Shown one piece after another: positions 1 through 40,631 of a stretch of DNA of 40,631 nt. The stretch covers positions 1 to 40,631 of IMG/VR virus record IMGVR_UViG_3300017772_000031. The stretch is one strand, 5' to 3'. Source of the stretch: a virus. Numbering within the stretch: position 1 is the first letter of the stretch; every line of letters begins with the position of its first letter. A program made the translations under genes and the position numbers. Below the pieces are notes generated by a model. That model saw only the letters and a program-made list of their open reading frames with translations. It did no database searches and was not told the origin of the DNA.

Positions 1-1
1 C

Positions 2-172
2 AGCGAGGCTGTCAACGAGGTCGAGCATGACCTCGACCAGCTAATCGGAGAGGGGTGGGCAGACCCGCTCTACGAGGAGGCTGTCCAGGTCTCGCTTGAG
101 AGCGACGTGCTCCCCACGCTGCGAGAGAGCCTCGACACCGTGCTGCGATTCTGCGACGAGTGGAGCAGATGA
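2..172 (+). CDS. 3' part of a small hypothetical protein cut by the window start
   Basis: An open frame runs from base 2 to TGA at 170-172 (56 codons, no start in view here). It encodes an acidic peptide rich in Glu, Asp and Leu that ends RFCDEWSR. Its stop overlaps the next ATG in an ATGA junction, as in the real genes that follow. If the window ends are joined, bases 40621-40631 supply ATG AAC ACA AG in the same frame, giving a complete 60-residue protein. I recognise no family. The reading frame is seen directly; the circular join is inferred. Confidence 0.6.
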   Translation, partial: SEAVNEVEHDLDQLIGEGWADPLYEEAVQVSLESDVLPTLRESLDTVLRFCDEWSR

Positions 173-324
173 GCCAACCCAAACGAAAGCTACTCGTCTC
201 GCTGCGGGCATTGATTGCCCGTGGCGGGGCGGGCGCAGGGACGCACACCAACCGAGAGATGGACCTCCGCAAGGGGAGGTCTCGCAAGACCAAGCACAAA
301 TCAAGGAGACACGACAATGACTAG
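169..324 (+). CDS. small basic hypothetical protein (51 aa)
   Basis: Begins with ATG at 169, overlapping the previous stop (ATGA), and ends at TAG 322-324, 8 bases into the next gene. The product starts MSQPKRKLLVSLRAL and its C-terminal half is rich in Lys and Arg, suggesting nucleic-acid contact at most. Evidence is limited to position and overlap style, both matching the compact operon around it. No family is recognised, and it could be a chance frame between two real genes. Confidence 0.4.
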   Translation: MSQPKRKLLVSLRALIARGGAGAGTHTNREMDLRKGRSRKTKHKSRRHDND

Positions 325-667
325 GGACGACGTGATGACGCTGGAGACGGTCCTGTGCGAGGGCACGATGGACATGGAGACGGTGTCGAGGATGCAGAGC
401 ATGCTCTACGGGATGGACTCCCCCGTGGGCTCCACCCAAATAAGACTGATGAGCCTTCTGACCTGCCTCGATGAGGCTGAGGATGAGTTGACCGAGATGG
501 GTGGCGACCAGGACGATGAGCGAGTCTCGCACCTGTGGCACAGGATGCGGATGGGCATCGACAGTCTCAACGACGCGATGGACCGTGAGAGGTTCCGTGC
601 GACGACGCTCGAGGCTCTTCGGGCAATGAGCAACGGGTTCGGCATGGACCTGGGGGGTGGGGCATGA
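317..667 (+). CDS. hypothetical protein (116 aa)
   Basis: ATG at 317 is preceded by an AAGGAG ribosome-binding site about nine bases upstream, which favours this start over the longer upstream frame. The protein is acidic, methionine-rich and looks helical (heptad-like MTLETV...METVSRMQSML, then LTCLDEAEDELTEMG). No signal peptide or membrane segment is visible. It overlaps the next gene by four bases (ATGA). No family is recognised; an early accessory protein is likely from its place in the early operon. Confidence 0.65.
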   Translation: MTRDDVMTLETVLCEGTMDMETVSRMQSMLYGMDSPVGSTQIRLMSLLTCLDEAEDELTEMGGDQDDERVSHLWHRMRMGIDSLNDAMDRERFRATTLEALRAMSNGFGMDLGGGA

Positions 668-876
668 CGCGGGCAGTGACCGTGACGGTTGGGCGAGAGT
701 CTGAGAAGCCGGGTACAGGCTGGGAGGACATCTCGGTCGAACTCATGGAGGTCGAGGGTCGGTGGACCGTCCGCTACGCCATCGGTGAGGATGGTGACGA
801 CGTGACGCTGAGTGATGACGAGAGGATCGCAGCAATGCTCATGGCATGGGCTGGCAATGACGAGACAGGCCGATAA
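664..876 (+). CDS. hypothetical protein (70 aa)
   Basis: ATG at 664 overlaps the previous stop. The 70-residue acidic product reads as a small beta-rich domain (VTVTVGRES...WEDISVELMEVEGRWTVRYAIGED) followed by a helix (DDERIAAMLMAWAGND). No catalytic motif, signal peptide or membrane segment is visible, and no family is recognised. It is followed by 22 noncoding bases holding the strong ribosome-binding site of the recombinase-like gene. Confidence 0.6.
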   Translation: MTRAVTVTVGRESEKPGTGWEDISVELMEVEGRWTVRYAIGEDGDDVTLSDDERIAAMLMAWAGNDETGR

Positions 877-898
877 CACACAACGGAGGACGAGGACG

Positions 899-1561
899 AT
901 GACGAGGTATGCATACCTGCGGGGAACCGCAGCAGAGAGACACCATCAGAGCAACTGTCTATATGATTCAGACCTTCTCTCTGAGGCGTGGAGAGACAGG
1001 GACCAAACATTCGACGAGTCCATCAGGGACACATCGACCATCGAGACACCGCTGGAGTCTCGAAAGGCAGTGCGGTCCCTGCTGGCTCGAGTCGGAGCGG
1101 GAGACACCGTCTTCCTCGCCTCGCTGTCGGATGTGTCAAACGACCCGCTGCAGGCGTCAGTGTTCGCTGGGATGATCACAAGCTCTGGAGCCTCGCTTCA
1201 GCCCGTAGACGGAGCCCCGGAGGCTGAGGTGAGCATGACCATGTCGGGCATGGTTGCTCTCATGGAGACCCACCGGAGGGTGTCCGAAGCGGTCAGCAAG
1301 GCTCGACGTGTCATCGACAACGACCGAGTGTTCCAGGGGGGCCGAGTGCCCTACGGAAAGCGTCTCGAGAACGGCTTTCTCATGGTCGATGAGCATGAGC
1401 AGGAGGGGATCGCCCACGCTATCTCTCTGCGGTCGAAGGGGATGTCTCTGCACAAGATATGTCGGAGACTGGAGGAGTTGGGGTACAGGCCGAAGAGCGG
1501 ACGCCAGTGGTACGCGACGGGGGTCCGGCGACTCATCAATTCGCACTCGGACAAGCCATGA
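899..1561 (+). CDS. serine-recombinase-like protein with degenerate active site
   Basis: 220 residues. ATG at 899 has GGAGGA eight bases upstream, better supported than the longer frame. The layout follows small serine recombinases: an N-terminal resolvase-like domain (YAYLRGT at 4-10, GDTVFLASLSDVSND at 68-82) and a C-terminal 'recombinase' DNA-binding region (GGRVPYGKRL at 147-156, EEG..I..RSKGMSLHKICRRLEELG, then SGRQW). In active enzymes the first motif is R-x-S with the nucleophilic serine, and the second carries Arg in LDRLxR. Here the serine position is Gly/Thr and the arginines are Asp and Asn. I infer a DNA-binding pseudoenzyme. It is coupled to queC by an ATGA overlap, so it may regulate or target the modification module. 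Confidence 0.75.
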   Translation: MTRYAYLRGTAAERHHQSNCLYDSDLLSEAWRDRDQTFDESIRDTSTIETPLESRKAVRSLLARVGAGDTVFLASLSDVSNDPLQASVFAGMITSSGASLQPVDGAPEAEVSMTMSGMVALMETHRRVSEAVSKARRVIDNDRVFQGGRVPYGKRLENGFLMVDEHEQEGIAHAISLRSKGMSLHKICRRLEELGYRPKSGRQWYATGVRRLINSHSDKP

Positions 1562-2307
1562 GCCCGACTCTTAGCCGAGTTCTTCTTTCTGGGGGCATGG
1601 ACTCCACCCTATGTCTCATCCTTGCTCTGCGAGAAAACCCATCAGTCGAAGCTGTAGCATGCGACTACGGGCAGAGGCATCGACGTGAACTTGGACAGGC
1701 TGTTCTCATCGCACAAACTCTCTCTGTCCCCCTGAGGGTCGTTCGCGGGCTCGATGTCGGAACAGGACGGCTTACAGGGGAGTCGGGCGAACTCGACTCT
1801 GCTGGTGCGGTGCTTCCCGGTCGCAATCGAGCACTTATTCGAGCCGCAGGATGGCTGGACGGAATACGGGCTGACAAGGTCTGGATAGGGGCTACAGCAG
1901 ACGACTATGAGTCGTTCGTTGACTGCAGGCGATCTTATTTTGACGACCTGGAGGCAGAGTGGGCTCCTCGAGAGGGTTCTACGATGACGATTTGCTCTCC
2001 CCTCGTCACAAAGAGGAAGTCACAAATCGTTTCGATGTTTCGCGAGTACGGAGCAAGCAACCTCCTGACCCACACATATTCCTGTTACCGGGGAGAGAAA
2101 CTCGCTTGTGGGCACTGCGGCGCGTGTCGCTCACGGGTACAGGGCTTCTATGAGGCTGGAGTGAGAGACCCAGGGGCCTATTTTGACAGGAGCCTGCTCT
2201 CACCATGCACATCCTGCCTCGTCATGGGCAAACCAACCCCTCCTGGCATTCGATGTCACGGTTCCGGTGGATGGTCTGACTCTCATCGCGAGAGGAAGGA
2301 AGGATGA
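1558..2307 (+). CDS. queC: QueC-like 7-cyano-7-deazaguanine (preQ0) synthase
   Basis: 249 residues, about the usual QueC length. QueC turns 7-carboxy-7-deazaguanine, ammonia and ATP into preQ0. The PP-loop SGGMDS is at 11-16, CDYGQRHRREL at 35-45, PGRNRAL at 87-93 and VDCRRSYFDDL at 121-131. The zinc site is C176, C184, C187 and C190 (SCY...CGHCGAC). An extra C-terminal tail adds CTSC at 217-220 and C233. The start at 1558 is chosen because the PP-loop then begins at residue 11, as usual, and because it forms an ATGA overlap with the gene before; the longer frame would run well inside that gene. It is coupled to dpdA by a second ATGA overlap. The GAT domain needed for archaeosine-type products is absent, so preQ0 is the expected product. 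Confidence 0.93.
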   Translation: MSPTLSRVLLSGGMDSTLCLILALRENPSVEAVACDYGQRHRRELGQAVLIAQTLSVPLRVVRGLDVGTGRLTGESGELDSAGAVLPGRNRALIRAAGWLDGIRADKVWIGATADDYESFVDCRRSYFDDLEAEWAPREGSTMTICSPLVTKRKSQIVSMFREYGASNLLTHTYSCYRGEKLACGHCGACRSRVQGFYEAGVRDPGAYFDRSLLSPCTSCLVMGKPTPPGIRCHGSGGWSDSHRERKEG

Positions 2308-3074
2308 GTCACGCACAGGAGGTTTGCGCTCGTTTGCAGGAAAACATAAACGAATCGCCAGTAACTGACCCAGCAAATGGACGTGAATACCTAGAGTACA
2401 AGCCTTCTTCGTCACCTTTTTTGTCGATGGGTCGGGTTTCTGGGCCGATGATCCCATACGCATCGCGGACACCCATGCGAAATGCGGTCGATGCGATGGT
2501 GAAGTACGGGTGGAGGATGCTAATTGAGCCGTCTCAAGAGGAGTTCTCGTATGGCATGACACCGTCACCACTTCCCTACATGGTAGACAACGGAGCTTGG
2601 GGATGCTCGCAAAGAGGTATTGAGTGGGACGGAAATTTGTTTCTCAACTATTTGGGAAAGTGGGGCAGCTCTGCAGACATGGTTGTCCTACCCGACATTG
2701 TTTCGGGTGGAGGCAAAAGCCTTGAGTTGTCTGTCCGTTGGATAGACGTGGTGCAAGCCTTTGGGTCGCCAATTCTCCTGGCAGTCCAAGATGGAATGAG
2801 TGAAGAGGATGTTCGGCCCATCCTGTTACGGCACAATGTTGGGCTTTTTGTGGGCGGTTCCACCGAGTGGAAGTTGAAGACCCTTCCCCTGTGGGGTCGG
2901 ATCGCTAGGGAGGTCGGCTGCTGGGCGCACGCTGCAAGAGTGAACACGGCAAAAAGGGTGAAAGCCTGCCAGTTGGCCGGGATGAACTCTTTCGACGGAA
3001 CCACTGTGACCAAATGGCCCTCTACTATTCGACTTGTTGACAACGCGAGGAGACAAACATGTCTATTCCGATGA
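2304..3074 (+). CDS. dpdA: DpdA-type DNA 7-deazaguanine transglycosylase
   Basis: 256 residues, a TGT-fold paralogue that swaps guanine in DNA for preQ0 or a derivative. Visible signatures are DNGAWG at 95-100 and LPDIV at 129-133 (candidate catalytic aspartates), VQDG at 161-164, VGGSTEWKLKTL at 183-194, HAARVNTAKRVKAC at 209-222 and NSFDGT at 228-233. The pattern VGGSTEWK followed by H..RVN...R and FDGT is typical of the phage DpdA group rather than tRNA-acting TGT, which is longer and has a different zinc site. ATG at 2304 overlaps the queC stop and follows GGAAGGA. With QueC next door, the likely modification is dPreQ0; this is inferred. Confidence 0.9.
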   Translation: MSHAQEVCARLQENINESPVTDPANGREYLEYKPSSSPFLSMGRVSGPMIPYASRTPMRNAVDAMVKYGWRMLIEPSQEEFSYGMTPSPLPYMVDNGAWGCSQRGIEWDGNLFLNYLGKWGSSADMVVLPDIVSGGGKSLELSVRWIDVVQAFGSPILLAVQDGMSEEDVRPILLRHNVGLFVGGSTEWKLKTLPLWGRIAREVGCWAHAARVNTAKRVKACQLAGMNSFDGTTVTKWPSTIRLVDNARRQTCLFR

Positions 3075-3268
3075 CCGACCACACACGATGCGTCGTCCGC
3101 TCCACCCTCTATGGTCCGTGGGCCTCCTGCGGTCCTGAGTGCCTTGTGGTGGAGCGTTACGCTTGGGGCATGGGGGCACGGGGAGAGCCGCTCCCTGATG
3201 AGGTGCCAGACCTCGCACGGGAGGCGTGGCAGCATGGCGAGCGAGTGACCAGGAGGGCGAGGCGATGA
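3059..3268 (+). CDS. hypothetical protein (69 aa)
   Basis: ATG at 3059 lies inside the end of dpdA (16-base overlap) after a purine-rich GAGGAG stretch. The stop forms an ATGA overlap with the next gene. The product has two close cysteines (WASCGPECLVVERYAWGMG) and a basic C-terminus (ERVTRRARR). No membrane segment or known motif is visible and no family is recognised. Gene spacing on both sides is the main support. Confidence 0.6.
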   Translation: MSIPMTDHTRCVVRSTLYGPWASCGPECLVVERYAWGMGARGEPLPDEVPDLAREAWQHGERVTRRARR

Positions 3269-3600
3269 TGAAAAGACTGTTGATAGCTCTGGCTCTCTCC
3301 TTTCCCGTGTCGCTCGCTGCTGGGGATGACCCCGAAGTCCTGATGAAGTCTCGATGCGTGGGGGAGTGGGAGGATGACTTCCGCATGCAGAGGTACTGCG
3401 TGGACAAGGAAATTGTCTCCATGACCCAGGTCGGGGAGTACATCGAGAAGCATGGTCTGCATGAGAAGGATTCGTCCGACCCCCGATATCGGATCTTGTC
3501 GAAGTGCCTCTACGAGTGGACCGACGAGCACGGCCCATATTGGAGGATGGTCCACTATTGCAATCGGAAGCAGGCCGAAGCCTGGGAGTCGATGAGATGA
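3265..3600 (+). CDS. secreted or periplasmic protein with duplicated Cys-x3-W motif
   Basis: 111 residues. ATGATG at 3265 overlaps the previous stop. Residues 1-19 form a classical signal peptide (MMKRLLIALALSFPVSLAA). The mature part holds two copies of one pattern: C31..EW.DDFRMQRYC45 and C81LYEWTDEHG..RMVHYC99, each followed by a polar stretch. The paired cysteines suggest one disulfide per repeat in an oxidising compartment. It is the last gene before the structured gap at 3601-3808. An envelope role such as superinfection exclusion is possible but not shown by the sequence. Confidence 0.75.
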   Translation: MMKRLLIALALSFPVSLAAGDDPEVLMKSRCVGEWEDDFRMQRYCVDKEIVSMTQVGEYIEKHGLHEKDSSDPRYRILSKCLYEWTDEHGPYWRMVHYCNRKQAEAWESMR

Positions 3601-3662
3601 TCTCGCCCACACCCTTGACCCCGAACCCAGCGGACCACTAGAGTCCATCCACGTCCTTCGGG

Positions 3663-3793
3663 TCGCTCTTGGTTGAGCCTCCCCCCTTGTCTCCGGTTGA
3701 TCCCCGGAAAACGGCAAGGGGGGGGGTAGAGAGCGCCCGAACCACCAAGAGCGAGAAGACAAGTCTCTCGCCGCACCCTGCCGTCTCACGGCA
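3663..3793 (+). other. nested stem-loop region upstream of the replication initiator
   Basis: This 208-base gap (3601-3808) has no gene but strong pairing. The outer arms TCGCTCTTGGT (3663-3673) and ACCAAGAGCGA (3744-3754) match perfectly. A middle C-rich arm at 3678-3691 pairs with the G-run arm at 3713-3726 over 14 base pairs, two of them G-T. TCCGG (3692-3696) pairs with CCGGA (3704-3708) around a 7-base loop. Two more hairpins follow: GCGAGA/TCTCGC (3751-3756 with 3766-3771), which competes with the outer arm, and TGCCGT-CTC-ACGGCA (3779-3793), ending just before the ribosome-binding site GGAGAG. No U-tract follows, so this is not a simple terminator. It could be a structured 5' leader, an antisense-controlled switch or a DNA replication element. 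Confidence 0.6.
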
Positions 3794-3808
3794 TCGGAGA
3801 GTTGCGCC

Positions 3809-4765
3809 ATGAAGAGATACAACCGCGTGTCGAGGAACCTGTGGACTGACGGTGGGCTCATCAAGCTCGAGCCGATCAAGTTCTCCGTCCCATGCCTATA
3901 CCTCTACCTGATGACCTGCGACAGACCCACCCGCATCGCAGGTCTGTTGCGGGGAGCGGGGACCATCTGCGACGACACCGGATGGTCACCGGATAGGGTA
4001 TCCGATGGGGTATCCGCACTGCATAAGGAGGGGCTACTCACAGTGAGTTCGAGACCCTCCTACATCCTCGTCCATGAGGCTCTCGCGTTCGACCTACCCG
4101 ACCCAGGGAAGGCGACTGTCGGAGCACTCAGAGACCTCGACTCTCTGCCCGACTGCGAGCCTGTTCGACTCGCCAGGTCCATCATCGAGGACAGGGGACT
4201 GGATAGGGTATCCGATAGGGTATCCGATAGGGTATCGGTATCCCATGCGAAGCCAGGAACAGGAACAGGAACAGGAACAGATACCCCCAAGCCCCCTACG
4301 GGGGTGAGTCGGTCTGTTGATTCTGTCTGGACATCCTGGCGGTCTCATCACCCGACAGCCCGAAAGGCTCCGACAGCAGGCCAGCGAAGGACGATCACCT
4401 CGAGGCTCAAAGACTACAGCGAACAGGAGATCGCTCAATACTTCTTGTGGCTCAAGGAGTCTGACCATGAGCGAGCGAAATACTGTCGAGAGCATGGGCA
4501 TGACGGCTTCAGTTCTGTCATGCGCCCCAGCAACATCGACGAGCGGATGGACTGGGTCCACCAGTGGACAATCGAGGACAGCCCAGAGAACTCATATCCC
4601 ATGTGGCTCGAGCATGACGTGATGAGCAAAGTCCGTCGTGAGCGACTGGGCAGTGATGACCTGACGGATGACCTGCTGATGGCCCATCCGAGAGCATCTG
4701 AGACCACGCCGCTTCAGCGTGAACGGGTCATGGAGATGTGCCGAACACAGATGGGTTGGTCGTGA
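3809..4765 (+). CDS. replication initiator, O-like, with winged-helix N-terminus
   Basis: 318 residues. ATG at 3809 follows GGAGAG. The N-terminus (about 20-90) matches phage replication winged-helix domains: IKFSVPCLYLYLMT, a glycine-rich RIAGLLRGAG, then VSDGVSALHKEGLLTV. A low-complexity linker (DRVS repeats, then GTGTGTGT, about 130-160) is encoded by DNA repeats that look like origin iterons. The C-terminal region (VWTSWRSHHPTAR, RRTITSRLKDYSEQEIAQYFLWLKES, about 170-225) resembles the DNA-binding or helicase-recruiting part of such proteins. The DnaB-like gene follows immediately, as with lambda O/P and P22 18/12. It should bind the origin and load the helicase. Confidence 0.75.
   Translation: MKRYNRVSRNLWTDGGLIKLEPIKFSVPCLYLYLMTCDRPTRIAGLLRGAGTICDDTGWSPDRVSDGVSALHKEGLLTVSSRPSYILVHEALAFDLPDPGKATVGALRDLDSLPDCEPVRLARSIIEDRGLDRVSDRVSDRVSVSHAKPGTGTGTGTDTPKPPTGVSRSVDSVWTSWRSHHPTARKAPTAGQRRTITSRLKDYSEQEIAQYFLWLKESDHERAKYCREHGHDGFSSVMRPSNIDERMDWVHQWTIEDSPENSYPMWLEHDVMSKVRRERLGSDDLTDDLLMAHPRASETTPLQRERVMEMCRTQMGWS
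3991..4015 (+). repeat. iteron pair 1 inside the initiator gene
   Basis: GATAGGGTATCC at 3992-4003 is followed directly by GATGGGGTATCC at 4004-4015, a 12-base direct repeat with one mismatch. With the preceding G, the first copy reads GGATA-GGG-TATCC, a perfect dyad. Both repeat and dyad match the second cluster at 4201-4243. Confidence 0.7.
4201..4243 (+). repeat. iteron cluster 2, candidate replication origin
   Basis: Three tandem 12-base units occupy 4202-4213, 4214-4225 and 4226-4237 (GATAGGGTATCC twice, then GATAGGGTATCG), followed by a partial GGTATCCC. Each unit has GGATA/TATCC dyad symmetry. They encode the DRVS repeats of the initiator linker. Origins nested in the initiator gene are known for lambdoid O genes. 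Binding by the encoded protein is inferred. Confidence 0.65.
4255..4304 (+). repeat. AGGAAC x4 tract and C5/G5 hairpin beside the iterons
   Basis: Four perfect AGGAAC hexamers fill 4255-4278 (encoding Gly-Thr repeats). They are followed by CCCCC-TAC-GGGGG at 4292-4304, a tight hairpin. The tract is purine-rich on the plus strand, so it could serve as the unwinding or strand-bias element next to the iterons. Confidence 0.6.
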
Positions 4766-6066
4766 GCCTCCCAGACCGAGTGCCCCACGACATTGGTGCG
4801 GAGAGGGCTCTACTCGGAGCCGTTCTCCTCTCCCCTGGTGTGTTCCACCTGGCTCAGGGAGAGGGATTCACGAAGGAGCACTTCTTCAAGGAGGCAAGCC
4901 GACTCATCTGGGATGTTTTCGCGTACTGCGACCGAGCAGGGTCTCTCGATGTGACCCTCGTTGCGGGAAGGTTGGAGGAGCTGGGCAAACTCGAACGCAT
5001 TGGTGGGGTCGTTTGGCTGCTCGACCTGTCTGCGTCGTGCCCCAGCATCCACAACGCAAAGCGATACGTCGAGACCATCATGCGTCATGCCCGGTCGAGA
5101 GCCCTGCTTCTCGCTGGGGAGCAGATGCGACACGCCATCCTGTCTGGTGAGAACCCAGACGACGCTGCAGCAATCGTGAACAGGACGTTCGCTGAGGGGC
5201 AGGTTGACCCAGCCTCTGCAGAGTGGGCGTCCGACACCATCGACAGGCTTAGGCCACAGTTCAGTGCTCGACAGAAGCCGGATAGGTTCTTGCCCCTGGA
5301 GAGCAGGGTTCTGAGAGGGATGGTCGGAGGGATCGCGAAAGGACACATCCTCCTTGTCGTTGGCCTACCCGGCATGGGCAAAAGCGTATTCATGGATGGA
5401 CTGTGCGTTGACCTCGCTGTCGAGCATGGCATCTCTGGATGTCTGTTCAGCCTCGAGATGAGCCTCGACGCGGTCACCGAGAGGAGAATCAGCAGGCTCG
5501 CGTCCGTCAACTACGGAGCGGTGCAGGACCGACAGGTCACTGACGAGGAGCTATTTCACGTAGACCAGGCGATGAACCGTCTGGACACCGCCCCCCTGAT
5601 GACCGACGAAAAGCTCTATACGGTCCACCAACTGTGCGCTCGCGCTCGAGCAGGCCAGAGAGAGCATGAGTGGCAATGGATAGGCATCGACCATCTGCAT
5701 GAGTTTCGGAAGACGGACCCGAACATGAGTCCGCAGGCGCACATGCAGGAGGTTGCTGACGCCCTGCATGAGTTGTGCAAGACCACGAAGCTTGCAGTCA
5801 TTCTCGGAGCGCAGATGAACTCGGAGGCTCGTAACCGAAAAGACCCCCGACCTCGTCTCGGAGACGTGCGGTACGGCAAGCCGGTGGAAGAGAAGGCTGC
5901 AGTCATGCTGGGCATCTACAGGGACCACGTCATCAACCCCTCGCCTGAGCGTAGGTTTGAGGTGGACATCAACGCTGCGAAGAGCCGGTTTGGAACCGGT
6001 GGAAGATGCATCATGCGCTGGGAGGGTCACTTCCAGCGCGTAGTCGATACGCCCATAGGGTTTTAA
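4738..6066 (+). CDS. dnaB: DnaB-like replicative DNA helicase
   Basis: Up to 442 residues; hexameric 5'-3' helicase expected at the fork. The N-terminal domain has the DnaB pattern HDIGAERALLGAVLLSP (17-33). Walker A is GLPGMGKS at 209-216, followed by CLFSLEMS (235-242) and a Walker B-like WIGIDHLHEF. A sensor segment LAVILGAQMNSEARNRKD and GDVRYGKPVEEKAAVML follow. Two GTG starts are possible, 4738 and 4762. The second gives a GTGA overlap with the initiator; neither has a strong ribosome-binding site, which suggests translational coupling. Its place right after the initiator supports a paired replisome role using host polymerase. Confidence 0.93.
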   Translation: MPNTDGLVVSLPDRVPHDIGAERALLGAVLLSPGVFHLAQGEGFTKEHFFKEASRLIWDVFAYCDRAGSLDVTLVAGRLEELGKLERIGGVVWLLDLSASCPSIHNAKRYVETIMRHARSRALLLAGEQMRHAILSGENPDDAAAIVNRTFAEGQVDPASAEWASDTIDRLRPQFSARQKPDRFLPLESRVLRGMVGGIAKGHILLVVGLPGMGKSVFMDGLCVDLAVEHGISGCLFSLEMSLDAVTERRISRLASVNYGAVQDRQVTDEELFHVDQAMNRLDTAPLMTDEKLYTVHQLCARARAGQREHEWQWIGIDHLHEFRKTDPNMSPQAHMQEVADALHELCKTTKLAVILGAQMNSEARNRKDPRPRLGDVRYGKPVEEKAAVMLGIYRDHVINPSPERRFEVDINAAKSRFGTGGRCIMRWEGHFQRVVDTPIGF

Positions 6067-6077
6067 GGAGGAGAGAC

Positions 6078-6263
6078 ATGGACAACGAAGCACCAGTCAG
6101 AGAGATGCACCCCGAAGACTTCTGGAAACCATCACCGGACTGGGTCATCTGCCCTGTCTGCAAGGGTCATGGGGTGGGGGAGAGAGACCTGTGCGACCTG
6201 TGCGAGGGGGCGAGGGTAATATCTGTAGAGACATTTAACACATGGAGTTCCCTGGAGGAGTGA
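6078..6263 (+). CDS. small zinc-ribbon protein (DnaJ-like CxxCxGxG)
   Basis: 61 residues, ATG at 6078 with AAGGAGGAG just upstream. It carries CPVCKGHGVGERDLCDLCEGAR, written here in parts as CPVCKGHG and CDLCEG, a single zinc knuckle like those in the DnaJ cysteine-rich domain. The rest is short and acidic. It overlaps the next gene by four bases if that starts at GTG 6260. Its role is unknown; it is one of several mini zinc proteins in this phage. Confidence 0.7.
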   Translation: MDNEAPVREMHPEDFWKPSPDWVICPVCKGHGVGERDLCDLCEGARVISVETFNTWSSLEE

Positions 6264-6493
6264 GCGACAAGCCGAAGATCGTCCTAACGCTGGACCGTTG
6301 CGAGCACTACGCAGTGGCTGAGTGGTTGGAGAAGTTCTGCAGAGCATGCGGACAGCCGTATGTCGCGCTCGATGCGTGTTCTGTGTGTGGTGAGCCTGCG
6401 CTCCAGGCCCAGGTGCAGGAGAGCAGCCAGAGGGACGAGGCTTCGGAGTTCGCTATCGCGCTCGACGTGATGGGGGTGGGGGGAGACGGGTGA
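6260..6493 (+). CDS. small zinc-ribbon protein
   Basis: 77 residues from GTG 6260 (GTGA overlap with the previous stop), or 83 residues from ATG 6242. The GGAGGA directly before 6260 is too close to be ideal, so the start is uncertain. Motifs CRACG and CSVCG about 16 residues apart form a likely zinc ribbon after a short region (KIVLTLDRCEHYAVAEWLEKF). The acidic C-terminus overlaps the next gene (GTGA). Function is unknown. Confidence 0.6.
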   Translation: MSDKPKIVLTLDRCEHYAVAEWLEKFCRACGQPYVALDACSVCGEPALQAQVQESSQRDEASEFAIALDVMGVGGDG

Positions 6494-6723
6494 CCGATAG
6501 CGAGAAAGAGATGTACGAGGAGAGGGTCTCAATAATCTTGGAGTCTGGTGACATCCCCGCGTGGAAAGCGAGGATGACCGCAAGCAAGCAACTAGAGAGA
6601 TGGAGGAGTCATGCAGGACACATACGGAGGGATGCCACCGTTCGTTTCGGGGTCGGAGACATCGGAGAAGGCGTCCTCGAGGGCGAAAGAGTCAGCGTCC
6701 TCGATGAGGGAGCGAGTACATAG
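6490..6723 (+). CDS. hypothetical protein (77 aa) overlapping the next gene
   Basis: GTG at 6490 overlaps the previous stop. The first ~45 residues (TDSEKEMYEERVSIILESGDIPAWKARMTASKQLERW) look like a genuine helical small protein. The 3' part overlaps the winged-helix gene at 6611 by 113 bases in another frame and is less protein-like. It may truly overlap, or a short version may be real. No family is recognised. Confidence 0.5.
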   Translation: MTDSEKEMYEERVSIILESGDIPAWKARMTASKQLERWRSHAGHIRRDATVRFGVGDIGEGVLEGERVSVLDEGAST

Positions 6724-6955
6724 GCACCTAGAGGCATGCGGTGAGCGCGGCTCAACCGACGACGAGTTGGAGGTGGCACTGGGACTACTACATCAGACTG
6801 CGTCAGCCCGAAGACGTGAGCTTGAACTCATGGGCAGGGTAGTGAAGACCGACAGGGAGAGGAAGACTAGGACAGGATCTGCAGCAGCGGTCTATTGCTC
6901 AGAGGACTCCGCTCGACCCCATCGGCAAACCACCATGTTCGCCATCCATGATTGA
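6611..6955 (+). CDS. winged-helix DNA-binding protein
   Basis: 114 residues, ATG at 6611 right after GGAGGAG (6602-6608). After a polar N-terminus, residues ~33-95 form a typical phage winged helix: MRERVHRHLEACGERGSTDDELEVALGL (in parts), SARRRELELMGRVVKT and RKTRTGSAAAVY, matching the pattern in which a promoter-reading helix is followed by a basic wing. This suggests a small transcription regulator or accessory replication protein. It overlaps the previous gene by 113 bases and the next by eight. Confidence 0.65.
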   Translation: MQDTYGGMPPFVSGSETSEKASSRAKESASSMRERVHRHLEACGERGSTDDELEVALGLLHQTASARRRELELMGRVVKTDRERKTRTGSAAAVYCSEDSARPHRQTTMFAIHD

Positions 6956-7160
6956 GCGCGTCACATCCTCAGACGGTCTAACCTGGACCGTGCAAAAGAA
7001 CGACAGGGAGGCGTGGGCTATCTGCTCGTCTGGCTCCGTCTGGGTATCGAGGTCCAAACTCGAGGTCTACGCGCTTCCGTATGTACCCCTCGAGGTGATG
7101 GAGAAGCTCTGGTCCATGCGACCTCCTCAGAGGCGCTCAACGACTGCGGAGCCCTCGTAG
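6948..7160 (+). CDS. hypothetical protein (70 aa)
   Basis: ATG at 6948 overlaps the previous stop by eight bases. The sequence (SSDGLTWTVQKNDREAWAI, VWVSRSKLEVYALPYVPLEVMEKLW) looks like a compact beta-rich domain with several tryptophans. Its 3' end overlaps the convergent methyltransferase gene by 34 bases, which marks the edge of the inverted cassette. No family is recognised. Confidence 0.55.
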   Translation: MIERVTSSDGLTWTVQKNDREAWAICSSGSVWVSRSKLEVYALPYVPLEVMEKLWSMRPPQRRSTTAEPS

Positions 7161-7735
7161 CCTTTCTCCCAGGTAAACCATCCGTAGTCGTACAGGTCAG
7201 TGCCCCCACCAGGGGCGAACGATGGTCGTCTACCCAGAACCCCTAGGTGGAAGAATCCAAAGTCCTGATACAGGTTCACCCGTCTCTTGCCCGCAAGAAA
7301 CGCGAGCCTCAGGAGGAAGGTCACCCTCGAGCCGTCACCTATGTGGCGCATAGAGTGCTCGACGAACTCCTGAGCCAGAGAAAACGGAGGGTTCCCTACA
7401 ACCCATACGTCTCCCCGGTCTTTGAGCCCTGCTGGCTGAAGCTCGAGGAAGTCGTACTCAATAACGTGTACTCCGTCCTGGCGGCTCATCTCTGAGCGTT
7501 CGGCGTCCAGTTCTACGCCGAGTATCGACGCAGTGGGGAAGTACGCATCTCGCCAACCCTTAAGCCTTGAAAGCATTGCCCCGTCCCCGCAAGAGGGCTC
7601 GATGATCGTCGAGCACTCCTCCGGCGCGGCCTCGCTACGGAGCATGTCTCGCACACACCATTCCGGTGTCGCGTAAAAATCATCTGGGTGCCTACCCCTG
7701 ACCGGTGCCCTCTGTGGGAAGAGAGAGAACGTCAT
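7127..7735 (-). CDS. orphan DNA methyltransferase (N6-adenine type)
   Basis: 202 residues. FYATPEW (20-26), the SAM-binding motif I EPSCGDGAM (46-54), acidic VELD (74-77) after it and catalytic NPPF (115-118) follow in the order of amino-methyltransferases that modify adenine (NPPF/Y). No restriction enzyme lies beside it, so it is probably protective or regulatory. It starts at ATG 7735, sharing four bases with the XRE gene, so the two are translated together. It runs against all neighbouring early genes, as an inserted cassette would. Target sequence is unknown. Confidence 0.85.
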   Translation of the reverse strand: MTFSLFPQRAPVRGRHPDDFYATPEWCVRDMLRSEAAPEECSTIIEPSCGDGAMLSRLKGWRDAYFPTASILGVELDAERSEMSRQDGVHVIEYDFLELQPAGLKDRGDVWVVGNPPFSLAQEFVEHSMRHIGDGSRVTFLLRLAFLAGKRRVNLYQDFGFFHLGVLGRRPSFAPGGGTDLYDYGWFTWEKGYEGSAVVERL

Positions 7736-7968
7736 CGCGTAACGTCCACCCGCTCTTCGCTGGTGAGCCAGTCCGACACTCGTACAGTGTCGTTTGTGAG
7801 ATGAGCAATCCTATGCTGGTGAGCCATCCCAGGCCGAACGGTTCCGTCGAACCATTTGTACAGGGTCTGCCTCGTCACAGAGCATAGCCCTGCGAACTCA
7901 ACTCGACTCATGTCCTGTCTGTCCAGCCACGCTTTAAGGGTGCGGGAGCCCTCTGTGATGTTCGCCAT
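7732..7968 (-). CDS. XRE-like helix-turn-helix regulator
   Basis: 78 residues from ATG 7968 (a GTG at 8013 would give 93). Residues 19-46 make a Cro/CI-type helix-turn-helix: DMSRVEFAGLCSVTRQTLYKWFDG, in the usual order with a Gln-Thr-Leu recognition helix. It is small, with no dimerisation or peptidase domain, more like an R-M controller or Cro than a full CI. It overlaps the methyltransferase start (ATGA). The intergenic space upstream carries a sigma70-like promoter and repeated ACATACGT, its likely operator. Confidence 0.8.
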   Translation of the reverse strand: MANITEGSRTLKAWLDRQDMSRVEFAGLCSVTRQTLYKWFDGTVRPGMAHQHRIAHLTNDTVRVSDWLTSEERVDVTR

Positions 7969-7986
7969 TTCGTAGAGATACACTCC

Positions 7987-8021
7987 ACATACGTGTCGCC
8001 CCACGGTTGACACACATACGT
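7987..8021. promoter_or_regulatory. candidate XRE operator: two ACATACGT repeats
   Basis: ACATACGT occurs at 7987-7994 and 8014-8021, 27 bases apart and on the same face of the helix to within a fraction of a turn. The pair flanks the -35 box of the rightward promoter and lies upstream of the leftward XRE gene, so one protein could control both directions. Binding is inferred. Confidence 0.45.
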
Positions 8022-8035
8022 CGTCAGCCTACTCT
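8007..8035 (+). promoter_or_regulatory. sigma70-like promoter for the 8061-11319 genes
   Basis: TTGACA (8007-8012) is a perfect -35. A 17-base spacer leads to TACTCT (8030-8035), a weaker -10. Transcription would start near 8042, just before the AGGAG site (8048-8052) of the 8061 gene. It overlaps the ACATACGT repeats. Confidence 0.5.
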
Positions 8036-8060
8036 CCGCTGCAACCCAGGAGCACAACCA

Positions 8061-8255
8061 ATGAGTCGAAGAAAAGCCAGGTGGTCTGTAGCCACGTATC
8101 CCGTCAGCGAAGGTGGGAGGTCTTTATGGGTCTCTCTCATCAAGAAAAACGGCAAGCTCATCCAGAAGATTGAGCAGGCCGGGAGGCGTAACGACGCGCA
8201 GCAAGCGGCCATCGAGGCCCTCGAGTTGCTCCGTAACGAGGAACCGTCTCTGTGA
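8061..8255 (+). CDS. hypothetical protein (64 aa)
   Basis: ATG at 8061 has AGGAG eight bases upstream, so the longer frame from 8007 is rejected. The protein is basic (MSRRKARWSVATYPV, LWVSLIKKNGKLIQKIEQAGRR) with a helical C-terminus. It looks like a small nucleic-acid-associated protein. It is the first gene after the promoter at 8007 and couples to the next by GTGA. No family is recognised. Confidence 0.6.
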   Translation: MSRRKARWSVATYPVSEGGRSLWVSLIKKNGKLIQKIEQAGRRNDAQQAAIEALELLRNEEPSL

Positions 8256-8476
8256 ACTGCGTCGAATGCGGCTCTGTTCTGCCCTCCTCTCGCTCCCGGT
8301 GCGACAGGTGCTCGCCTAGCGTCCGTCTCGTATCGGGGTCGAGCAAAGACGACTCTCTTTGCGGATGTGCGCTCGACATGCGCTCCGCACACAAGGCGAC
8401 ATGCCGTCGCCACCCGTCCTATGTGGACTCTCTGTTGAGCCCAGCGAACGGACCACACTGCGTGGGTGCTTTGTGA
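8252..8476 (+). CDS. cysteine-rich zinc-ribbon protein (74 aa)
   Basis: GTG at 8252 overlaps the previous stop. Motifs CVECG (3-7) and CDRC (17-20) make a first zinc ribbon. A second group, CGCALDM...C (37-51), and a histidine-rich tail follow. The first ribbon resembles the N-terminal zinc-ribbon module of many small bacterial proteins. Function is unknown; it may bind DNA, RNA or a host protein. Confidence 0.6.
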   Translation: MNCVECGSVLPSSRSRCDRCSPSVRLVSGSSKDDSLCGCALDMRSAHKATCRRHPSYVDSLLSPANGPHCVGAL

Positions 8477-8565
8477 TGTCTGGTCGAGACAGAGCCGGGT
8501 TCGCCATTTGTTTATTTGTTCTCTGCCTCATCGCAGGGATAGCCATTGGAGTTTTCTGTGACTGA
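8476..8565 (+). CDS. 29-residue single-pass membrane peptide
   Basis: ATG at 8476 shares one base with the previous stop (a GTG at 8473 would give GTGA). The peptide MSGRDRAGFAICLFVLCLIA (first 20) continues in a hydrophobic run to GIAIGVF and ends CD, so one membrane span with a positive N-terminal flank. It ends 8 bases inside the Erf gene. Small membrane peptides in early operons can act on host physiology; no evidence shows that here. Confidence 0.45.
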   Translation: MSGRDRAGFAICLFVLCLIAGIAIGVFCD

Positions 8566-9208
8566 GCCAACACATTCAAACGTTTACGAAGCCATCAACG
8601 CTGTCATGCAGGAGATTGGATACGTGTACAAAGGGACAAAGGTAGACATGGGAGGTGGTCGTTCGTACCGGGCTGCCGGTGAAGCGGAGCTTCTCAAGGC
8701 TCTTCGACCCGTCATGGTCCGTCATGGGCTCATGATCATGCCCATCCAGCATGAGGTGGAGTCCGTACATGAGATGCTCCCGAAGTTCTACCGTGGGAAG
8801 AAGGAGGGGGAAAGGTCCAGCCGAACCGTAAGGGTGAACAGCATCTACCGGATAGCCCATGTGTCTGGTCAATACGTGGATGTCGCCGCAGCAGGCGAAG
8901 GCCAGGACACCGGGGACAAGGCGACAGCAAAAGCCCTGACCATCGCCATGAAGTACGCGCTTCGACAATCGTTCGCGCTCGAGACGGGCGACGACCCAGA
9001 CCGAGAGCGTCCTGAGAGGCAGTTCGAGCGGACAGACACGCCCGATGTGATTGACGCAGCGAAGAAGCGGCTCCGTCAGGTGTTTGGAGACAACCACGCT
9101 GAGGCTGGCCTCATGGTGAAAGAGTCCACCGGACTCGACCTCAGAGAAGCACTCAGTGACTCGTCAGCATGTCAGGTAATCATCAACGCATTGTCCAAGG
9201 AGTCCTGA
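8558..9208 (+). CDS. erf: Erf-family single-strand annealing protein
   Basis: 216 residues. GTG at 8558 has GGAG six bases upstream. The N-terminal domain follows Erf/Rad52-like phage annealases: YEAINAVMQEIGYVYKGTKVDM, written in parts, then AGEAELLKALRPVMVRHGLMIMP, EVESV, and the conserved GEGQDTGDKATAKALTIAMKYAL split around residues 112-135, ending QSFALETGDDPD. It would anneal complementary single strands during recombination and genome circularisation. The C-terminal part is variable, as usual. It sits with Gp157, SSB and RuvC-like genes. Confidence 0.88.
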   Translation: MTEPTHSNVYEAINAVMQEIGYVYKGTKVDMGGGRSYRAAGEAELLKALRPVMVRHGLMIMPIQHEVESVHEMLPKFYRGKKEGERSSRTVRVNSIYRIAHVSGQYVDVAAAGEGQDTGDKATAKALTIAMKYALRQSFALETGDDPDRERPERQFERTDTPDVIDAAKKRLRQVFGDNHAEAGLMVKESTGLDLREALSDSSACQVIINALSKES

Positions 9209-9774
9209 TGGAACAGCACATTCTCACAACGGGTCAAATCGAAGACACCCTGGCCTACATCTCAGACATGGAGGCTCGCATCGACCTCCTCACCGACAGC
9301 GGGGAAGACATCGTCAGAGCTGACGCAATGATTGAGAAGATTAACGAGGCACTCGACGCCCTGGGCGAGAGTATCCCAGCGAAGGCAGAGAGGGCGGTGT
9401 ACGTCCTGAGGGCGGCAGAGTCGAGGCGAGACCTCATGAAGAAGCATGAGGCGCAACTCAAGGCTAGGAGGGCTCGAGAGGAGAAGACCATCGAACGGGT
9501 GCGAGACGTTGTCGCAAGGCTTCTCGCCGCACACAAGGAGCACCAGTCAGACCCTAAAGCAAAGCTTCAGACTGACGCCGGAACTATTTACGAAACCTCA
9601 AGAACCAGGGTCGTTGGGCCGGACGACATCTCGCTCTGGCCTGCTGAGTTCTTGAGGCACAGGGGACCAGAGCCAGACAAGTCGAAGGTGGACAGAGAAC
9701 TTCGCAACACGCCAGAAGATGAACTACCGCAAGGGTTTACGCGGGTAACTAAAAGGAGCACTTCAGTAAGATGA
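9208..9774 (+). CDS. siphovirus Gp157-like protein
   Basis: 188 residues; ATG at 9208 follows AAGGAG. Long helical coiled coil (about 10-115: ISDMEARIDLLTDSGEDI, MIEKINEALDALGES, KKHEAQLKARRAREEKTIERV) followed by the family's C-terminal beta region: KLQTDAGTIYETSRTRVVGPDDI, split here, WPAEFLRHRGPEPDKSK and the TSVR end. This is the Gp157 pattern, often next to annealases or SSB in phages and linked to recombination or phage resistance. Exact activity is not known. It overlaps ssb by ATGA. Confidence 0.8.
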   Translation: MEQHILTTGQIEDTLAYISDMEARIDLLTDSGEDIVRADAMIEKINEALDALGESIPAKAERAVYVLRAAESRRDLMKKHEAQLKARRAREEKTIERVRDVVARLLAAHKEHQSDPKAKLQTDAGTIYETSRTRVVGPDDISLWPAEFLRHRGPEPDKSKVDRELRNTPEDELPQGFTRVTKRSTSVR

Positions 9775-10169
9775 GCAATGCAATCACAATTACAGGGAAT
9801 CTCGGAGCCGACCCAGAGCGAAGGGTTGAAGGTGCAGGGCCAGTAGAGGTGCGTGTCGCAGACTCAACCGGATATGGAGAGCGCAAGCGAACCACCTGGT
9901 GGAAGTGCGCTGTCTGGGGGAAGACCGGAGAGTACGCACTCGCAAACCTCAAGAAGGGAGACATGGTTGTCGTCTATGGAGAAGCACACCTTGATGAGTG
10001 GGAGGGCAGAGATGGCTCGAAACGATCAACCCTTGTCCTCAACTGCAACCGACTCGACGGACCATTCCAGCGCAGGAAACTCGGAGACCGTGACGACAGC
10101 CCCCAGCGAAGGGATGCTCCGACTTCACGACCTGCGCCAAAGAAGTACGAAGACGACATCCCGTTCTAG
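9771..10169 (+). CDS. ssb: single-stranded DNA-binding protein
   Basis: 132 residues. OB-fold SSB signature: ITITGNLGADPERR near the start, TTWWKCAVWGKTGEYALANLKKGDMVVVYGE in parts, and RSTLVLNCNRLD. The linker is proline-rich and the C-terminus is EDDIPF, the acidic tail through which SSBs bind partner proteins. ATG 9771 overlaps the previous stop. It coats single strands for the DnaB fork and Erf annealing. Confidence 0.95.
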   Translation: MSNAITITGNLGADPERRVEGAGPVEVRVADSTGYGERKRTTWWKCAVWGKTGEYALANLKKGDMVVVYGEAHLDEWEGRDGSKRSTLVLNCNRLDGPFQRRKLGDRDDSPQRRDAPTSRPAPKKYEDDIPF

Positions 10170-10200
10170 TCGCCGCATACCTCGAGGCGAGAAGGTGGCG

Positions 10201-10422
10201 ATGGTCATACAGGAACTTATGTGCCGGAAGATGACCTGGAGGGAAGGGGTAGACCTCATCGGAGTGAAGTCGAGGAGCATCTGGTATCGCATCCTCGATG
10301 ACATCGAGATAGCCGACTGGAAGGTGAAGAGGTACTACAAGCCGGGGTCTCTGCAGGCCCACTACTACATCGACCTCAACGACCCATGGAAGGGAAGAAG
10401 CCTTGAAGATACTAGCTATTGA
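10201..10422 (+). CDS. hypothetical protein (73 aa)
   Basis: ATG at 10201, with a weak GAAGGTGG upstream; the longer frame inside ssb is rejected because it would read the ssb coding sequence out of frame. The product is basic with a possible helix-turn-helix (KMTWREGVDLIGVKSRSIWYRI) and aromatic-rich tail (WKVKRYYKPGSLQAHYYIDL). It overlaps the RuvC-like start by 20 bases. A small DNA-binding role is possible. Confidence 0.55.
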   Translation: MVIQELMCRKMTWREGVDLIGVKSRSIWYRILDDIEIADWKVKRYYKPGSLQAHYYIDLNDPWKGRSLEDTSY

Positions 10423-10885
10423 CCCAGGGACAACGTCGTCTGGCGTTGTCGTCTACTGCTCTCAAGAAAAGCTTGTACTTTGGGCTACTAAGGCACTGGA
10501 AAACAACGAGGTTCTTGCTCTCATCTCTAAGGTGGGGGCAGGAGCCTCGACTCCTTTGCCGAGCATAGTTGCCGTCGAGCGGGTCCAGGCTCAAGGTCTG
10601 GCAGGCAACGATGTCCTCAAGACCGCAGAGTGGTCAGCTCGCTTTGTTCAGTCGGCAGAGTGTTTCGGACTGCCCTTTCGGTGGCACTACCGAAGAGAGG
10701 TGTGCAGGCACCTCGACGTTTCGGGCGGGAAGAAGGACAGCCAGGTTCGAGAGAGATGTATCGAGCTTCATGGCGGGGACAAGAGCGCAGCAGTCGGCGT
10801 GAAGAAAAGCCCTGGCCCTCTCTACGGGGTCAGCGGTCATGCTTGGCAGGCTCTTGGTCTCGCTCTTCTCGTCGCTGACATATAG
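10403..10885 (+). CDS. RuvC-like Holliday-junction nuclease
   Basis: 160 residues from TTG 10403, after a purine-rich AAGGGAAGAAG. The RNase H-like fold shows AIDPGTTSSGVV (Asp7), VAVERVQAQG (Glu59) and a last helix GHAWQALGLAL. In RuvC the last helix normally carries two acidic residues (DxxDA); here His146 and Gln149 stand there, so metal binding may differ. It should resolve branched recombination intermediates before packaging. Confidence is high for the fold and moderate for activity. Confidence 0.8.
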   Translation: MKILAIDPGTTSSGVVVYCSQEKLVLWATKALENNEVLALISKVGAGASTPLPSIVAVERVQAQGLAGNDVLKTAEWSARFVQSAECFGLPFRWHYRREVCRHLDVSGGKKDSQVRERCIELHGGDKSAAVGVKKSPGPLYGVSGHAWQALGLALLVADI

Positions 10886-10923
10886 GCCCTGACAAGACAG
10901 GGACTGTTCAGAAAGGTTTTCTA

Positions 10924-11124
10924 GTGCCGATTTACGAGTACAAGTGTGGGTCTTGTGGCTCCGAGTTCAGCGTACTGTCCAGCCACAGGGACAGCGAGCG
11001 GCCTCGACCGTGCCCTGACCCTGTATGCCTTGAGCCCGAAGCGAGGAAGGTCGTGTCTCGCACGTCATTCGCGCTGAAGGGCGACGGGTGGGCAAGTGAC
11101 GGCTACTCAGGAAAGGGTAAGTAG
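10924..11124 (+). CDS. FmdB-family zinc-ribbon protein
   Basis: 66 residues, GTG at 10924. The start PIYEYKCGSCGSEFSVL is the FmdB signature with CxxC, followed by a second pair in RPCPDPVC. The C-terminus KVVSRTSFALKGDGWASDGYS is also typical of this phage/bacterial group. FmdB proteins were linked to regulation, but the phage forms are uncharacterised. A second FmdB-type domain occurs at 35612. Confidence 0.8.
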   Translation: MPIYEYKCGSCGSEFSVLSSHRDSERPRPCPDPVCLEPEARKVVSRTSFALKGDGWASDGYSGKGK

Positions 11125-11319
11125 TTGTACATCATCATGCAGGCGAGCCACGCGCATCGGTCACCTCGAGCTTCGGAGGCTTACCGGGGGCCGACAACAA
11201 AGGTCGCTGGGGTCAAGCCGGGTGTCGTCTACTCGTCGCTTAAGGATGCAGAGAAAGACTCTGCAAGGCTTAGGGAGTGGAACCCCGCAGGGTTTGTTGT
11301 CGTCAGCATAAGCAAGTGA
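11125..11319 (+). CDS. hypothetical protein (64 aa)
   Basis: TTG at 11125 has AAAGGG seven bases upstream. The internal ATG at 11137 lies too far from it. The sequence has a basic N-terminus and a compact C-terminal half (GVVYSSLKDAEKDSARLREW NPAGFVVVSISK in parts). This helix-strand end is reminiscent of small phage DUF proteins, but I recognise no family. Confidence 0.5.
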   Translation: MYIIMQASHAHRSPRASEAYRGPTTKVAGVKPGVVYSSLKDAEKDSARLREWNPAGFVVVSISK

Positions 11320-11338
11320 CTAGCGCCCATGCTTTGGG

Positions 11339-11347
11339 TGCTACGAT
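11339..11347 (+). promoter_or_regulatory. possible extended -10 promoter for lysis genes
   Basis: TG-C-TACGAT at 11339-11347 resembles an extended -10 and ends seven bases before ATG 11355. No matching -35 is seen. If used, the transcript would start at or very near the ATG, a leaderless message, which would fit the lack of a ribosome-binding site there. Confidence 0.3.
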
Positions 11348-11354
11348 TCCGCGC

Positions 11355-11597
11355 ATGAAAAACCAGAGCAAGCGTAAGGACACAGAGAGCGAGAGCAGAA
11401 GGCTCAAGTTCCTGGGGATGGTCATTGCTACTGGCGGGTGCATCCTAGCAAAGGAGTCGTCCGTAGAGATTGCTGGGATCTACGCAGCCTTCGTTGGAGG
11501 AGCGGCGTATCTAGGGTCAAAGTACATCTCTGGCGAGACATCCCGACCCAGCGGCTCTGTCGAGGCAATACCACCCATCTCGGAAGTGTCTGACTAA
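11355..11597 (+). CDS. small two-span membrane protein, holin candidate
   Basis: 80 residues, ATG at 11355. Two hydrophobic stretches, LKFLGMVIATGGCILA (about 18-33) and VEIAGIYAAFVGGAAYLGS (about 37-55), are separated by a short charged turn, with a basic N-terminus and a polar tail. This is the size and shape of a class II holin. It opens the cluster leading to the M15 endolysin. Similar topology could also serve an antiholin; function is inferred from place and shape. Confidence 0.55.
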   Translation: MKNQSKRKDTESESRRLKFLGMVIATGGCILAKESSVEIAGIYAAFVGGAAYLGSKYISGETSRPSGSVEAIPPISEVSD

Positions 11598-11956
11598 TGT
11601 CTCGAGTTCCCTGGTGGGGGTGGGCTCTCGTCGCAATAGCCGCATCCCTTGTTCTCCTTGTAGCTATCCCACCCCTGCGGGATTTGGTTGTCGCAGGTAT
11701 TGCTTCCGTATTCGCTACAGCAGTCGGAGTAAAGGCGACGAAAAGGGTGGCGCAGGCGCGAAGCAATGCGACCGAAGCAGTCGAAGAGCACCGCGATAAC
11801 GTTGCAGCCGAGTCGCTACAGGTCGAGAAGAGGGAAGAAAGGGACGAGGACCGCGCCTCAGAGGCTCTAGCCGAAGATACGAAGGCTGACGAGCCCGAAG
11901 GAGACGAAGAGCGCAGAGAGCGAATGGAGGCTCTCGGAAAGGATCCTCTGTCGTGA
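11597..11956 (+). CDS. membrane-anchored coiled-coil protein (spanin or holin-like)
   Basis: 119 residues; TAATG overlap with the previous gene. N-terminal hydrophobic span(s) WWGWALVAIAASLVLLVAIP (about 6-25) and LVVAGIASVFATAVGV (about 30-45) precede a long charged coiled coil (AQARSNATEAVEEHRD, VEKREERDEDRASEALAED). An N-terminal membrane anchor plus periplasmic coiled coil is the layout of inner-membrane spanins. No lipobox-bearing partner is evident, so the call is tentative. Confidence 0.5.
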   Translation: MSRVPWWGWALVAIAASLVLLVAIPPLRDLVVAGIASVFATAVGVKATKRVAQARSNATEAVEEHRDNVAAESLQVEKREERDEDRASEALAEDTKADEPEGDEERRERMEALGKDPLS

Positions 11957-12387
11957 CCATCACAATCGACATCCGCCTGGTCCTTCTCCTCGCAAGCACC
12001 CTCGTCCTCACCGGAGCAAAGAAGCACAGGCTTATCGACCCCATACCGTGGGAGGAAGCGGCACGCTACGTGCCAAAGCCCCTAGAAGATGTGGTCACAG
12101 ACAGAGCCCCTGCCCTCGCTGGAGACCCTGTTCCTTTTGACGGATGGGTCTTAGGTGGCAAGTCGTTTAGCCGTGTTGTCGAGTCGTATGAAGATACCTC
12201 GCGTGCGCTGAAGGCTTGCTACCTCTGGAGAGAGCAGGACCGAGTGTTCGCTGACCGGATACACGCATCCACCGTTGAGGGTTTGCGAGTCTGCAGAAAC
12301 AGTAAGCCCAGGGACTTTGCAGCAGGAGCCGCTATCGGTTTTGCTGGATGTGCAGGAGTCGGATGGGCAGTGGAGAGCGCAAGATGA
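11953..12387 (+). CDS. secreted or membrane protein, possible spanin
   Basis: 144 residues, GTG at 11953 (GTGA overlap). Residues 5-20 (IDIRLVLLLASTLVLTG) look like a signal or anchor. The middle holds VPFDGWVLGGKSF, resembling the conserved APF(D/S)GVLL patch of some phage spanin-like proteins, then a helix (YEDTSRALKACYLWREQDRVF). A second hydrophobic segment, FAAGAAIGFAGCAGVGWAV, lies near the end. Two anchors with a soluble middle suggest an envelope-spanning part. It precedes the endolysin by an ATGA overlap. Confidence 0.5.
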   Translation: MTITIDIRLVLLLASTLVLTGAKKHRLIDPIPWEEAARYVPKPLEDVVTDRAPALAGDPVPFDGWVLGGKSFSRVVESYEDTSRALKACYLWREQDRVFADRIHASTVEGLRVCRNSKPRDFAAGAAIGFAGCAGVGWAVESAR

Positions 12388-12908
12388 GCCGACGAATGGA
12401 AGACCTCGAGCCTGACTTTCGAGAGACATGCTCTCAGGTAATCAAAGCATGCACAGAGAAGGGCGTGGACATGCGCCCGTTCTTCACCGCAAGGCACCCG
12501 GTGGAGCAGGGAGCCCTGTGGAGGCAGTCCCGAAGCTCGAGCGAGGTGAAGTCCGTAATCCATCACCTACAAGAGAACGGTGCGAAGTACCTTGCTCAGT
12601 GCATTGTAGATGCCGGTCCTCAGTCTGGAAGGTGGGCGACGAACGCTATACCGGGCATGTCTTGGCACCAGTGGGGGCTGGCTATCGACTGCTATTGGTT
12701 GGTGGACGGTCGCGCTGAGTGGGGCGCACAGGCTGTCCATGACGGCATCAACGGCTACAAGGTCTACGAGCAGACTGCTGAGTCTTTTGGCCTGCGGTCT
12801 TTGGCAAGCATGGGGGATGCGGTCCACATCCAAAAGCCGCAGGAGAGTTCGCCAAAGAGCCTTAGTCTTGTTGAGATTGACCAGGCAATGAGAGAGCGGT
12901 GGAGATAA
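12384..12908 (+). CDS. M15-family peptidase endolysin
   Basis: 174 residues. VanY/L-alanyl-D-glutamate peptidase pattern: SWHQWGLAIDCYW (zinc ligands H95 and D102) and GDAVHIQ (H148), with a serine-rich loop before them. It cuts peptide stems of peptidoglycan. No signal peptide or wall-binding domain is visible, so release through a holin is expected. Ends 14 bases before the next start. Confidence 0.9.
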   Translation: MSRRMEDLEPDFRETCSQVIKACTEKGVDMRPFFTARHPVEQGALWRQSRSSSEVKSVIHHLQENGAKYLAQCIVDAGPQSGRWATNAIPGMSWHQWGLAIDCYWLVDGRAEWGAQAVHDGINGYKVYEQTAESFGLRSLASMGDAVHIQKPQESSPKSLSLVEIDQAMRERWR

Positions 12909-12922
12909 GCGACAGGTAACAA

Positions 12923-13402
12923 GTGAGTGAACACGACCCAGCAGAAGACACGCTGACGGTAGCTGTCGAAGCCGCTCGAGACGCCATCGAGTCCCGCAGG
13001 ATAGATAAGTCAAGCCATGTGGCCGCGCCCGACTCCGCTCCGAGTGGCCCCTGGGCGATGCTTGCAAAGCTCGACAAGACCACTCTTACTGTGATGGCAG
13101 CATCTCTCGGCGTTCTGACTATGGAGGCTGACAGGTGGCTCGCCTCCATGATTCGAGACGAAGAGACCGCTATATCAAGAGCGGTCTTTGACATCGTCGA
13201 GAAGAAGGCAACTGAAGTGTGTCAGGCCGAGACCGACGCTTTGCGCGGAGAGGTCAATGAGGCCGCAGAGAAGCCTCCAACCATCAGCGACATTAGAGAG
13301 AAGGCTTGGGGTGACAGGCAGAGGATCTTCGCCCTGGAGAGACTCCACGATGTCGGAGAGGCTAGGAGAGAAAGACGAAGAGCAGACGAAGAGGCTGACT
13401 AG
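12923..13402 (+). CDS. hypothetical protein (159 aa), last plus-strand gene of the block
   Basis: GTG at 12923 after GACAGG. The product is acidic and mostly helical, with a mildly hydrophobic middle (LTVMAASLGVLTMEADRWLASMI, about 55-77, in parts) and a charged C-terminal coiled coil (RIFALERLHDVGEARRERRR). Its TAG overlaps the opposing gene's stop in a shared CTAG, leaving no room for a terminator between the convergent operons. A virion accessory or lysis role is possible; no family is recognised. Confidence 0.6.
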   Translation: MSEHDPAEDTLTVAVEAARDAIESRRIDKSSHVAAPDSAPSGPWAMLAKLDKTTLTVMAASLGVLTMEADRWLASMIRDEETAISRAVFDIVEKKATEVCQAETDALRGEVNEAAEKPPTISDIREKAWGDRQRIFALERLHDVGEARRERRRADEEAD

Positions 13403-13893
13403 TAGGACTTGCGAACGACTTTCCTTCGCCTCTTTACCTTTGGCTTGATGCGAGAAGACTTAACCGCTTTTGCTGCGGCTTTGGTGTTCTTTACGAACTG
13501 CTCCCCCTCTTCGGAGCCCTTCTTCTTCTTCTTTGAAGTAGCGATGTACTCAGCCGCGCTGAGTTTTCCGATGGCTTTCTCAGGCATGTAGCGTTCTCCG
13601 GTTTCACCAGAGGGCTTTCCGCTTTTTGTACGCCACTTCTCCTTCGACCATCGCTTCAAAGACCGCTGGCTCTTCTTCATAGAACCCTTTTCCCCACCCT
13701 TCTCTCCACCCTTCTTCTTGCGAAAGGTGCGGGCAACGTCCTGGGCTTTTTTGCCCAGCTCCCCGAAGTGAAACAGGGGGACGCTGGAGTCAGAGTGCTT
13801 TTCACCAGAGTGCAAGGCGCCGTCAGGCATCTTGTGCATCCCACCGTGATATGGCTTTCCGTCTGCAGTGAAGTGTTGAACGCCCTTAGCCAT
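13399..13893 (-). CDS. basic DUF5872-type phage protein
   Basis: 164 residues, very rich in Lys. The core KRWSKEKWRTKSGKPSGETG, GERYMPEKAIGKLSAAEYIATS, split here, matches the DUF5872 pattern often seen in aquatic phage and viral contigs. The N-terminus (HFTADGKPYHGGMHKMPDG) and the basic tail are also typical. A DNA-binding or condensing virion protein is plausible. ATG overlaps the stop of the gene before it by one base. It ends the minus operon. Confidence 0.7.
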   Translation of the reverse strand: MAKGVQHFTADGKPYHGGMHKMPDGALHSGEKHSDSSVPLFHFGELGKKAQDVARTFRKKKGGEKGGEKGSMKKSQRSLKRWSKEKWRTKSGKPSGETGERYMPEKAIGKLSAAEYIATSKKKKKGSEEGEQFVKNTKAAAKAVKSSRIKPKVKRRRKVVRKSY

Positions 13894-14096
13894 TACCTGT
13901 AACCCCCGCCCCTTTTCTTGTACTCAAGCGCAAGCAACTGCGCCTTCCTGGCAGACCACTGCCCAGGCTTTCCGCCTCGAGAGCCAGCAAGAATCTCCTT
14001 GAAGAGACCCTTACGCATACCCGGCATGGTGTAGTTCCCGGCCTCGTTTACGCGACTCTTGCGTGCCCTCTTGCGCTTCGTCTTCTTCTCGTACAC
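13893..14096 (-). CDS. small basic conserved phage protein (67 aa)
   Basis: Basic N-terminus (YEKKTKRKRARKSR) followed by the block GNYTMPGMRKGLFKEILAGS, GGKPGQWSARKAQLLALEYK and GGGYR. This block recurs in many environmental phage proteins beside DUF5872 genes, from my knowledge of such sets. Function is unknown; packaged DNA binding is likely given the charge. It is coupled to the gene at 13399. Confidence 0.7.
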   Translation of the reverse strand: MYEKKTKRKRARKSRVNEAGNYTMPGMRKGLFKEILAGSRGGKPGQWSARKAQLLALEYKKRGGGYR

Positions 14097-14104
14097 AGAG
14101 ACCC

Positions 14105-14470
14105 CTACTCTCCGCTGTCGTCGTCGTCGTCGTCGTCGTCAACAGCAGGCATCTCCTGTGCCGCTACTGCGTGGTCGGAAGACATTGCGTAAAGAGTGTC
14201 GCTTACGTTTAAGCCTGCGCTGCTGCAGACGCCAACCAGGACAGCCCACTGGAGGGGCTTTTGCTTTACAGCGTCTTTGACCACGTCAGTCCACCGAGAG
14301 AGGAGACCGTGGTCTCTACTCGGAGCCACAGTCTCCTTGTGGATGACGACAAGCCTTCGCACCTCATCGAGTCTGGCGTCAAACTCAGTGCGTAGACCGT
14401 CAATCTCTTTACGCAACTCGCGCGTTTCAGAGAGGTTCTCACGCACTAGTCCGATGATTTCGTCAGACAT
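14105..14470 (-). CDS. coiled-coil membrane protein with poly-Asp tail
   Basis: 121 residues. N-terminal coiled coil (LVRENLSETRELRKEIDGL) then QWAVLVGVCSSAGLNVSD, a weak membrane-like span at about 74-91, and an acidic end with eight consecutive Asp encoded by (GTC)8 on the plus strand. The layout resembles phage proteins annotated as holin-like or virion accessory. The tail length could vary by slippage. No function is assigned. Confidence 0.55.
   Translation of the reverse strand: MSDEIIGLVRENLSETRELRKEIDGLRTEFDARLDEVRRLVVIHKETVAPSRDHGLLSRWTDVVKDAVKQKPLQWAVLVGVCSSAGLNVSDTLYAMSSDHAVAAQEMPAVDDDDDDDDSGE
14117..14140 (-). repeat. (GAC)8 trinucleotide tract
   Basis: Eight perfect GTC units on the plus strand (GAC on the coding strand) give the poly-Asp tail of the 14105-14470 protein. 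A perfect tract of this length is prone to in-frame slippage. Confidence 0.9.
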
Positions 14471-14507
14471 CGATCTATCTCATCACCGATAGGTACGTTT
14501 TTTCCAT

Positions 14508-14702
14508 CTACTCAAACCAAGAGGATGCGATTGCAACAGCAGCTTCTATCTCTTGCGGAGTTCCGCCAGTGGCAGACCATGCACCGTCAACCTTGACTGC
14601 GATTAATTCTGTGCGTTCAAGCGTGATAACAGCAGACAAACCGTCGTCGCTGGCCCTCATATCGCCAGAGCTATACTCCCCGAACACCTCTGGTCCAGTC
14701 AT
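14508..14702 (-). CDS. hypothetical protein (64 aa)
   Basis: Acidic small protein, MTGPEVFGEYSSGDMRAS to SSWFE, with a beta-strand run (LSAVITLERTELIAVKVDGAW) and an amphipathic C-terminal helix. It starts one base after the stop of the preceding gene. Its place among virion genes suggests a minor structural or assembly part. No family is recognised. Confidence 0.55.
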   Translation of the reverse strand: MTGPEVFGEYSSGDMRASDDGLSAVITLERTELIAVKVDGAWSATGGTPQEIEAAVAIASSWFE

Positions 14703-14703
14703 C

Positions 14704-15450
14704 TCATACTCCAGTTGGCGTGATGTTTGAGTCTAGGTAGAGCAACGTTCCGTAGTTCTGTGTTCCAGCAGCGTCTTGGCCGATGGCAATGCCGAACCGC
14801 ACTGGGACACTGAGACCCGACATAAGGTAGTTATAGAACCATGCCGTTGTGCTTACTCCCTGCTTCCACAGGGTCCATGTCACGTTTTCGGGGTCGGTCT
14901 CGTCGTCCGTCGAGTACCAGGCATTCATTCCGCCCATGCTGCCAATCGCCATACGCATCCAAAGAGTTTTGTTGGATGTGACGTTTGGTCCTACGGTCCA
15001 GGTGCTGCCTTGCTCGTAATTGATTGTATAGGTGCCGTCACCTCTGATTGAACTGTACGTCCTGTCAACGGAAGGAGCGTCCTGATCTTCACACATGAAG
15101 ATTCCAAACTCAGGGTATGAACCAGTGACCAGATTGTCAGCCCGCAGTCTCGCGCGAATCTCTAGACCGTCAGTTACGGTTCTAGTGGCCTTCCATTCGA
15201 TACGAGGCGCCTCGTATCTGTTAGTCAGGGAGCCGTTAAAAGACGAGCGAGTAGCGGTAGTCCCCTCATGCGTCATTCGCAGTTCGCCGCTACTGATTGA
15301 CGCGGCACCTAGATTTCCCGTAACCGGCTCTGTGATGTTCATTCCTGCAGGCCGACTACTAGTAAGGTCTGCGTAGTCTGTAGACATGTCGAACACCCAG
15401 CGACTAGAACCGCCGCCGCCGCCGCCGCCTCCTCCTCCTCTAATAGGCAT
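14704..15450 (-). CDS. beta-rich virion appendage protein with poly-Gly N-terminus
   Basis: 248 residues. After MPIR come ten glycines and SSRWVFDMSTDYADL, then a beta-rich domain resembling lectin or jelly-roll folds (IEWKATRTVTDGLEIRARL, TLWMRMAIGSMGGM). No enzyme motif is seen. A glycine hinge followed by a lectin-like domain fits a tail or capsid appendage that binds carbohydrate. The assignment is inferred from sequence texture and place in the virion operon. Confidence 0.55.
   Translation of the reverse strand: MPIRGGGGGGGGGGSSRWVFDMSTDYADLTSSRPAGMNITEPVTGNLGAASISSGELRMTHEGTTATRSSFNGSLTNRYEAPRIEWKATRTVTDGLEIRARLRADNLVTGSYPEFGIFMCEDQDAPSVDRTYSSIRGDGTYTINYEQGSTWTVGPNVTSNKTLWMRMAIGSMGGMNAWYSTDDETDPENVTWTLWKQGVSTTAWFYNYLMSGLSVPVRFGIAIGQDAAGTQNYGTLLYLDSNITPTGV
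15411..15440 (-). repeat. GGN codon run (poly-Gly)
   Basis: Ten glycine codons in a row, read on the minus strand as a GGA block and then a GGC block, mixing two trinucleotide units. Located at the very start of the 14704-15450 gene, where slippage would alter the hinge length. Confidence 0.85.
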
Positions 15451-15461
15451 CTACAACTCCC

Positions 15462-15767
15462 TTAAGGCTGTGTGTGCTCGAACCAAGAAACAGTAGCAAC
15501 CGGAGTTCCGCTTGCTGCCTTTACCTTAATCGAGACTGCGGTGCCAAGAGGATAGTTCTCGTTGCCAAGAACGTATGAAGCGCCAGCAGGAACGCTTTCC
15601 TCTGGAGTTAGCGTGGCCTGGTCCTGCACCGTAAAGGCAATCGCTGAGTCACTAAGAGTGACCGCTGCCGAGATGGCTCCGATAGGAATCAGAAGAGCTG
15701 CCCCATAACCTGTACCCAGGGTCTGCTTGAGGAACTTTCTGTCTACTGCGTGAAAAGCTTTGGTCAT
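15462..15767 (-). CDS. hypothetical small virion protein (101 aa)
   Basis: Begins MTKAFHAVDRKFLKQTL, then an alanine- and valine-rich beta part (AALLIPIGAISAAVTLS, VLGNENYPLGTAVSIKVKAAS). Looks like a small beta-sandwich, perhaps a decoration or tail accessory protein. Ends just upstream of the poly-Gly gene, in the same operon. No family is recognised. Confidence 0.55.
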   Translation of the reverse strand: MTKAFHAVDRKFLKQTLGTGYGAALLIPIGAISAAVTLSDSAIAFTVQDQATLTPEESVPAGASYVLGNENYPLGTAVSIKVKAASGTPVATVSWFEHTQP

Positions 15768-15779
15768 CTGTCTTCCTCG

Positions 15780-18700
15780 TTATTGCGTTGCTTCTTCTGG
15801 AACTCTGCCCCCACGCTTCGGCATGACACTTATGTCATACATCTCTTTGTTTTCGCGCAAGAGATCCTTAAGCATTCTGATTGTTTCGTATGAGTACTCT
15901 TGAATAGTTTTGGGATCAAGCTGTCTGCTTTTGAAGCCGCCGACAAGCGTCAGGGCTCTGTCCAGATTGCTTGCCTTTTGTCTCGGCATAGACGGGTCTG
16001 CGCTAGGAACGAAACTCTCTTTAAGGGCAGTGTTGAAGTTGCCCAGGATCCTCTTCACAGGGTGCGCCATATAAATCTGATGGGCCTTGACCGCTCGAGG
16101 AATGTCTTTTCGATACCTAAGCACCCCGCCGCCTTCCCCCTTGCCGACATATAGGTCTGCGACCTGAGGAGGAAACATCCTGGCTATCTCACTCGCAGGC
16201 ACCTTGTAGAAACCAATTTGGGAGCCAAACTTCTCTCCGGTTTTGGGGTCCACCACTCCTTCTACAAAGCCAACGTCTTCTTGAATGAGACGAGGCATCT
16301 TCTCGTAGTCTGTGCCAGACGTAATCCTGTTAAGGGGCATCTTTCTAAAGAAAGACCTTCCGAAAACACGCTCCATCATAACCTTGAGTAAGGGGTTAGA
16401 CATTGACCCTGCGGTACCCAGAGGCCCCTTAAGCATCAACTCCATAGCCGCTTCCGGTGGAGAGTTTAGGCCCGCGATAACTTTGTTCACGCCGACATCA
16501 GCAAGCCATCGGTCTCCGTAGTACTCAGGGACTTCATAAGCGTTGTAGTCAGCCTCGAATGCATCCATGATTTTCACGATTGCGTTGTAGCGCAAAGGAT
16601 GCTCCGCCATTAGCTCCGCTTGAAGAAACAGGTTCTTCTTGTTCCAGGTGTAGAACGGGAAGAGCTTACGCATGACGTTCTTCTCGAACGCAGACAAGTC
16701 GTCGTAGTCAAACGTCGCCTTAACTGCAGCCCTTCCTGAGTCTGCAAACGAGCCGCTCTTCCTAAACTCTGCAAGAGCGTTTTGAATCTTCGCATGGTCT
16801 TCGATATGTCGGCCAGCCCCGCCCACAATCGGAGACACCGCATCGTTCAGCATAGAAAACGCAAAAGCGCCAAGTCCTGCTGTTGCCGCTACAGGTGCGT
16901 TCCCGCTCGTTATGCCAAGAGTCAGCGCCGTCTGAGCCCCGCCGACCTTTGTGGCTTTGCTTAAAGACTCTTTTAGAACCTGGTTCCACGCCTCGTCGAA
17001 TGCGGCTTTGAAGGCAACCGGCAAAGCCTCCCTGACTCTCTCCGGGTTCTGAACGGCTTCTGCAAACAATCCCTTGAGCCCCCCTGGGCCGAGCGACTCC
17101 TTGAACGCTTTTCCAGCGTCCTTCATGTAGTACTGATAACCACCAGTCACTGTTGCAGAGCCAAGGCTCCCGGCGAGAGCGCCAAAGAAAGCTCTCTTCA
17201 CCCTGTCCTCAGGCTTGTCTCCTGAGATAGCGCCAGCGCCAGCGCCAGCGGCAGCGCCAGCCAGCATTGCCTTCATCCCAAGGCCAGGGTCTACCCTTAT
17301 GTTTTTTACAGGGTCGTCGAAAGTGCCTCCGACAATGTCGGATATCCATCCATGCCTTCGGGCAGAAGCCCTCCACTCTTTTGCGGTCATGGTTACTGAC
17401 GACTGGCCGTCGATTACATTTCCCTTTTTGAGCGGAACCGTAATCTTCTGCGCGTCGGGCGCAGTAAGAATTGTCTGAGACAGAATCATGTTCTCTGGGC
17501 GCACGGCATCTAGGCCGTTTGTCAGGTAGCTCGACATGATGTTGCTTATGTAGTTACGGGCGTGGAACTGGGCAGCATAAATCGTCATCCCGGCTTTCCA
17601 CACAGAGGTGTAGGCGTTCAACGAACTGCCGGGAAGGCCCCTGTCGTATGCCTTCATGAACTGCTCCATCGTGGATGGATTTGCCATTTGGCTAAGGGAG
17701 TTCGCTACTTGGTCCGGCAGATAAATCGGAGCCTTAAACATCTCCGTTATTTGCAACTTGTCAGACTCAGTAAGAGGGGCGCCAGCCTCCCTGAGAGCTT
17801 GATAGAAGTTGTCTACATCGGTTACGGAGAACCTGTTCTCAAGAGTGTTGAGGGCTTCTTGAACACGCTTGTTCCCCCACCCGTCCCACATGAGAAGCTC
17901 AGGGGACACGTTCCTCATAAGGGTCACGCCCTTAAGCCTTTGATAGCCTTCGAGCCTAGCCGCCTTGTCTGATTCGGAAAAACGACGAGTGAGAATTGGC
18001 TTTCCTGTCTTTCCAACCTCTGTAGCTAGCTTCGTAAAGCGTTCCCCCTCAGGGAATATCCGAACTACGTCTTTCAACATCTCTCGGTTTACAAGACCAT
18101 CCACAACGTCTGACCCGTACCTTCTTGTGATTTGGACGATGTCGTCTTCAAAAAGGTTTGTCTCTCGAATCCCTAGTTCATCAATGACATCTTCGATTTG
18201 CTCGTCGGGTGTGCCGCGCCTTACAGGTCGGCCAGAGGTTGCCGCCAGCTTCTTCTCCTCGTCCAGAAACATCTTCGCTACGTTCCTTCTGGACTCCTCG
18301 TTGATTTCGTTGATGGTCCCCTTTATTTTTCGTTGCTTCTCTGAAGCGATTGCGGAGCTGAATACGTCTTCACCTCGCCCCTTGAGCCCCTTGTTGATTT
18401 TCTTAATCATCTCAGTCCGGCCACGATGAGAAAGGACGTGGGGCACGTAGCCCTCAACGAACACCCTTTCAAAGAACTCGGACTTTGACTGCCCTCCAAG
18501 GCGACCCTGAGCCTTCATCTTCCGGTACATGCCGTCGTAGAAGTCCTTAAGGACAACGAGCGCCTCCCTGGCCCCGTCGCTTAAGCCCTCAAGCTCTTCG
18601 ATGGACTGACCCCCCTTAGCCATGCGCTCCCAGGCTCTTTCTGCCTGTTTAGCGTCGGATACTGTGAGGCCAGCAAAGGCTTTAACTGCCTTTTTGTTTG

Positions 18701-21272
18701 CCCTAAGAGAGGATAGTTGCGACTGCGCTTGAGCGACCTTCATGAGATCGTACTGAGCGCCAGCCGCCTCTCCTGCGCTTGAAGATCCAGTAATGGTCTT
18801 CATTACGGACTCGAGAAGCCGTATCTGGTCTCCGCGCTCATCAAGAGAGTCCAGCAGCATTTGGTCTAAATTAGACTGGGGCTGCAGGGCATCTAGGTAT
18901 TTCCGGTTAGCTACGTTGTACGATTTCTCTAACGAGGCTAGTTGCTGTTTTTTAGAGCGAATCTCTGCTGCTTCTTCTGCCGTAATTGAACCAATATTGC
19001 TCTCAAGATTTTTCAGATCCTCCAAGACATTCTTGGCTTGCTCCATAATCTTGTCGCGAGAAGTTCTCGAATCAGAAACTCTCTTCGCTTTTCCTGACAA
19101 GAACTGAGCAGCAGTAGAGGTGTTCTTCTCTAGCCGCCTGTAAATCTGCTCTGGATTGAACTGAAGGGCATCTTTCACCGCGCCTTCGATTGCAGAAAAG
19201 ACGACCCCGGCGCTCCTTACGTCTTCCATCGGTCGGCCAAGAACCTCGAGATACTTAGACGTAGTGACTCGCTCTTTAGGTCCAGCAGTGCCTCTAAGCA
19301 CCTTCCTAAGGGCTTCGTCTATTTCGGCATTCATCGCAGCCTGCGATGCTCTTTTCTTTGCGCCAGTAACGTGCCGGAACAGCTTCCATCTTTCGTCGCC
19401 AATAAGCCTCGAGGCAGTGAGCGGCCTGGTCACCCCGTTTGCGTCAACAACAGTAAGCCTCTGCCCCTTTCCAAACACACTCTGCGCTTTGTCTGCCCCA
19501 CTAGCTGTTTTATTAGCGAGCAAAGGGAGTATCCCGCCAGACATGTCTGACATGGCGCCGACAACTTTCCTCGAGCCCTTGCCTGCCGCCTTCGCCACGG
19601 AAACAACCGGAGCCTGCTCAGGGAAGAAGGCAGGAGACTTCTTGCTAGCGGTCTGTGCGACTATTTTGTCTGGGTTAAGGGAGACGTTTATCCCGCCGTC
19701 ATCTCCGACACGCACGCTAAGGGCGTCTGAGATATCGACCGCTGCGACCTTAGGGCCTGCCTTTTCTTTCGCTGCCGCGAACAGGGCCTCGACCCCATTG
19801 TCAACAGAGCCCCTCAGCAGAACCGCTTGTTCGACACTGAGGTCTTTGCCTGTCTGCCGCCTCACTTTGTCTGCGGCTTTAAGGTACTGCTGCCCCTTCT
19901 CGACCCTCATCGTCTTTTGACCAACCCTGGTCATCTTGCCGATTGAGGTGGCTACTGTTGCCACTGCACGCGGGTTAATGGCGTCCATCGCAAGGTCTGG
20001 GGATATGGTAAGCGCAAAGTTAGCCATCCCCATTCCGGCGGATGTGTCACCAGCGCGAATAGCCTCCCTTAGGTCAAGCTCATCACTCTCAAGTTGAGAC
20101 GCGAACAGGCCAGGAAACTCTCTGTAGAAACGACCCGCTGTTCGCAAGCCTCCTAGGTTTGAGCCTCCGGCGTCTTTCCTCGCAGCCTCTTCTGTAGCCA
20201 GAACAGCGGCTTTGTACCCAGACAAAACTGCCCTAGGGCCTGCGCCGATAAAGGAAGACACTTGCTGGACGTTAGCCCGCGCATCTTCCAACTCCTTCCC
20301 CCTTAGGCCAAACGCTCCGCGAAGAAGAATGTCTGTTGCGTCCACGGCTCGAGGGGTTTGCTCGAGGTCTCCTCTTGTCCCAGAAACCTTGAACGGTCTC
20401 GGAGAATTGCCGCCATAAGGGTCTGCCGTGTTCATTGGCTTAAAGTACTCAAACGCTAGAGCGGCCCTGTCTTTATAGGAGGCTGCAGAGGAGATAAGAC
20501 CCTCGCGCTCTTCCTCGCTAAGGCTCTTGTCTTTATCGAAGCCCTGCTCGATTTCGTACTTATCGAGGTCTTTGACGATTCTTTTGTAGACATCCTTTGT
20601 GGCATAGGCGTCGTCGAGTGAGTTAACGAACTCGTTGCGCCTTTCAATGCTCATGCCCGCGAGCCCGTCAATGTCGGCCTCTTGGTCGAACCCGCTGAAA
20701 AGCGTTCTTGATACCCCTGTGACTGCCGCCTTTCCGCCGCCCAGAAACTTAAACAGGAGGGGGGTAGCCACAGCAGCGTCTACGACATCTCCAACCTTCT
20801 GGGCTCCGGTCATTTGGCCGGGTAGAGCCTTACGGTCCTCTAATACCTTCTCGACATTAGACGGGGCTACCGAAGTTCCAGCGCCAAGCCCAGCCATATT
20901 TACCGCGCTTTGCGCGCTGGAATCAGAAAGCCTACCGACATCCCTTCTAGAAAGCCCAAAGACCTTGCTGGCGTCTGAGCGTAATCCGCTATCTATTCGT
21001 TTCTTTTGCTGAAGGTCTTTCTGCTTGTCGAACTTGATTGGGGTGCGAAGTTGCTGTGCAAAAGCCTTGACGATTAGTTCGTTTCTCCTTGCCCCCGGCT
21101 TGTCTGCATCCGCTCCCCATATAGCGTTGAACTCTCCAGGGCTGGACTGGAAAACATCAACGCCCTTCCCGCCAGACTCAACGTAGTCCGCGATACGCTG
21201 CCTCTGGGCAAACGTGTCGGTCTCTCCGTCAAAGATTTGCTCTCCGAGTTCTTTTTTTATTCGGTATCGCAT
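15780..21272 (-). CDS. giant internal virion/ejection protein (1830 aa)
   Basis: The largest gene. Mostly helical and basic. A coiled-coil region lies at about 737-824 (LESNIGSITAEEAAEIRSKK). Glycine-zipper membrane-like stretches lie at about 1334-1385 (MLAGAAAGAGAGAISG; FFGALAGSLGSATVTGGY) and 1437-1485 (AATAGLGAFAFSML). Around 1527-1550 is FEKNVMRKLFPFYTWNKKNL, like the LPD38 domain of large phage polyvalent proteins. Such proteins are ejected with the DNA to form a channel across the envelope, as T7 gp15/gp16 do. No transglycosylase motif or vRNAP motif was recognised. Confidence 0.7.
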   Translation of the reverse strand: MRYRIKKELGEQIFDGETDTFAQRQRIADYVESGGKGVDVFQSSPGEFNAIWGADADKPGARRNELIVKAFAQQLRTPIKFDKQKDLQQKKRIDSGLRSDASKVFGLSRRDVGRLSDSSAQSAVNMAGLGAGTSVAPSNVEKVLEDRKALPGQMTGAQKVGDVVDAAVATPLLFKFLGGGKAAVTGVSRTLFSGFDQEADIDGLAGMSIERRNEFVNSLDDAYATKDVYKRIVKDLDKYEIEQGFDKDKSLSEEEREGLISSAASYKDRAALAFEYFKPMNTADPYGGNSPRPFKVSGTRGDLEQTPRAVDATDILLRGAFGLRGKELEDARANVQQVSSFIGAGPRAVLSGYKAAVLATEEAARKDAGGSNLGGLRTAGRFYREFPGLFASQLESDELDLREAIRAGDTSAGMGMANFALTISPDLAMDAINPRAVATVATSIGKMTRVGQKTMRVEKGQQYLKAADKVRRQTGKDLSVEQAVLLRGSVDNGVEALFAAAKEKAGPKVAAVDISDALSVRVGDDGGINVSLNPDKIVAQTASKKSPAFFPEQAPVVSVAKAAGKGSRKVVGAMSDMSGGILPLLANKTASGADKAQSVFGKGQRLTVVDANGVTRPLTASRLIGDERWKLFRHVTGAKKRASQAAMNAEIDEALRKVLRGTAGPKERVTTSKYLEVLGRPMEDVRSAGVVFSAIEGAVKDALQFNPEQIYRRLEKNTSTAAQFLSGKAKRVSDSRTSRDKIMEQAKNVLEDLKNLESNIGSITAEEAAEIRSKKQQLASLEKSYNVANRKYLDALQPQSNLDQMLLDSLDERGDQIRLLESVMKTITGSSSAGEAAGAQYDLMKVAQAQSQLSSLRANKKAVKAFAGLTVSDAKQAERAWERMAKGGQSIEELEGLSDGAREALVVLKDFYDGMYRKMKAQGRLGGQSKSEFFERVFVEGYVPHVLSHRGRTEMIKKINKGLKGRGEDVFSSAIASEKQRKIKGTINEINEESRRNVAKMFLDEEKKLAATSGRPVRRGTPDEQIEDVIDELGIRETNLFEDDIVQITRRYGSDVVDGLVNREMLKDVVRIFPEGERFTKLATEVGKTGKPILTRRFSESDKAARLEGYQRLKGVTLMRNVSPELLMWDGWGNKRVQEALNTLENRFSVTDVDNFYQALREAGAPLTESDKLQITEMFKAPIYLPDQVANSLSQMANPSTMEQFMKAYDRGLPGSSLNAYTSVWKAGMTIYAAQFHARNYISNIMSSYLTNGLDAVRPENMILSQTILTAPDAQKITVPLKKGNVIDGQSSVTMTAKEWRASARRHGWISDIVGGTFDDPVKNIRVDPGLGMKAMLAGAAAGAGAGAISGDKPEDRVKRAFFGALAGSLGSATVTGGYQYYMKDAGKAFKESLGPGGLKGLFAEAVQNPERVREALPVAFKAAFDEAWNQVLKESLSKATKVGGAQTALTLGITSGNAPVAATAGLGAFAFSMLNDAVSPIVGGAGRHIEDHAKIQNALAEFRKSGSFADSGRAAVKATFDYDDLSAFEKNVMRKLFPFYTWNKKNLFLQAELMAEHPLRYNAIVKIMDAFEADYNAYEVPEYYGDRWLADVGVNKVIAGLNSPPEAAMELMLKGPLGTAGSMSNPLLKVMMERVFGRSFFRKMPLNRITSGTDYEKMPRLIQEDVGFVEGVVDPKTGEKFGSQIGFYKVPASEIARMFPPQVADLYVGKGEGGGVLRYRKDIPRAVKAHQIYMAHPVKRILGNFNTALKESFVPSADPSMPRQKASNLDRALTLVGGFKSRQLDPKTIQEYSYETIRMLKDLLRENKEMYDISVMPKRGGRVPEEATQ

Positions 21273-21278
21273 TTTGGG

Positions 21279-22934
21279 CTATTCCGCGTTGAGCGGAAAC
21301 GCACCCATATCGTCTCCTACAAACTCATCGCCACTGCCCTTCTTCGGCGCGCGAGTTTGACGATTCCAGGGCTCGTCGCTGCTAGATGGTGACCTGCGCT
21401 TCAGCCTAATCATCTGCATGACCATCTTCATTTGTTCGGGCTTGCCTAGGCTGTTCAGAAGAGCCTCTTTATCAGAATCATTTAATCGAGAATCAGGGTC
21501 TTCAAGAACGGACCTGATGTCCGCTTCGGAAACCTCTTCGATTTCAGCCCCACCTGCCTCGCCAAAGCGAGGAATGACCTTTGAGATATCACCTTCTTTA
21601 TTTGCATCAACAGCACGGAATGCGAGCGCCGCACGCTGGATAGACTCAGCCTCCGAGAGACCCAGGTTGTTTTTTGAGTCCTCATACACTTCTCCGAATA
21701 CCGATTGCGCTGCCGCCTCGCGGTTTGCTTTCGTGTCTTCGTACTTTTGCCTACTGAGACGATTCCTCTCTGCATCGACCCCAGTTGTCCTCTTGCTCCT
21801 CAAATCCAACCCTTCCTCCTTAAGCGAGTCCATGAAGGATTTGTTTACGAACTTAGAGAGGGCAAGAATGGTAATGCCATTTTCGTATGCAGCGAAGGCT
21901 ATGTTGTCTCTGTCTTCGTCGCTGTAGTTGAACTTCTCCTGTATTGGCTTAAGAACAGCCCGGTACGCAGGAAGAGCTTCGTTCCTCTTTTGGTCTGCAG
22001 CAGCCTCCGCAGCAAGAGCGGCCTCTTGAGCCTCCCTTTCTGAAGCAATCTGTGCAGCCCGACGCATTAGAGACATGTCGTCTCGGTACATCCCTGTTCG
22101 CTGCGCGTAGTAGTTCTCGTAGTCCTGTTGCGTCTTTTCCAGCTCTGCTCTTGATAGGTCTCCCCGTCGCGTAAGCAAAAAGCTCTGGAACTCCTGTGGA
22201 GTCTGGAGATAGTCGGAGCGGTATCCAACCCTCTCAGCAGGGTTCTGCATGGGGACATCGACAAAGCCCCGCGTCGGAGACATTCTCTCCATCGCGAGAG
22301 CGTCTTGCGTAAACCTTTCCGCCTGGTTGGGAGTAAGCTCGCCACTCTGGACTCGCTCCATAGCCTTCTGACTTATCCGAGACTCGGATGTCGGCTGCTG
22401 GCGGAAGTACTCGTTTGCGCTTAACCCGGCGCCTCCGGTCAGGCCCAGCCCCGCCTCGTAAAGCGTGCGCTCTTCATCGCTCATTGCGGGAGAGCCTTCG
22501 GGCGCATTGGCTAGAACGTTGAGGCGACTAGTTTTTGGAGTACCCCAGATTATGTCTGGGTCACCGTCAAACATCGGTCGCAGCTTAAGGTCTGGGATTT
22601 CAGCCGCTTTGGCAGCGCCAACCGCTTGCCTTTGCCAGTCAGACATCGAAATAGGCGAAAAAGAAACGGAGCCCGCAGAAGACTTGCCCTTACCAGAAGA
22701 TACTGTCGGGGCTACCGAAACACCCCCAGGGCTCACCGACATAGCCGCAGCAATCTTCCTGTCGTCTTCGATGCGTCGATTCCTCTCACGGCCAAGCTCA
22801 CGGTTAAGCGCACTGGTCGCCATCGAATCGCCAAGGCGAGCCCCGCGCAAAGCGGATGAAAACGCATCTGCAAAGGAGTTTGGCCCAACAAGCGAAAGTG
22901 CTTCCGGGTCAACCGTGTATTTCGCGCGAGCCAT
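21279..22934 (-). CDS. internal virion protein (551 aa)
   Basis: Helical and charged. The N-terminus (LVGPNSFADAFSSALRGARL) leads to a Ser/Gly-rich stretch, a long coiled coil (MRRAAQIASEREAQEAALAAEAAADQ in parts) and an acidic end. Placed directly before the 1830-residue protein, with a six-base gap, so the two are probably made together. It resembles the middle ejection protein of podoviruses by position and texture. No catalytic motif seen. Confidence 0.6.
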   Translation of the reverse strand: MARAKYTVDPEALSLVGPNSFADAFSSALRGARLGDSMATSALNRELGRERNRRIEDDRKIAAAMSVSPGGVSVAPTVSSGKGKSSAGSVSFSPISMSDWQRQAVGAAKAAEIPDLKLRPMFDGDPDIIWGTPKTSRLNVLANAPEGSPAMSDEERTLYEAGLGLTGGAGLSANEYFRQQPTSESRISQKAMERVQSGELTPNQAERFTQDALAMERMSPTRGFVDVPMQNPAERVGYRSDYLQTPQEFQSFLLTRRGDLSRAELEKTQQDYENYYAQRTGMYRDDMSLMRRAAQIASEREAQEAALAAEAAADQKRNEALPAYRAVLKPIQEKFNYSDEDRDNIAFAAYENGITILALSKFVNKSFMDSLKEEGLDLRSKRTTGVDAERNRLSRQKYEDTKANREAAAQSVFGEVYEDSKNNLGLSEAESIQRAALAFRAVDANKEGDISKVIPRFGEAGGAEIEEVSEADIRSVLEDPDSRLNDSDKEALLNSLGKPEQMKMVMQMIRLKRRSPSSSDEPWNRQTRAPKKGSGDEFVGDDMGAFPLNAE

Positions 22935-22936
22935 TC

Positions 22937-23935
22937 CTAGAGCCTTCCCATTCCTGGCCGCATCGACGAGTACAGGTCGCGGGACATCTGCTGACCGCTA
23001 GTAAGCTCTCCAGAAGATAGGCCCATGCCAGCCGCTGCTTGAGAGTCCGCAAGGAACTGCTCGTACTCTGCTTCAGCCTGTAGCTCTTGAGCAAGCCTGC
23101 GAACGCGCTCTGCTTCGTCTTCTCTGGCTATTGCGTTTTGTAGGCTTCTGCCCATTAGCCCCATCATTTCATCGGGCGTGTTCCTTCTTGCATACGGTCG
23201 GACGACACCTTCATTTATCACCATCATCGGCCTGCGCGGTGTCTCTCTTTGGGCCGCGCTCATTAGACCCTCCATCTGCCTCTGCTGTCTAAACCTACGC
23301 AAGGTCTCTTCGTCGGCTTCCATCTGCCTCTGCTGTCTAAACCGACTCAGTGTGTTTTCGTCGGCTTCCATCTGCCTTTGTTGGCGAAAGTTCCGAAGAG
23401 TGTCTTCGTCCGCTTCCATTCTTCTCTGCTGGCGAAAGTTCCGAAGAGTGTCTTCGTCGGCAGACAGTCGGTCCATTTTTTGGTTTTGGATCTGCTGACG
23501 AAAGCGGTTCAGAGCCTGCTCGTCGTTTCCAGCATTGAGGGCCGTAAACCGAAGACTGTTGTATGGGTCCATCTGCCTTGTCAGCTCATTGGGCGCATTC
23601 GATGTTGGCTGGGCCTGTGGTAAGGCGCGCCGAGCCACAGCCCTGCGAACAGGGGCTGGACGAACAGTCTCTTTGGCGAACTGGTCGAAGAACCCACCGG
23701 AAGACGGAGCCTCTTGAGCTACTCGAGCAAGAGCGGCGTTTCGCGCCTCTGACTGGTCTTGCCCTGAGCCCCAGATAGAAGCCTGAGTCCCGCCAGGACG
23801 CAACTGCCCTAGCGTTCCCTCTACCGTCCTCTGAGCGATAGCAGACGCTGCCGGTGCGCTGAGCCCCTGCTCGAGACCCTGTGACATGTAACGCTCGTAC
23901 AGCGCCTTTGTTTCGGGGTTGCTGTAATCAGCCAT
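22937..23935 (-). CDS. internal virion protein with 16-residue tandem repeats
   Basis: 332 residues from ATG 23935 (MADYSNPETKALYERYMSQG); the longer frame is rejected because it would run deep into the gene upstream. The middle carries four tandem 16-residue units of the form QQRQMEADEDTLRNFR, a charged coiled coil encoded by 48-base repeats. Flanking regions are low complexity (RPAPVRRAVARRALPQ). It overlaps the previous gene by eight bases. A helical virion rod or ejection component is likely. Confidence 0.65.
   Translation of the reverse strand: MADYSNPETKALYERYMSQGLEQGLSAPAASAIAQRTVEGTLGQLRPGGTQASIWGSGQDQSEARNAALARVAQEAPSSGGFFDQFAKETVRPAPVRRAVARRALPQAQPTSNAPNELTRQMDPYNSLRFTALNAGNDEQALNRFRQQIQNQKMDRLSADEDTLRNFRQQRRMEADEDTLRNFRQQRQMEADENTLSRFRQQRQMEADEETLRRFRQQRQMEGLMSAAQRETPRRPMMVINEGVVRPYARRNTPDEMMGLMGRSLQNAIAREDEAERVRRLAQELQAEAEYEQFLADSQAAAGMGLSSGELTSGQQMSRDLYSSMRPGMGRL
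23271..23462 (-). repeat. four tandem 48-base repeats
   Basis: Units begin at 23271, 23319, 23367 and 23415 on the plus strand, each opening with TCCAT and sharing TTCGTC(G/C)G near the end. They encode the QQRQMEADEDTLRNFR repeats. Divergence between units shows they are not a recent artefact. Confidence 0.85.
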
Positions 23936-24707
23936 AGAAGTCTCCGTAGTCGTCCTCGAGGGCTCGACGGTATGCGGATGCCCGTTGCCTTCCGGCCCCC
24001 TGGAATCCTGTTGCGGACTGACCCTGTCTTCCGCCACCTGCACTAGGAATAGTGCTAGCCAGAGAGGACAAGTCCAAAGCGTTAATGTTTCCTGGGCTCA
24101 GGTTCCTTGACTGGATGTCGCCTTCGGCGCCGATAATCCCAGAGGCGTGTGCCGAGCGACCAGCGCCAATAGCCTGGATGGCAGCGCCGAGACCGGCAAA
24201 TGGACCTCCAGCAGCCTGCAAGCCAGTGCCTATTGCAGCGTCAATTCCCGACCAGACTTGGTTACCCGCCGCGTCTCTAGCAAGCCGCCTTCCGACTGCT
24301 TCGTTTGCTCGTCGAAGAAGGTCAAACCGAGCAGGGTCTTGAGACATCTGAGAAAGTCGCTTTCTCGCTGTCTCCGCAGCCTCAGACTGACGACGCGCCA
24401 TGACCTGGTCCATAGAAGAGCCGAGAGCGTTCTCAAGCGCAGTTCCGCCAAAACCCATACGCTTCGACAGGTCTTCATTCAAAGCCTCTGCAAGAGCCCT
24501 TCCTCGACCCTGGCCCTGCTGAAGGCGACCCATGATTTGACGAACCTCCTTCTCTTCGCCTGGGCGAATGAATCGGTCGTAAATCTCCTGGCCTGTGATT
24601 CGCTTGCCTGGGCCGATGTTTTTGCCAGCAGCCCTCTCAGTTGCGCGGCCAGCCTCAAGCCTGCGAAGCAGTTCGTCCTGAGTCTCAATTCTATCCCCGA
24701 CAGCCAT
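23928..24707 (-). CDS. hypothetical virion protein (259 aa)
   Basis: Basic, helical N-terminus (RIETQDELLRRLEAGRATER) and a later Gly/Ala-rich segment (AAIGTGLQAAGGPFAGLGAA, about 160-180) that could be a membrane-active or glycine-zipper region. The C-terminus is Gly/Tyr-rich (YRRALEDDYGDFYG). ATG at 24707 overlaps the stop of the preceding gene by one base. Probably one of the ejection proteins. Confidence 0.6.
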   Translation of the reverse strand: MAVGDRIETQDELLRRLEAGRATERAAGKNIGPGKRITGQEIYDRFIRPGEEKEVRQIMGRLQQGQGRGRALAEALNEDLSKRMGFGGTALENALGSSMDQVMARRQSEAAETARKRLSQMSQDPARFDLLRRANEAVGRRLARDAAGNQVWSGIDAAIGTGLQAAGGPFAGLGAAIQAIGAGRSAHASGIIGAEGDIQSRNLSPGNINALDLSSLASTIPSAGGGRQGQSATGFQGAGRQRASAYRRALEDDYGDFYG

Positions 24708-25264
24708 TACGCAATCTCCCCAAGCATTGCTGTGCTTCCGCCGGGAAGCTGAACTCTTGTAGTGTCGGACCCTAGGTCAAGACTTCCGACAGGCTGAGTA
24801 TCAAGACCGGACAAGAAACGATCCGCCAACGGGCCAAGGTTCCTTTGCAAAAGCGCGGAAGCGTACTCGGCACCAGAGCCAACTGCACGACCTATCGCTT
24901 GCTCTCTTGAACGACGAAGAGCATCTCGCCGCATAGACTCTTCAGCAAGAAGCCGCCTCTTACGCTGCATCTCAATAAGGTCTGCGCTCAGGCCGATAGC
25001 AGAAGGCACAAGCTGTCTGTCCAGTTGAGCAGCGCCAGCCTGGGCAAGGTCTACACCGCGCAAACCAGCAGAAGTTGCACGAACAGGGATGTCACCTGGG
25101 GCTCGCCCGACACCGGACAAAGCACTCTGCATAGAGAGCTGACGCTCTCGTCGAGCCTGCTGGCGAAACGGAGCCTCTGAAAAAGTTCTCTGCATGTACT
25201 CCGGCTCCCCCAAATCGCGGAATGGGGTCGTTGGAAACATGGGCTTGCTGAAGTTATTAGCCAT
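24707..25264 (-). CDS. hypothetical virion protein (185 aa)
   Basis: Arg- and Gln-rich helical protein (FRQQARRERQLSMQSALSG; MQRKRRLLAEESMRRDALRR), with an Ala-rich segment and a C-terminal beta stretch (TTRVQLPGGSTAMLGEIA). Size and place suggest the smallest of the internal virion set, comparable by position to T7 gp14. No motif proves it. Confidence 0.55.
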   Translation of the reverse strand: MANNFSKPMFPTTPFRDLGEPEYMQRTFSEAPFRQQARRERQLSMQSALSGVGRAPGDIPVRATSAGLRGVDLAQAGAAQLDRQLVPSAIGLSADLIEMQRKRRLLAEESMRRDALRRSREQAIGRAVGSGAEYASALLQRNLGPLADRFLSGLDTQPVGSLDLGSDTTRVQLPGGSTAMLGEIA

Positions 25265-25282
25265 TGTTTTTAGGGTACTCCG

Positions 25283-25984
25283 TCAACGGTACAAGGCAAC
25301 TACGTTCAGACTTCGACCGCCGCACTTCCACTGGATAAAGCCACCTTGCGCCGCAGCAGGGGCTGCGCCTGAGCCTATGTCTGGGTTTACGGTGCTAGAC
25401 CGGAAGTCCAAATGCACCCAGAGGTCATGCCAGCCAGCAGAAACACTGCTCGACACATGGTCCAGGTGAACTGGGATTGGGACTCGAGACGTATCCTCGC
25501 CAATCTCAACCTGCTGAAGAGGAAGGGTAAGGATTGCGGTTCCGTCTAAATACAACTTCGCGCTAACAATGTGGCTGAACGTATTAGGGGCCGCGTAGAC
25601 AGCAGTCTTCGCAAACAGAAGGTCTACCGTCGCACTGATGCTCAGGTCTCCCTGATTCTTCATGTAGAAGCGAAGGGACAAGTCCTCTACGTCGAACCTA
25701 TTAAGAAGGTCGAAGTAACTTCCAGACTGGATGATGAGCGTGTCTGCGTCAGCGGAACCAGCAAACCTGATAGGCATAGATGCCGTCAGCCCACGGTTAT
25801 CTACAGACCAAACCTCTGTAAGAGAGTTCTTGTGGAAACACGTCGCATCGAGCGTGTTTGCCGCGATGTTGTTTACATCAACCGCAGCGTTTACCGCTGT
25901 GCCCAAATCACTAAACCCGGTGTTTACCGTGGCCGAGTCAAACGAGTCTCCGTCATTGATAGTCGGCGGGGAATATGTCGCCAT
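25283..25984 (-). CDS. beta-rich appendage protein 1 of 3
   Basis: 233 residues. A short N-terminal helix-forming part (DSFDSATVNTGFSDLGTAV) precedes an all-beta domain (LSLRFYMKNQGDLSISATV; WHDLWVHLDFRSS) that ends in a final strand SLNVVALYR. The next two genes share the same layout and a similar last strand, so these are probably diverged paralogues. A jelly-roll-like tail or head appendage that binds the host surface is inferred. Confidence 0.6.
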   Translation of the reverse strand: MATYSPPTINDGDSFDSATVNTGFSDLGTAVNAAVDVNNIAANTLDATCFHKNSLTEVWSVDNRGLTASMPIRFAGSADADTLIIQSGSYFDLLNRFDVEDLSLRFYMKNQGDLSISATVDLLFAKTAVYAAPNTFSHIVSAKLYLDGTAILTLPLQQVEIGEDTSRVPIPVHLDHVSSSVSAGWHDLWVHLDFRSSTVNPDIGSGAAPAAAQGGFIQWKCGGRSLNVVALYR

Positions 25985-25986
25985 CC

Positions 25987-26505
25987 CTATCTCCGAACCG
26001 CAAGGACCGACATCGTCCCGCTGTTGATTTGTGAGTTTGTACCTTTAGCGTCAAGCTCAACGACCATCGTGTCTGCAGTAGCAACCGCCATCCAGGCAAT
26101 CTTAATGACCTGCTTACTGCTTCCCACTAGGTTGAAAACTCGAGAAACAACCGCAGAGCTAGATATAGAGATTTGAAGCTCAACTGTCGGGTTTGCTCCC
26201 GATGGCTCGACGACAACAGACGCTCTTACAAGAAAAGCCTGGGTGTTAAACGTCGTATAGGTCGCTGGAGATGCCCCGATTATTACTGAATACCCAGTAG
26301 AAACAGGACCGGCAGAAGCAGACTTTGTCTCTAAGCTTTTCCAGGCTGTTGCTGTCTCGCAATGGCGAGTGTGGACTGCGCCAAACTCAACATCTTCTGG
26401 TCCGACACCCCCAGTGTTGACCATATCTCGCAGGTCATTGAAGTTCTTCTGCGTATCTGCAGCGTCAAGGTCGTCGCCCAGCCGGATTCGGTAGGTGTAG
26501 CTCAT
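25987..26505 (-). CDS. beta-rich appendage protein 2 of 3
   Basis: 172 residues. N-terminus YTYRIRLGDDLDAADTQKNF NDLRDMV (in parts) holds a polar repeat-like linker, then a beta domain (LVRASVVVEPSGANPTVELQ; ADTMVVELDAKG) ending TMSVLAVRR. Same layout as its neighbours. Overlaps the third protein's stop by ATGA. Likely a trimeric surface-exposed virion part. Confidence 0.6.
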   Translation of the reverse strand: MSYTYRIRLGDDLDAADTQKNFNDLRDMVNTGGVGPEDVEFGAVHTRHCETATAWKSLETKSASAGPVSTGYSVIIGASPATYTTFNTQAFLVRASVVVEPSGANPTVELQISISSSAVVSRVFNLVGSSKQVIKIAWMAVATADTMVVELDAKGTNSQINSGTMSVLAVRR

Positions 26506-27149
26506 CGAGCAAAGCCCATCGCAAGTATTGTCCGCTTGTTCACGTAGGCTATTTCGCTGTCGTTTTGCCTAAACTCTGCCCCCTGCATCTGAATAATGTG
26601 TGGGCCAGGTTGGAGAAAAACACACTCTTCTACGCACGCAGACCAATAGGCATCGCTTCCGCTTTGCTCTGCTGGAACCGTAATAATTGTGTTTGACGGT
26701 TTTCCGTCTATTAGAAGTCTTAGGCGAATCCCTAGAAAAGCTGCCGATGTTCCCGCAGCAGCCTTCCACTCGACCTGTCCGATGATGACCATGAACATCG
26801 CGTTCTGAACGGTAAACTCAAGGGATACTGGCGTTGATGAGCCCGCTCCGTTGTAAATCGGAATCCACGCCCCACGGACTGTCTTTACCGACCCCGTAGT
26901 AATCGTTGTCATTGCTTCTGGAGTACCCGGATTCGGGTCTGTAATGAGCAAAGACGTGTCGTGCGTAAACGTTGTGGTGTTCTGATTGCCAGACGGAGTG
27001 AGGGCAAGAGTCCCTGCAACACCTAGGTCTTTCAGATTGTTTTGGTCTACGTCGCTTACTGCTTCTTGAGCCCGGTGGAACTCCCGCATGAGGCTGTCTG
27101 CGTTTGCCACATACCCGCTATGGAAAACAAACTTCGGCTTGTAATGCAT
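26502..27149 (-). CDS. beta-rich appendage protein 3 of 3
   Basis: 215 residues. After YVANADSLMREFHRAQEAVS (helix) comes a beta-rich domain (LEFTVQNAMFMVIIGQVEWK; FLGIRLRLLIDGKP; PHIIQMQGAEFR) that ends NKRTILAMGFAR. It shares with the two downstream neighbours an N-terminal attachment helix and a closing strand with Arg. It lies next to the nozzle gene, so attachment at the tail is plausible. Confidence 0.6.
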   Translation of the reverse strand: MHYKPKFVFHSGYVANADSLMREFHRAQEAVSDVDQNNLKDLGVAGTLALTPSGNQNTTTFTHDTSLLITDPNPGTPEAMTTITTGSVKTVRGAWIPIYNGAGSSTPVSLEFTVQNAMFMVIIGQVEWKAAAGTSAAFLGIRLRLLIDGKPSNTIITVPAEQSGSDAYWSACVEECVFLQPGPHIIQMQGAEFRQNDSEIAYVNKRTILAMGFAR

Positions 27150-27346
27150 TACTCAGCCTCCAGTCGAATCATTGCGCGAAACAGCGGCGCCTCATCGTCA
27201 AGGTTAGGAACTGTCGGTGCGCCTATCTGGCGAAGAGCCATGTTCAATCCGTTAAGGAAGTTCGCATTCAACTGGCCTGTAGTTACACCAACGTCTAGTG
27301 ACCTGACAGCGATTTCAATCCTTCGTAATATCTCAGAACGTTGCAT
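27149..27346 (-). CDS. hypothetical small protein (65 aa)
   Basis: ATG at 27346, inside the last 14 bases of the nozzle gene in another frame. The longer upstream frame lies inside the nozzle gene and is rejected. The product MQRSEILRRIEIAVRSLDVG and DEAPLFRAMIRLEAE is helical with no recognised motif. Its stop overlaps the next start by one base. A small assembly factor is possible. Confidence 0.55.
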   Translation of the reverse strand: MQRSEILRRIEIAVRSLDVGVTTGQLNANFLNGLNMALRQIGAPTVPNLDDEAPLFRAMIRLEAE

Positions 27347-29291
27347 CGGTGCCGTCCTGTCGCGAGCCGTGGTCCTCATAGAAGACCTCGAAGCCAGCGA
27401 TATGGAATGGCGTGTTTGACCCTGTTGTCTGGAAACCAAACCGAATGCACTTGCCCAGGACGCTGACTTGATCGTCGCTCGTAATGTCTACTCGGACAGA
27501 CCTAATACGTGCGCCGTCCCACTTTCTCGAGGTGTCCCAACTTCCTGAGTTCCAAAGAACAGCGTCGTTGTTCCCGTCAGGGTCAACGTAAGTAAGAGTC
27601 GCAGAGCCTGTCCCCGCGTCTGTTCGCTCATCCCATGACGACGCCCAGTCGATGGAGATGCTGTGCGAGCCGTCTTGAACGTAGTACACCATGACGTGGC
27701 TGAACCTTTTGTCAGCACCAGGGTCTCCCATGTCCAACCAGCGAGTCTCCCAACGACCCTTGTATGCCGTATCGCGGATGTTGTCGTCAGCGTCCCAAAG
27801 GCCCAACTCCCACTTCTTTGAGCCCCCAGACTCCGACTGGAATATGACAACAGTCTCCTGCTTGTAGTTGATTGCAGCGCCTAACACGAACCCAGTAAGG
27901 CGGGTGATGGCGCCCGTGTCGATGTGGATAGCCCACACCTCATTGTTGTAGTCCGAAGCTCCAGCGTTTACCGACAGGTAAACCCTTCTCCCTGAGCGGT
28001 CTGCCCACCCGAAAGAGTCCTGCAAATAAGCAGGGGGGAGAAGACGAACCATCTCGTCTAGTTCTCGAGACAGTGGCTTTGTCTGGGAGCCGTCTGTGAC
28101 GAAGAAACCGTCGTCGCTAAGGAAGTACACGCGACCGTCAAACTGGACAATGCCAAGGTCAGACACCGCGCCCACGCCTCGACTGATAGGCGAAAGAAGC
28201 GGGTTGTCATCGCGGTCATGCGACAACAAGAAGATGCTGTTCCTCTTGAAGACGAGCGCGTAGTCGTTTGCCACAGATGCGCCGGTAATCACGTCTCCAT
28301 CAAACGATGAAACGTCGAGCACGTTCTGTGTGGGCACTGCTTCTGGAGAGTTGGTCTTGCTGTAGTACAGGAAAGACGGGGTGTCGCTGACGCCCCAGTA
28401 GTAAGTCCTGCCGCGAAACACGAATGCGCTTCTGCATACCGGAGGAGGAGAGTTACTACCTTCGGCAAACAAGGACACTGTCGAAGGCTCGTTACCCGCC
28501 CCGATGTAGTCCATGAACACCTGCCCCTTGATGCCGTTAAGGCGGCGAATCAAGGTGTAGGTAATTCCGTCTGTCGCGCGATAGAAGTTACGGGCGACAA
28601 CGTTCTCTTGCTGTGGGGTGCAGTCTGAGACGACAGCGATATTGAAGAAGTCGTCTGTTGATACCCCGGAGTCGTTTGTCGAGGTAATGAAGGACGCTTC
28701 GCCCTCTTGCCCTCTGTCGTTGATGTAGGTCTGGACGTAACTGTAAGTCACATCCACCGTCCCCTTTGTAATAGCTAGTTCGCTAAACAGGGTGCTTGCG
28801 CTCTTTGTATTGAGGACCGCAGTACGCACGGGAGGAGGCGGGGCAGTCACGCCTAAAGGCGCTTTGAGGTGACCGTCAAAACGGACATTCTGGTTTTGCC
28901 CGTCGAAGAACATCAGCATGTCTGCATACCGACAGGCTCGTACAGCGTCTCTGCTTCTGCGCTGAGACCTAAAGCCATCGGCAACCGTATGCAGAGTATT
29001 GCCCTCGAGGACTGCTACCTCGTCTTCATAGGCAATAAGCAACTCGGTGCTTCCATGATGGTGAAGCTGGTACAGGCCGAAAGCGCCGTTCGTAGAGAAG
29101 CCTGGATCTGCATCCCCACCGCTCCACTGAACTAACTTTGAGATGCCCTTCACTTTTGCGACTTCGCCGCGCAGCGTAAAGACAACACCCTCGGTGTCGT
29201 TGGAAGACCCCTTCTCTTGCCAGATTCGCGTATCTATTCCAGATACGTTTACCGGCTCAAACCGACGCGACTTACCCTTTGCGCCAGCCAT
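27333..29291 (-). CDS. tail nozzle / stabilization protein (gp12 or P22 gp10-like)
   Basis: 652 residues. Repeated blade-like segments with aromatic turns (FVFRGRTYYWGVSDTPSFLYY; VYFLSDDGFFVTDGSQTK; VYLSVNAGASDYNNEVWAIH in parts) give the texture of the beta-propeller nozzle proteins that close podovirus tails. It follows the adaptor gene directly, the usual order in this module. It plugs and guides DNA exit at the tail tip. No enzymatic motif. Confidence 0.75.
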   Translation of the reverse strand: MAGAKGKSRRFEPVNVSGIDTRIWQEKGSSNDTEGVVFTLRGEVAKVKGISKLVQWSGGDADPGFSTNGAFGLYQLHHHGSTELLIAYEDEVAVLEGNTLHTVADGFRSQRRSRDAVRACRYADMLMFFDGQNQNVRFDGHLKAPLGVTAPPPPVRTAVLNTKSASTLFSELAITKGTVDVTYSYVQTYINDRGQEGEASFITSTNDSGVSTDDFFNIAVVSDCTPQQENVVARNFYRATDGITYTLIRRLNGIKGQVFMDYIGAGNEPSTVSLFAEGSNSPPPVCRSAFVFRGRTYYWGVSDTPSFLYYSKTNSPEAVPTQNVLDVSSFDGDVITGASVANDYALVFKRNSIFLLSHDRDDNPLLSPISRGVGAVSDLGIVQFDGRVYFLSDDGFFVTDGSQTKPLSRELDEMVRLLPPAYLQDSFGWADRSGRRVYLSVNAGASDYNNEVWAIHIDTGAITRLTGFVLGAAINYKQETVVIFQSESGGSKKWELGLWDADDNIRDTAYKGRWETRWLDMGDPGADKRFSHVMVYYVQDGSHSISIDWASSWDERTDAGTGSATLTYVDPDGNNDAVLWNSGSWDTSRKWDGARIRSVRVDITSDDQVSVLGKCIRFGFQTTGSNTPFHIAGFEVFYEDHGSRQDGTDATF

Positions 29292-30515
29292 CTAGGGGCT
29301 CACGATGGTGTCGGGCCAACCCGTGTCGAATCCGCCGAAGTTAGACCTTCCGCCAATCTCAAGAACCTTTGATGCTTCAACAGAGTCCTGGCGCATCATC
29401 AAGTCGATGCCTCTCTCAAACCTCTGCTGTGCAGAACCGGCTCTGCCCTGCTCGTCTGCAGAGCCCAACATCCGCATCTCTGCGCCGTCGAGCCAAACAT
29501 TGTCAAACGTTGCCGGGAACAAGGGGCGGTCGTTGTCGTCCGCTAGGTCAACTCCCCGGTTGAGGCAGGTGACCTCGATGCTGTAGACGCCAGCCGGAAC
29601 AGGCCAAAGACGCATGAACGCTTCGGTTCCGCTTTCTGGTCCTCGAGCGCCCAGGTACTCGTCAGTCAATACGTCTGTAAACGCCCCACCGTATGTGGTC
29701 ACATCTCCCAGAAAGTACGGGACATCACCACTCGCACGGCTTCGATAAACACGGACCAGAAAGTCTCTTCGAGACGGTGGGGTTACCGTTACAGCGTGGG
29801 TTGGCGAATGACCGGGTTGAGTGAAGCTCACATATGGCGATAAACCAGACTCAGCTCCGCTTTGCTTGTCGATGTACGAGCACCAGTACTTGTACTGCCC
29901 ATGCGCGGGGCCTGGTCCGGTTCCTCCTCCAGCGTCTACAGCCTCAGGCGCTGACACTGGTGCAGGGTTTTGCTCTCGGCGGATGACGCAGTAGTGGCAA
30001 GGCTCACCAGAGGTGCTGGGATCCCATCGAGCAGCACTGTCCTGCGCTGAAGCATTCAGCCTACTCGCATAGCCTGTTGAGCTACGAAGAGAGACCTGGA
30101 GAGCAGCATCTGTATCTAGAGGAAGAGCAACCTCGTCGTACAGAATGGTGGGCTTTTGACCCGTGACAGACGGACCCGTCCAGGGCGCGTCCAGCGTGAG
30201 AGACGTACCCGCTGAGTTGATGTTCACAACTCTTACGGTTTTGCTCCCAACAATGAGTCGCTTCCCCCACAACGTCACCGGACCAGTGCTTGAGATCGTT
30301 GCGATCCTGCTGCCCTGAGTCGCGGCGAACGTTGTGATGGAAGACGAATCCTGTGCCGTGGTCTCATAGCGATGAGTACGACGCAGCCATGACCAACGCT
30401 TCCGAGACTCAATGTCCCGGCGAGCGTCGTTCAAGAACCCGTTCAGCGCAGCGTTGGAGTAGCTCCGGTCGGAACGTCTCCGCTTCAACGCTGATCGCGC
30501 ATCAGCGAGGCGCAT
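29292..30515 (-). CDS. head-to-tail adaptor protein with inserted Fn3-like domain
   Basis: 407 residues. N-terminus SYSNAALNGFLNDARRDIESRKRWSWLRRT is the adaptor (gp11/gp4-like) signature, given here as two parts: NGFLNDARRDIES and RKRWSWLRRT. An insert around 190-290 (YKYWCSYIDKQSGAESGLS; DFLVRVYRSRASGDVPYFLG) looks like an Ig/fibronectin type III fold. It connects the portal ring to the nozzle. The insert is larger than in T7-type adaptors and may sit on the outside. Confidence 0.7.
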   Translation of the reverse strand: MRLADARSALKRRRSDRSYSNAALNGFLNDARRDIESRKRWSWLRRTHRYETTAQDSSSITTFAATQGSRIATISSTGPVTLWGKRLIVGSKTVRVVNINSAGTSLTLDAPWTGPSVTGQKPTILYDEVALPLDTDAALQVSLRSSTGYASRLNASAQDSAARWDPSTSGEPCHYCVIRREQNPAPVSAPEAVDAGGGTGPGPAHGQYKYWCSYIDKQSGAESGLSPYVSFTQPGHSPTHAVTVTPPSRRDFLVRVYRSRASGDVPYFLGDVTTYGGAFTDVLTDEYLGARGPESGTEAFMRLWPVPAGVYSIEVTCLNRGVDLADDNDRPLFPATFDNVWLDGAEMRMLGSADEQGRAGSAQQRFERGIDLMMRQDSVEASKVLEIGGRSNFGGFDTGWPDTIVSP

Positions 30516-30537
30516 ATTGCCTCCGATTTACGCGGGG

Positions 30538-30975
30538 TTAGTAGGTGACGGCACGCTTGAGCGTGATGACAAACAGACCCGAAAGGTTATTCGGGCTAGC
30601 TGACTTTTCACAATCAAAGAATGCAACCTCTCCGTTATTCACGGAAGAGGCTGTCAGCGTAAAGTCCTCAGCATCCAACTCGCTCAAGCCGTCAAGAGAC
30701 GAAGCGCGAGTATCAACTGCGGCCATCATTGCCGTGTCGCCAGTACCAGCCGTTCCAGCGTTCTTAAGCTGAATCGTCCAGTAGTTGGTTCCGTTTGCGG
30801 CAAGGTCAGCGTCAGGGATAAAGGACACCCTGTCGATAACCTGGTCGCCATCAATCGCATACGCGACAGGAACAAGAGCAGTAGCACTAATGTTCACCGA
30901 CACCGCATACTGAACCAGGCCAGCAAGAGTACGAGGCCCATTAGTTCCCATTGAAAGGGGAGGGGGCAAAGCCAT
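30538..30975 (-). CDS. small beta-rich head or tail protein (145 aa)
   Basis: Beta-sandwich-like sequence (VQYAVSVNISATALVPVAYA; FVITLKRAVTY at the end) with acidic loops (DAEDFTLTASS). The closing strand with Lys/Arg and an aromatic is like that of the three appendage proteins. A decoration or minor head protein fits its place after the capsid genes. Confidence 0.6.
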   Translation of the reverse strand: MALPPPLSMGTNGPRTLAGLVQYAVSVNISATALVPVAYAIDGDQVIDRVSFIPDADLAANGTNYWTIQLKNAGTAGTGDTAMMAAVDTRASSLDGLSELDAEDFTLTASSVNNGEVAFFDCEKSASPNNLSGLFVITLKRAVTY

Positions 30976-30995
30976 TGGGTGGCTCCTTTTGCTGG

Positions 30996-31652
30996 TTAGA
31001 GCTTGATGATGGTTGCGGAAACAGTCGTGTTGTCTGCGGTTGCAGCCTTATGAGCCACCGCGACCGTCTTGCGAAGGTCAACGAGAGACTCAATGTTCGA
31101 GCGAAGAGCCGTCACATCGGTAAGCAACTTGTTCAAGTCGTCTGCGATACTCGCAAAGTTGTTGTTGATGCCAGCGTCTGCACCAGACCCCGACACAGCA
31201 GCAATAGTCTGCGAAGCAGTACCACCCGAGCTGTCCGTGAGAGCGACGGCAGTCAGAGCGTCAACCGCAAAGTCTGTGTTCGTAGCCTTCACAAGGTCTG
31301 CAGAACCGTTCACCGCAATCAGCATGTCGCCAACAGCGATGTTCGGAGCAGCGGCGTCAACGTTCACCAGCGTGCTAAATCCCTCGACGATGAGAGGAAT
31401 GTTCGCACCATCCTGATACTCCGTTGACGCCTGCAGCGGACCTTCTGCTGCGTGAACAATACCGCGACGAGCAACAAAGCTTTCGGGCTTCGCGGCATCG
31501 AGCACAACACTAGTCACTTCGTAGCCGTCTCCGTCTCCGTCAACAACGTCGTACTGAACGCACGCGCCAGCCTTGATGGCCGCACCCGTCTTGTTCATTG
31601 CGTACAAGATTGCCTGTGGCGCTGCGCCACCAATCTGTGCTGAAGCACTCAT
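30996..31652 (-). CDS. capsid decoration or head-fibre candidate (218 aa)
   Basis: Starts MSASAQIGGAAPQAILYAMN, then an alanine- and valine-rich beta domain (IPLIVEGFSTLVNVDAAAPN) and a C-terminal helix (NNNFASIADDLNKLLTDVTA LRSNIESL in parts) followed by a last strand TTVSATIIKL. Position right after the major capsid gene and the low-charge beta texture suggest a capsid-binding decoration protein. Family not recognised. Confidence 0.6.
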   Translation of the reverse strand: MSASAQIGGAAPQAILYAMNKTGAAIKAGACVQYDVVDGDGDGYEVTSVVLDAAKPESFVARRGIVHAAEGPLQASTEYQDGANIPLIVEGFSTLVNVDAAAPNIAVGDMLIAVNGSADLVKATNTDFAVDALTAVALTDSSGGTASQTIAAVSGSGADAGINNNFASIADDLNKLLTDVTALRSNIESLVDLRKTVAVAHKAATADNTTVSATIIKL

Positions 31653-31661
31653 TCTTAACTC

Positions 31662-32744
31662 CTAGTATGCGACAGCGTTGGAGCCGAAATCGACGGCGCC
31701 CTGACGCTTGAGGCTGGAACAAGCCAGCAATGGGTTGAGGTATCCGTTGACGACAAACGCATCCTGGTTGACAGGCTTGCGAGGGGCGTCGATACGGAGG
31801 ATCTTGCGGTTGCTTTGACGCAGGAAGTGAAGCTGGAAACCGAAACCATCACCCATGTTCTGGGGCATGTTGTTCAAGCCGGGAAGCGTAAACATTTCGG
31901 GCTTAATTCCACCCTTCACGGTCTGGCCGGTAGTGGTCAAGAAGAAGCACTTGCCGCTGCCGCTCAGGTTGTCCGCATCGTAGACGACGGGCATCTCCTT
32001 GAACATCATGTTCTCGTAACCGTAGTCAGCCATCGTCGAATCGAAGAGGCGCTGCTTCGGAGCCAACTCCTTCTCGTAGAACCCGTAGACCACATCGTCG
32101 ATAATCGCGATGTCAGGGTGCTTACCCTGTCCCGAGCAAGCCCGGTAGGTTGCGTTCCAGGTGTCGATACCGTCTACACCGAAACGGCTAATCTCTCCGT
32201 ACTGGTTGCGCCAGTTGGAGTAAGAAGCCTTGCTCAAGCCACCGGGACTGTAAGTCTGCGCTCCAGGGGCTGCAAACTCGATGAAGGTCTCGAGACCATC
32301 AACCCGCTTTGCGGGAAGAGTGGTTCCGTCACCCATCAGGTCAGCACTCACGTCCGCGAGGAAAGTGTGCAGAGCCTGGTTTTGCTTGCTCTCGGCAAGG
32401 CGGATGACGCGGGACTTGCCCGAGTTCTCATCCACTTCCTGCTGGTCCATCGTCCACGAGAAGCGGTACTTCGGCCAGCCCTGGTAACGGGCCTGCTCGA
32501 GAGTGTTCTCAGGAGTGACCGAGAAGCTTTCAAACTTCGCGATTGCGCCTGTGTTCACCGAGTCCTCGAGAACAACAGCACACCGAACCTCGGTGCCTCC
32601 GTCCTCGACCGTGAACGCGCCACCACGCAGGCAGTGGAGCATAAGCGGGTGGGCACGCATAATGTCATACGTGACCTTCGGGTTGATCTTTGGGAGAGTC
32701 GCTGCAACGACTCCAACCAGATCAATGGAAACGGTGTTACTCAT
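31662..32744 (-). CDS. major capsid protein (HK97-like fold)
   Basis: 360 residues. Regions typical of this group: an N-terminal arm, then KYRFSWTMDQQEVDENSGKS, a central VDGLETFIEF, HPDIAIIDDVVYGFYEKEL, FKEMPVVYDADNLSGS and a C-terminal FQLHFLRQSNRKILRID. It follows the scaffolding gene, the usual gene order. It builds the icosahedral shell. The ATG at 32744 has only a weak ribosome-binding site, so translation may depend on the scaffold gene. Confidence 0.85.
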   Translation of the reverse strand: MSNTVSIDLVGVVAATLPKINPKVTYDIMRAHPLMLHCLRGGAFTVEDGGTEVRCAVVLEDSVNTGAIAKFESFSVTPENTLEQARYQGWPKYRFSWTMDQQEVDENSGKSRVIRLAESKQNQALHTFLADVSADLMGDGTTLPAKRVDGLETFIEFAAPGAQTYSPGGLSKASYSNWRNQYGEISRFGVDGIDTWNATYRACSGQGKHPDIAIIDDVVYGFYEKELAPKQRLFDSTMADYGYENMMFKEMPVVYDADNLSGSGKCFFLTTTGQTVKGGIKPEMFTLPGLNNMPQNMGDGFGFQLHFLRQSNRKILRIDAPRKPVNQDAFVVNGYLNPLLACSSLKRQGAVDFGSNAVAY

Positions 32745-32749
32745 TTATT

Positions 32750-33517
32750 TCAGCTTTCGCCTGCTGGGCCTGAGGCCCATTCGGTTGTAAACGTAACAGC
32801 AGCATCTGCTGGAACGCCCTTCTCTAGAAAAGTGTCGGCAAATGCTTCACCGAACGACATGGGAATCTTGCTAGGTGCGCGACCGGCGCCAGCGTAACCA
32901 GAAGGGCGCGGCTTAGGTCGTTTATTTGGTTGACGCCTTGCGGGCGCCGCTTTTGCTGAAGCCTGACTTGCCTGAGCAAGTCGAATCAACTGGCGAGCAG
33001 CAATCTGTGGATGACTGTCTGCGAGCTGAACAAGGTCTGCGTTGTTTGGGTCTTCAAGAAGACTTCCAACTGCGGGACCAAGGCTCTTTCCGTTTACGCC
33101 CATCTGACTTGCCACTTGGTGGTAAGCAGACGTGAACGCTTCTCGACGACGAATCGGCGTGATTCCGTTCTGCAACTCTTGAAGCTTCTCGAGGAGAGGA
33201 GCCGTTGCTGCGTCTACCGCGCGTGACACGTAAAAGTTGACGTAGTCGGATGGCGATGTGCTCTGCGGGTCAGGCTCAGGAACCTCTTCGTACTCGTACT
33301 CGACTTGGTCGTTGTACTGCTGGGCCGCTTGCTGTTGGGCAATGACCATGTGCTGAAGAGTTTCGACTTGCTTTTGCAAAGCCATAACGTTTGGATCGAC
33401 TTCCGGTGTTTCCGGCGCGGCAACCTGTTCCTGCTCTACACTCTCTTCAGCGAGTGTTTCGTCTCCAGGGTCTCCGCTTGCGAAGTCGAGAACTTCTTCC
33501 GTCTGCTGCTCGTCCAT
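32750..33517 (-). CDS. capsid scaffolding protein
   Basis: 255 residues, acidic N-terminus (MDEQQTEEVLDFASGDPGDE), a Gln-rich coiled coil (MALQKQVETLQHMVIAQQQA) and a basic Pro-rich end (RRQPNKRPKPRPSGYAGAGR). This is the profile of a scaffold made just before the major capsid protein. GGAGGA (33521-33526 on the plus strand as TCCTCC) gives a strong ribosome-binding site. It is the first gene of the long minus-strand operon. Confidence 0.8.
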   Translation of the reverse strand: MDEQQTEEVLDFASGDPGDETLAEESVEQEQVAAPETPEVDPNVMALQKQVETLQHMVIAQQQAAQQYNDQVEYEYEEVPEPDPQSTSPSDYVNFYVSRAVDAATAPLLEKLQELQNGITPIRRREAFTSAYHQVASQMGVNGKSLGPAVGSLLEDPNNADLVQLADSHPQIAARQLIRLAQASQASAKAAPARRQPNKRPKPRPSGYAGAGRAPSKIPMSFGEAFADTFLEKGVPADAAVTFTTEWASGPAGES

Positions 33518-33552
33518 GTTTCCTCCATCGTTTCTCGCGCCACAAGACCGGG

Positions 33553-33582
33553 ATTAGACAAGGACTGTGGTTTACGAGTAAA
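33553..33582 (-). promoter_or_regulatory. putative late promoter for the minus-strand virion operon
   Basis: On the minus strand, TTTACT (33577-33582) and TCTAAT (33553-33558) sit 18 bases apart, 4/6 and 5/6 matches to -35 and -10. They lie 36 bases upstream of the scaffold ATG. The -35 overlaps the GTTTAC-GA-GTAAAC palindrome, so a regulator could compete for it. Confidence 0.45.
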
Positions 33583-33595
33583 CGCTAGTGCTAGC
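33570..33595. repeat. paired palindromes between scaffold and portal genes
   Basis: GTTTAC-GA-GTAAAC (33570-33583) and GCTAG-TG-CTAGC (33584-33595) are perfect inverted repeats, abutting each other, in the only divergent gap of the late region. Both are candidate operator sites for late control. Confidence 0.55.
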
Positions 33596-33635
33596 CTGAG
33601 CAAGCCTCATGCGATTGTCAACAAGGGATTTATAA

Positions 33636-35609
33636 ATGGCGCGTATCAAACTAAGCGACCACATGATCGACAAGTTTCTCGGTGATATGAGGTCTTCTCA
33701 GCATCGCATTGACGAGGAATGGCGACCACGGTGGAACAAAGTCGAGGCTGCATACCAGGGCAAATCGCCAGAAGAGATTCATGGAGTTATGGGCGATAGA
33801 AACGCCGTCAACTTCAACTTCATTCTCTCTACAGCCAACACGATCATCCCTAGCGTCTTGCCGACAGACCCCTACATCACGTTCAAGTCGCGTGACCCAA
33901 AAGACAGAGACGCCGCTTTCGTTGCCGAAGCCTCTGTGAACTACGCATACAAAACAGGTCGAGCAAACTCAGCTACTCGCAACGTTCTTCTCGACTGCGA
34001 AAAGTTCTCGATGGGTATCGGCAAGGTTGTCTACAACCCCGCAGGGAATGTGACCCCTGTTATCCACTACGACCAAGATGCAGAGATCGAACTCGACCAC
34101 GACGAAGACGCTTTGGATGGGGCTATTGGTTCAGAGATTGCCTACGAAATGGAGTCTGAAGGGTTCAACATGCTTATCGAGGGAGACGGGATTGATATCC
34201 CAACCCTCGAGCGTGTGGCTCCGTGGAACTTCTTGTTCCCTGAGGGGCATGACGACATCAACAAGTGTCCGTGGGTAGCAGAACGACTTCTGGTCAAGCT
34301 CGATGACCTCCGCATGTACGAAGGCTTTACTGTAAAGCCACACGTTATGGCGAAAGAGAATCTATCTCTTCATATGCCAGGAGGAACTCTCGAAGCCGCC
34401 ATCATGCGACAGCCGGGTGCAGATATTGACCCAGGCTTTGTCGCTCTTTACGAGATTCACTACTGGGTGCGGCAGAAGAGAAAGCTTGTCCGAAGGATTC
34501 TCTGGATCCTCGACAACACCAACGCACAAGGTTTTGACCGCGTCGTCAGGCACATCGAAGACGACAGCGGCATGCGCGGCTATCCCTTTGTCATGCTTCG
34601 CACTGTCGTAAACCCCGGCAAGATGTGCGAGCCAGACATTGCCGACCTCGCCACAATCCAGCCAGTCGCAGACCGGCTTAACGCTGAACTTGCTGCTGTG
34701 CTTCGGCATCACAAGCAGGCCAGCAAGCAAAAGTATGTGGCCGCACCTGGCGCTCTCTCAGGTGACTCCCAGTTTGAAAAGCTACTTCGCTCTGAGCGAG
34801 ACCTATCTGCTGCCGAGCTTCCGTCTCAGTTCAACGACGTAAGGCAGGCTCTTCAACTTGTGCCCATTGCCCCGATGCCGCCAGACGTTCCGTTCATGCT
34901 GCAGACGCTGCAGCGACTCATGTACGAAATCGGAGGCGTCGATGTCTTCCAGCGCGGAGGAGTTGCCCGAAAGGGAACCACCGCAACAGAGGTCGCAGTC
35001 GCAAGTCAGTCCTTCCAGAACCGAGCGCAAATCCGAAAGCGTGCTGTCGAGCAGTTCATCGAAGATGTTGCTCGTCGTTACCTCGACTGCATGCGTCGAT
35101 ACTGGACACAGACAAACTGGATTCGAGGAGCTGGCACTGGAGACGATTCGTTTATCGAAGTCAGTTCAGAGCGCATGAGAGGCGCATTCGACATCACGGC
35201 AAGCGTGTCTGAGTTCGACCCGAACGAGCAGACAAATGAGTTGCAGGCGTTCAACGGATTGCTTCAGACGATTGCTGCCACCATTCAGACGATCATGCCC
35301 CTGGTACAGGCGCAGGTTCTTCCGAAGGACACAATCAACAACTTTGTACGGAAAGCGTTTGAGCTTTGGCGCCAGGACAGCCGAAGGCTCATTGGCCCGC
35401 TTTCATCTCTAGCCAACCCGATTGCATCGCAACAAAACATTGCAGCGCAGGGACCGGCTAACCCAGAAGAAGAGATGCCGTCTGCAGGGGAAGACGTACA
35501 AGCAGCGAGCATCAACGGACAAGGTTTTGGTGGGGGTTTTCAAGGGATGTCTGGGGGACTGGCGGGCACTGGGCCTAGACCGGGAGCCGGACAAATTGTG
35601 GAGGAATAG
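33636..35609 (+). CDS. portal protein
   Basis: 657 residues. ATG at 33636 follows AAGGGA. N-terminus RIDEEWRPRWNKVEAAYQG and NFNFILSTANTIIPSVLPTDPY, split, are typical of podovirus portals, as are DPSVARE-like regions (ERVAPWNFLFPEGHDDINKC) and the long C-terminal helical part (FQNRAQIRKRAVEQFIEDVA). It forms the 12-fold DNA channel at one vertex. It is on the opposite strand to capsid and tail genes, which is unusual. Confidence 0.88.
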   Translation: MARIKLSDHMIDKFLGDMRSSQHRIDEEWRPRWNKVEAAYQGKSPEEIHGVMGDRNAVNFNFILSTANTIIPSVLPTDPYITFKSRDPKDRDAAFVAEASVNYAYKTGRANSATRNVLLDCEKFSMGIGKVVYNPAGNVTPVIHYDQDAEIELDHDEDALDGAIGSEIAYEMESEGFNMLIEGDGIDIPTLERVAPWNFLFPEGHDDINKCPWVAERLLVKLDDLRMYEGFTVKPHVMAKENLSLHMPGGTLEAAIMRQPGADIDPGFVALYEIHYWVRQKRKLVRRILWILDNTNAQGFDRVVRHIEDDSGMRGYPFVMLRTVVNPGKMCEPDIADLATIQPVADRLNAELAAVLRHHKQASKQKYVAAPGALSGDSQFEKLLRSERDLSAAELPSQFNDVRQALQLVPIAPMPPDVPFMLQTLQRLMYEIGGVDVFQRGGVARKGTTATEVAVASQSFQNRAQIRKRAVEQFIEDVARRYLDCMRRYWTQTNWIRGAGTGDDSFIEVSSERMRGAFDITASVSEFDPNEQTNELQAFNGLLQTIAATIQTIMPLVQAQVLPKDTINNFVRKAFELWRQDSRRLIGPLSSLANPIASQQNIAAQGPANPEEEMPSAGEDVQAASINGQGFGGGFQGMSGGLAGTGPRPGAGQIVEE

Positions 35610-35611
35610 AC

Positions 35612-36172
35612 GTGCTTTACGAGTTCAAATGCCAGAAGTACACATGCAAGCGTGTGTTTGAAGAGCCGATGTCCCTGTCTCGATACGAGAAGGTATTGGC
35701 TATGGACCCTCCCTTCTACGAGGTGAGGTGCCCCATGTGCGATACGAAAGCCCCGAAGAGGCACTACACGGCAATGTCTACACCTCGAGTCCACAGGGAC
35801 TATGGAGAGTGGAACCCGCGCACAGCCCCGAAAGAGCTTGTGGGCAGGTCGTGGACAAGCAAGGGAGAGAAAGAGCAGCAGGTCCGCGAAGTCATGGGCA
35901 GCAACTTCGTCGTCGGTGAAGTTGACCGCGACAAGACGGTCAAGCCTTTCAATCCTCAGGCTGTCCACATCAAGGCGAAAGACGTTAAGCGACCGACAGG
36001 TCCGATTGACGTGAAGTCTGCCGTGCAGAAAGCAATCAAGCCCGGTGTCTCCTTCAAGGTGAAGAACCTAGCAAAGGAGATTAACGCTCCGTACAACCGG
36101 GTCTACACCATCGTCAAGATGCTCGATGGCGTGACGAAGGTTGCCCCTGGAGAGTTTCAGCTTTCTAGTTAG
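35612..36172 (+). CDS. FmdB-like zinc ribbon fused to a winged-helix domain
   Basis: 186 residues, GTG at 35612 with GGAGG nearby. The start LYEFKCQKYTCKRVFEEP is FmdB-like with a widened first cysteine pair (C-x4-C), then CPMC. The C-terminal ~60 residues (VKSAVQKAIKPGVSFKVKNL; NAPYNRVYTIVKMLDGVTKV) look like a small winged helix. Its stop abuts the convergent terminase stop. A DNA-binding role near packaging genes is inferred. Confidence 0.65.
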   Translation: MLYEFKCQKYTCKRVFEEPMSLSRYEKVLAMDPPFYEVRCPMCDTKAPKRHYTAMSTPRVHRDYGEWNPRTAPKELVGRSWTSKGEKEQQVREVMGSNFVVGEVDRDKTVKPFNPQAVHIKAKDVKRPTGPIDVKSAVQKAIKPGVSFKVKNLAKEINAPYNRVYTIVKMLDGVTKVAPGEFQLSS

Positions 36173-38164
36173 CTACTGCTGGATGTACCCGCTGGCTGCG
36201 GCGTTTAAGTCTTCAGCCTCCTGACCGGCAATCTCCCACATCTCCTCCGTCCACGTAGAGGCGTCCCACGGGTTGGGCTCGTCCTCTGCTGGGCGCTGGT
36301 TAAGGCGACCGATGTAGTGGGTAATCGCGCAAGCGATTATCGCACTCATCGCATCGTCGTCGTGCATGCCGGATGGCGCACTAATCTTCAACATCCGGGT
36401 GCCTTCTGAGTCTGCTGTCACCGTTGCTGCTCTAAGGGCACGTAGCTCTTCAAACGCATTGCGGCTTCTAATCTTGATGTACTTCTCGCGGAACGCTTTG
36501 ATGGCGAGGCCGATGGCTGCGTTCTTGCTCGAGGAGGTAGTACTCCACCCCAGGAGCGCAGTAGGTGAGTTGCCTACTTGGTTCACTACCTTCCGCCTGT
36601 ACAGGTTGTAGTAGCGCGTGTGATAGAGCATCGCGATTAAGCCGTGACCGGCACCTGTAGCCTCTGGCGCGAGGATTGCCCGGTTGTAGTAAATGGAGAT
36701 GAGCAGGAGAACATCTGCGTACTGGACCTGATCGACCTTCCCCCTCCACGCAGCAACCTGCTCGAGCGTAACCTCGTCTACAACCGTGACCGAGTCCCAG
36801 TCACCATCGTCGTGTCCAGCAGCCACATCTGCCGCAACAAGGTATCGACGGCGGGGCTCAGGATGCTTCCACACAGAGAATTGCCCGACCCCCGGCATAG
36901 CCTCAATCAACTCAGGCTTATAGGTAGTCCACATCCGCTCATACTTGTCGGGAGACCACTGAGAGGAGTCCACTATCTCGTACCACTTGTGCTCTGGGCA
37001 TGAGTGGAACTCACCAGGGTCGAAGCCGACGTATGGCGCACAGATGTCGCAGGCGCACACAAAAGCCTTCTCCTGATAGTCCATGTCGTTCTTGTCGAAC
37101 ACAAGGCGACCGGTACTCCCAAAAGCCTCTTCGTCGGTAGACGGGTACTGTTGGCGGAAACCGGCCTGGTCTCCACCACACTTCGTCATGATGGTTTCCC
37201 TGCGCCACTGAAGAGCCTCGAGGGAAACGTAGTCTCCAAACCTGTCGAGCAGGTCTTGCTCATCAGGAGCCAGCGTCTTTCTGAAGTCCTCCTCTGAGCA
37301 TCGCAAAGACTTTCGGTACTCCGTCATCAGGAACCACGGAGTGAAGATGACGTACCACTGACTGTTCTCGTCGCCTGGGTACTTCTCTTTCAGCGGCATC
37401 CAGGGCGGAATGTCACCGCCAAAGACCCTGCCGTTTGAGTACATCTCATGGTGGTAGTCGCCGCCTCCCTCGCACGTTGACTCGACATACACAAAGGAGT
37501 CGGGCGTATCCGGCACCGACTGCATCATATTGAGCATGAACTCGCGAGGGTTGTTGTAGAGGGCAATCTCGGATACGTGAACCTTGCGAGCAGTGATGCC
37601 GTTTGCGCTTGTAGCTCCGCGAGGAAGCACCACGTTAAGACGCGAACGCAAGCCCTCTGCGCCTCGAGGTGACCGGAAGTCTAGAGCGGTACGGTTGTCG
37701 TATTTACGTTTTGGCTGAAGGCTCTTCGGAAGGTGCTCGTAGAAAAGTTTGCACTTCGTAAACACCTCATGGACCGTCTTGTCCGTATGGGCGACAAACA
37801 AAGCCGTCTCGTCAAACTGGGTGACGCACTGGTGAAAGCAGTAGCCCTGGACGAATGTTGAGCAGCCTGTCTGGCGGGCCTTCGCTTCCCATACGCGAAC
37901 AGGCTCTCCTGCAGCCTGGATGCCGCTAATCAACTCCCATCGGATTCGCTGTGGAAGGTTGAGAACAAGCGACTCGAACGTTCCAGCTTTCGTCTGTATT
38001 CGTAGTAGCTCGGAAGCGAACTCTGGGAAATCGACGTAGCGTCCCGAAGTGAGTTCTGCTTCAGCCGATCCCTTAGGGGCCGACCTATCCTCCCCATCTT
38101 CCCCCTTTTCATTCTCCCTATCGGCTGGAACCGATTTGCCGTAACGCCCTTTGGCATGTGCCAT
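36173..38164 (-). CDS. terL: terminase large subunit
   Basis: 663 residues. ATG at 38164 follows AGGAGA. Motor: Walker A-like KARQTGCST (95-103) and Walker B VHVSEI (195-200). Nuclease: acidic ADVAAGHDDGDWD around D446, E501 in LAPEATG, and HDDDAM (601-606). An unusual insert at 368-393 has C370, C372, C375, C389 and H392 (CACDIC...CPEH), a likely zinc site between motor and nuclease. It packages DNA into the portal. Its first 235 bases overlap the gene upstream in another frame. Confidence 0.92.
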   Translation of the reverse strand: MAHAKGRYGKSVPADRENEKGEDGEDRSAPKGSAEAELTSGRYVDFPEFASELLRIQTKAGTFESLVLNLPQRIRWELISGIQAAGEPVRVWEAKARQTGCSTFVQGYCFHQCVTQFDETALFVAHTDKTVHEVFTKCKLFYEHLPKSLQPKRKYDNRTALDFRSPRGAEGLRSRLNVVLPRGATSANGITARKVHVSEIALYNNPREFMLNMMQSVPDTPDSFVYVESTCEGGGDYHHEMYSNGRVFGGDIPPWMPLKEKYPGDENSQWYVIFTPWFLMTEYRKSLRCSEEDFRKTLAPDEQDLLDRFGDYVSLEALQWRRETIMTKCGGDQAGFRQQYPSTDEEAFGSTGRLVFDKNDMDYQEKAFVCACDICAPYVGFDPGEFHSCPEHKWYEIVDSSQWSPDKYERMWTTYKPELIEAMPGVGQFSVWKHPEPRRRYLVAADVAAGHDDGDWDSVTVVDEVTLEQVAAWRGKVDQVQYADVLLLISIYYNRAILAPEATGAGHGLIAMLYHTRYYNLYRRKVVNQVGNSPTALLGWSTTSSSKNAAIGLAIKAFREKYIKIRSRNAFEELRALRAATVTADSEGTRMLKISAPSGMHDDDAMSAIIACAITHYIGRLNQRPAEDEPNPWDASTWTEEMWEIAGQEAEDLNAAASGYIQQ

Positions 38165-38823
38165 ATCTTCTCCTTTAGCTTTTCGCCGGTAATCGGGTTC
38201 AACCCCATCAGGTAATCACGGCTGAAAGACTGAATGTCTGAAAGAGCCATCCTGCTCTTTGTGTGGTGTCTCGCTACCCAGTTCGCAAGACCGCGCAGCG
38301 TCTGCTCTCCGTAAGCCTGGGGAGGCGTCATCTCGATTCCTGCGTCGGCAAAGTCTTCATGCATCTGACTTACAACGTATGGGTGAAACCAGATGGTGCG
38401 AAACTCTTTATCTGCAGTTGGCCCTCGAGTGACAAGTTCAATGCGCTCGCTTTCAAGCAAAGACATGTACGTCTGCACGTAGATGAGAGGCACACCCAGA
38501 GCAAGGCAGGCGACTAGGTCTGAGACCACTGTGGTGTGTGAAGCTATCCACATGTTGATCATCGGGCTCCACAAATCCAGAACGATGGCGCTCTCTGGAA
38601 TAGGACAGCCGACAACACGCCTCCTCTGCATGCCGGGAAAGCGCATGTAAGGAGAAGCGTCTCCACGCATCGCAGCCTTGAACTCCCGCATGTGACGCTC
38701 AGGGCGAGAGATATCGCCAAACCTGGTCCAATCCCCCACCCCCCACATCGAACCCTTTACGTCCCAGCGATGCGCTTTGACCTTAGAGAGTTCACTCGTC
38801 TCATTCTTGAGCCACCACGACAC
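37930..38823 (-). CDS. hypothetical protein (297 aa) overlapping terL
   Basis: GTG start at 38823. The product is basic, with tryptophan-rich N-terminus (SWWLKNETSELSKVKAHRWD), a hydrophobic centre (MINMWIASHTTVVSDLVACL) and a basic C-terminus. The last 235 bases overlap terL out of frame, far longer than elsewhere here. By place it could be the small terminase or a packaging factor, but no known small-terminase motif is visible. The ribosome-binding site is weak. Confidence 0.6.
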   Translation of the reverse strand: MSWWLKNETSELSKVKAHRWDVKGSMWGVGDWTRFGDISRPERHMREFKAAMRGDASPYMRFPGMQRRRVVGCPIPESAIVLDLWSPMINMWIASHTTVVSDLVACLALGVPLIYVQTYMSLLESERIELVTRGPTADKEFRTIWFHPYVVSQMHEDFADAGIEMTPPQAYGEQTLRGLANWVARHHTKSRMALSDIQSFSRDYLMGLNPITGEKLKEKIWHMPKGVTANRFQPIGRMKRGKMGRIGRPLRDRLKQNSLRDATSISQSSLPSYYEYRRKLERSSRLFSTFHSESDGS

Positions 38824-38825
38824 AC

Positions 38826-39137
38826 CTAGTCCGCAGGCTCAGACTTCTTCACGGCTTTCTTAGCAACCGGGCGCTTCGTCGTTTTTTTTGCGGTAACTGG
38901 CTTTTCAGACCATCGCCACACCTTTGCGACGAGAACGCCACGCATGAGCTTTGCCCCAGGGAACAACTGCTCTGGCGCGTATTCCTGGGCGCCCGAAGTA
39001 AGCTGGAGCTGGGCCAGGCCTTTGTCCTTCTGGTGACGCCAGCCCGTGACCATCACGTCCCTAATCTCTCCGAAGTAGTTCACCCGCACAAAGTCACCGA
39101 TACGGACGTTGCCTTTCGCTACATTCATCTCAAACAT
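38826..39137 (-). CDS. small protein with basic Ala/Lys tail (103 aa)
   Basis: Start chosen at ATG 39137, preceded by AAGGGA. The core (IGDFVRVNYFGEIRDVMVTGW; LQLTSGAQEYAPEQLFPG) looks like a small SH3/KOW barrel. The tail (AKKTTKRPVAKKAVKKSEPAD) resembles histone-like DNA-binding ends. A DNA-packaging accessory or nucleoid-like protein is likely. It ends two bases before the 297-residue gene. Confidence 0.6.
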   Translation of the reverse strand: MFEMNVAKGNVRIGDFVRVNYFGEIRDVMVTGWRHQKDKGLAQLQLTSGAQEYAPEQLFPGAKLMRGVLVAKVWRWSEKPVTAKKTTKRPVAKKAVKKSEPAD

Positions 39138-39191
39138 CTCAATCCCTTCTCGCCTTTCGGCATAACTCAATCGCAATAAAGAAGACCCGAC

Positions 39192-39515
39192 ATGCTCAAA
39201 AAGCGCCGAGTGCTAAGGAAAAGGAAAGTCAAAAAGCGTGACCCGAAGCTCGCTAGCGCAGGGGTCTCCGCGTACAACAAGCCGAAGAGGACACCCAGCC
39301 ACCCGAAGAAGTCGCACGTCGTTGTCGTAAAGAAAGACGGGCAGACAAAGACAATCCGCTTCGGAGAGCAGGGCGCCTCGACCGCAGGAAAGCCAAAGCC
39401 TGGAGAGCCCCTTCGCATGAAGAAGAAGAGGAAGTCCTTCAAGGCGAGGCATCGGAAGAACATCGCTAAAGGCCCGATGTCCGCTGCTTACTGGGCTGAC
39501 AAGGTGAAGTGGTAG
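39192..39515 (+). CDS. conserved basic phage protein (107 aa)
   Basis: Very basic. The block DPKLASAGVSAYNKPKRTPS, HPKKSHVVVVKKDGQTKTIRF, split, GEQGASTAGKPKPG and the end KNIAKGPMSAAYWADKVKW, recurs across many environmental phages, usually beside DUF5872-like genes, from my knowledge of that family. A DNA-binding virion role is possible. It runs on the plus strand, opposite its neighbours, with weak ribosome-binding purines (AAGA). Confidence 0.75.
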   Translation: MLKKRRVLRKRKVKKRDPKLASAGVSAYNKPKRTPSHPKKSHVVVVKKDGQTKTIRFGEQGASTAGKPKPGEPLRMKKKRKSFKARHRKNIAKGPMSAAYWADKVKW

Positions 39516-39616
39516 ACGAGGAGTCGAGCCTGTCGGCGCAACGCTCCACAAATCGAGACAGCTCTCGCAGCGCGGAAGCTAGCCTTCGGAAAGCACAGGG
39601 CACAAATCCTCCATAC

Positions 39617-39645
39617 TTGCGTACTTACGCAAACACTGCTGTAGA
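39617..39645 (+). promoter_or_regulatory. palindrome overlapping an extended -10 promoter
   Basis: TTGCGTA-CT-TACGCAA (39617-39632) is a perfect inverted repeat. Its left arm doubles as -35 TTGCGT, followed after 17 bases by TG-C-TGTAGA, an extended -10 (39637-39645). The start would be near 39652, reading toward the hairpin at 39695. A repressor on the palindrome would block it. Confidence 0.45.
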
Positions 39646-39694
39646 CTCCCGCTGAACGTCCAGGGGCTATCCTCCATCCCTCTCAGCCCCCCGC

Positions 39695-39724
39695 CTACCC
39701 ACCAGACCCCCCTCTGGTGGGTAG
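39695..39724. terminator. 12-bp perfect hairpin with C6 loop
   Basis: CTACCCACCAGA (39695-39706) and TCTGGTGGGTAG (39713-39724) pair perfectly around CCCCCC. It includes the stop of the minus gene. On the plus strand it is followed by TGTCGGTTTTGG, a weak U-stretch, so termination is more plausible rightward. Confidence 0.55.
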
Positions 39725-40078
39725 TGTCGGTTTTGGGGTATCGAGGTCCGTCCACCGAAACGTAGGTGTGCCGCTACCGAGCCATCCCCCGCTCGTATTC
39801 GTGTAGAACCAGTCAATAGCCTCTTCCTCTGAGCAGTCCCCCATCTCGAGGGTCGCCTGGATGCATAAGTCCGCATCGTAAACAGCAACCCAAACACCCG
39901 GCTTTCGAGGCCAGTTGTCGTGAGGGAAGTCTGTAATGCCGAGAAGCGCAGCGTCGTAAAACTCGCGAGGCTCGAGAAGCAAGGCGTCAGGGTTCTTCTC
40001 CCGAAGAGACTGAACGATCCCCTCAGGCGAATCAGGCCAGGGGCCGTTCATCTGCCGAATCATACGAAGACACCACAT
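39695..40078 (-). CDS. hypothetical protein (127 aa)
   Basis: ATG at 40078 (overlaps the previous stop by one base) with GAGGGGGG upstream. The product (WPDSPEGIVQSLREKNPDAL; DNWPRKPGVWVAVYDADLC; GDCSEEEAIDWFYTNTS) looks like a soluble alpha/beta protein with two Cys. No family is recognised. It is co-translated with the RHH-like regulator. Confidence 0.6.
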   Translation of the reverse strand: MWCLRMIRQMNGPWPDSPEGIVQSLREKNPDALLLEPREFYDAALLGITDFPHDNWPRKPGVWVAVYDADLCIQATLEMGDCSEEEAIDWFYTNTSGGWLGSGTPTFRWTDLDTPKPTLPTRGGSGG

Positions 40079-40392
40079 CAAACACCCCCCTCGTCACCGT
40101 CCAAGGCAGTACTCCCCACATGGATGATGTCATCCACAAGCCCCGACAACTCATCCTCCCAGCCGTCCGGCATAAACCCACGAACACCACGCAGCCGAGC
40201 CTGCACCTCCTCAAGACCGTCAAGAGCATCCGCAAGCCAGGACGAAGGAACAACACGACCCCGAGCAGAAGCAACAACGCACTCCCGGGCATAACGAGCA
40301 ACAGGCATACCCCGACAAGAAGCAGCCTCCACAACCACCTCCCGCTCCTCAACACTCAAACGCAACTCGAGACGAACAACACGACTACCCAT
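40078..40392 (-). CDS. RHH/MobC-like DNA-binding regulator (104 aa)
   Basis: ATG at 40392 is chosen since a -10 TATAGT lies ten bases upstream. The N-terminus (RVVRLELRLSVEEREVVVEA) is a ribbon-helix-helix pattern as in MobC or CopG-like proteins, followed by GMPVARYARECV and a helical, acidic C-terminus. The coding strand is strongly G+T-rich and nearly lacks A and C at third positions, unlike other genes here. Probably a transcription repressor bound to the inverted repeat at 40409. Confidence 0.65.
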   Translation of the reverse strand: MGSRVVRLELRLSVEEREVVVEAASCRGMPVARYARECVVASARGRVVPSSWLADALDGLEEVQARLRGVRGFMPDGWEDELSGLVDDIIHVGSTALDGDEGGV

Positions 40393-40402
40393 AACGACGA
40401 AG

Positions 40403-40444
40403 ACTATACCGGCTATTCGGCTCAAAAAAAAAGCGAATAGCCGG
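40403..40444 (-). promoter_or_regulatory. inverted-repeat operator and -10 of the RHH-like gene
   Basis: CCGGCTATTCG (40409-40419) and CGAATAGCCGG (40434-40444) form 11-base arms around an A-rich loop. A third half-site makes TAGCCGGCTA (40438-40447). The minus-strand -10 TATAGT (40403-40408) touches the operator and lies ten bases from ATG, so the mRNA would have almost no leader. No consensus -35 is clear. Confidence 0.6.
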
Positions 40445-40447
40445 CTA

Positions 40448-40620
40448 TCTCGGAACAAAATCGCCGGGTTTTATAGGAAAAACTGCCCCCGCGTCATACC
40501 TCCTTATCTTCTTCTCTCAAGCAACGCTCCGCATTGCTCTCCATCAGAAAACCCAAACCCTCTCGAAAAACATCCCGGCCTATACCCCCTAACGACAAGC
40601 CACCCCTGGTCGCAGTCGAG
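40448..40620. other. noncoding region between regulator and early operon
   Basis: About 170 bases with no gene on either strand longer than a few codons. It holds a small hairpin (GCAACGC-TCC-GCATTGC, 40521-40537) and a strong but unused Shine-Dalgarno-like run on the minus strand (TAAGGAGGT, 40498-40506). It probably carries the promoter of the early plus-strand genes, but I find no clear -35/-10 pair. Confidence 0.4.
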
Positions 40621-40631
40621 ATGAACACAAG
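40621..40631 (+). CDS. possible 5' end of the gene that opens the window
   Basis: ATG AAC ACA AG at the extreme end continues in frame into base 1 (AGC, GAG, GCT...) of the window if the ends are joined. The result would be a 60-residue protein whose stop overlaps the next ATG. Supports circular closure; the join itself is not seen directly. Confidence 0.5.

Follow-up and report, generated by a model that had tools for sequence, protein, structure and literature searches.

What does a virus do with a preQ0 synthase and a guanine transglycosylase when no other preQ0-pathway gene is found in its sequenced DNA? The question is raised by the left end of a 40,631-base virus record (IMG/VR IMGVR_UViG_3300017772_000031), analysed here over its whole length and referred to as the window, which also encodes DnaB, ERF, SSB, endolysin, capsid, portal and terminase. 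At this end four genes are chained by ATGA overlaps: a recombinase-like gene, queC, a gene for a DpdA-like protein and, starting at 3071, a small gene that is conserved. The features are as follows.

899 to 1561, plus strand: serine-recombinase-like gene, 220 amino acids, with only the C-terminal Recombinase domain recognisable; left border of the cassette.
1558 to 2307, plus strand: queC, 7-cyano-7-deazaguanine (preQ0) synthase family, 249 amino acids.
1588 to 1605, plus strand: PP-loop SGGMDS, QueC residues 11 to 16, read from the sequence and from invariant columns of an alignment of 11 proteins.
2083 to 2127, plus strand: zinc site CYRGEKLACGHCGAC, QueC residues 176 to 190, read from the sequence as C-x7-CxxCxxC; Cys invariant in the same 11 proteins.
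2304 to 3074, plus strand: short DpdA-family guanine transglycosylase, 256 amino acids from the ATG at 2304.
2586 to 2588, plus strand: D95 of VDNGAW, equivalent to the general base of TGT (TDSGGFQ); invariant in 39 homologues and aligned to DSGA of canonical DpdA.
2694 to 2696, plus strand: D131 of LPDIV, equivalent to the base-recognition Asp of TGT (FDECTP); invariant, register from the E. coli Tgt alignment.
2994 to 2996, plus strand: D231 of SFDGT, equivalent to the TGT nucleophile (MFDCV); invariant, register from the Tgt and canonical DpdA alignments.
3071 to 3268, plus strand: downstream gene, its start overlapping the dpdA stop by ATGA; right border of the cassette.
1562 to 3087, no strand assigned: queC and dpdA cassette, replaced by 10 bp in a sibling contig (blastn and sequence comparison).

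The product of queC matches Pfam PF06508 with an E value of 2.7e-37 (128.7 bits, against a curated cut-off of 22), phrog_1550 with 1.9e-46, and QueC structures in the PDB (2pg3 with 4e-18, and also 3bl5). It keeps 18 of the 18 invariant columns in an alignment of 11 QueC proteins, the SGGMDS and C-x7-CxxCxxC residues of the original prediction being present. The canonical QueC signature, as defined in 2026, consists of SGGxDS, YxQxHxxE, the RN of VPxRN, a Lys, YPDC and the Tyr of the zinc site (PMC13329287). The window protein has SGGMDS, YGQRHRRE, LPGRN, K154 and CY-x6-CxxCxxC, with FVDC as the YPDC substrate motif; E. coli QueC carrying Y131F retains partial activity (PMC13329287). The score against the NCBIfam equivalog TIGR00364 was 116.6 bits, below the cut-off of 150.3, and we therefore file the protein as a QueC-family member with the canonical signature rather than as a certified equivalog. 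In Pfam its 249 residues match nothing but QueC, and a second (GAT) domain is absent. A Cys-containing tail of about 45 residues is absent from its relatives, and structure prediction without an alignment reached a pLDDT of only 35.

Two defence proteins with a QueC fold were considered as alternative identities. Cap9 is distinguished by CE at the zinc site, a length of about 185 residues and a neighbouring CD-NTase gene; the window protein has CY, 249 residues, and recombinase-like and DpdA neighbours, and its match to Cap9 (9nto_B, E 1e-12) is weaker than that to QueC in the PDB. QatC is about 400 residues long, with N- and C-terminal extensions, a C(x)19CGxCxxRR motif and qatA/qatD neighbours, whereas the window protein has 249 residues, C-x7-CGxCxxC and no adjoining qatA or qatD. 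These differences in residues and length from Cap9, and in length and motif from QatC, therefore indicate that the protein is QueC-like and not a defence paralogue.

The second gene overlaps the first by ATGA at 2304-2307, as had been predicted, with AGGAAGGAAGG just before. Residues 1-48 are absent from most homologues, and the model has low confidence there; the homologues mostly start at the equivalent of M49 (ATG 2448), where translation may begin, although the ribosome-binding site is better at the 2304 start. No sequence match to the protein was found in Pfam, NCBIfam, PADLOC or the PDB. It was assigned to phrog_15826, a short family of about 205 residues annotated "unknown function", of which, to our knowledge, no member has been tested biochemically. 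Over 39 homologues 13 residues are invariant, both catalytic Asp among them. The VGGSTEWK and H..RVN...R residues singled out in the original prediction are present, and are not there by chance, since G184, G185, K190, H209 and R212 are invariant in the 39 relatives and T187 and N214 are conserved in at least 90% of them.

The AlphaFold2 model of this protein is a TIM barrel with a pLDDT of 87 (core above 95). The best 50 matches in a structure comparison were all tRNA-guanine transglycosylases, Z. mobilis TGT (Z 17) among them, with Z 16.5-17.0 and an rmsd of about 3 Å over 216 aligned residues. The structure prediction suggested earlier as a check gave the TGT fold expected of a DpdA. Comparison of the family profile with individual phage DpdAs (hhalign) gave E values of 1.7e-8 for Pantoea MED16 and 1.3e-7 for Mycobacterium Rinkes, and 7e-8 for a profile of five canonical DpdAs, in which D95, D131, G184-G185, H209 and D231 align; CAjan alone (0.004) and 9g alone (0.0015) matched weakly. 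E. coli Tgt gave 0.037, an insignificant alignment which sets its FDECTP, VGG and MFDCV on D131, G184-G185 and D231. The queuine tRNA-ribosyltransferase family phrog_887 was also matched by 10 of the 39 homologues. A TGT fold combined with profile kinship to phage DpdA and not to Tgt indicates a divergent, short DpdA; by sequence, the alignment proposed as a test thus comes down on the phage side. The protein belongs to a short uncharacterised family, apart from the tested DpdAs of about 300 residues. Further DpdA subfamilies are reportedly named in a 2023 paper.

No QueD (PF01242), FolE (PF01227), radical SAM/QueE (PF04055) or YhhQ transporter (PF02592) was found in the window by searches that detected positive controls in named control genomes. 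Comparison of 42 further window ORFs with Pfam revealed no methylase and no pathway gene. Searches of the window for tRNAs and Rfam families gave no match, so it holds no known preQ1 riboswitch. The claim that FolE, QueD, QueE and a GAT domain are lacking therefore holds for the window, but the accompanying suggestion that the window may be the whole genome is doubtful. A sibling contig, IMGVR_UViG_3300006793_000154, is 96-99% identical to the window, and carries 6,375 bases between the equivalents of window position 40631 and position 1. The record is therefore probably short of the whole genome by about 6.4 kb, and other genes could lie there; the phage of the window may instead have truly lost these bases, though this is not our main reading. 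We had considered a complete, circularly permuted genome, because the two ends looked as though they were linked through an ATG in frame, and rejected it as the main reading on account of these sibling bases. Nine ORFs scanned in the sibling's 6,375-base stretch included a C5-cytosine DNA methylase and a GP88-family protein and no preQ0-pathway gene, and the sibling contig is without QueD. The methylase (503 residues, positions 2878-4389 of locus L163 in the sibling, minus strand; PF00145, E 1.4e-45) is a possible alternative anti-restriction gene.

Among deposited phages, window positions 1-12000 had no nucleotide relative, and relatives of the terminase and capsid, from phages of Roseobacter, Bradyrhizobium and Myxococcus, are only about 25% identical. 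In the structural half, the portal gene (33636-35609) lies on the plus strand amid head genes on the minus strand, an unusual split of this module, and an ORF contains four tandem imperfect repeats of 48 nt (23223-23461).

The same sibling defines the borders of the locus. The contig is partial (30,589 bases, leaving window positions 3888 to about 18,800 uncovered), and in it the recombinase-like gene (99% identical) is followed directly by the orthologue of the downstream gene, with both flanking genes intact and ATGA coupling preserved in the empty as in the cassette-bearing version. The rest of the sibling contig yielded neither QueC nor short DpdA. As the pair is missing as a unit from a near-identical relative, queC and dpdA behave as a cassette gained or lost together, and these comparisons of sequence suggest that they travel as a unit. 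The G+C contents of the two genes (0.57 and 0.53) are lower than those of the flanks (0.61 and 0.60). In a related contig (L029, otherwise close to L012) dpdA is broken by a frameshift or stop at 9971-10318 beside an intact queC, which makes it either a pseudogene or a sequencing error.

The module had originally been drawn from 899, but 899-1561 is a separate gene, whose stop overlaps the queC start at ATGA 1558-1561. Its product matches PF07508 (E 7.4e-6) and the integrase family phrog_95 (E 2e-11). We rejected it as part of the module, as it is kept in the cassette-less sibling and no other short DpdA has a homologue of it as neighbour. No resolvase catalytic motif can be made out in its N-terminal half (YLRGTA in place of the usual R-x-S, and no match to PF00239), and the protein is perhaps a DNA-binding remnant. 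In sum, the genes, their overlap, their residues and the lone pathway pair stand as first described, the start at 899 does not, and the whole genome is doubtful.

To see the pair in context, relatives of the short DpdA were collected from IMG/VR; scans with single proteins gave no match, and an alignment query was required, which found 376. Among the IMG/VR loci examined, QueC alone adjoins short DpdA in the window, in the L011/L012/L029 group, and at L014 and L028. QueD alone takes this place at seven loci (L013, L018, L019, L038, L046, L053 and L073) and QueE alone at L035. Pairs of enzymes also occur: QueE with QueC (L023, L056, L068), QueE with QueD (L024, L065), and QueD with QueC (L082). 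These partners lie on the same strand and overlap in most cases, and FolE was found beside none of the loci examined. Contigs G003, G005, G006 and G021 are larger, and the rest of each record did not yield the absent pathway genes. The presence of partners switches at least 13 times on a tree of 52 members of the family; this count is approximate, as the tree was built quickly and support for many of its branchings is weak. Of 53 short DpdAs in genomes of bacteria (Caballeronia, Paraburkholderia, Pseudomonas, Sphingomonas and others) nearly all stand alone: one has QueE as neighbour, and none has QueC or QueD.

Phages Sonali, SHIN8 and R29Z carry short DpdA alongside other 7-deazaguanine pathway genes, and the short family may therefore have a distinct job. 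Sonali and SHIN8 additionally have a DpdA of the canonical type; in R29Z, the pathway genes annotated in the vicinity are just QueD and FolE. The short and canonical genes are at 5878-6495 and 8865-9755 in Sonali (L006), and at 6262-6591 and 3899-4819 in SHIN8 (L090), where the match to short DpdA extends over more than one annotated ORF. In Erythrobacter phage R6L, Rhodococcus phage ReqiPine5 and one IMG/VR contig (L002 10463-11506, L005 4598-5515 and L021 11034-12038), a gene annotated as PAPS reductase, or its homologue, is found near short DpdA, making PAPS reductase a possible further partner.

We think it probable that the locus is a cassette for 7-deazaguanine modification of DNA which is complemented by the host. 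Judged from their sequences, both QueC and DpdA look catalytically intact, and for a QueC without QueD, QueE and FolE the supply of precursor by the host is the natural reading. Host enzymes would make 7-carboxy-7-deazaguanine (CDG) for queuosine, and the phage QueC would convert CDG, with ATP and ammonia, via ADG to preQ0. The short DpdA would then exchange guanine in DNA by the double displacement of TGT, with D231 as nucleophile and D95 as general acid/base, so that preQ0 (or ADG) is placed in DNA after replication, and restriction enzymes which recognise guanine would be hindered. A limiting last step, or diversion of preQ0 into queuosine by the host, may be why the phage carries QueC. The modification would probably serve as camouflage against bacterial restriction enzymes; the final base, the extent of modification and the protection from restriction are inferred.

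Other phages advise caution on these last points. MED16 and 7-11 carry DpdA only, and their DNA is modified, presumably from host precursors (PMC8306585, PMC6884629). The main base is dADG, in trace amounts (0.13% of G in MED16 and 0.02% of G in 7-11), and MED16 DNA is cut by most enzymes tested (PMC8306585). Neither the product nor a block to restriction can therefore be assumed, and of the original interpretation the intact-looking enzymes and, as the natural reading, the host supply stand, with a whole-genome premise that is doubtful and a DpdA that belongs to a short uncharacterised family.

The strongest alternative, though an unlikely one, accepts that DNA is modified and holds that the product is not dPreQ0, ADG or CDG being inserted or preQ0 converted later, and that the modification is in trace amounts or site-specific rather than a bulk protection from restriction. 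The DpdA-only phages just described are in its favour, as is the presence in Sonali and SHIN8 of both canonical and short DpdA, which hints at a second specificity; but the operon has a QueC of its own, which suggests that preQ0 is the base meant for insertion, and the repeated linkage to QueC, QueD or QueE suggests a greater need for precursor than trace use would create.

It is improbable that the pair is directed at tRNA or the host, with QueC raising preQ0 and queuosine and the TGT-like protein acting on tRNA or other RNA to favour phage translation. The nearest solved structures are all tRNA-guanine transglycosylases, and boosting of Q was proposed by Hutinet et al. for phages with pathway genes and no DpdA. 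However, the sequence kinship is with phage DpdA and not Tgt; with 375 residues E. coli Tgt is longer than the protein by over 100, and the protein stops where Tgt has its C-terminal zinc-binding part. We likewise give little credence to a role for the pair in deazaguanine immunity, by making, removing or sequestering protein marks in the manner of Cap9/Cap10 and Qat, or in trace, site-specific signalling on DNA, in place of shielding. That the genes are a non-functional passenger, recently acquired and making no modification, seems very unlikely: Mycobacterium phage Orion has a DpdA and yet no modification, in a host without precursor, and the near-identical sibling without the cassette and the interrupted dpdA of the related contig fit such a history, but both window genes are intact, all invariant residues are kept, and there is translational coupling on both sides. 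Hardly any weight attaches to the remaining idea, a counter-defence or protein-directed pair which mimics or disarms type IV CBASS Cap9/Cap10 and its N-terminal deazaguanylation of CD-NTase, for although Cap9 matches the window QueC and a QueC-like protein is also paired with a TGT-family protein in type IV CBASS (PMC11996544), QueC outscores Cap9, the zinc site and length differ, no CD-NTase gene was recognised in the window, and the catalytic Asp residues of DpdA are all kept.

If host-complemented modification is the true function, phages add to the host's queuosine pathway only a step that it lacks or that limits it, and their DNA chemistry would then depend on host metabolism. It would also give phrog_15826 a testable function, and the near-identical sibling lacking both genes provides a natural with/without pair for probing the benefit of modification. 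Phages with DpdA have been described as carrying either the full preQ0 pathway with DpdA or DpdA alone, and single QueC proteins were kept apart, their role being unclear (PMC6884629). The parts of the present locus are thus known; what appears new, with priority not certain, is the pairing of QueC only with short DpdA, the recurrence of interchangeable single enzymes, and the with/without sibling.

Among known systems, type IV CBASS Cap9/Cap10 also pairs a QueC fold with a TGT fold (Cap10), and QatC too has the QueC fold; these proteins act on proteins in bacterial defence, and differ from the window pair in motif, length and context. Members of phrog_15826 in isolated phages (Sonali gp81, Aoka gp40, Ksquared gp54, ReqiPine5 gp03 and Erythrobacter phage R6L gp10) are 26-40% identical to the window protein and share its invariant residues, but occur alone, close to PAPS reductase or next to a complete canonical pathway, and not as a QueC-only pair. 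Pantoea phage MED16 and Salmonella phage 7-11 resemble the window in their presumed dependence on host precursor, and the window protein has a relative in the MED16 DpdA; unlike the window they lack QueC, their DpdA is of another subgroup, and trace dADG, not dPreQ0, was found. In the dPreQ0 systems of Escherichia phage CAjan and Mycobacterium phage Rosebush (FolE-QueD-QueE-QueC-DpdA), the entire preQ0 pathway is present with, in CAjan, a DpdA of about 300 residues, whereas the window has QueC and short DpdA only and a presumed host precursor. In CAjan both dPreQ0 and protection require DpdA, and what these two phages share with the window is QueC together with a transglycosylase of the DpdA/TGT family in which the DxGA, D, GG, H and DS/DG motifs are conserved.

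Follow-up and report, generated by a model that had tools for sequence, protein, structure and literature searches.

The recombinase-like gene and its neighbours

The window analysed here is a stretch of 40,631 nucleotides, positions 1 to 40,631 of the IMG/VR virus record IMGVR_UViG_3300017772_000031. Close to its start, on the plus strand, as are the queC-like, DpdA-like and small phage genes after it, an open reading frame runs from an ATG at 899 to a stop codon at 1559-1561 and encodes a serine-recombinase-like protein of 220 amino acids. A Shine-Dalgarno-like GGAGG (885-889) was read 9 nt before the ATG. The stop codon of this gene overlaps the start codon of the next in an ATGA at 1558-1561, and the downstream gene (1558-2307) is queC-like, an identity that is well supported (PF06508, E 2.7e-37; PHROG_1550, E 1.9e-46). 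It is followed by a DpdA-like gene (2304-3074), assigned by tblastn matches at ~30% identity to proteins annotated as DpdA-like tRNA-guanine transglycosylases; one similar protein is annotated as DarB-like antirestriction. The DpdA-like product also matched PHROG_15826 (E 4.3e-37), which is of unknown function; it had no Pfam match, and a PDB search with it returned nothing useful. The GC content of dpdA is 52.9%, below that of its flanks. A small phage gene (3059-3268) lies beyond.

Several other elements were observed in the window. Iteron-like repeats (GATAGGGTATCC; repeat family D2) at 3988-4016 and 4186-4238 lie within a DnaD/O-like initiator gene and represent a candidate lambda-O-type replication origin. 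The intergenic stretch at 3640-3808 contains a predicted hairpin (folding z -4.1), with an 11-bp perfect inverted repeat (TCGCTCTTGGT/ACCAAGAGCGA) shortly before the initiator gene. A 48-nt unit in four head-to-tail copies (repeat family D1) was found at 23271-23462 in a minus-strand gene, and two strong terminator-like inverted repeats are located near the window end (39694-39725 and 40408-40445).

Comparison with a near-identical phage

A second viral contig, IMGVR_UViG_3300006793_000154 (30,589 bp; hereafter the twin), aligned with window positions 1-1561 at 97.8% identity and with positions 3088-3888, including the hairpin stretch, at 95.9%, with 10 nt between the two alignments. The twin encodes a protein 99% identical to the 899-1561 protein, and at this locus it lacks the queC-dpdA cassette (1562-3087); the same ATGA there joins the recombinase-like gene directly to the small phage gene that lies at 3059-3268 in the window. 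The twin contig accounts for ~30.6 kb of a genome estimated at 47 kb and is without the counterpart of window 3889-18800; the absence of the cassette therefore holds for this locus. Elsewhere in the twin contig, searches with QueC and DpdA gave weak partial matches only, the best of which (E 0.008) has a counterpart in the window at a distance from queC; in the window the two genes themselves were matched in full. The cassette, present at window 1562-3087 and absent at the corresponding 6660-6674 of the twin locus (L002), marks a difference in gene content here, having been gained or lost between near-identical phages. A stretch of ~6.4 kb in the twin contig (L012, 2373-8747) links the end of the window to its start, which implies that the genome is about 47 kb long and either circular or circularly permuted. 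A gene for a DNA methyltransferase (phrog_116, E 2e-66) lies in this stretch.

The original prediction, made from the window alone, had coupled the recombinase-like gene to queC and had raised the idea of an accessory or targeting factor for DpdA, translated with the base-modification operon; such a factor would steer DpdA to DNA. The gene does adjoin queC through the ATGA overlap and its product has a predicted DNA-binding fold. However, the coupling is not supported by comparison with the twin, which keeps the protein without 1562-3087 at this locus and with its ATGA overlap formed with another phage gene. The distribution expected of a gene that accompanies queC and dpdA was also not seen elsewhere, as an HMM search found no serine-recombinase relative in any of eight other phage loci (seven around a dpdA-like gene and one around queC, with flanks of up to 10 kb, shorter at record ends). 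Furthermore, DpdA and Gat-QueC of phage 9g modify plasmid DNA in E. coli when expressed as the only two phage genes (PMC6884629). The phage queC-dpdA modification clusters of that report resemble the window, in which queC and dpdA adjoin a recombinase-like gene, but no serine recombinase is mentioned among their components in its searched text, and a limited search of the open-licence literature found none tied to DpdA. As a 98%-identical virus keeps the protein in the same place without the modification genes, a specific tie to queC or dpdA is not supported, and a role in targeting DpdA appears very improbable.

Domain composition

The 899-1561 protein consists of an eroded resolvase-type domain followed by a well-kept recombinase (RD) module. 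The RD module, a predicted DNA-binding module, occupies residues 145-220 (1331-1558). Pfam Recombinase PF07508 matched residues 166-215 (E 7.4e-6; 26.6 bits against a cut-off of 21.1) and the integrase family PHROG_95 matched residues 106-214 (E 2.1e-11), in agreement with the earlier reading of the C-terminal region as well kept. The C-terminal part of the protein scored 65.5 bits, compared with a maximum of 6.3 among 2000 shuffles, and an HMM of 19 relatives from which the protein itself had been left out detected it with an E-value of 1.9e-18 over profile positions 46-223. A module of the same Recombinase type was observed in an Acidimicrobiaceae protein (L025, 2584-3222), fused there to ArdC-N (PF08401, E 2.2e-9; PF07508, E 3.1e-4), which indicates that the module is also used without a resolvase domain.

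Residues 1-138 (899-1312) correspond to the resolvase-type domain and a long helix. The resolvase family PF00239 was not matched by the protein in Pfam at E-values up to 1, nor in the genome search, whereas three intact relatives matched it with E-values of 1e-34 to 1e-42. Residues 1-138 alone scored 9.9 bits, a score equalled by 1 of ~1,860 scorable shuffles, and a score this weak indicates that the N-terminal domain is heavily eroded by sequence. Alignment of this domain alone with hhalign was likewise weak (probability 13.6), and a sequence search of the PDB with the complete protein gave no match.

The fold was assessed with an AlphaFold2 model built with 21 sequences (mean pLDDT 69.9, pTM 0.41), in which aligned true recombinases guided the prediction and residues 10-36 were poorly modelled. 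The N-terminal half of the model matched the catalytic domains of Sin and gamma-delta resolvase with Z-scores of 10-11.7; the match of residues 2-123 to the Sin catalytic domain (5c32) had a Z-score of 11.7 and an rmsd of 2.8 over 104 residues. Foldseek matched the model to 2gm4 (E 3e-7), and residues 144-220 matched the Bxb1 RD with a Z-score of 8.0 and an rmsd of 2.1 over 76 residues. A model made without recombinase relatives, from the two near-identical sequences only, was too poor for use (pLDDT 41.7). The N-terminal half therefore has the resolvase catalytic fold in a model that was itself guided by the recombinase alignment, and the fold is supported rather than proven.

Loss of the catalytic residues

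Catalytic positions were compared, in gamma-delta numbering, in an alignment (A9) of 21 rows comprising the 899-1561 protein, its twin and 19 relatives. Four residues have been lost from the 899-1561 protein: S10 is replaced by T10 (codon 926-928), R68 by D78, R71 by N81 (the Asp78-Asn81 codons, which replace the two LDRLxR arginines, lie at 1130-1141) and E124 by H125. Y6, R8, D36 (D44), R45 (R55) and R125 (R126) are retained; D44 was placed from the HMM alignment, since the gap in A9 sits one column away, and the E124 and R125 positions were placed from the rows of A9. The losses at S10, R68 and R71 are confined to the 899-1561 protein and its twin, the other rows having S, R and R in 19 of 19 cases, and no other serine aligns with the position of the nucleophile. 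The alignment and the model thus bear out the earlier reading of an R-x-S motif without its serine and of an LDRLxR motif without its arginines. A change of D67 to S77 was also considered and was rejected as a real loss, S or T being common at this position in intact relatives (SLSRVSR).

To avoid picking relatives by their catalytic motif, full-length proteins were additionally sampled from viral contigs by the C-terminal module alone. Both motifs were intact in all 33 proteins so obtained, which are not all independent (26 are distinct in the first 120 residues). The 899-1561 protein has the RD module of an active small serine recombinase (PF07508), and lacks the nucleophilic serine of R-x-S and the arginines at positions 68 and 71.

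It is conceivable that Thr10 serves as the nucleophile of a recombinase that is still active, as Arg8, Asp44, Arg55 and Arg126 are kept. Both LDRLxR arginines are, however, replaced as well, by Asp and Asn, the serine and the two arginines are invariant across the 19 aligned relatives, and S10A abolishes the activity of Tn3 resolvase (PMC9943657). There is accordingly very little chance that the protein still recombines DNA.

Selection and divergence

The 899-1561 gene differs from its counterpart in the twin by 9 synonymous and 2 nonsynonymous changes, and by 7 and 0, respectively, within residues 1-135. This comparison involves one phage pair and 11 changes in total; within it the dead domain looks to be under purifying selection. 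All sampled active relatives are distant from the protein, whose branch is very long (4.85 changes per site). After the catalytic loss the protein therefore probably changed rapidly before it came under constraint.

The long branch and the eroded N-terminal domain would also be expected of a recombinase remnant that has lost all function and is decaying. The 7 synonymous and 0 amino-acid changes in the dead domain argue instead that the gene is not a decaying pseudogene, and the open reading frame and ribosome site are intact in both phages. A functionless remnant is consequently improbable.

Relatives and potential partners

Close relatives of the protein were scarce. Searches of phages by tblastn found no homologue at 1e-5; relaxing the E-value yielded only weak serine integrases, and further tblastn searches only weak plasmid recombinases. 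A viral scan with the protein returned the near-twin only and a genome scan with the protein alone returned nothing, while a profile scan with a further alignment (A3) detected none in viral contigs and four distant loci in genome contigs. Scans with neighbouring and other phage genes gave a similar picture: viral scans with the single DpdA and QueC proteins retrieved no relative, a viral scan with DnaB gave one short distant match only, and with the terminase the scan picked up fragments of related phages, which do not carry the recombinase-like gene.

Neither contig gave a further match to a serine or a tyrosine recombinase, and the protein therefore has no obvious active partner in these phages. 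A dead subunit directed against other recombinases would form mixed dimers with a serine recombinase of the host, a prophage or a superinfecting phage, or would occupy its sites. Retention of the predicted fold and of the DNA-binding module without the chemistry is compatible with such a role, as is the lack of a serine-recombinase partner in either phage contig, from which it follows that any partner would be foreign. Against this, the branch of 4.85 changes per site separates the protein from all sampled active relatives and lowers the likelihood that it pairs with a present-day recombinase in mixed dimers. An action against foreign recombinases is thus unlikely.

Discussion

These data appear to suggest that the 899-1561 protein is a former small serine recombinase, with a resolvase domain and a short RD module, which has lost its chemistry but persists in the early region of the phage as a protein that binds DNA, either as a repressor or in an architectural role, independently of queC-dpdA. 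A rough probability of 0.6 is given to this reading. The original prediction that a recombinase fold has lost its chemistry and may have been repurposed as a regulator finds support in the missing catalytic residues, in the retention of the modelled fold and of the DNA-binding module, and in the apparent purifying selection on the gene.

A mechanism can be proposed in which we infer the dimerisation, DNA binding, target site, regulatory outcome and phenotype of the protein. Strand-cleavage chemistry would have been lost from a small serine recombinase with retention of the fold, and the resolvase fold and the long helix would continue to mediate dimerisation or higher-order contacts. DNA binding would fall to the RD/HTH module, which would recognise a site that is partly palindromic; once bound, the protein would act as a repressor or in an architectural role on the DNA of the phage or the host, and would do so independently of the queC-dpdA cassette. 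A search of the window for palindromic operators gave 7 overlapping matches, which came from two terminator-like hairpins, compared with 4-9 in controls, and no recurring palindrome stood out above control.

In its architecture the protein resembles the small serine recombinases (Tn3/gamma-delta resolvase and Sin) and the short phage and plasmid proteins that combine a resolvase domain with PF07508 (L031, L035 and L044), all having 220-235 amino acids and a short HTH module of the Recombinase type after the resolvase fold. It differs from these in having lost the nucleophile and both LDRLxR arginines, which every sampled relative retains. Within the Tn3 family, TnpR illustrates that a serine-recombinase fold can serve both repression and non-catalytic DNA architecture, as is proposed here: it also represses tnpA and tnpR (PMC7157771), and the catalytically dead S10A resolvase of Tn3 still serves at accessory sites II and III (PMC9943657). 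TnpR itself, however, retains catalysis, whereas the 899-1561 protein has lost key catalytic residues.

The closest analogue is MrpR of the Bacillus prophage SPbeta, in which a tyrosine-recombinase fold has lost catalysis and become a master repressor (PMC10516654). Both are recombinase folds of phages with the catalytic residues lost, but MrpR is of the tyrosine type and is a tested repressor, while the 899-1561 protein has the predicted serine-recombinase fold and is a putative regulator with a putative DNA-binding role. A more specific proposal, that it is the serine-recombinase counterpart of MrpR, without the nucleophile and both LDRLxR arginines and controlling the adjoining early or replication region, is tentative and rather doubtful at present. 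In a limited search of the open-licence literature, no catalytically dead serine recombinase was described in the role of a phage regulator.

The comparison with the twin provides a clear case of the gain or loss of queC-dpdA between otherwise near-identical phages. If the 899-1561 protein does bind DNA as a regulator, the label of integrase, when derived from PF07508 or PHROG_95 alone, would be no proof of a temperate or recombining phage. It would then also show that serine recombinases, like the tyrosine recombinases exemplified by MrpR, can turn into phage regulators through the loss of their chemistry.

Follow-up and report, generated by a model that had tools for sequence, protein, structure and literature searches.

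We propose that a phage replication origin lies inside its own initiator gene in a 40,631-bp virus record (IMG/VR IMGVR_UViG_3300017772_000031, positions 1 to 40,631), called the window below. The gene probably carries a theta-type origin at which the initiator would bind iterons, an adjoining array of hexamers would be opened or engaged, and DnaB would be loaded. The reading of the repeats in this gene as an origin is well supported by comparison with related sequences.

Initiator gene, iterons and array of the window

The initiator gene is followed directly, on its 3' side, by a DnaB-type replicative helicase gene (Table 1), and the profile matches bear out the order of initiator then DnaB that had been read from the sequence earlier. 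Residues 1-122 of the initiator matched phrog_1701, 'DnaD-like helicase loader' (E 2.1e-9), which places the N-terminal domain in that family by sequence; the same annotation was matched by 30 of 34 aligned initiators. The O-like profile phrog_678 gave a weak match (E 0.03), and a Pfam search with the window initiator gave none. Protein P0001 as sole query had no relative among viral contigs and one match in phage records, at 27.6% identity; the first 20 kb of the record had no near DNA match among phages. A promoter and terminator scan of the window returned nothing useful. Just 5' of the initiator gene lie nested inverted repeats (3663-3754), with perfect 11-nt arms (3663-3673/3744-3754) and 12-nt arms (3678-3689/3715-3726). 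Elsewhere, the window holds a QueC-like gene (1459-2307; PF06508, E 4.2e-37), which suggests 7-deazaguanine-type DNA modification or queuosine metabolism, a tandem repeat of 48 bp in about 4 copies (82% match) within a minus-strand ORF (23271-23461), and a plus-strand portal gene (33636-35609) whose neighbours, head genes on one side and a terminase-like gene on the other, are on the minus strand, an unusual orientation flip.

Table 1. Features in and around the initiator gene of the window
Feature	Position	Strand	Remarks
Initiator gene	3809..4765	+	318 aa; N-terminal winged helix, then a linker of low confidence and a helical C-terminal part
Predicted recognition helix codons, residues 61-73	3989..4027	+	DSSP on AlphaFold model
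Iteron 1, cluster 1, GATAGGGTATCC	3992..4003	+	
Iteron 2, cluster 1, GATGGGGTATCC	4004..4015	+	one mismatch
Iteron 3, cluster 2, GATAGGGTATCC	4202..4213	+	
Iteron 4, cluster 2, GATAGGGTATCC	4214..4225	+	
Iteron 5, cluster 2, GATAGGGTATCG	4226..4237	+	last base differs
(AGGAAC)4 array	4255..4278	+	complement TnnTnnT; encodes Gly-Thr repeats
CCCCC-TAC-GGGGG inverted repeat, 3' of array	4292..4304		no stabler than shuffles
DnaB-type replicative helicase gene	4738..6066	+	PF03796 E 1.1e-37; PF00772 E 1.4e-16; phrog_19 E 3.6e-50

The five 12-mers in two clusters described in the earlier note are real by sequence scan, three of them being exact copies of GATAGGGTATCC. With up to two mismatches, the window contained six matches, five of them in the initiator gene, while dinucleotide shuffles contained a mean of 1.45 and none of 100 reached six. 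With at most one mismatch, the five 12-mers of the initiator gene were the sole matches in the record, and the reversed pattern had 0 matches across the whole record. Direct and dyad iterons are thus present inside the initiator gene, as in an internal origin of the lambda O type. Synonymous codons in the clusters were biased: Asp was GAT in 5/5 cases (14/93 elsewhere), Val was GTA in 6/6 (11/104 elsewhere; the sixth GTA lies directly 3' of cluster 2), and TCC was used in 4/5 (12/104 elsewhere).

We located the repeats on an AlphaFold model of the initiator (34 sequences; a monomer without DNA). Mean pLDDT was 69.9 and pTM 0.47 overall, with values of about 88-97 across residues 31-130 and mostly low confidence across residues 131-164. 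DSSP assigned helices at residues 50-57 and 61-73, forming a helix-turn-helix, and strands at 77-81 and 84-88, forming a wing. Cluster 1 corresponds to codons 62-69, within the second helix of this motif, and cluster 2 and the hexamer array fall in the low-confidence linker. The proposal that the repeats encode low-complexity linkers therefore holds for cluster 2 and the array but not for cluster 1, which encodes residues of the predicted recognition helix. Structure searches pointed to a winged helix and little beyond. Foldseek against the PDB gave no match at E ≤ 0.001, its top rows being regulators, with 4pt7_B, titled 'Structure of initiator', at E 0.51; the VIA structure rows showed winged helices of a generic kind, with Z up to 9.4; and the best row among predicted viral structures was 'Replisome organizer' (E 2.3e-6). 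A sequence search of solved structures found no credible relative.

The four AGGAAC hexamers reported to follow the repeats were also recovered; in this array, 9 of the 10 third positions are A. An AT-rich unwinding tract was not found beside the iterons, the AGGAAC array being 50% G+C by sequence; 1-kb windows around it were 59-60% G+C. The C5/G5 hairpin held only in part: the inverted repeat exists, but its folding was not significant against shuffles (z -0.54 on the plus strand, -0.29 on the minus strand). When the 45 nt 3' of the array were scored in relatives against mononucleotide shuffles, z fell below -2 in 53 of 145 cases, compared with 25 of 433 control windows, a higher hairpin potential there than in other parts of these genes and one that the window does not share.

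Array, iterons and helix codons in related initiators

Relatives were collected using N-terminal domains alone as queries, without conditioning on the array; subfamilies A2, A3, A5 (window-like) and A6 were searched for in viral contigs, and A4 in bacterial genomes. Two of 280 genes were excluded before clustering as truncated or short, and an 80% identity cut gave 162 non-redundant genes. An array was scored when the 6-bp-periodic self-match was at least 0.75 over 30 nt. The results showed a 6-bp array in 145 of the 162 genes and in 1 of 810 codon-shuffled versions; because subfamilies A2-A4 and A6 had been noticed through their arrays, this figure is a prevalence within those subfamilies and not among all phage initiators. 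The other 17 genes lay under the threshold, and lags of 5, 7 and 8 showed no periodicity in the 162 genes. After removal of 16 genes sharing exact DNA with loci found by the pattern itself, the array was present in 129 of 146. Comparison of sequences establishes the layout and its recurrence, and by this evidence the hexamer array recurs across these initiator subfamilies.

Among named phages, the array occurs in the initiators of Klebsiella ST13-OXA48phi12.4, Escherichia PhiR5_2 and CharmingMan, and Acinetobacter R3177, and Moorella MCACPph1 has a T-rich version. No comparable array was found in lambda O, P22 18, SfV, Burkholderia DC1, Iodobacter PLPE, Arthrobacter Abidatro or TP901-1, and Citrobacter phage Chris1 has a related initiator without the array. 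Actinobacillus pPE4 (18/24) and Gordonia Easley (17/24) were borderline on the 6-bp measure and lacked periodic A. Searches of open-access papers turned up no account of such arrays.

A scan for (AGGAAC)4 returned at least 120 stretches; the control unit (CAAGGA)4 occurred in 60 viral contigs, where most of the genes holding it were unrelated. Comparing these counts, one of them a lower bound, to conclude that AGGAAC is simply commoner than its reversed unit was judged unsafe, and position and frame were used instead. Among the matches listed, one homology cluster joined 78 EQ-frame and 11 GT-frame ORFs from (AGGAAC)4 loci, along with a single ORF on the opposite strand and 4 ORFs from the 60 (CAAGGA)4 loci. 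Of the first 129 genes, 103 contained (AGGAAC)4 with up to 4 mismatches; when the letters were rearranged into nine other units, each matched 0-2 genes, except for AAGAGC (42) and AAGCAG (20), both near-synonymous EQ arrays. The array is read in varied frames (EQEQ, GTGT, VTVT, KEKE). For example, the initiators of L071 (GT frame) and L075 (EQ frame) are 48% identical over 275 aa, and the DNA ...CGAAGCC-AGGAACAGGAAC... is nearly the same in L071 (TCGAAGCC) and L075 (CCGAAGCC), with the frames differing. With an iteron period of 11 bp, gain or loss of one iteron shifts the frame of the array, which, judging from these two sequences, would explain GT versus EQ.

Written in rotation, the units of the 145 arrays were AACAGG (69), AGCAGG (28), AACAAG (12), AAGAGC (10) and 21 others. 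Strict identity of the hexamer was rejected as the constant feature, as relatives use other units and third positions vary inside EQ arrays. Periodic A, defined as at least 90% A at one base in three, was found in 133 of 145 arrays and in 0.1% of 1873 control windows, and the complement of these arrays reads TnnTnnT. Three arrays (L460, L463, L466) had periodic T instead, that is, the pattern on the other strand, and 9 of 145 had neither at the 90% cut. Without the 16 genes mentioned above, 117 of 129 arrays were A-periodic.

In 112 arrays the periodic A fell at codon position 2; 19 arrays had it at position 3 and 2 at position 1. An A at position 2 could be explained by hydrophilic residues (Glu, Gln, Lys, Asp) alone, and inspection showed that four of the 21 other arrays (L394, L442, L448, L468) also have A at position 2, wholly or for the most part, and do not discriminate. 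The discriminating test used 22 genes, picked on protein, whose array encodes four-fold-degenerate residues. Their third bases in the array were A 150, T 23, C 11 and G 1 (185 in total), compared with A at 593 of 3009 elsewhere in these genes. By gene, 16 were all A, two all T and four mixed, and these gene counts are the safer numbers because array copies within one gene are not independent. Exclusion of the 16 genes left 18 four-fold genes, of which 12 were all A, two all T and four mixed. An earlier codon list of 15 genes had been picked on periodic A and was circular; the 22-gene set supersedes it. Synonymous bias in EQ-frame arrays was modest (GAA 54-76% in the array, 40-64% elsewhere), which would be expected if the constraint fell on one base in three only. 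Comparison shows a constraint on the array at the DNA level.

Iterons also accompany the array in relatives. In the 60 nt 5' of the array, A3 genes reached a self-match of 0.625 at lag 12, compared with 0.289 in mid-gene sequence, and A4 genes one of 0.501 at lag 11, compared with 0.282; a PFM from the pre-array analysis was partly circular, being fitted to AGGAAC. The iterons are lineage-specific: A4 genes have, for example, GAAGCCCCTTC, A3 genes a GGAAGGCTTTCG-like sequence, and the window GATAGGGTATCC. A tandem 12-mer scan found two loci, L001 and L002, each with a related gene in which a 12-mer array precedes AGGAAC repeats, read DRVSDRVS-GTGTGT, and the window-like relatives (L001/L429, L430, L431) retain iterons followed by the array. 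The earlier note had named relatives that keep the linker and lose the repeats as evidence against its reading; the opposite was seen, with lineage-specific repeats of period 11 or 12 and the 6-bp array both kept. Together with the biased synonymous codons of the window, this upholds its suggestion that the DNA rather than the protein is constrained. Two deeply diverged initiators (L139, L183) carry a GATAGGGTATCG-like iteron close to that of the window, followed by AAGGAC repeats. The initiator at L026:3939-5012 (minus strand) has many CAATCATTCCCC-type 12-bp iterons in its linker, encoding PQSFPQSLPQS repeats.

The best match to the linker iterons was sought elsewhere in each gene. It began at codons 55-69 in 3/3 A2, 47/56 A3 and 41/48 A4 genes, and the window had a match of 26 nt at codon 60. 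Mean scores were 14.0 (A2), 13.2 (A3) and 15.0 (A4), compared with 8.6 in a control window. The recognition helix of relatives thus also holds copies of their own lineage's iteron. Codon choice was nearly fixed there: in the 43 A4 genes with EGA..GL in the helix, Glu was GAA in 98% (42% for the same residue elsewhere), the two Gly codons were GGG in 98% and 84% (19%), Ala was GCT in 84% (16%) and Leu was CTT in 95% (11%); in 23 A3 genes, both helix Ala codons were GCC (100 and 100%, 43% elsewhere). Mean third-position G+C of these gene sets was 0.68-0.69, so the GGG, GCT and CTT favoured in A4 oppose the usual codons. By this comparison, a DNA-level constraint on the helix codons is shown as well.

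Proposed mechanism and alternative explanations

We infer that the protein binds the iterons and that the array is where the strands part and is read in single-stranded form. In the proposed sequence of events, the winged-helix N-terminal domain would bind the dyad iterons of about 12 bp in both clusters, and assembly on cluster 2, beside the array, would lead to opening or engagement of the 6-bp array. The initiator or a partner would then hold one exposed strand, and DnaB from the next gene would be loaded. The place of the array, corresponding to the AT-rich tract of lambda, and its TnnTnnT complement make strand-specific opening or helicase loading its likeliest role. Cluster 1, about 200 bp upstream, could serve looping, local concentration of the initiator or repression of the operon. 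Cumulative GC skew, which had been put forward as a check, peaked near 13 kb, where gene orientation flips, and not at 4.2 kb, and gave no support for the origin; the skew follows gene orientation, so an origin cannot be mapped from it in this window.

The array might instead be a mutational by-product, with repeated opening and priming at the origin causing frequent slippage, any hydrophilic dipeptide tract being tolerated and the iterons alone being functional. Such an explanation fits the different units among relatives (AGGAAC, AAGAGC, AGTAAC, AAGGAC and others) and copy numbers ranging from 4 to 17, but slippage leaves A at every third base unexplained across units and frames, as well as the 16 of 22 four-fold-degenerate arrays with A at every four-fold third position, and we consider it unlikely. 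The clusters might also be operators and not an origin, with the initiator repressing its operon or forming a roadblock by binding inside its gene, and with the array as a flexible linker that expands by slippage; this appears somewhat less probable again. The iterons are palindromic and operator-like, the winged helix of the DNA-binding domain is of a generic type that also lies near transcription regulators, and hexamer tracts are prone to slippage; (CAAGGA)4 tracts, too, occur in viral contigs, for the most part in unrelated genes. Against this stand the array in 145 of 162 genes, 133 of the 145 keeping the periodic A despite varied frames and units, and a gene order shared with lambda and P22, with the initiator followed by DnaB or DnaC.

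The cluster in the helix codons could also be a recombination junction or a recent conversion tract, iteron-like DNA having been kept during module swaps. These initiators are modular, with C-terminal parts common to phages that have different N-terminal domains. Yet the helix codons are near-fixed in the 43 A4 genes, which represent clusters below 80% identity and many genera, and outside the helix the codons of these genes show free variation; this explanation appears very unlikely.

If the origin reading is correct, origins of many uncharacterised phages and prophages could be found from sequence alone, the search signature being a winged-helix gene of 300 aa that has, midway along it, iterons and an array with periodic A at one base in three. 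The codons of the DNA-reading helix would be the helix's own binding site, tying a change of specificity to a change of site. It would also put to the test a helicase-loading code of the single-strand TnnT type, extended from bacterial oriC to phages.

Comparison with known origins

The layout had been said to mirror lambda O and P22. The iterons bound by lambda O lie midway along gene O, next to the AT-rich tract at which strand opening takes place (PMC7466680), and the array of the window group occupies the place of that tract. The resemblance stands for gene order and internal iterons: as with lambda O and P22 18, the iterons are within the initiator gene and the helicase function is encoded next. 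It does not extend to the repeats, since lambda and P22 have iterons spaced by about 20 bp and no 6-bp array, whereas the window group has iterons of 11/12 bp and, unlike both phages, an extra iteron cluster in the recognition-helix codons.

Iteron-plasmid initiators such as TrfA and RepE are winged-helix proteins; unlike the iteron plasmids, the window group has iterons within the codons of the DNA-reading helix. Plasmid initiators (RK2 TrfA, RepE) bind double-strand iterons and single-strand short repeats of the unwinding element (PMC10797057), and by this description the shared elements are an initiator, iterons and an adjoining short-repeat array. SPP1 gp38 binds direct repeats in gene 38 (oriL), likewise a direct-repeat origin inside the gene whose product binds there, and oriL has an AT-rich unwinding element (PMC6316719).

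The pattern of the bacterial DnaA-trio/DRE, with A at every third base, TnnT opposite and double-strand sites alongside, was found in the window. For the polarity, the side of the oriC trios on which the DnaA boxes lie was compared with the side of the array on which the iterons lie. The same polarity was not found, as the A-strand of the window runs 5' to 3' away from the iterons; with this polarity opposite to that of oriC, the relation is one of resemblance, not membership. In B. subtilis, DnaD requires a pair of TnnT motifs in the strand that faces the DnaA-trios, and the likeness lies in an array beside double-strand sites with NAN trinucleotides on one strand and TnnT repeats on the other (PMC10201434). 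Unlike oriC, the window system involves no DnaA, and its array is a 6-bp tandem repeat in coding sequence. We tentatively suggest, as a bolder reading with somewhat less than even chances, a two-part origin in which iterons lie over the initiator's own recognition-helix codons and a frame-independent TnnT/NAN array is the phage counterpart of the DnaA-trio/DRE, so that bacteria and phages might share a loading code.
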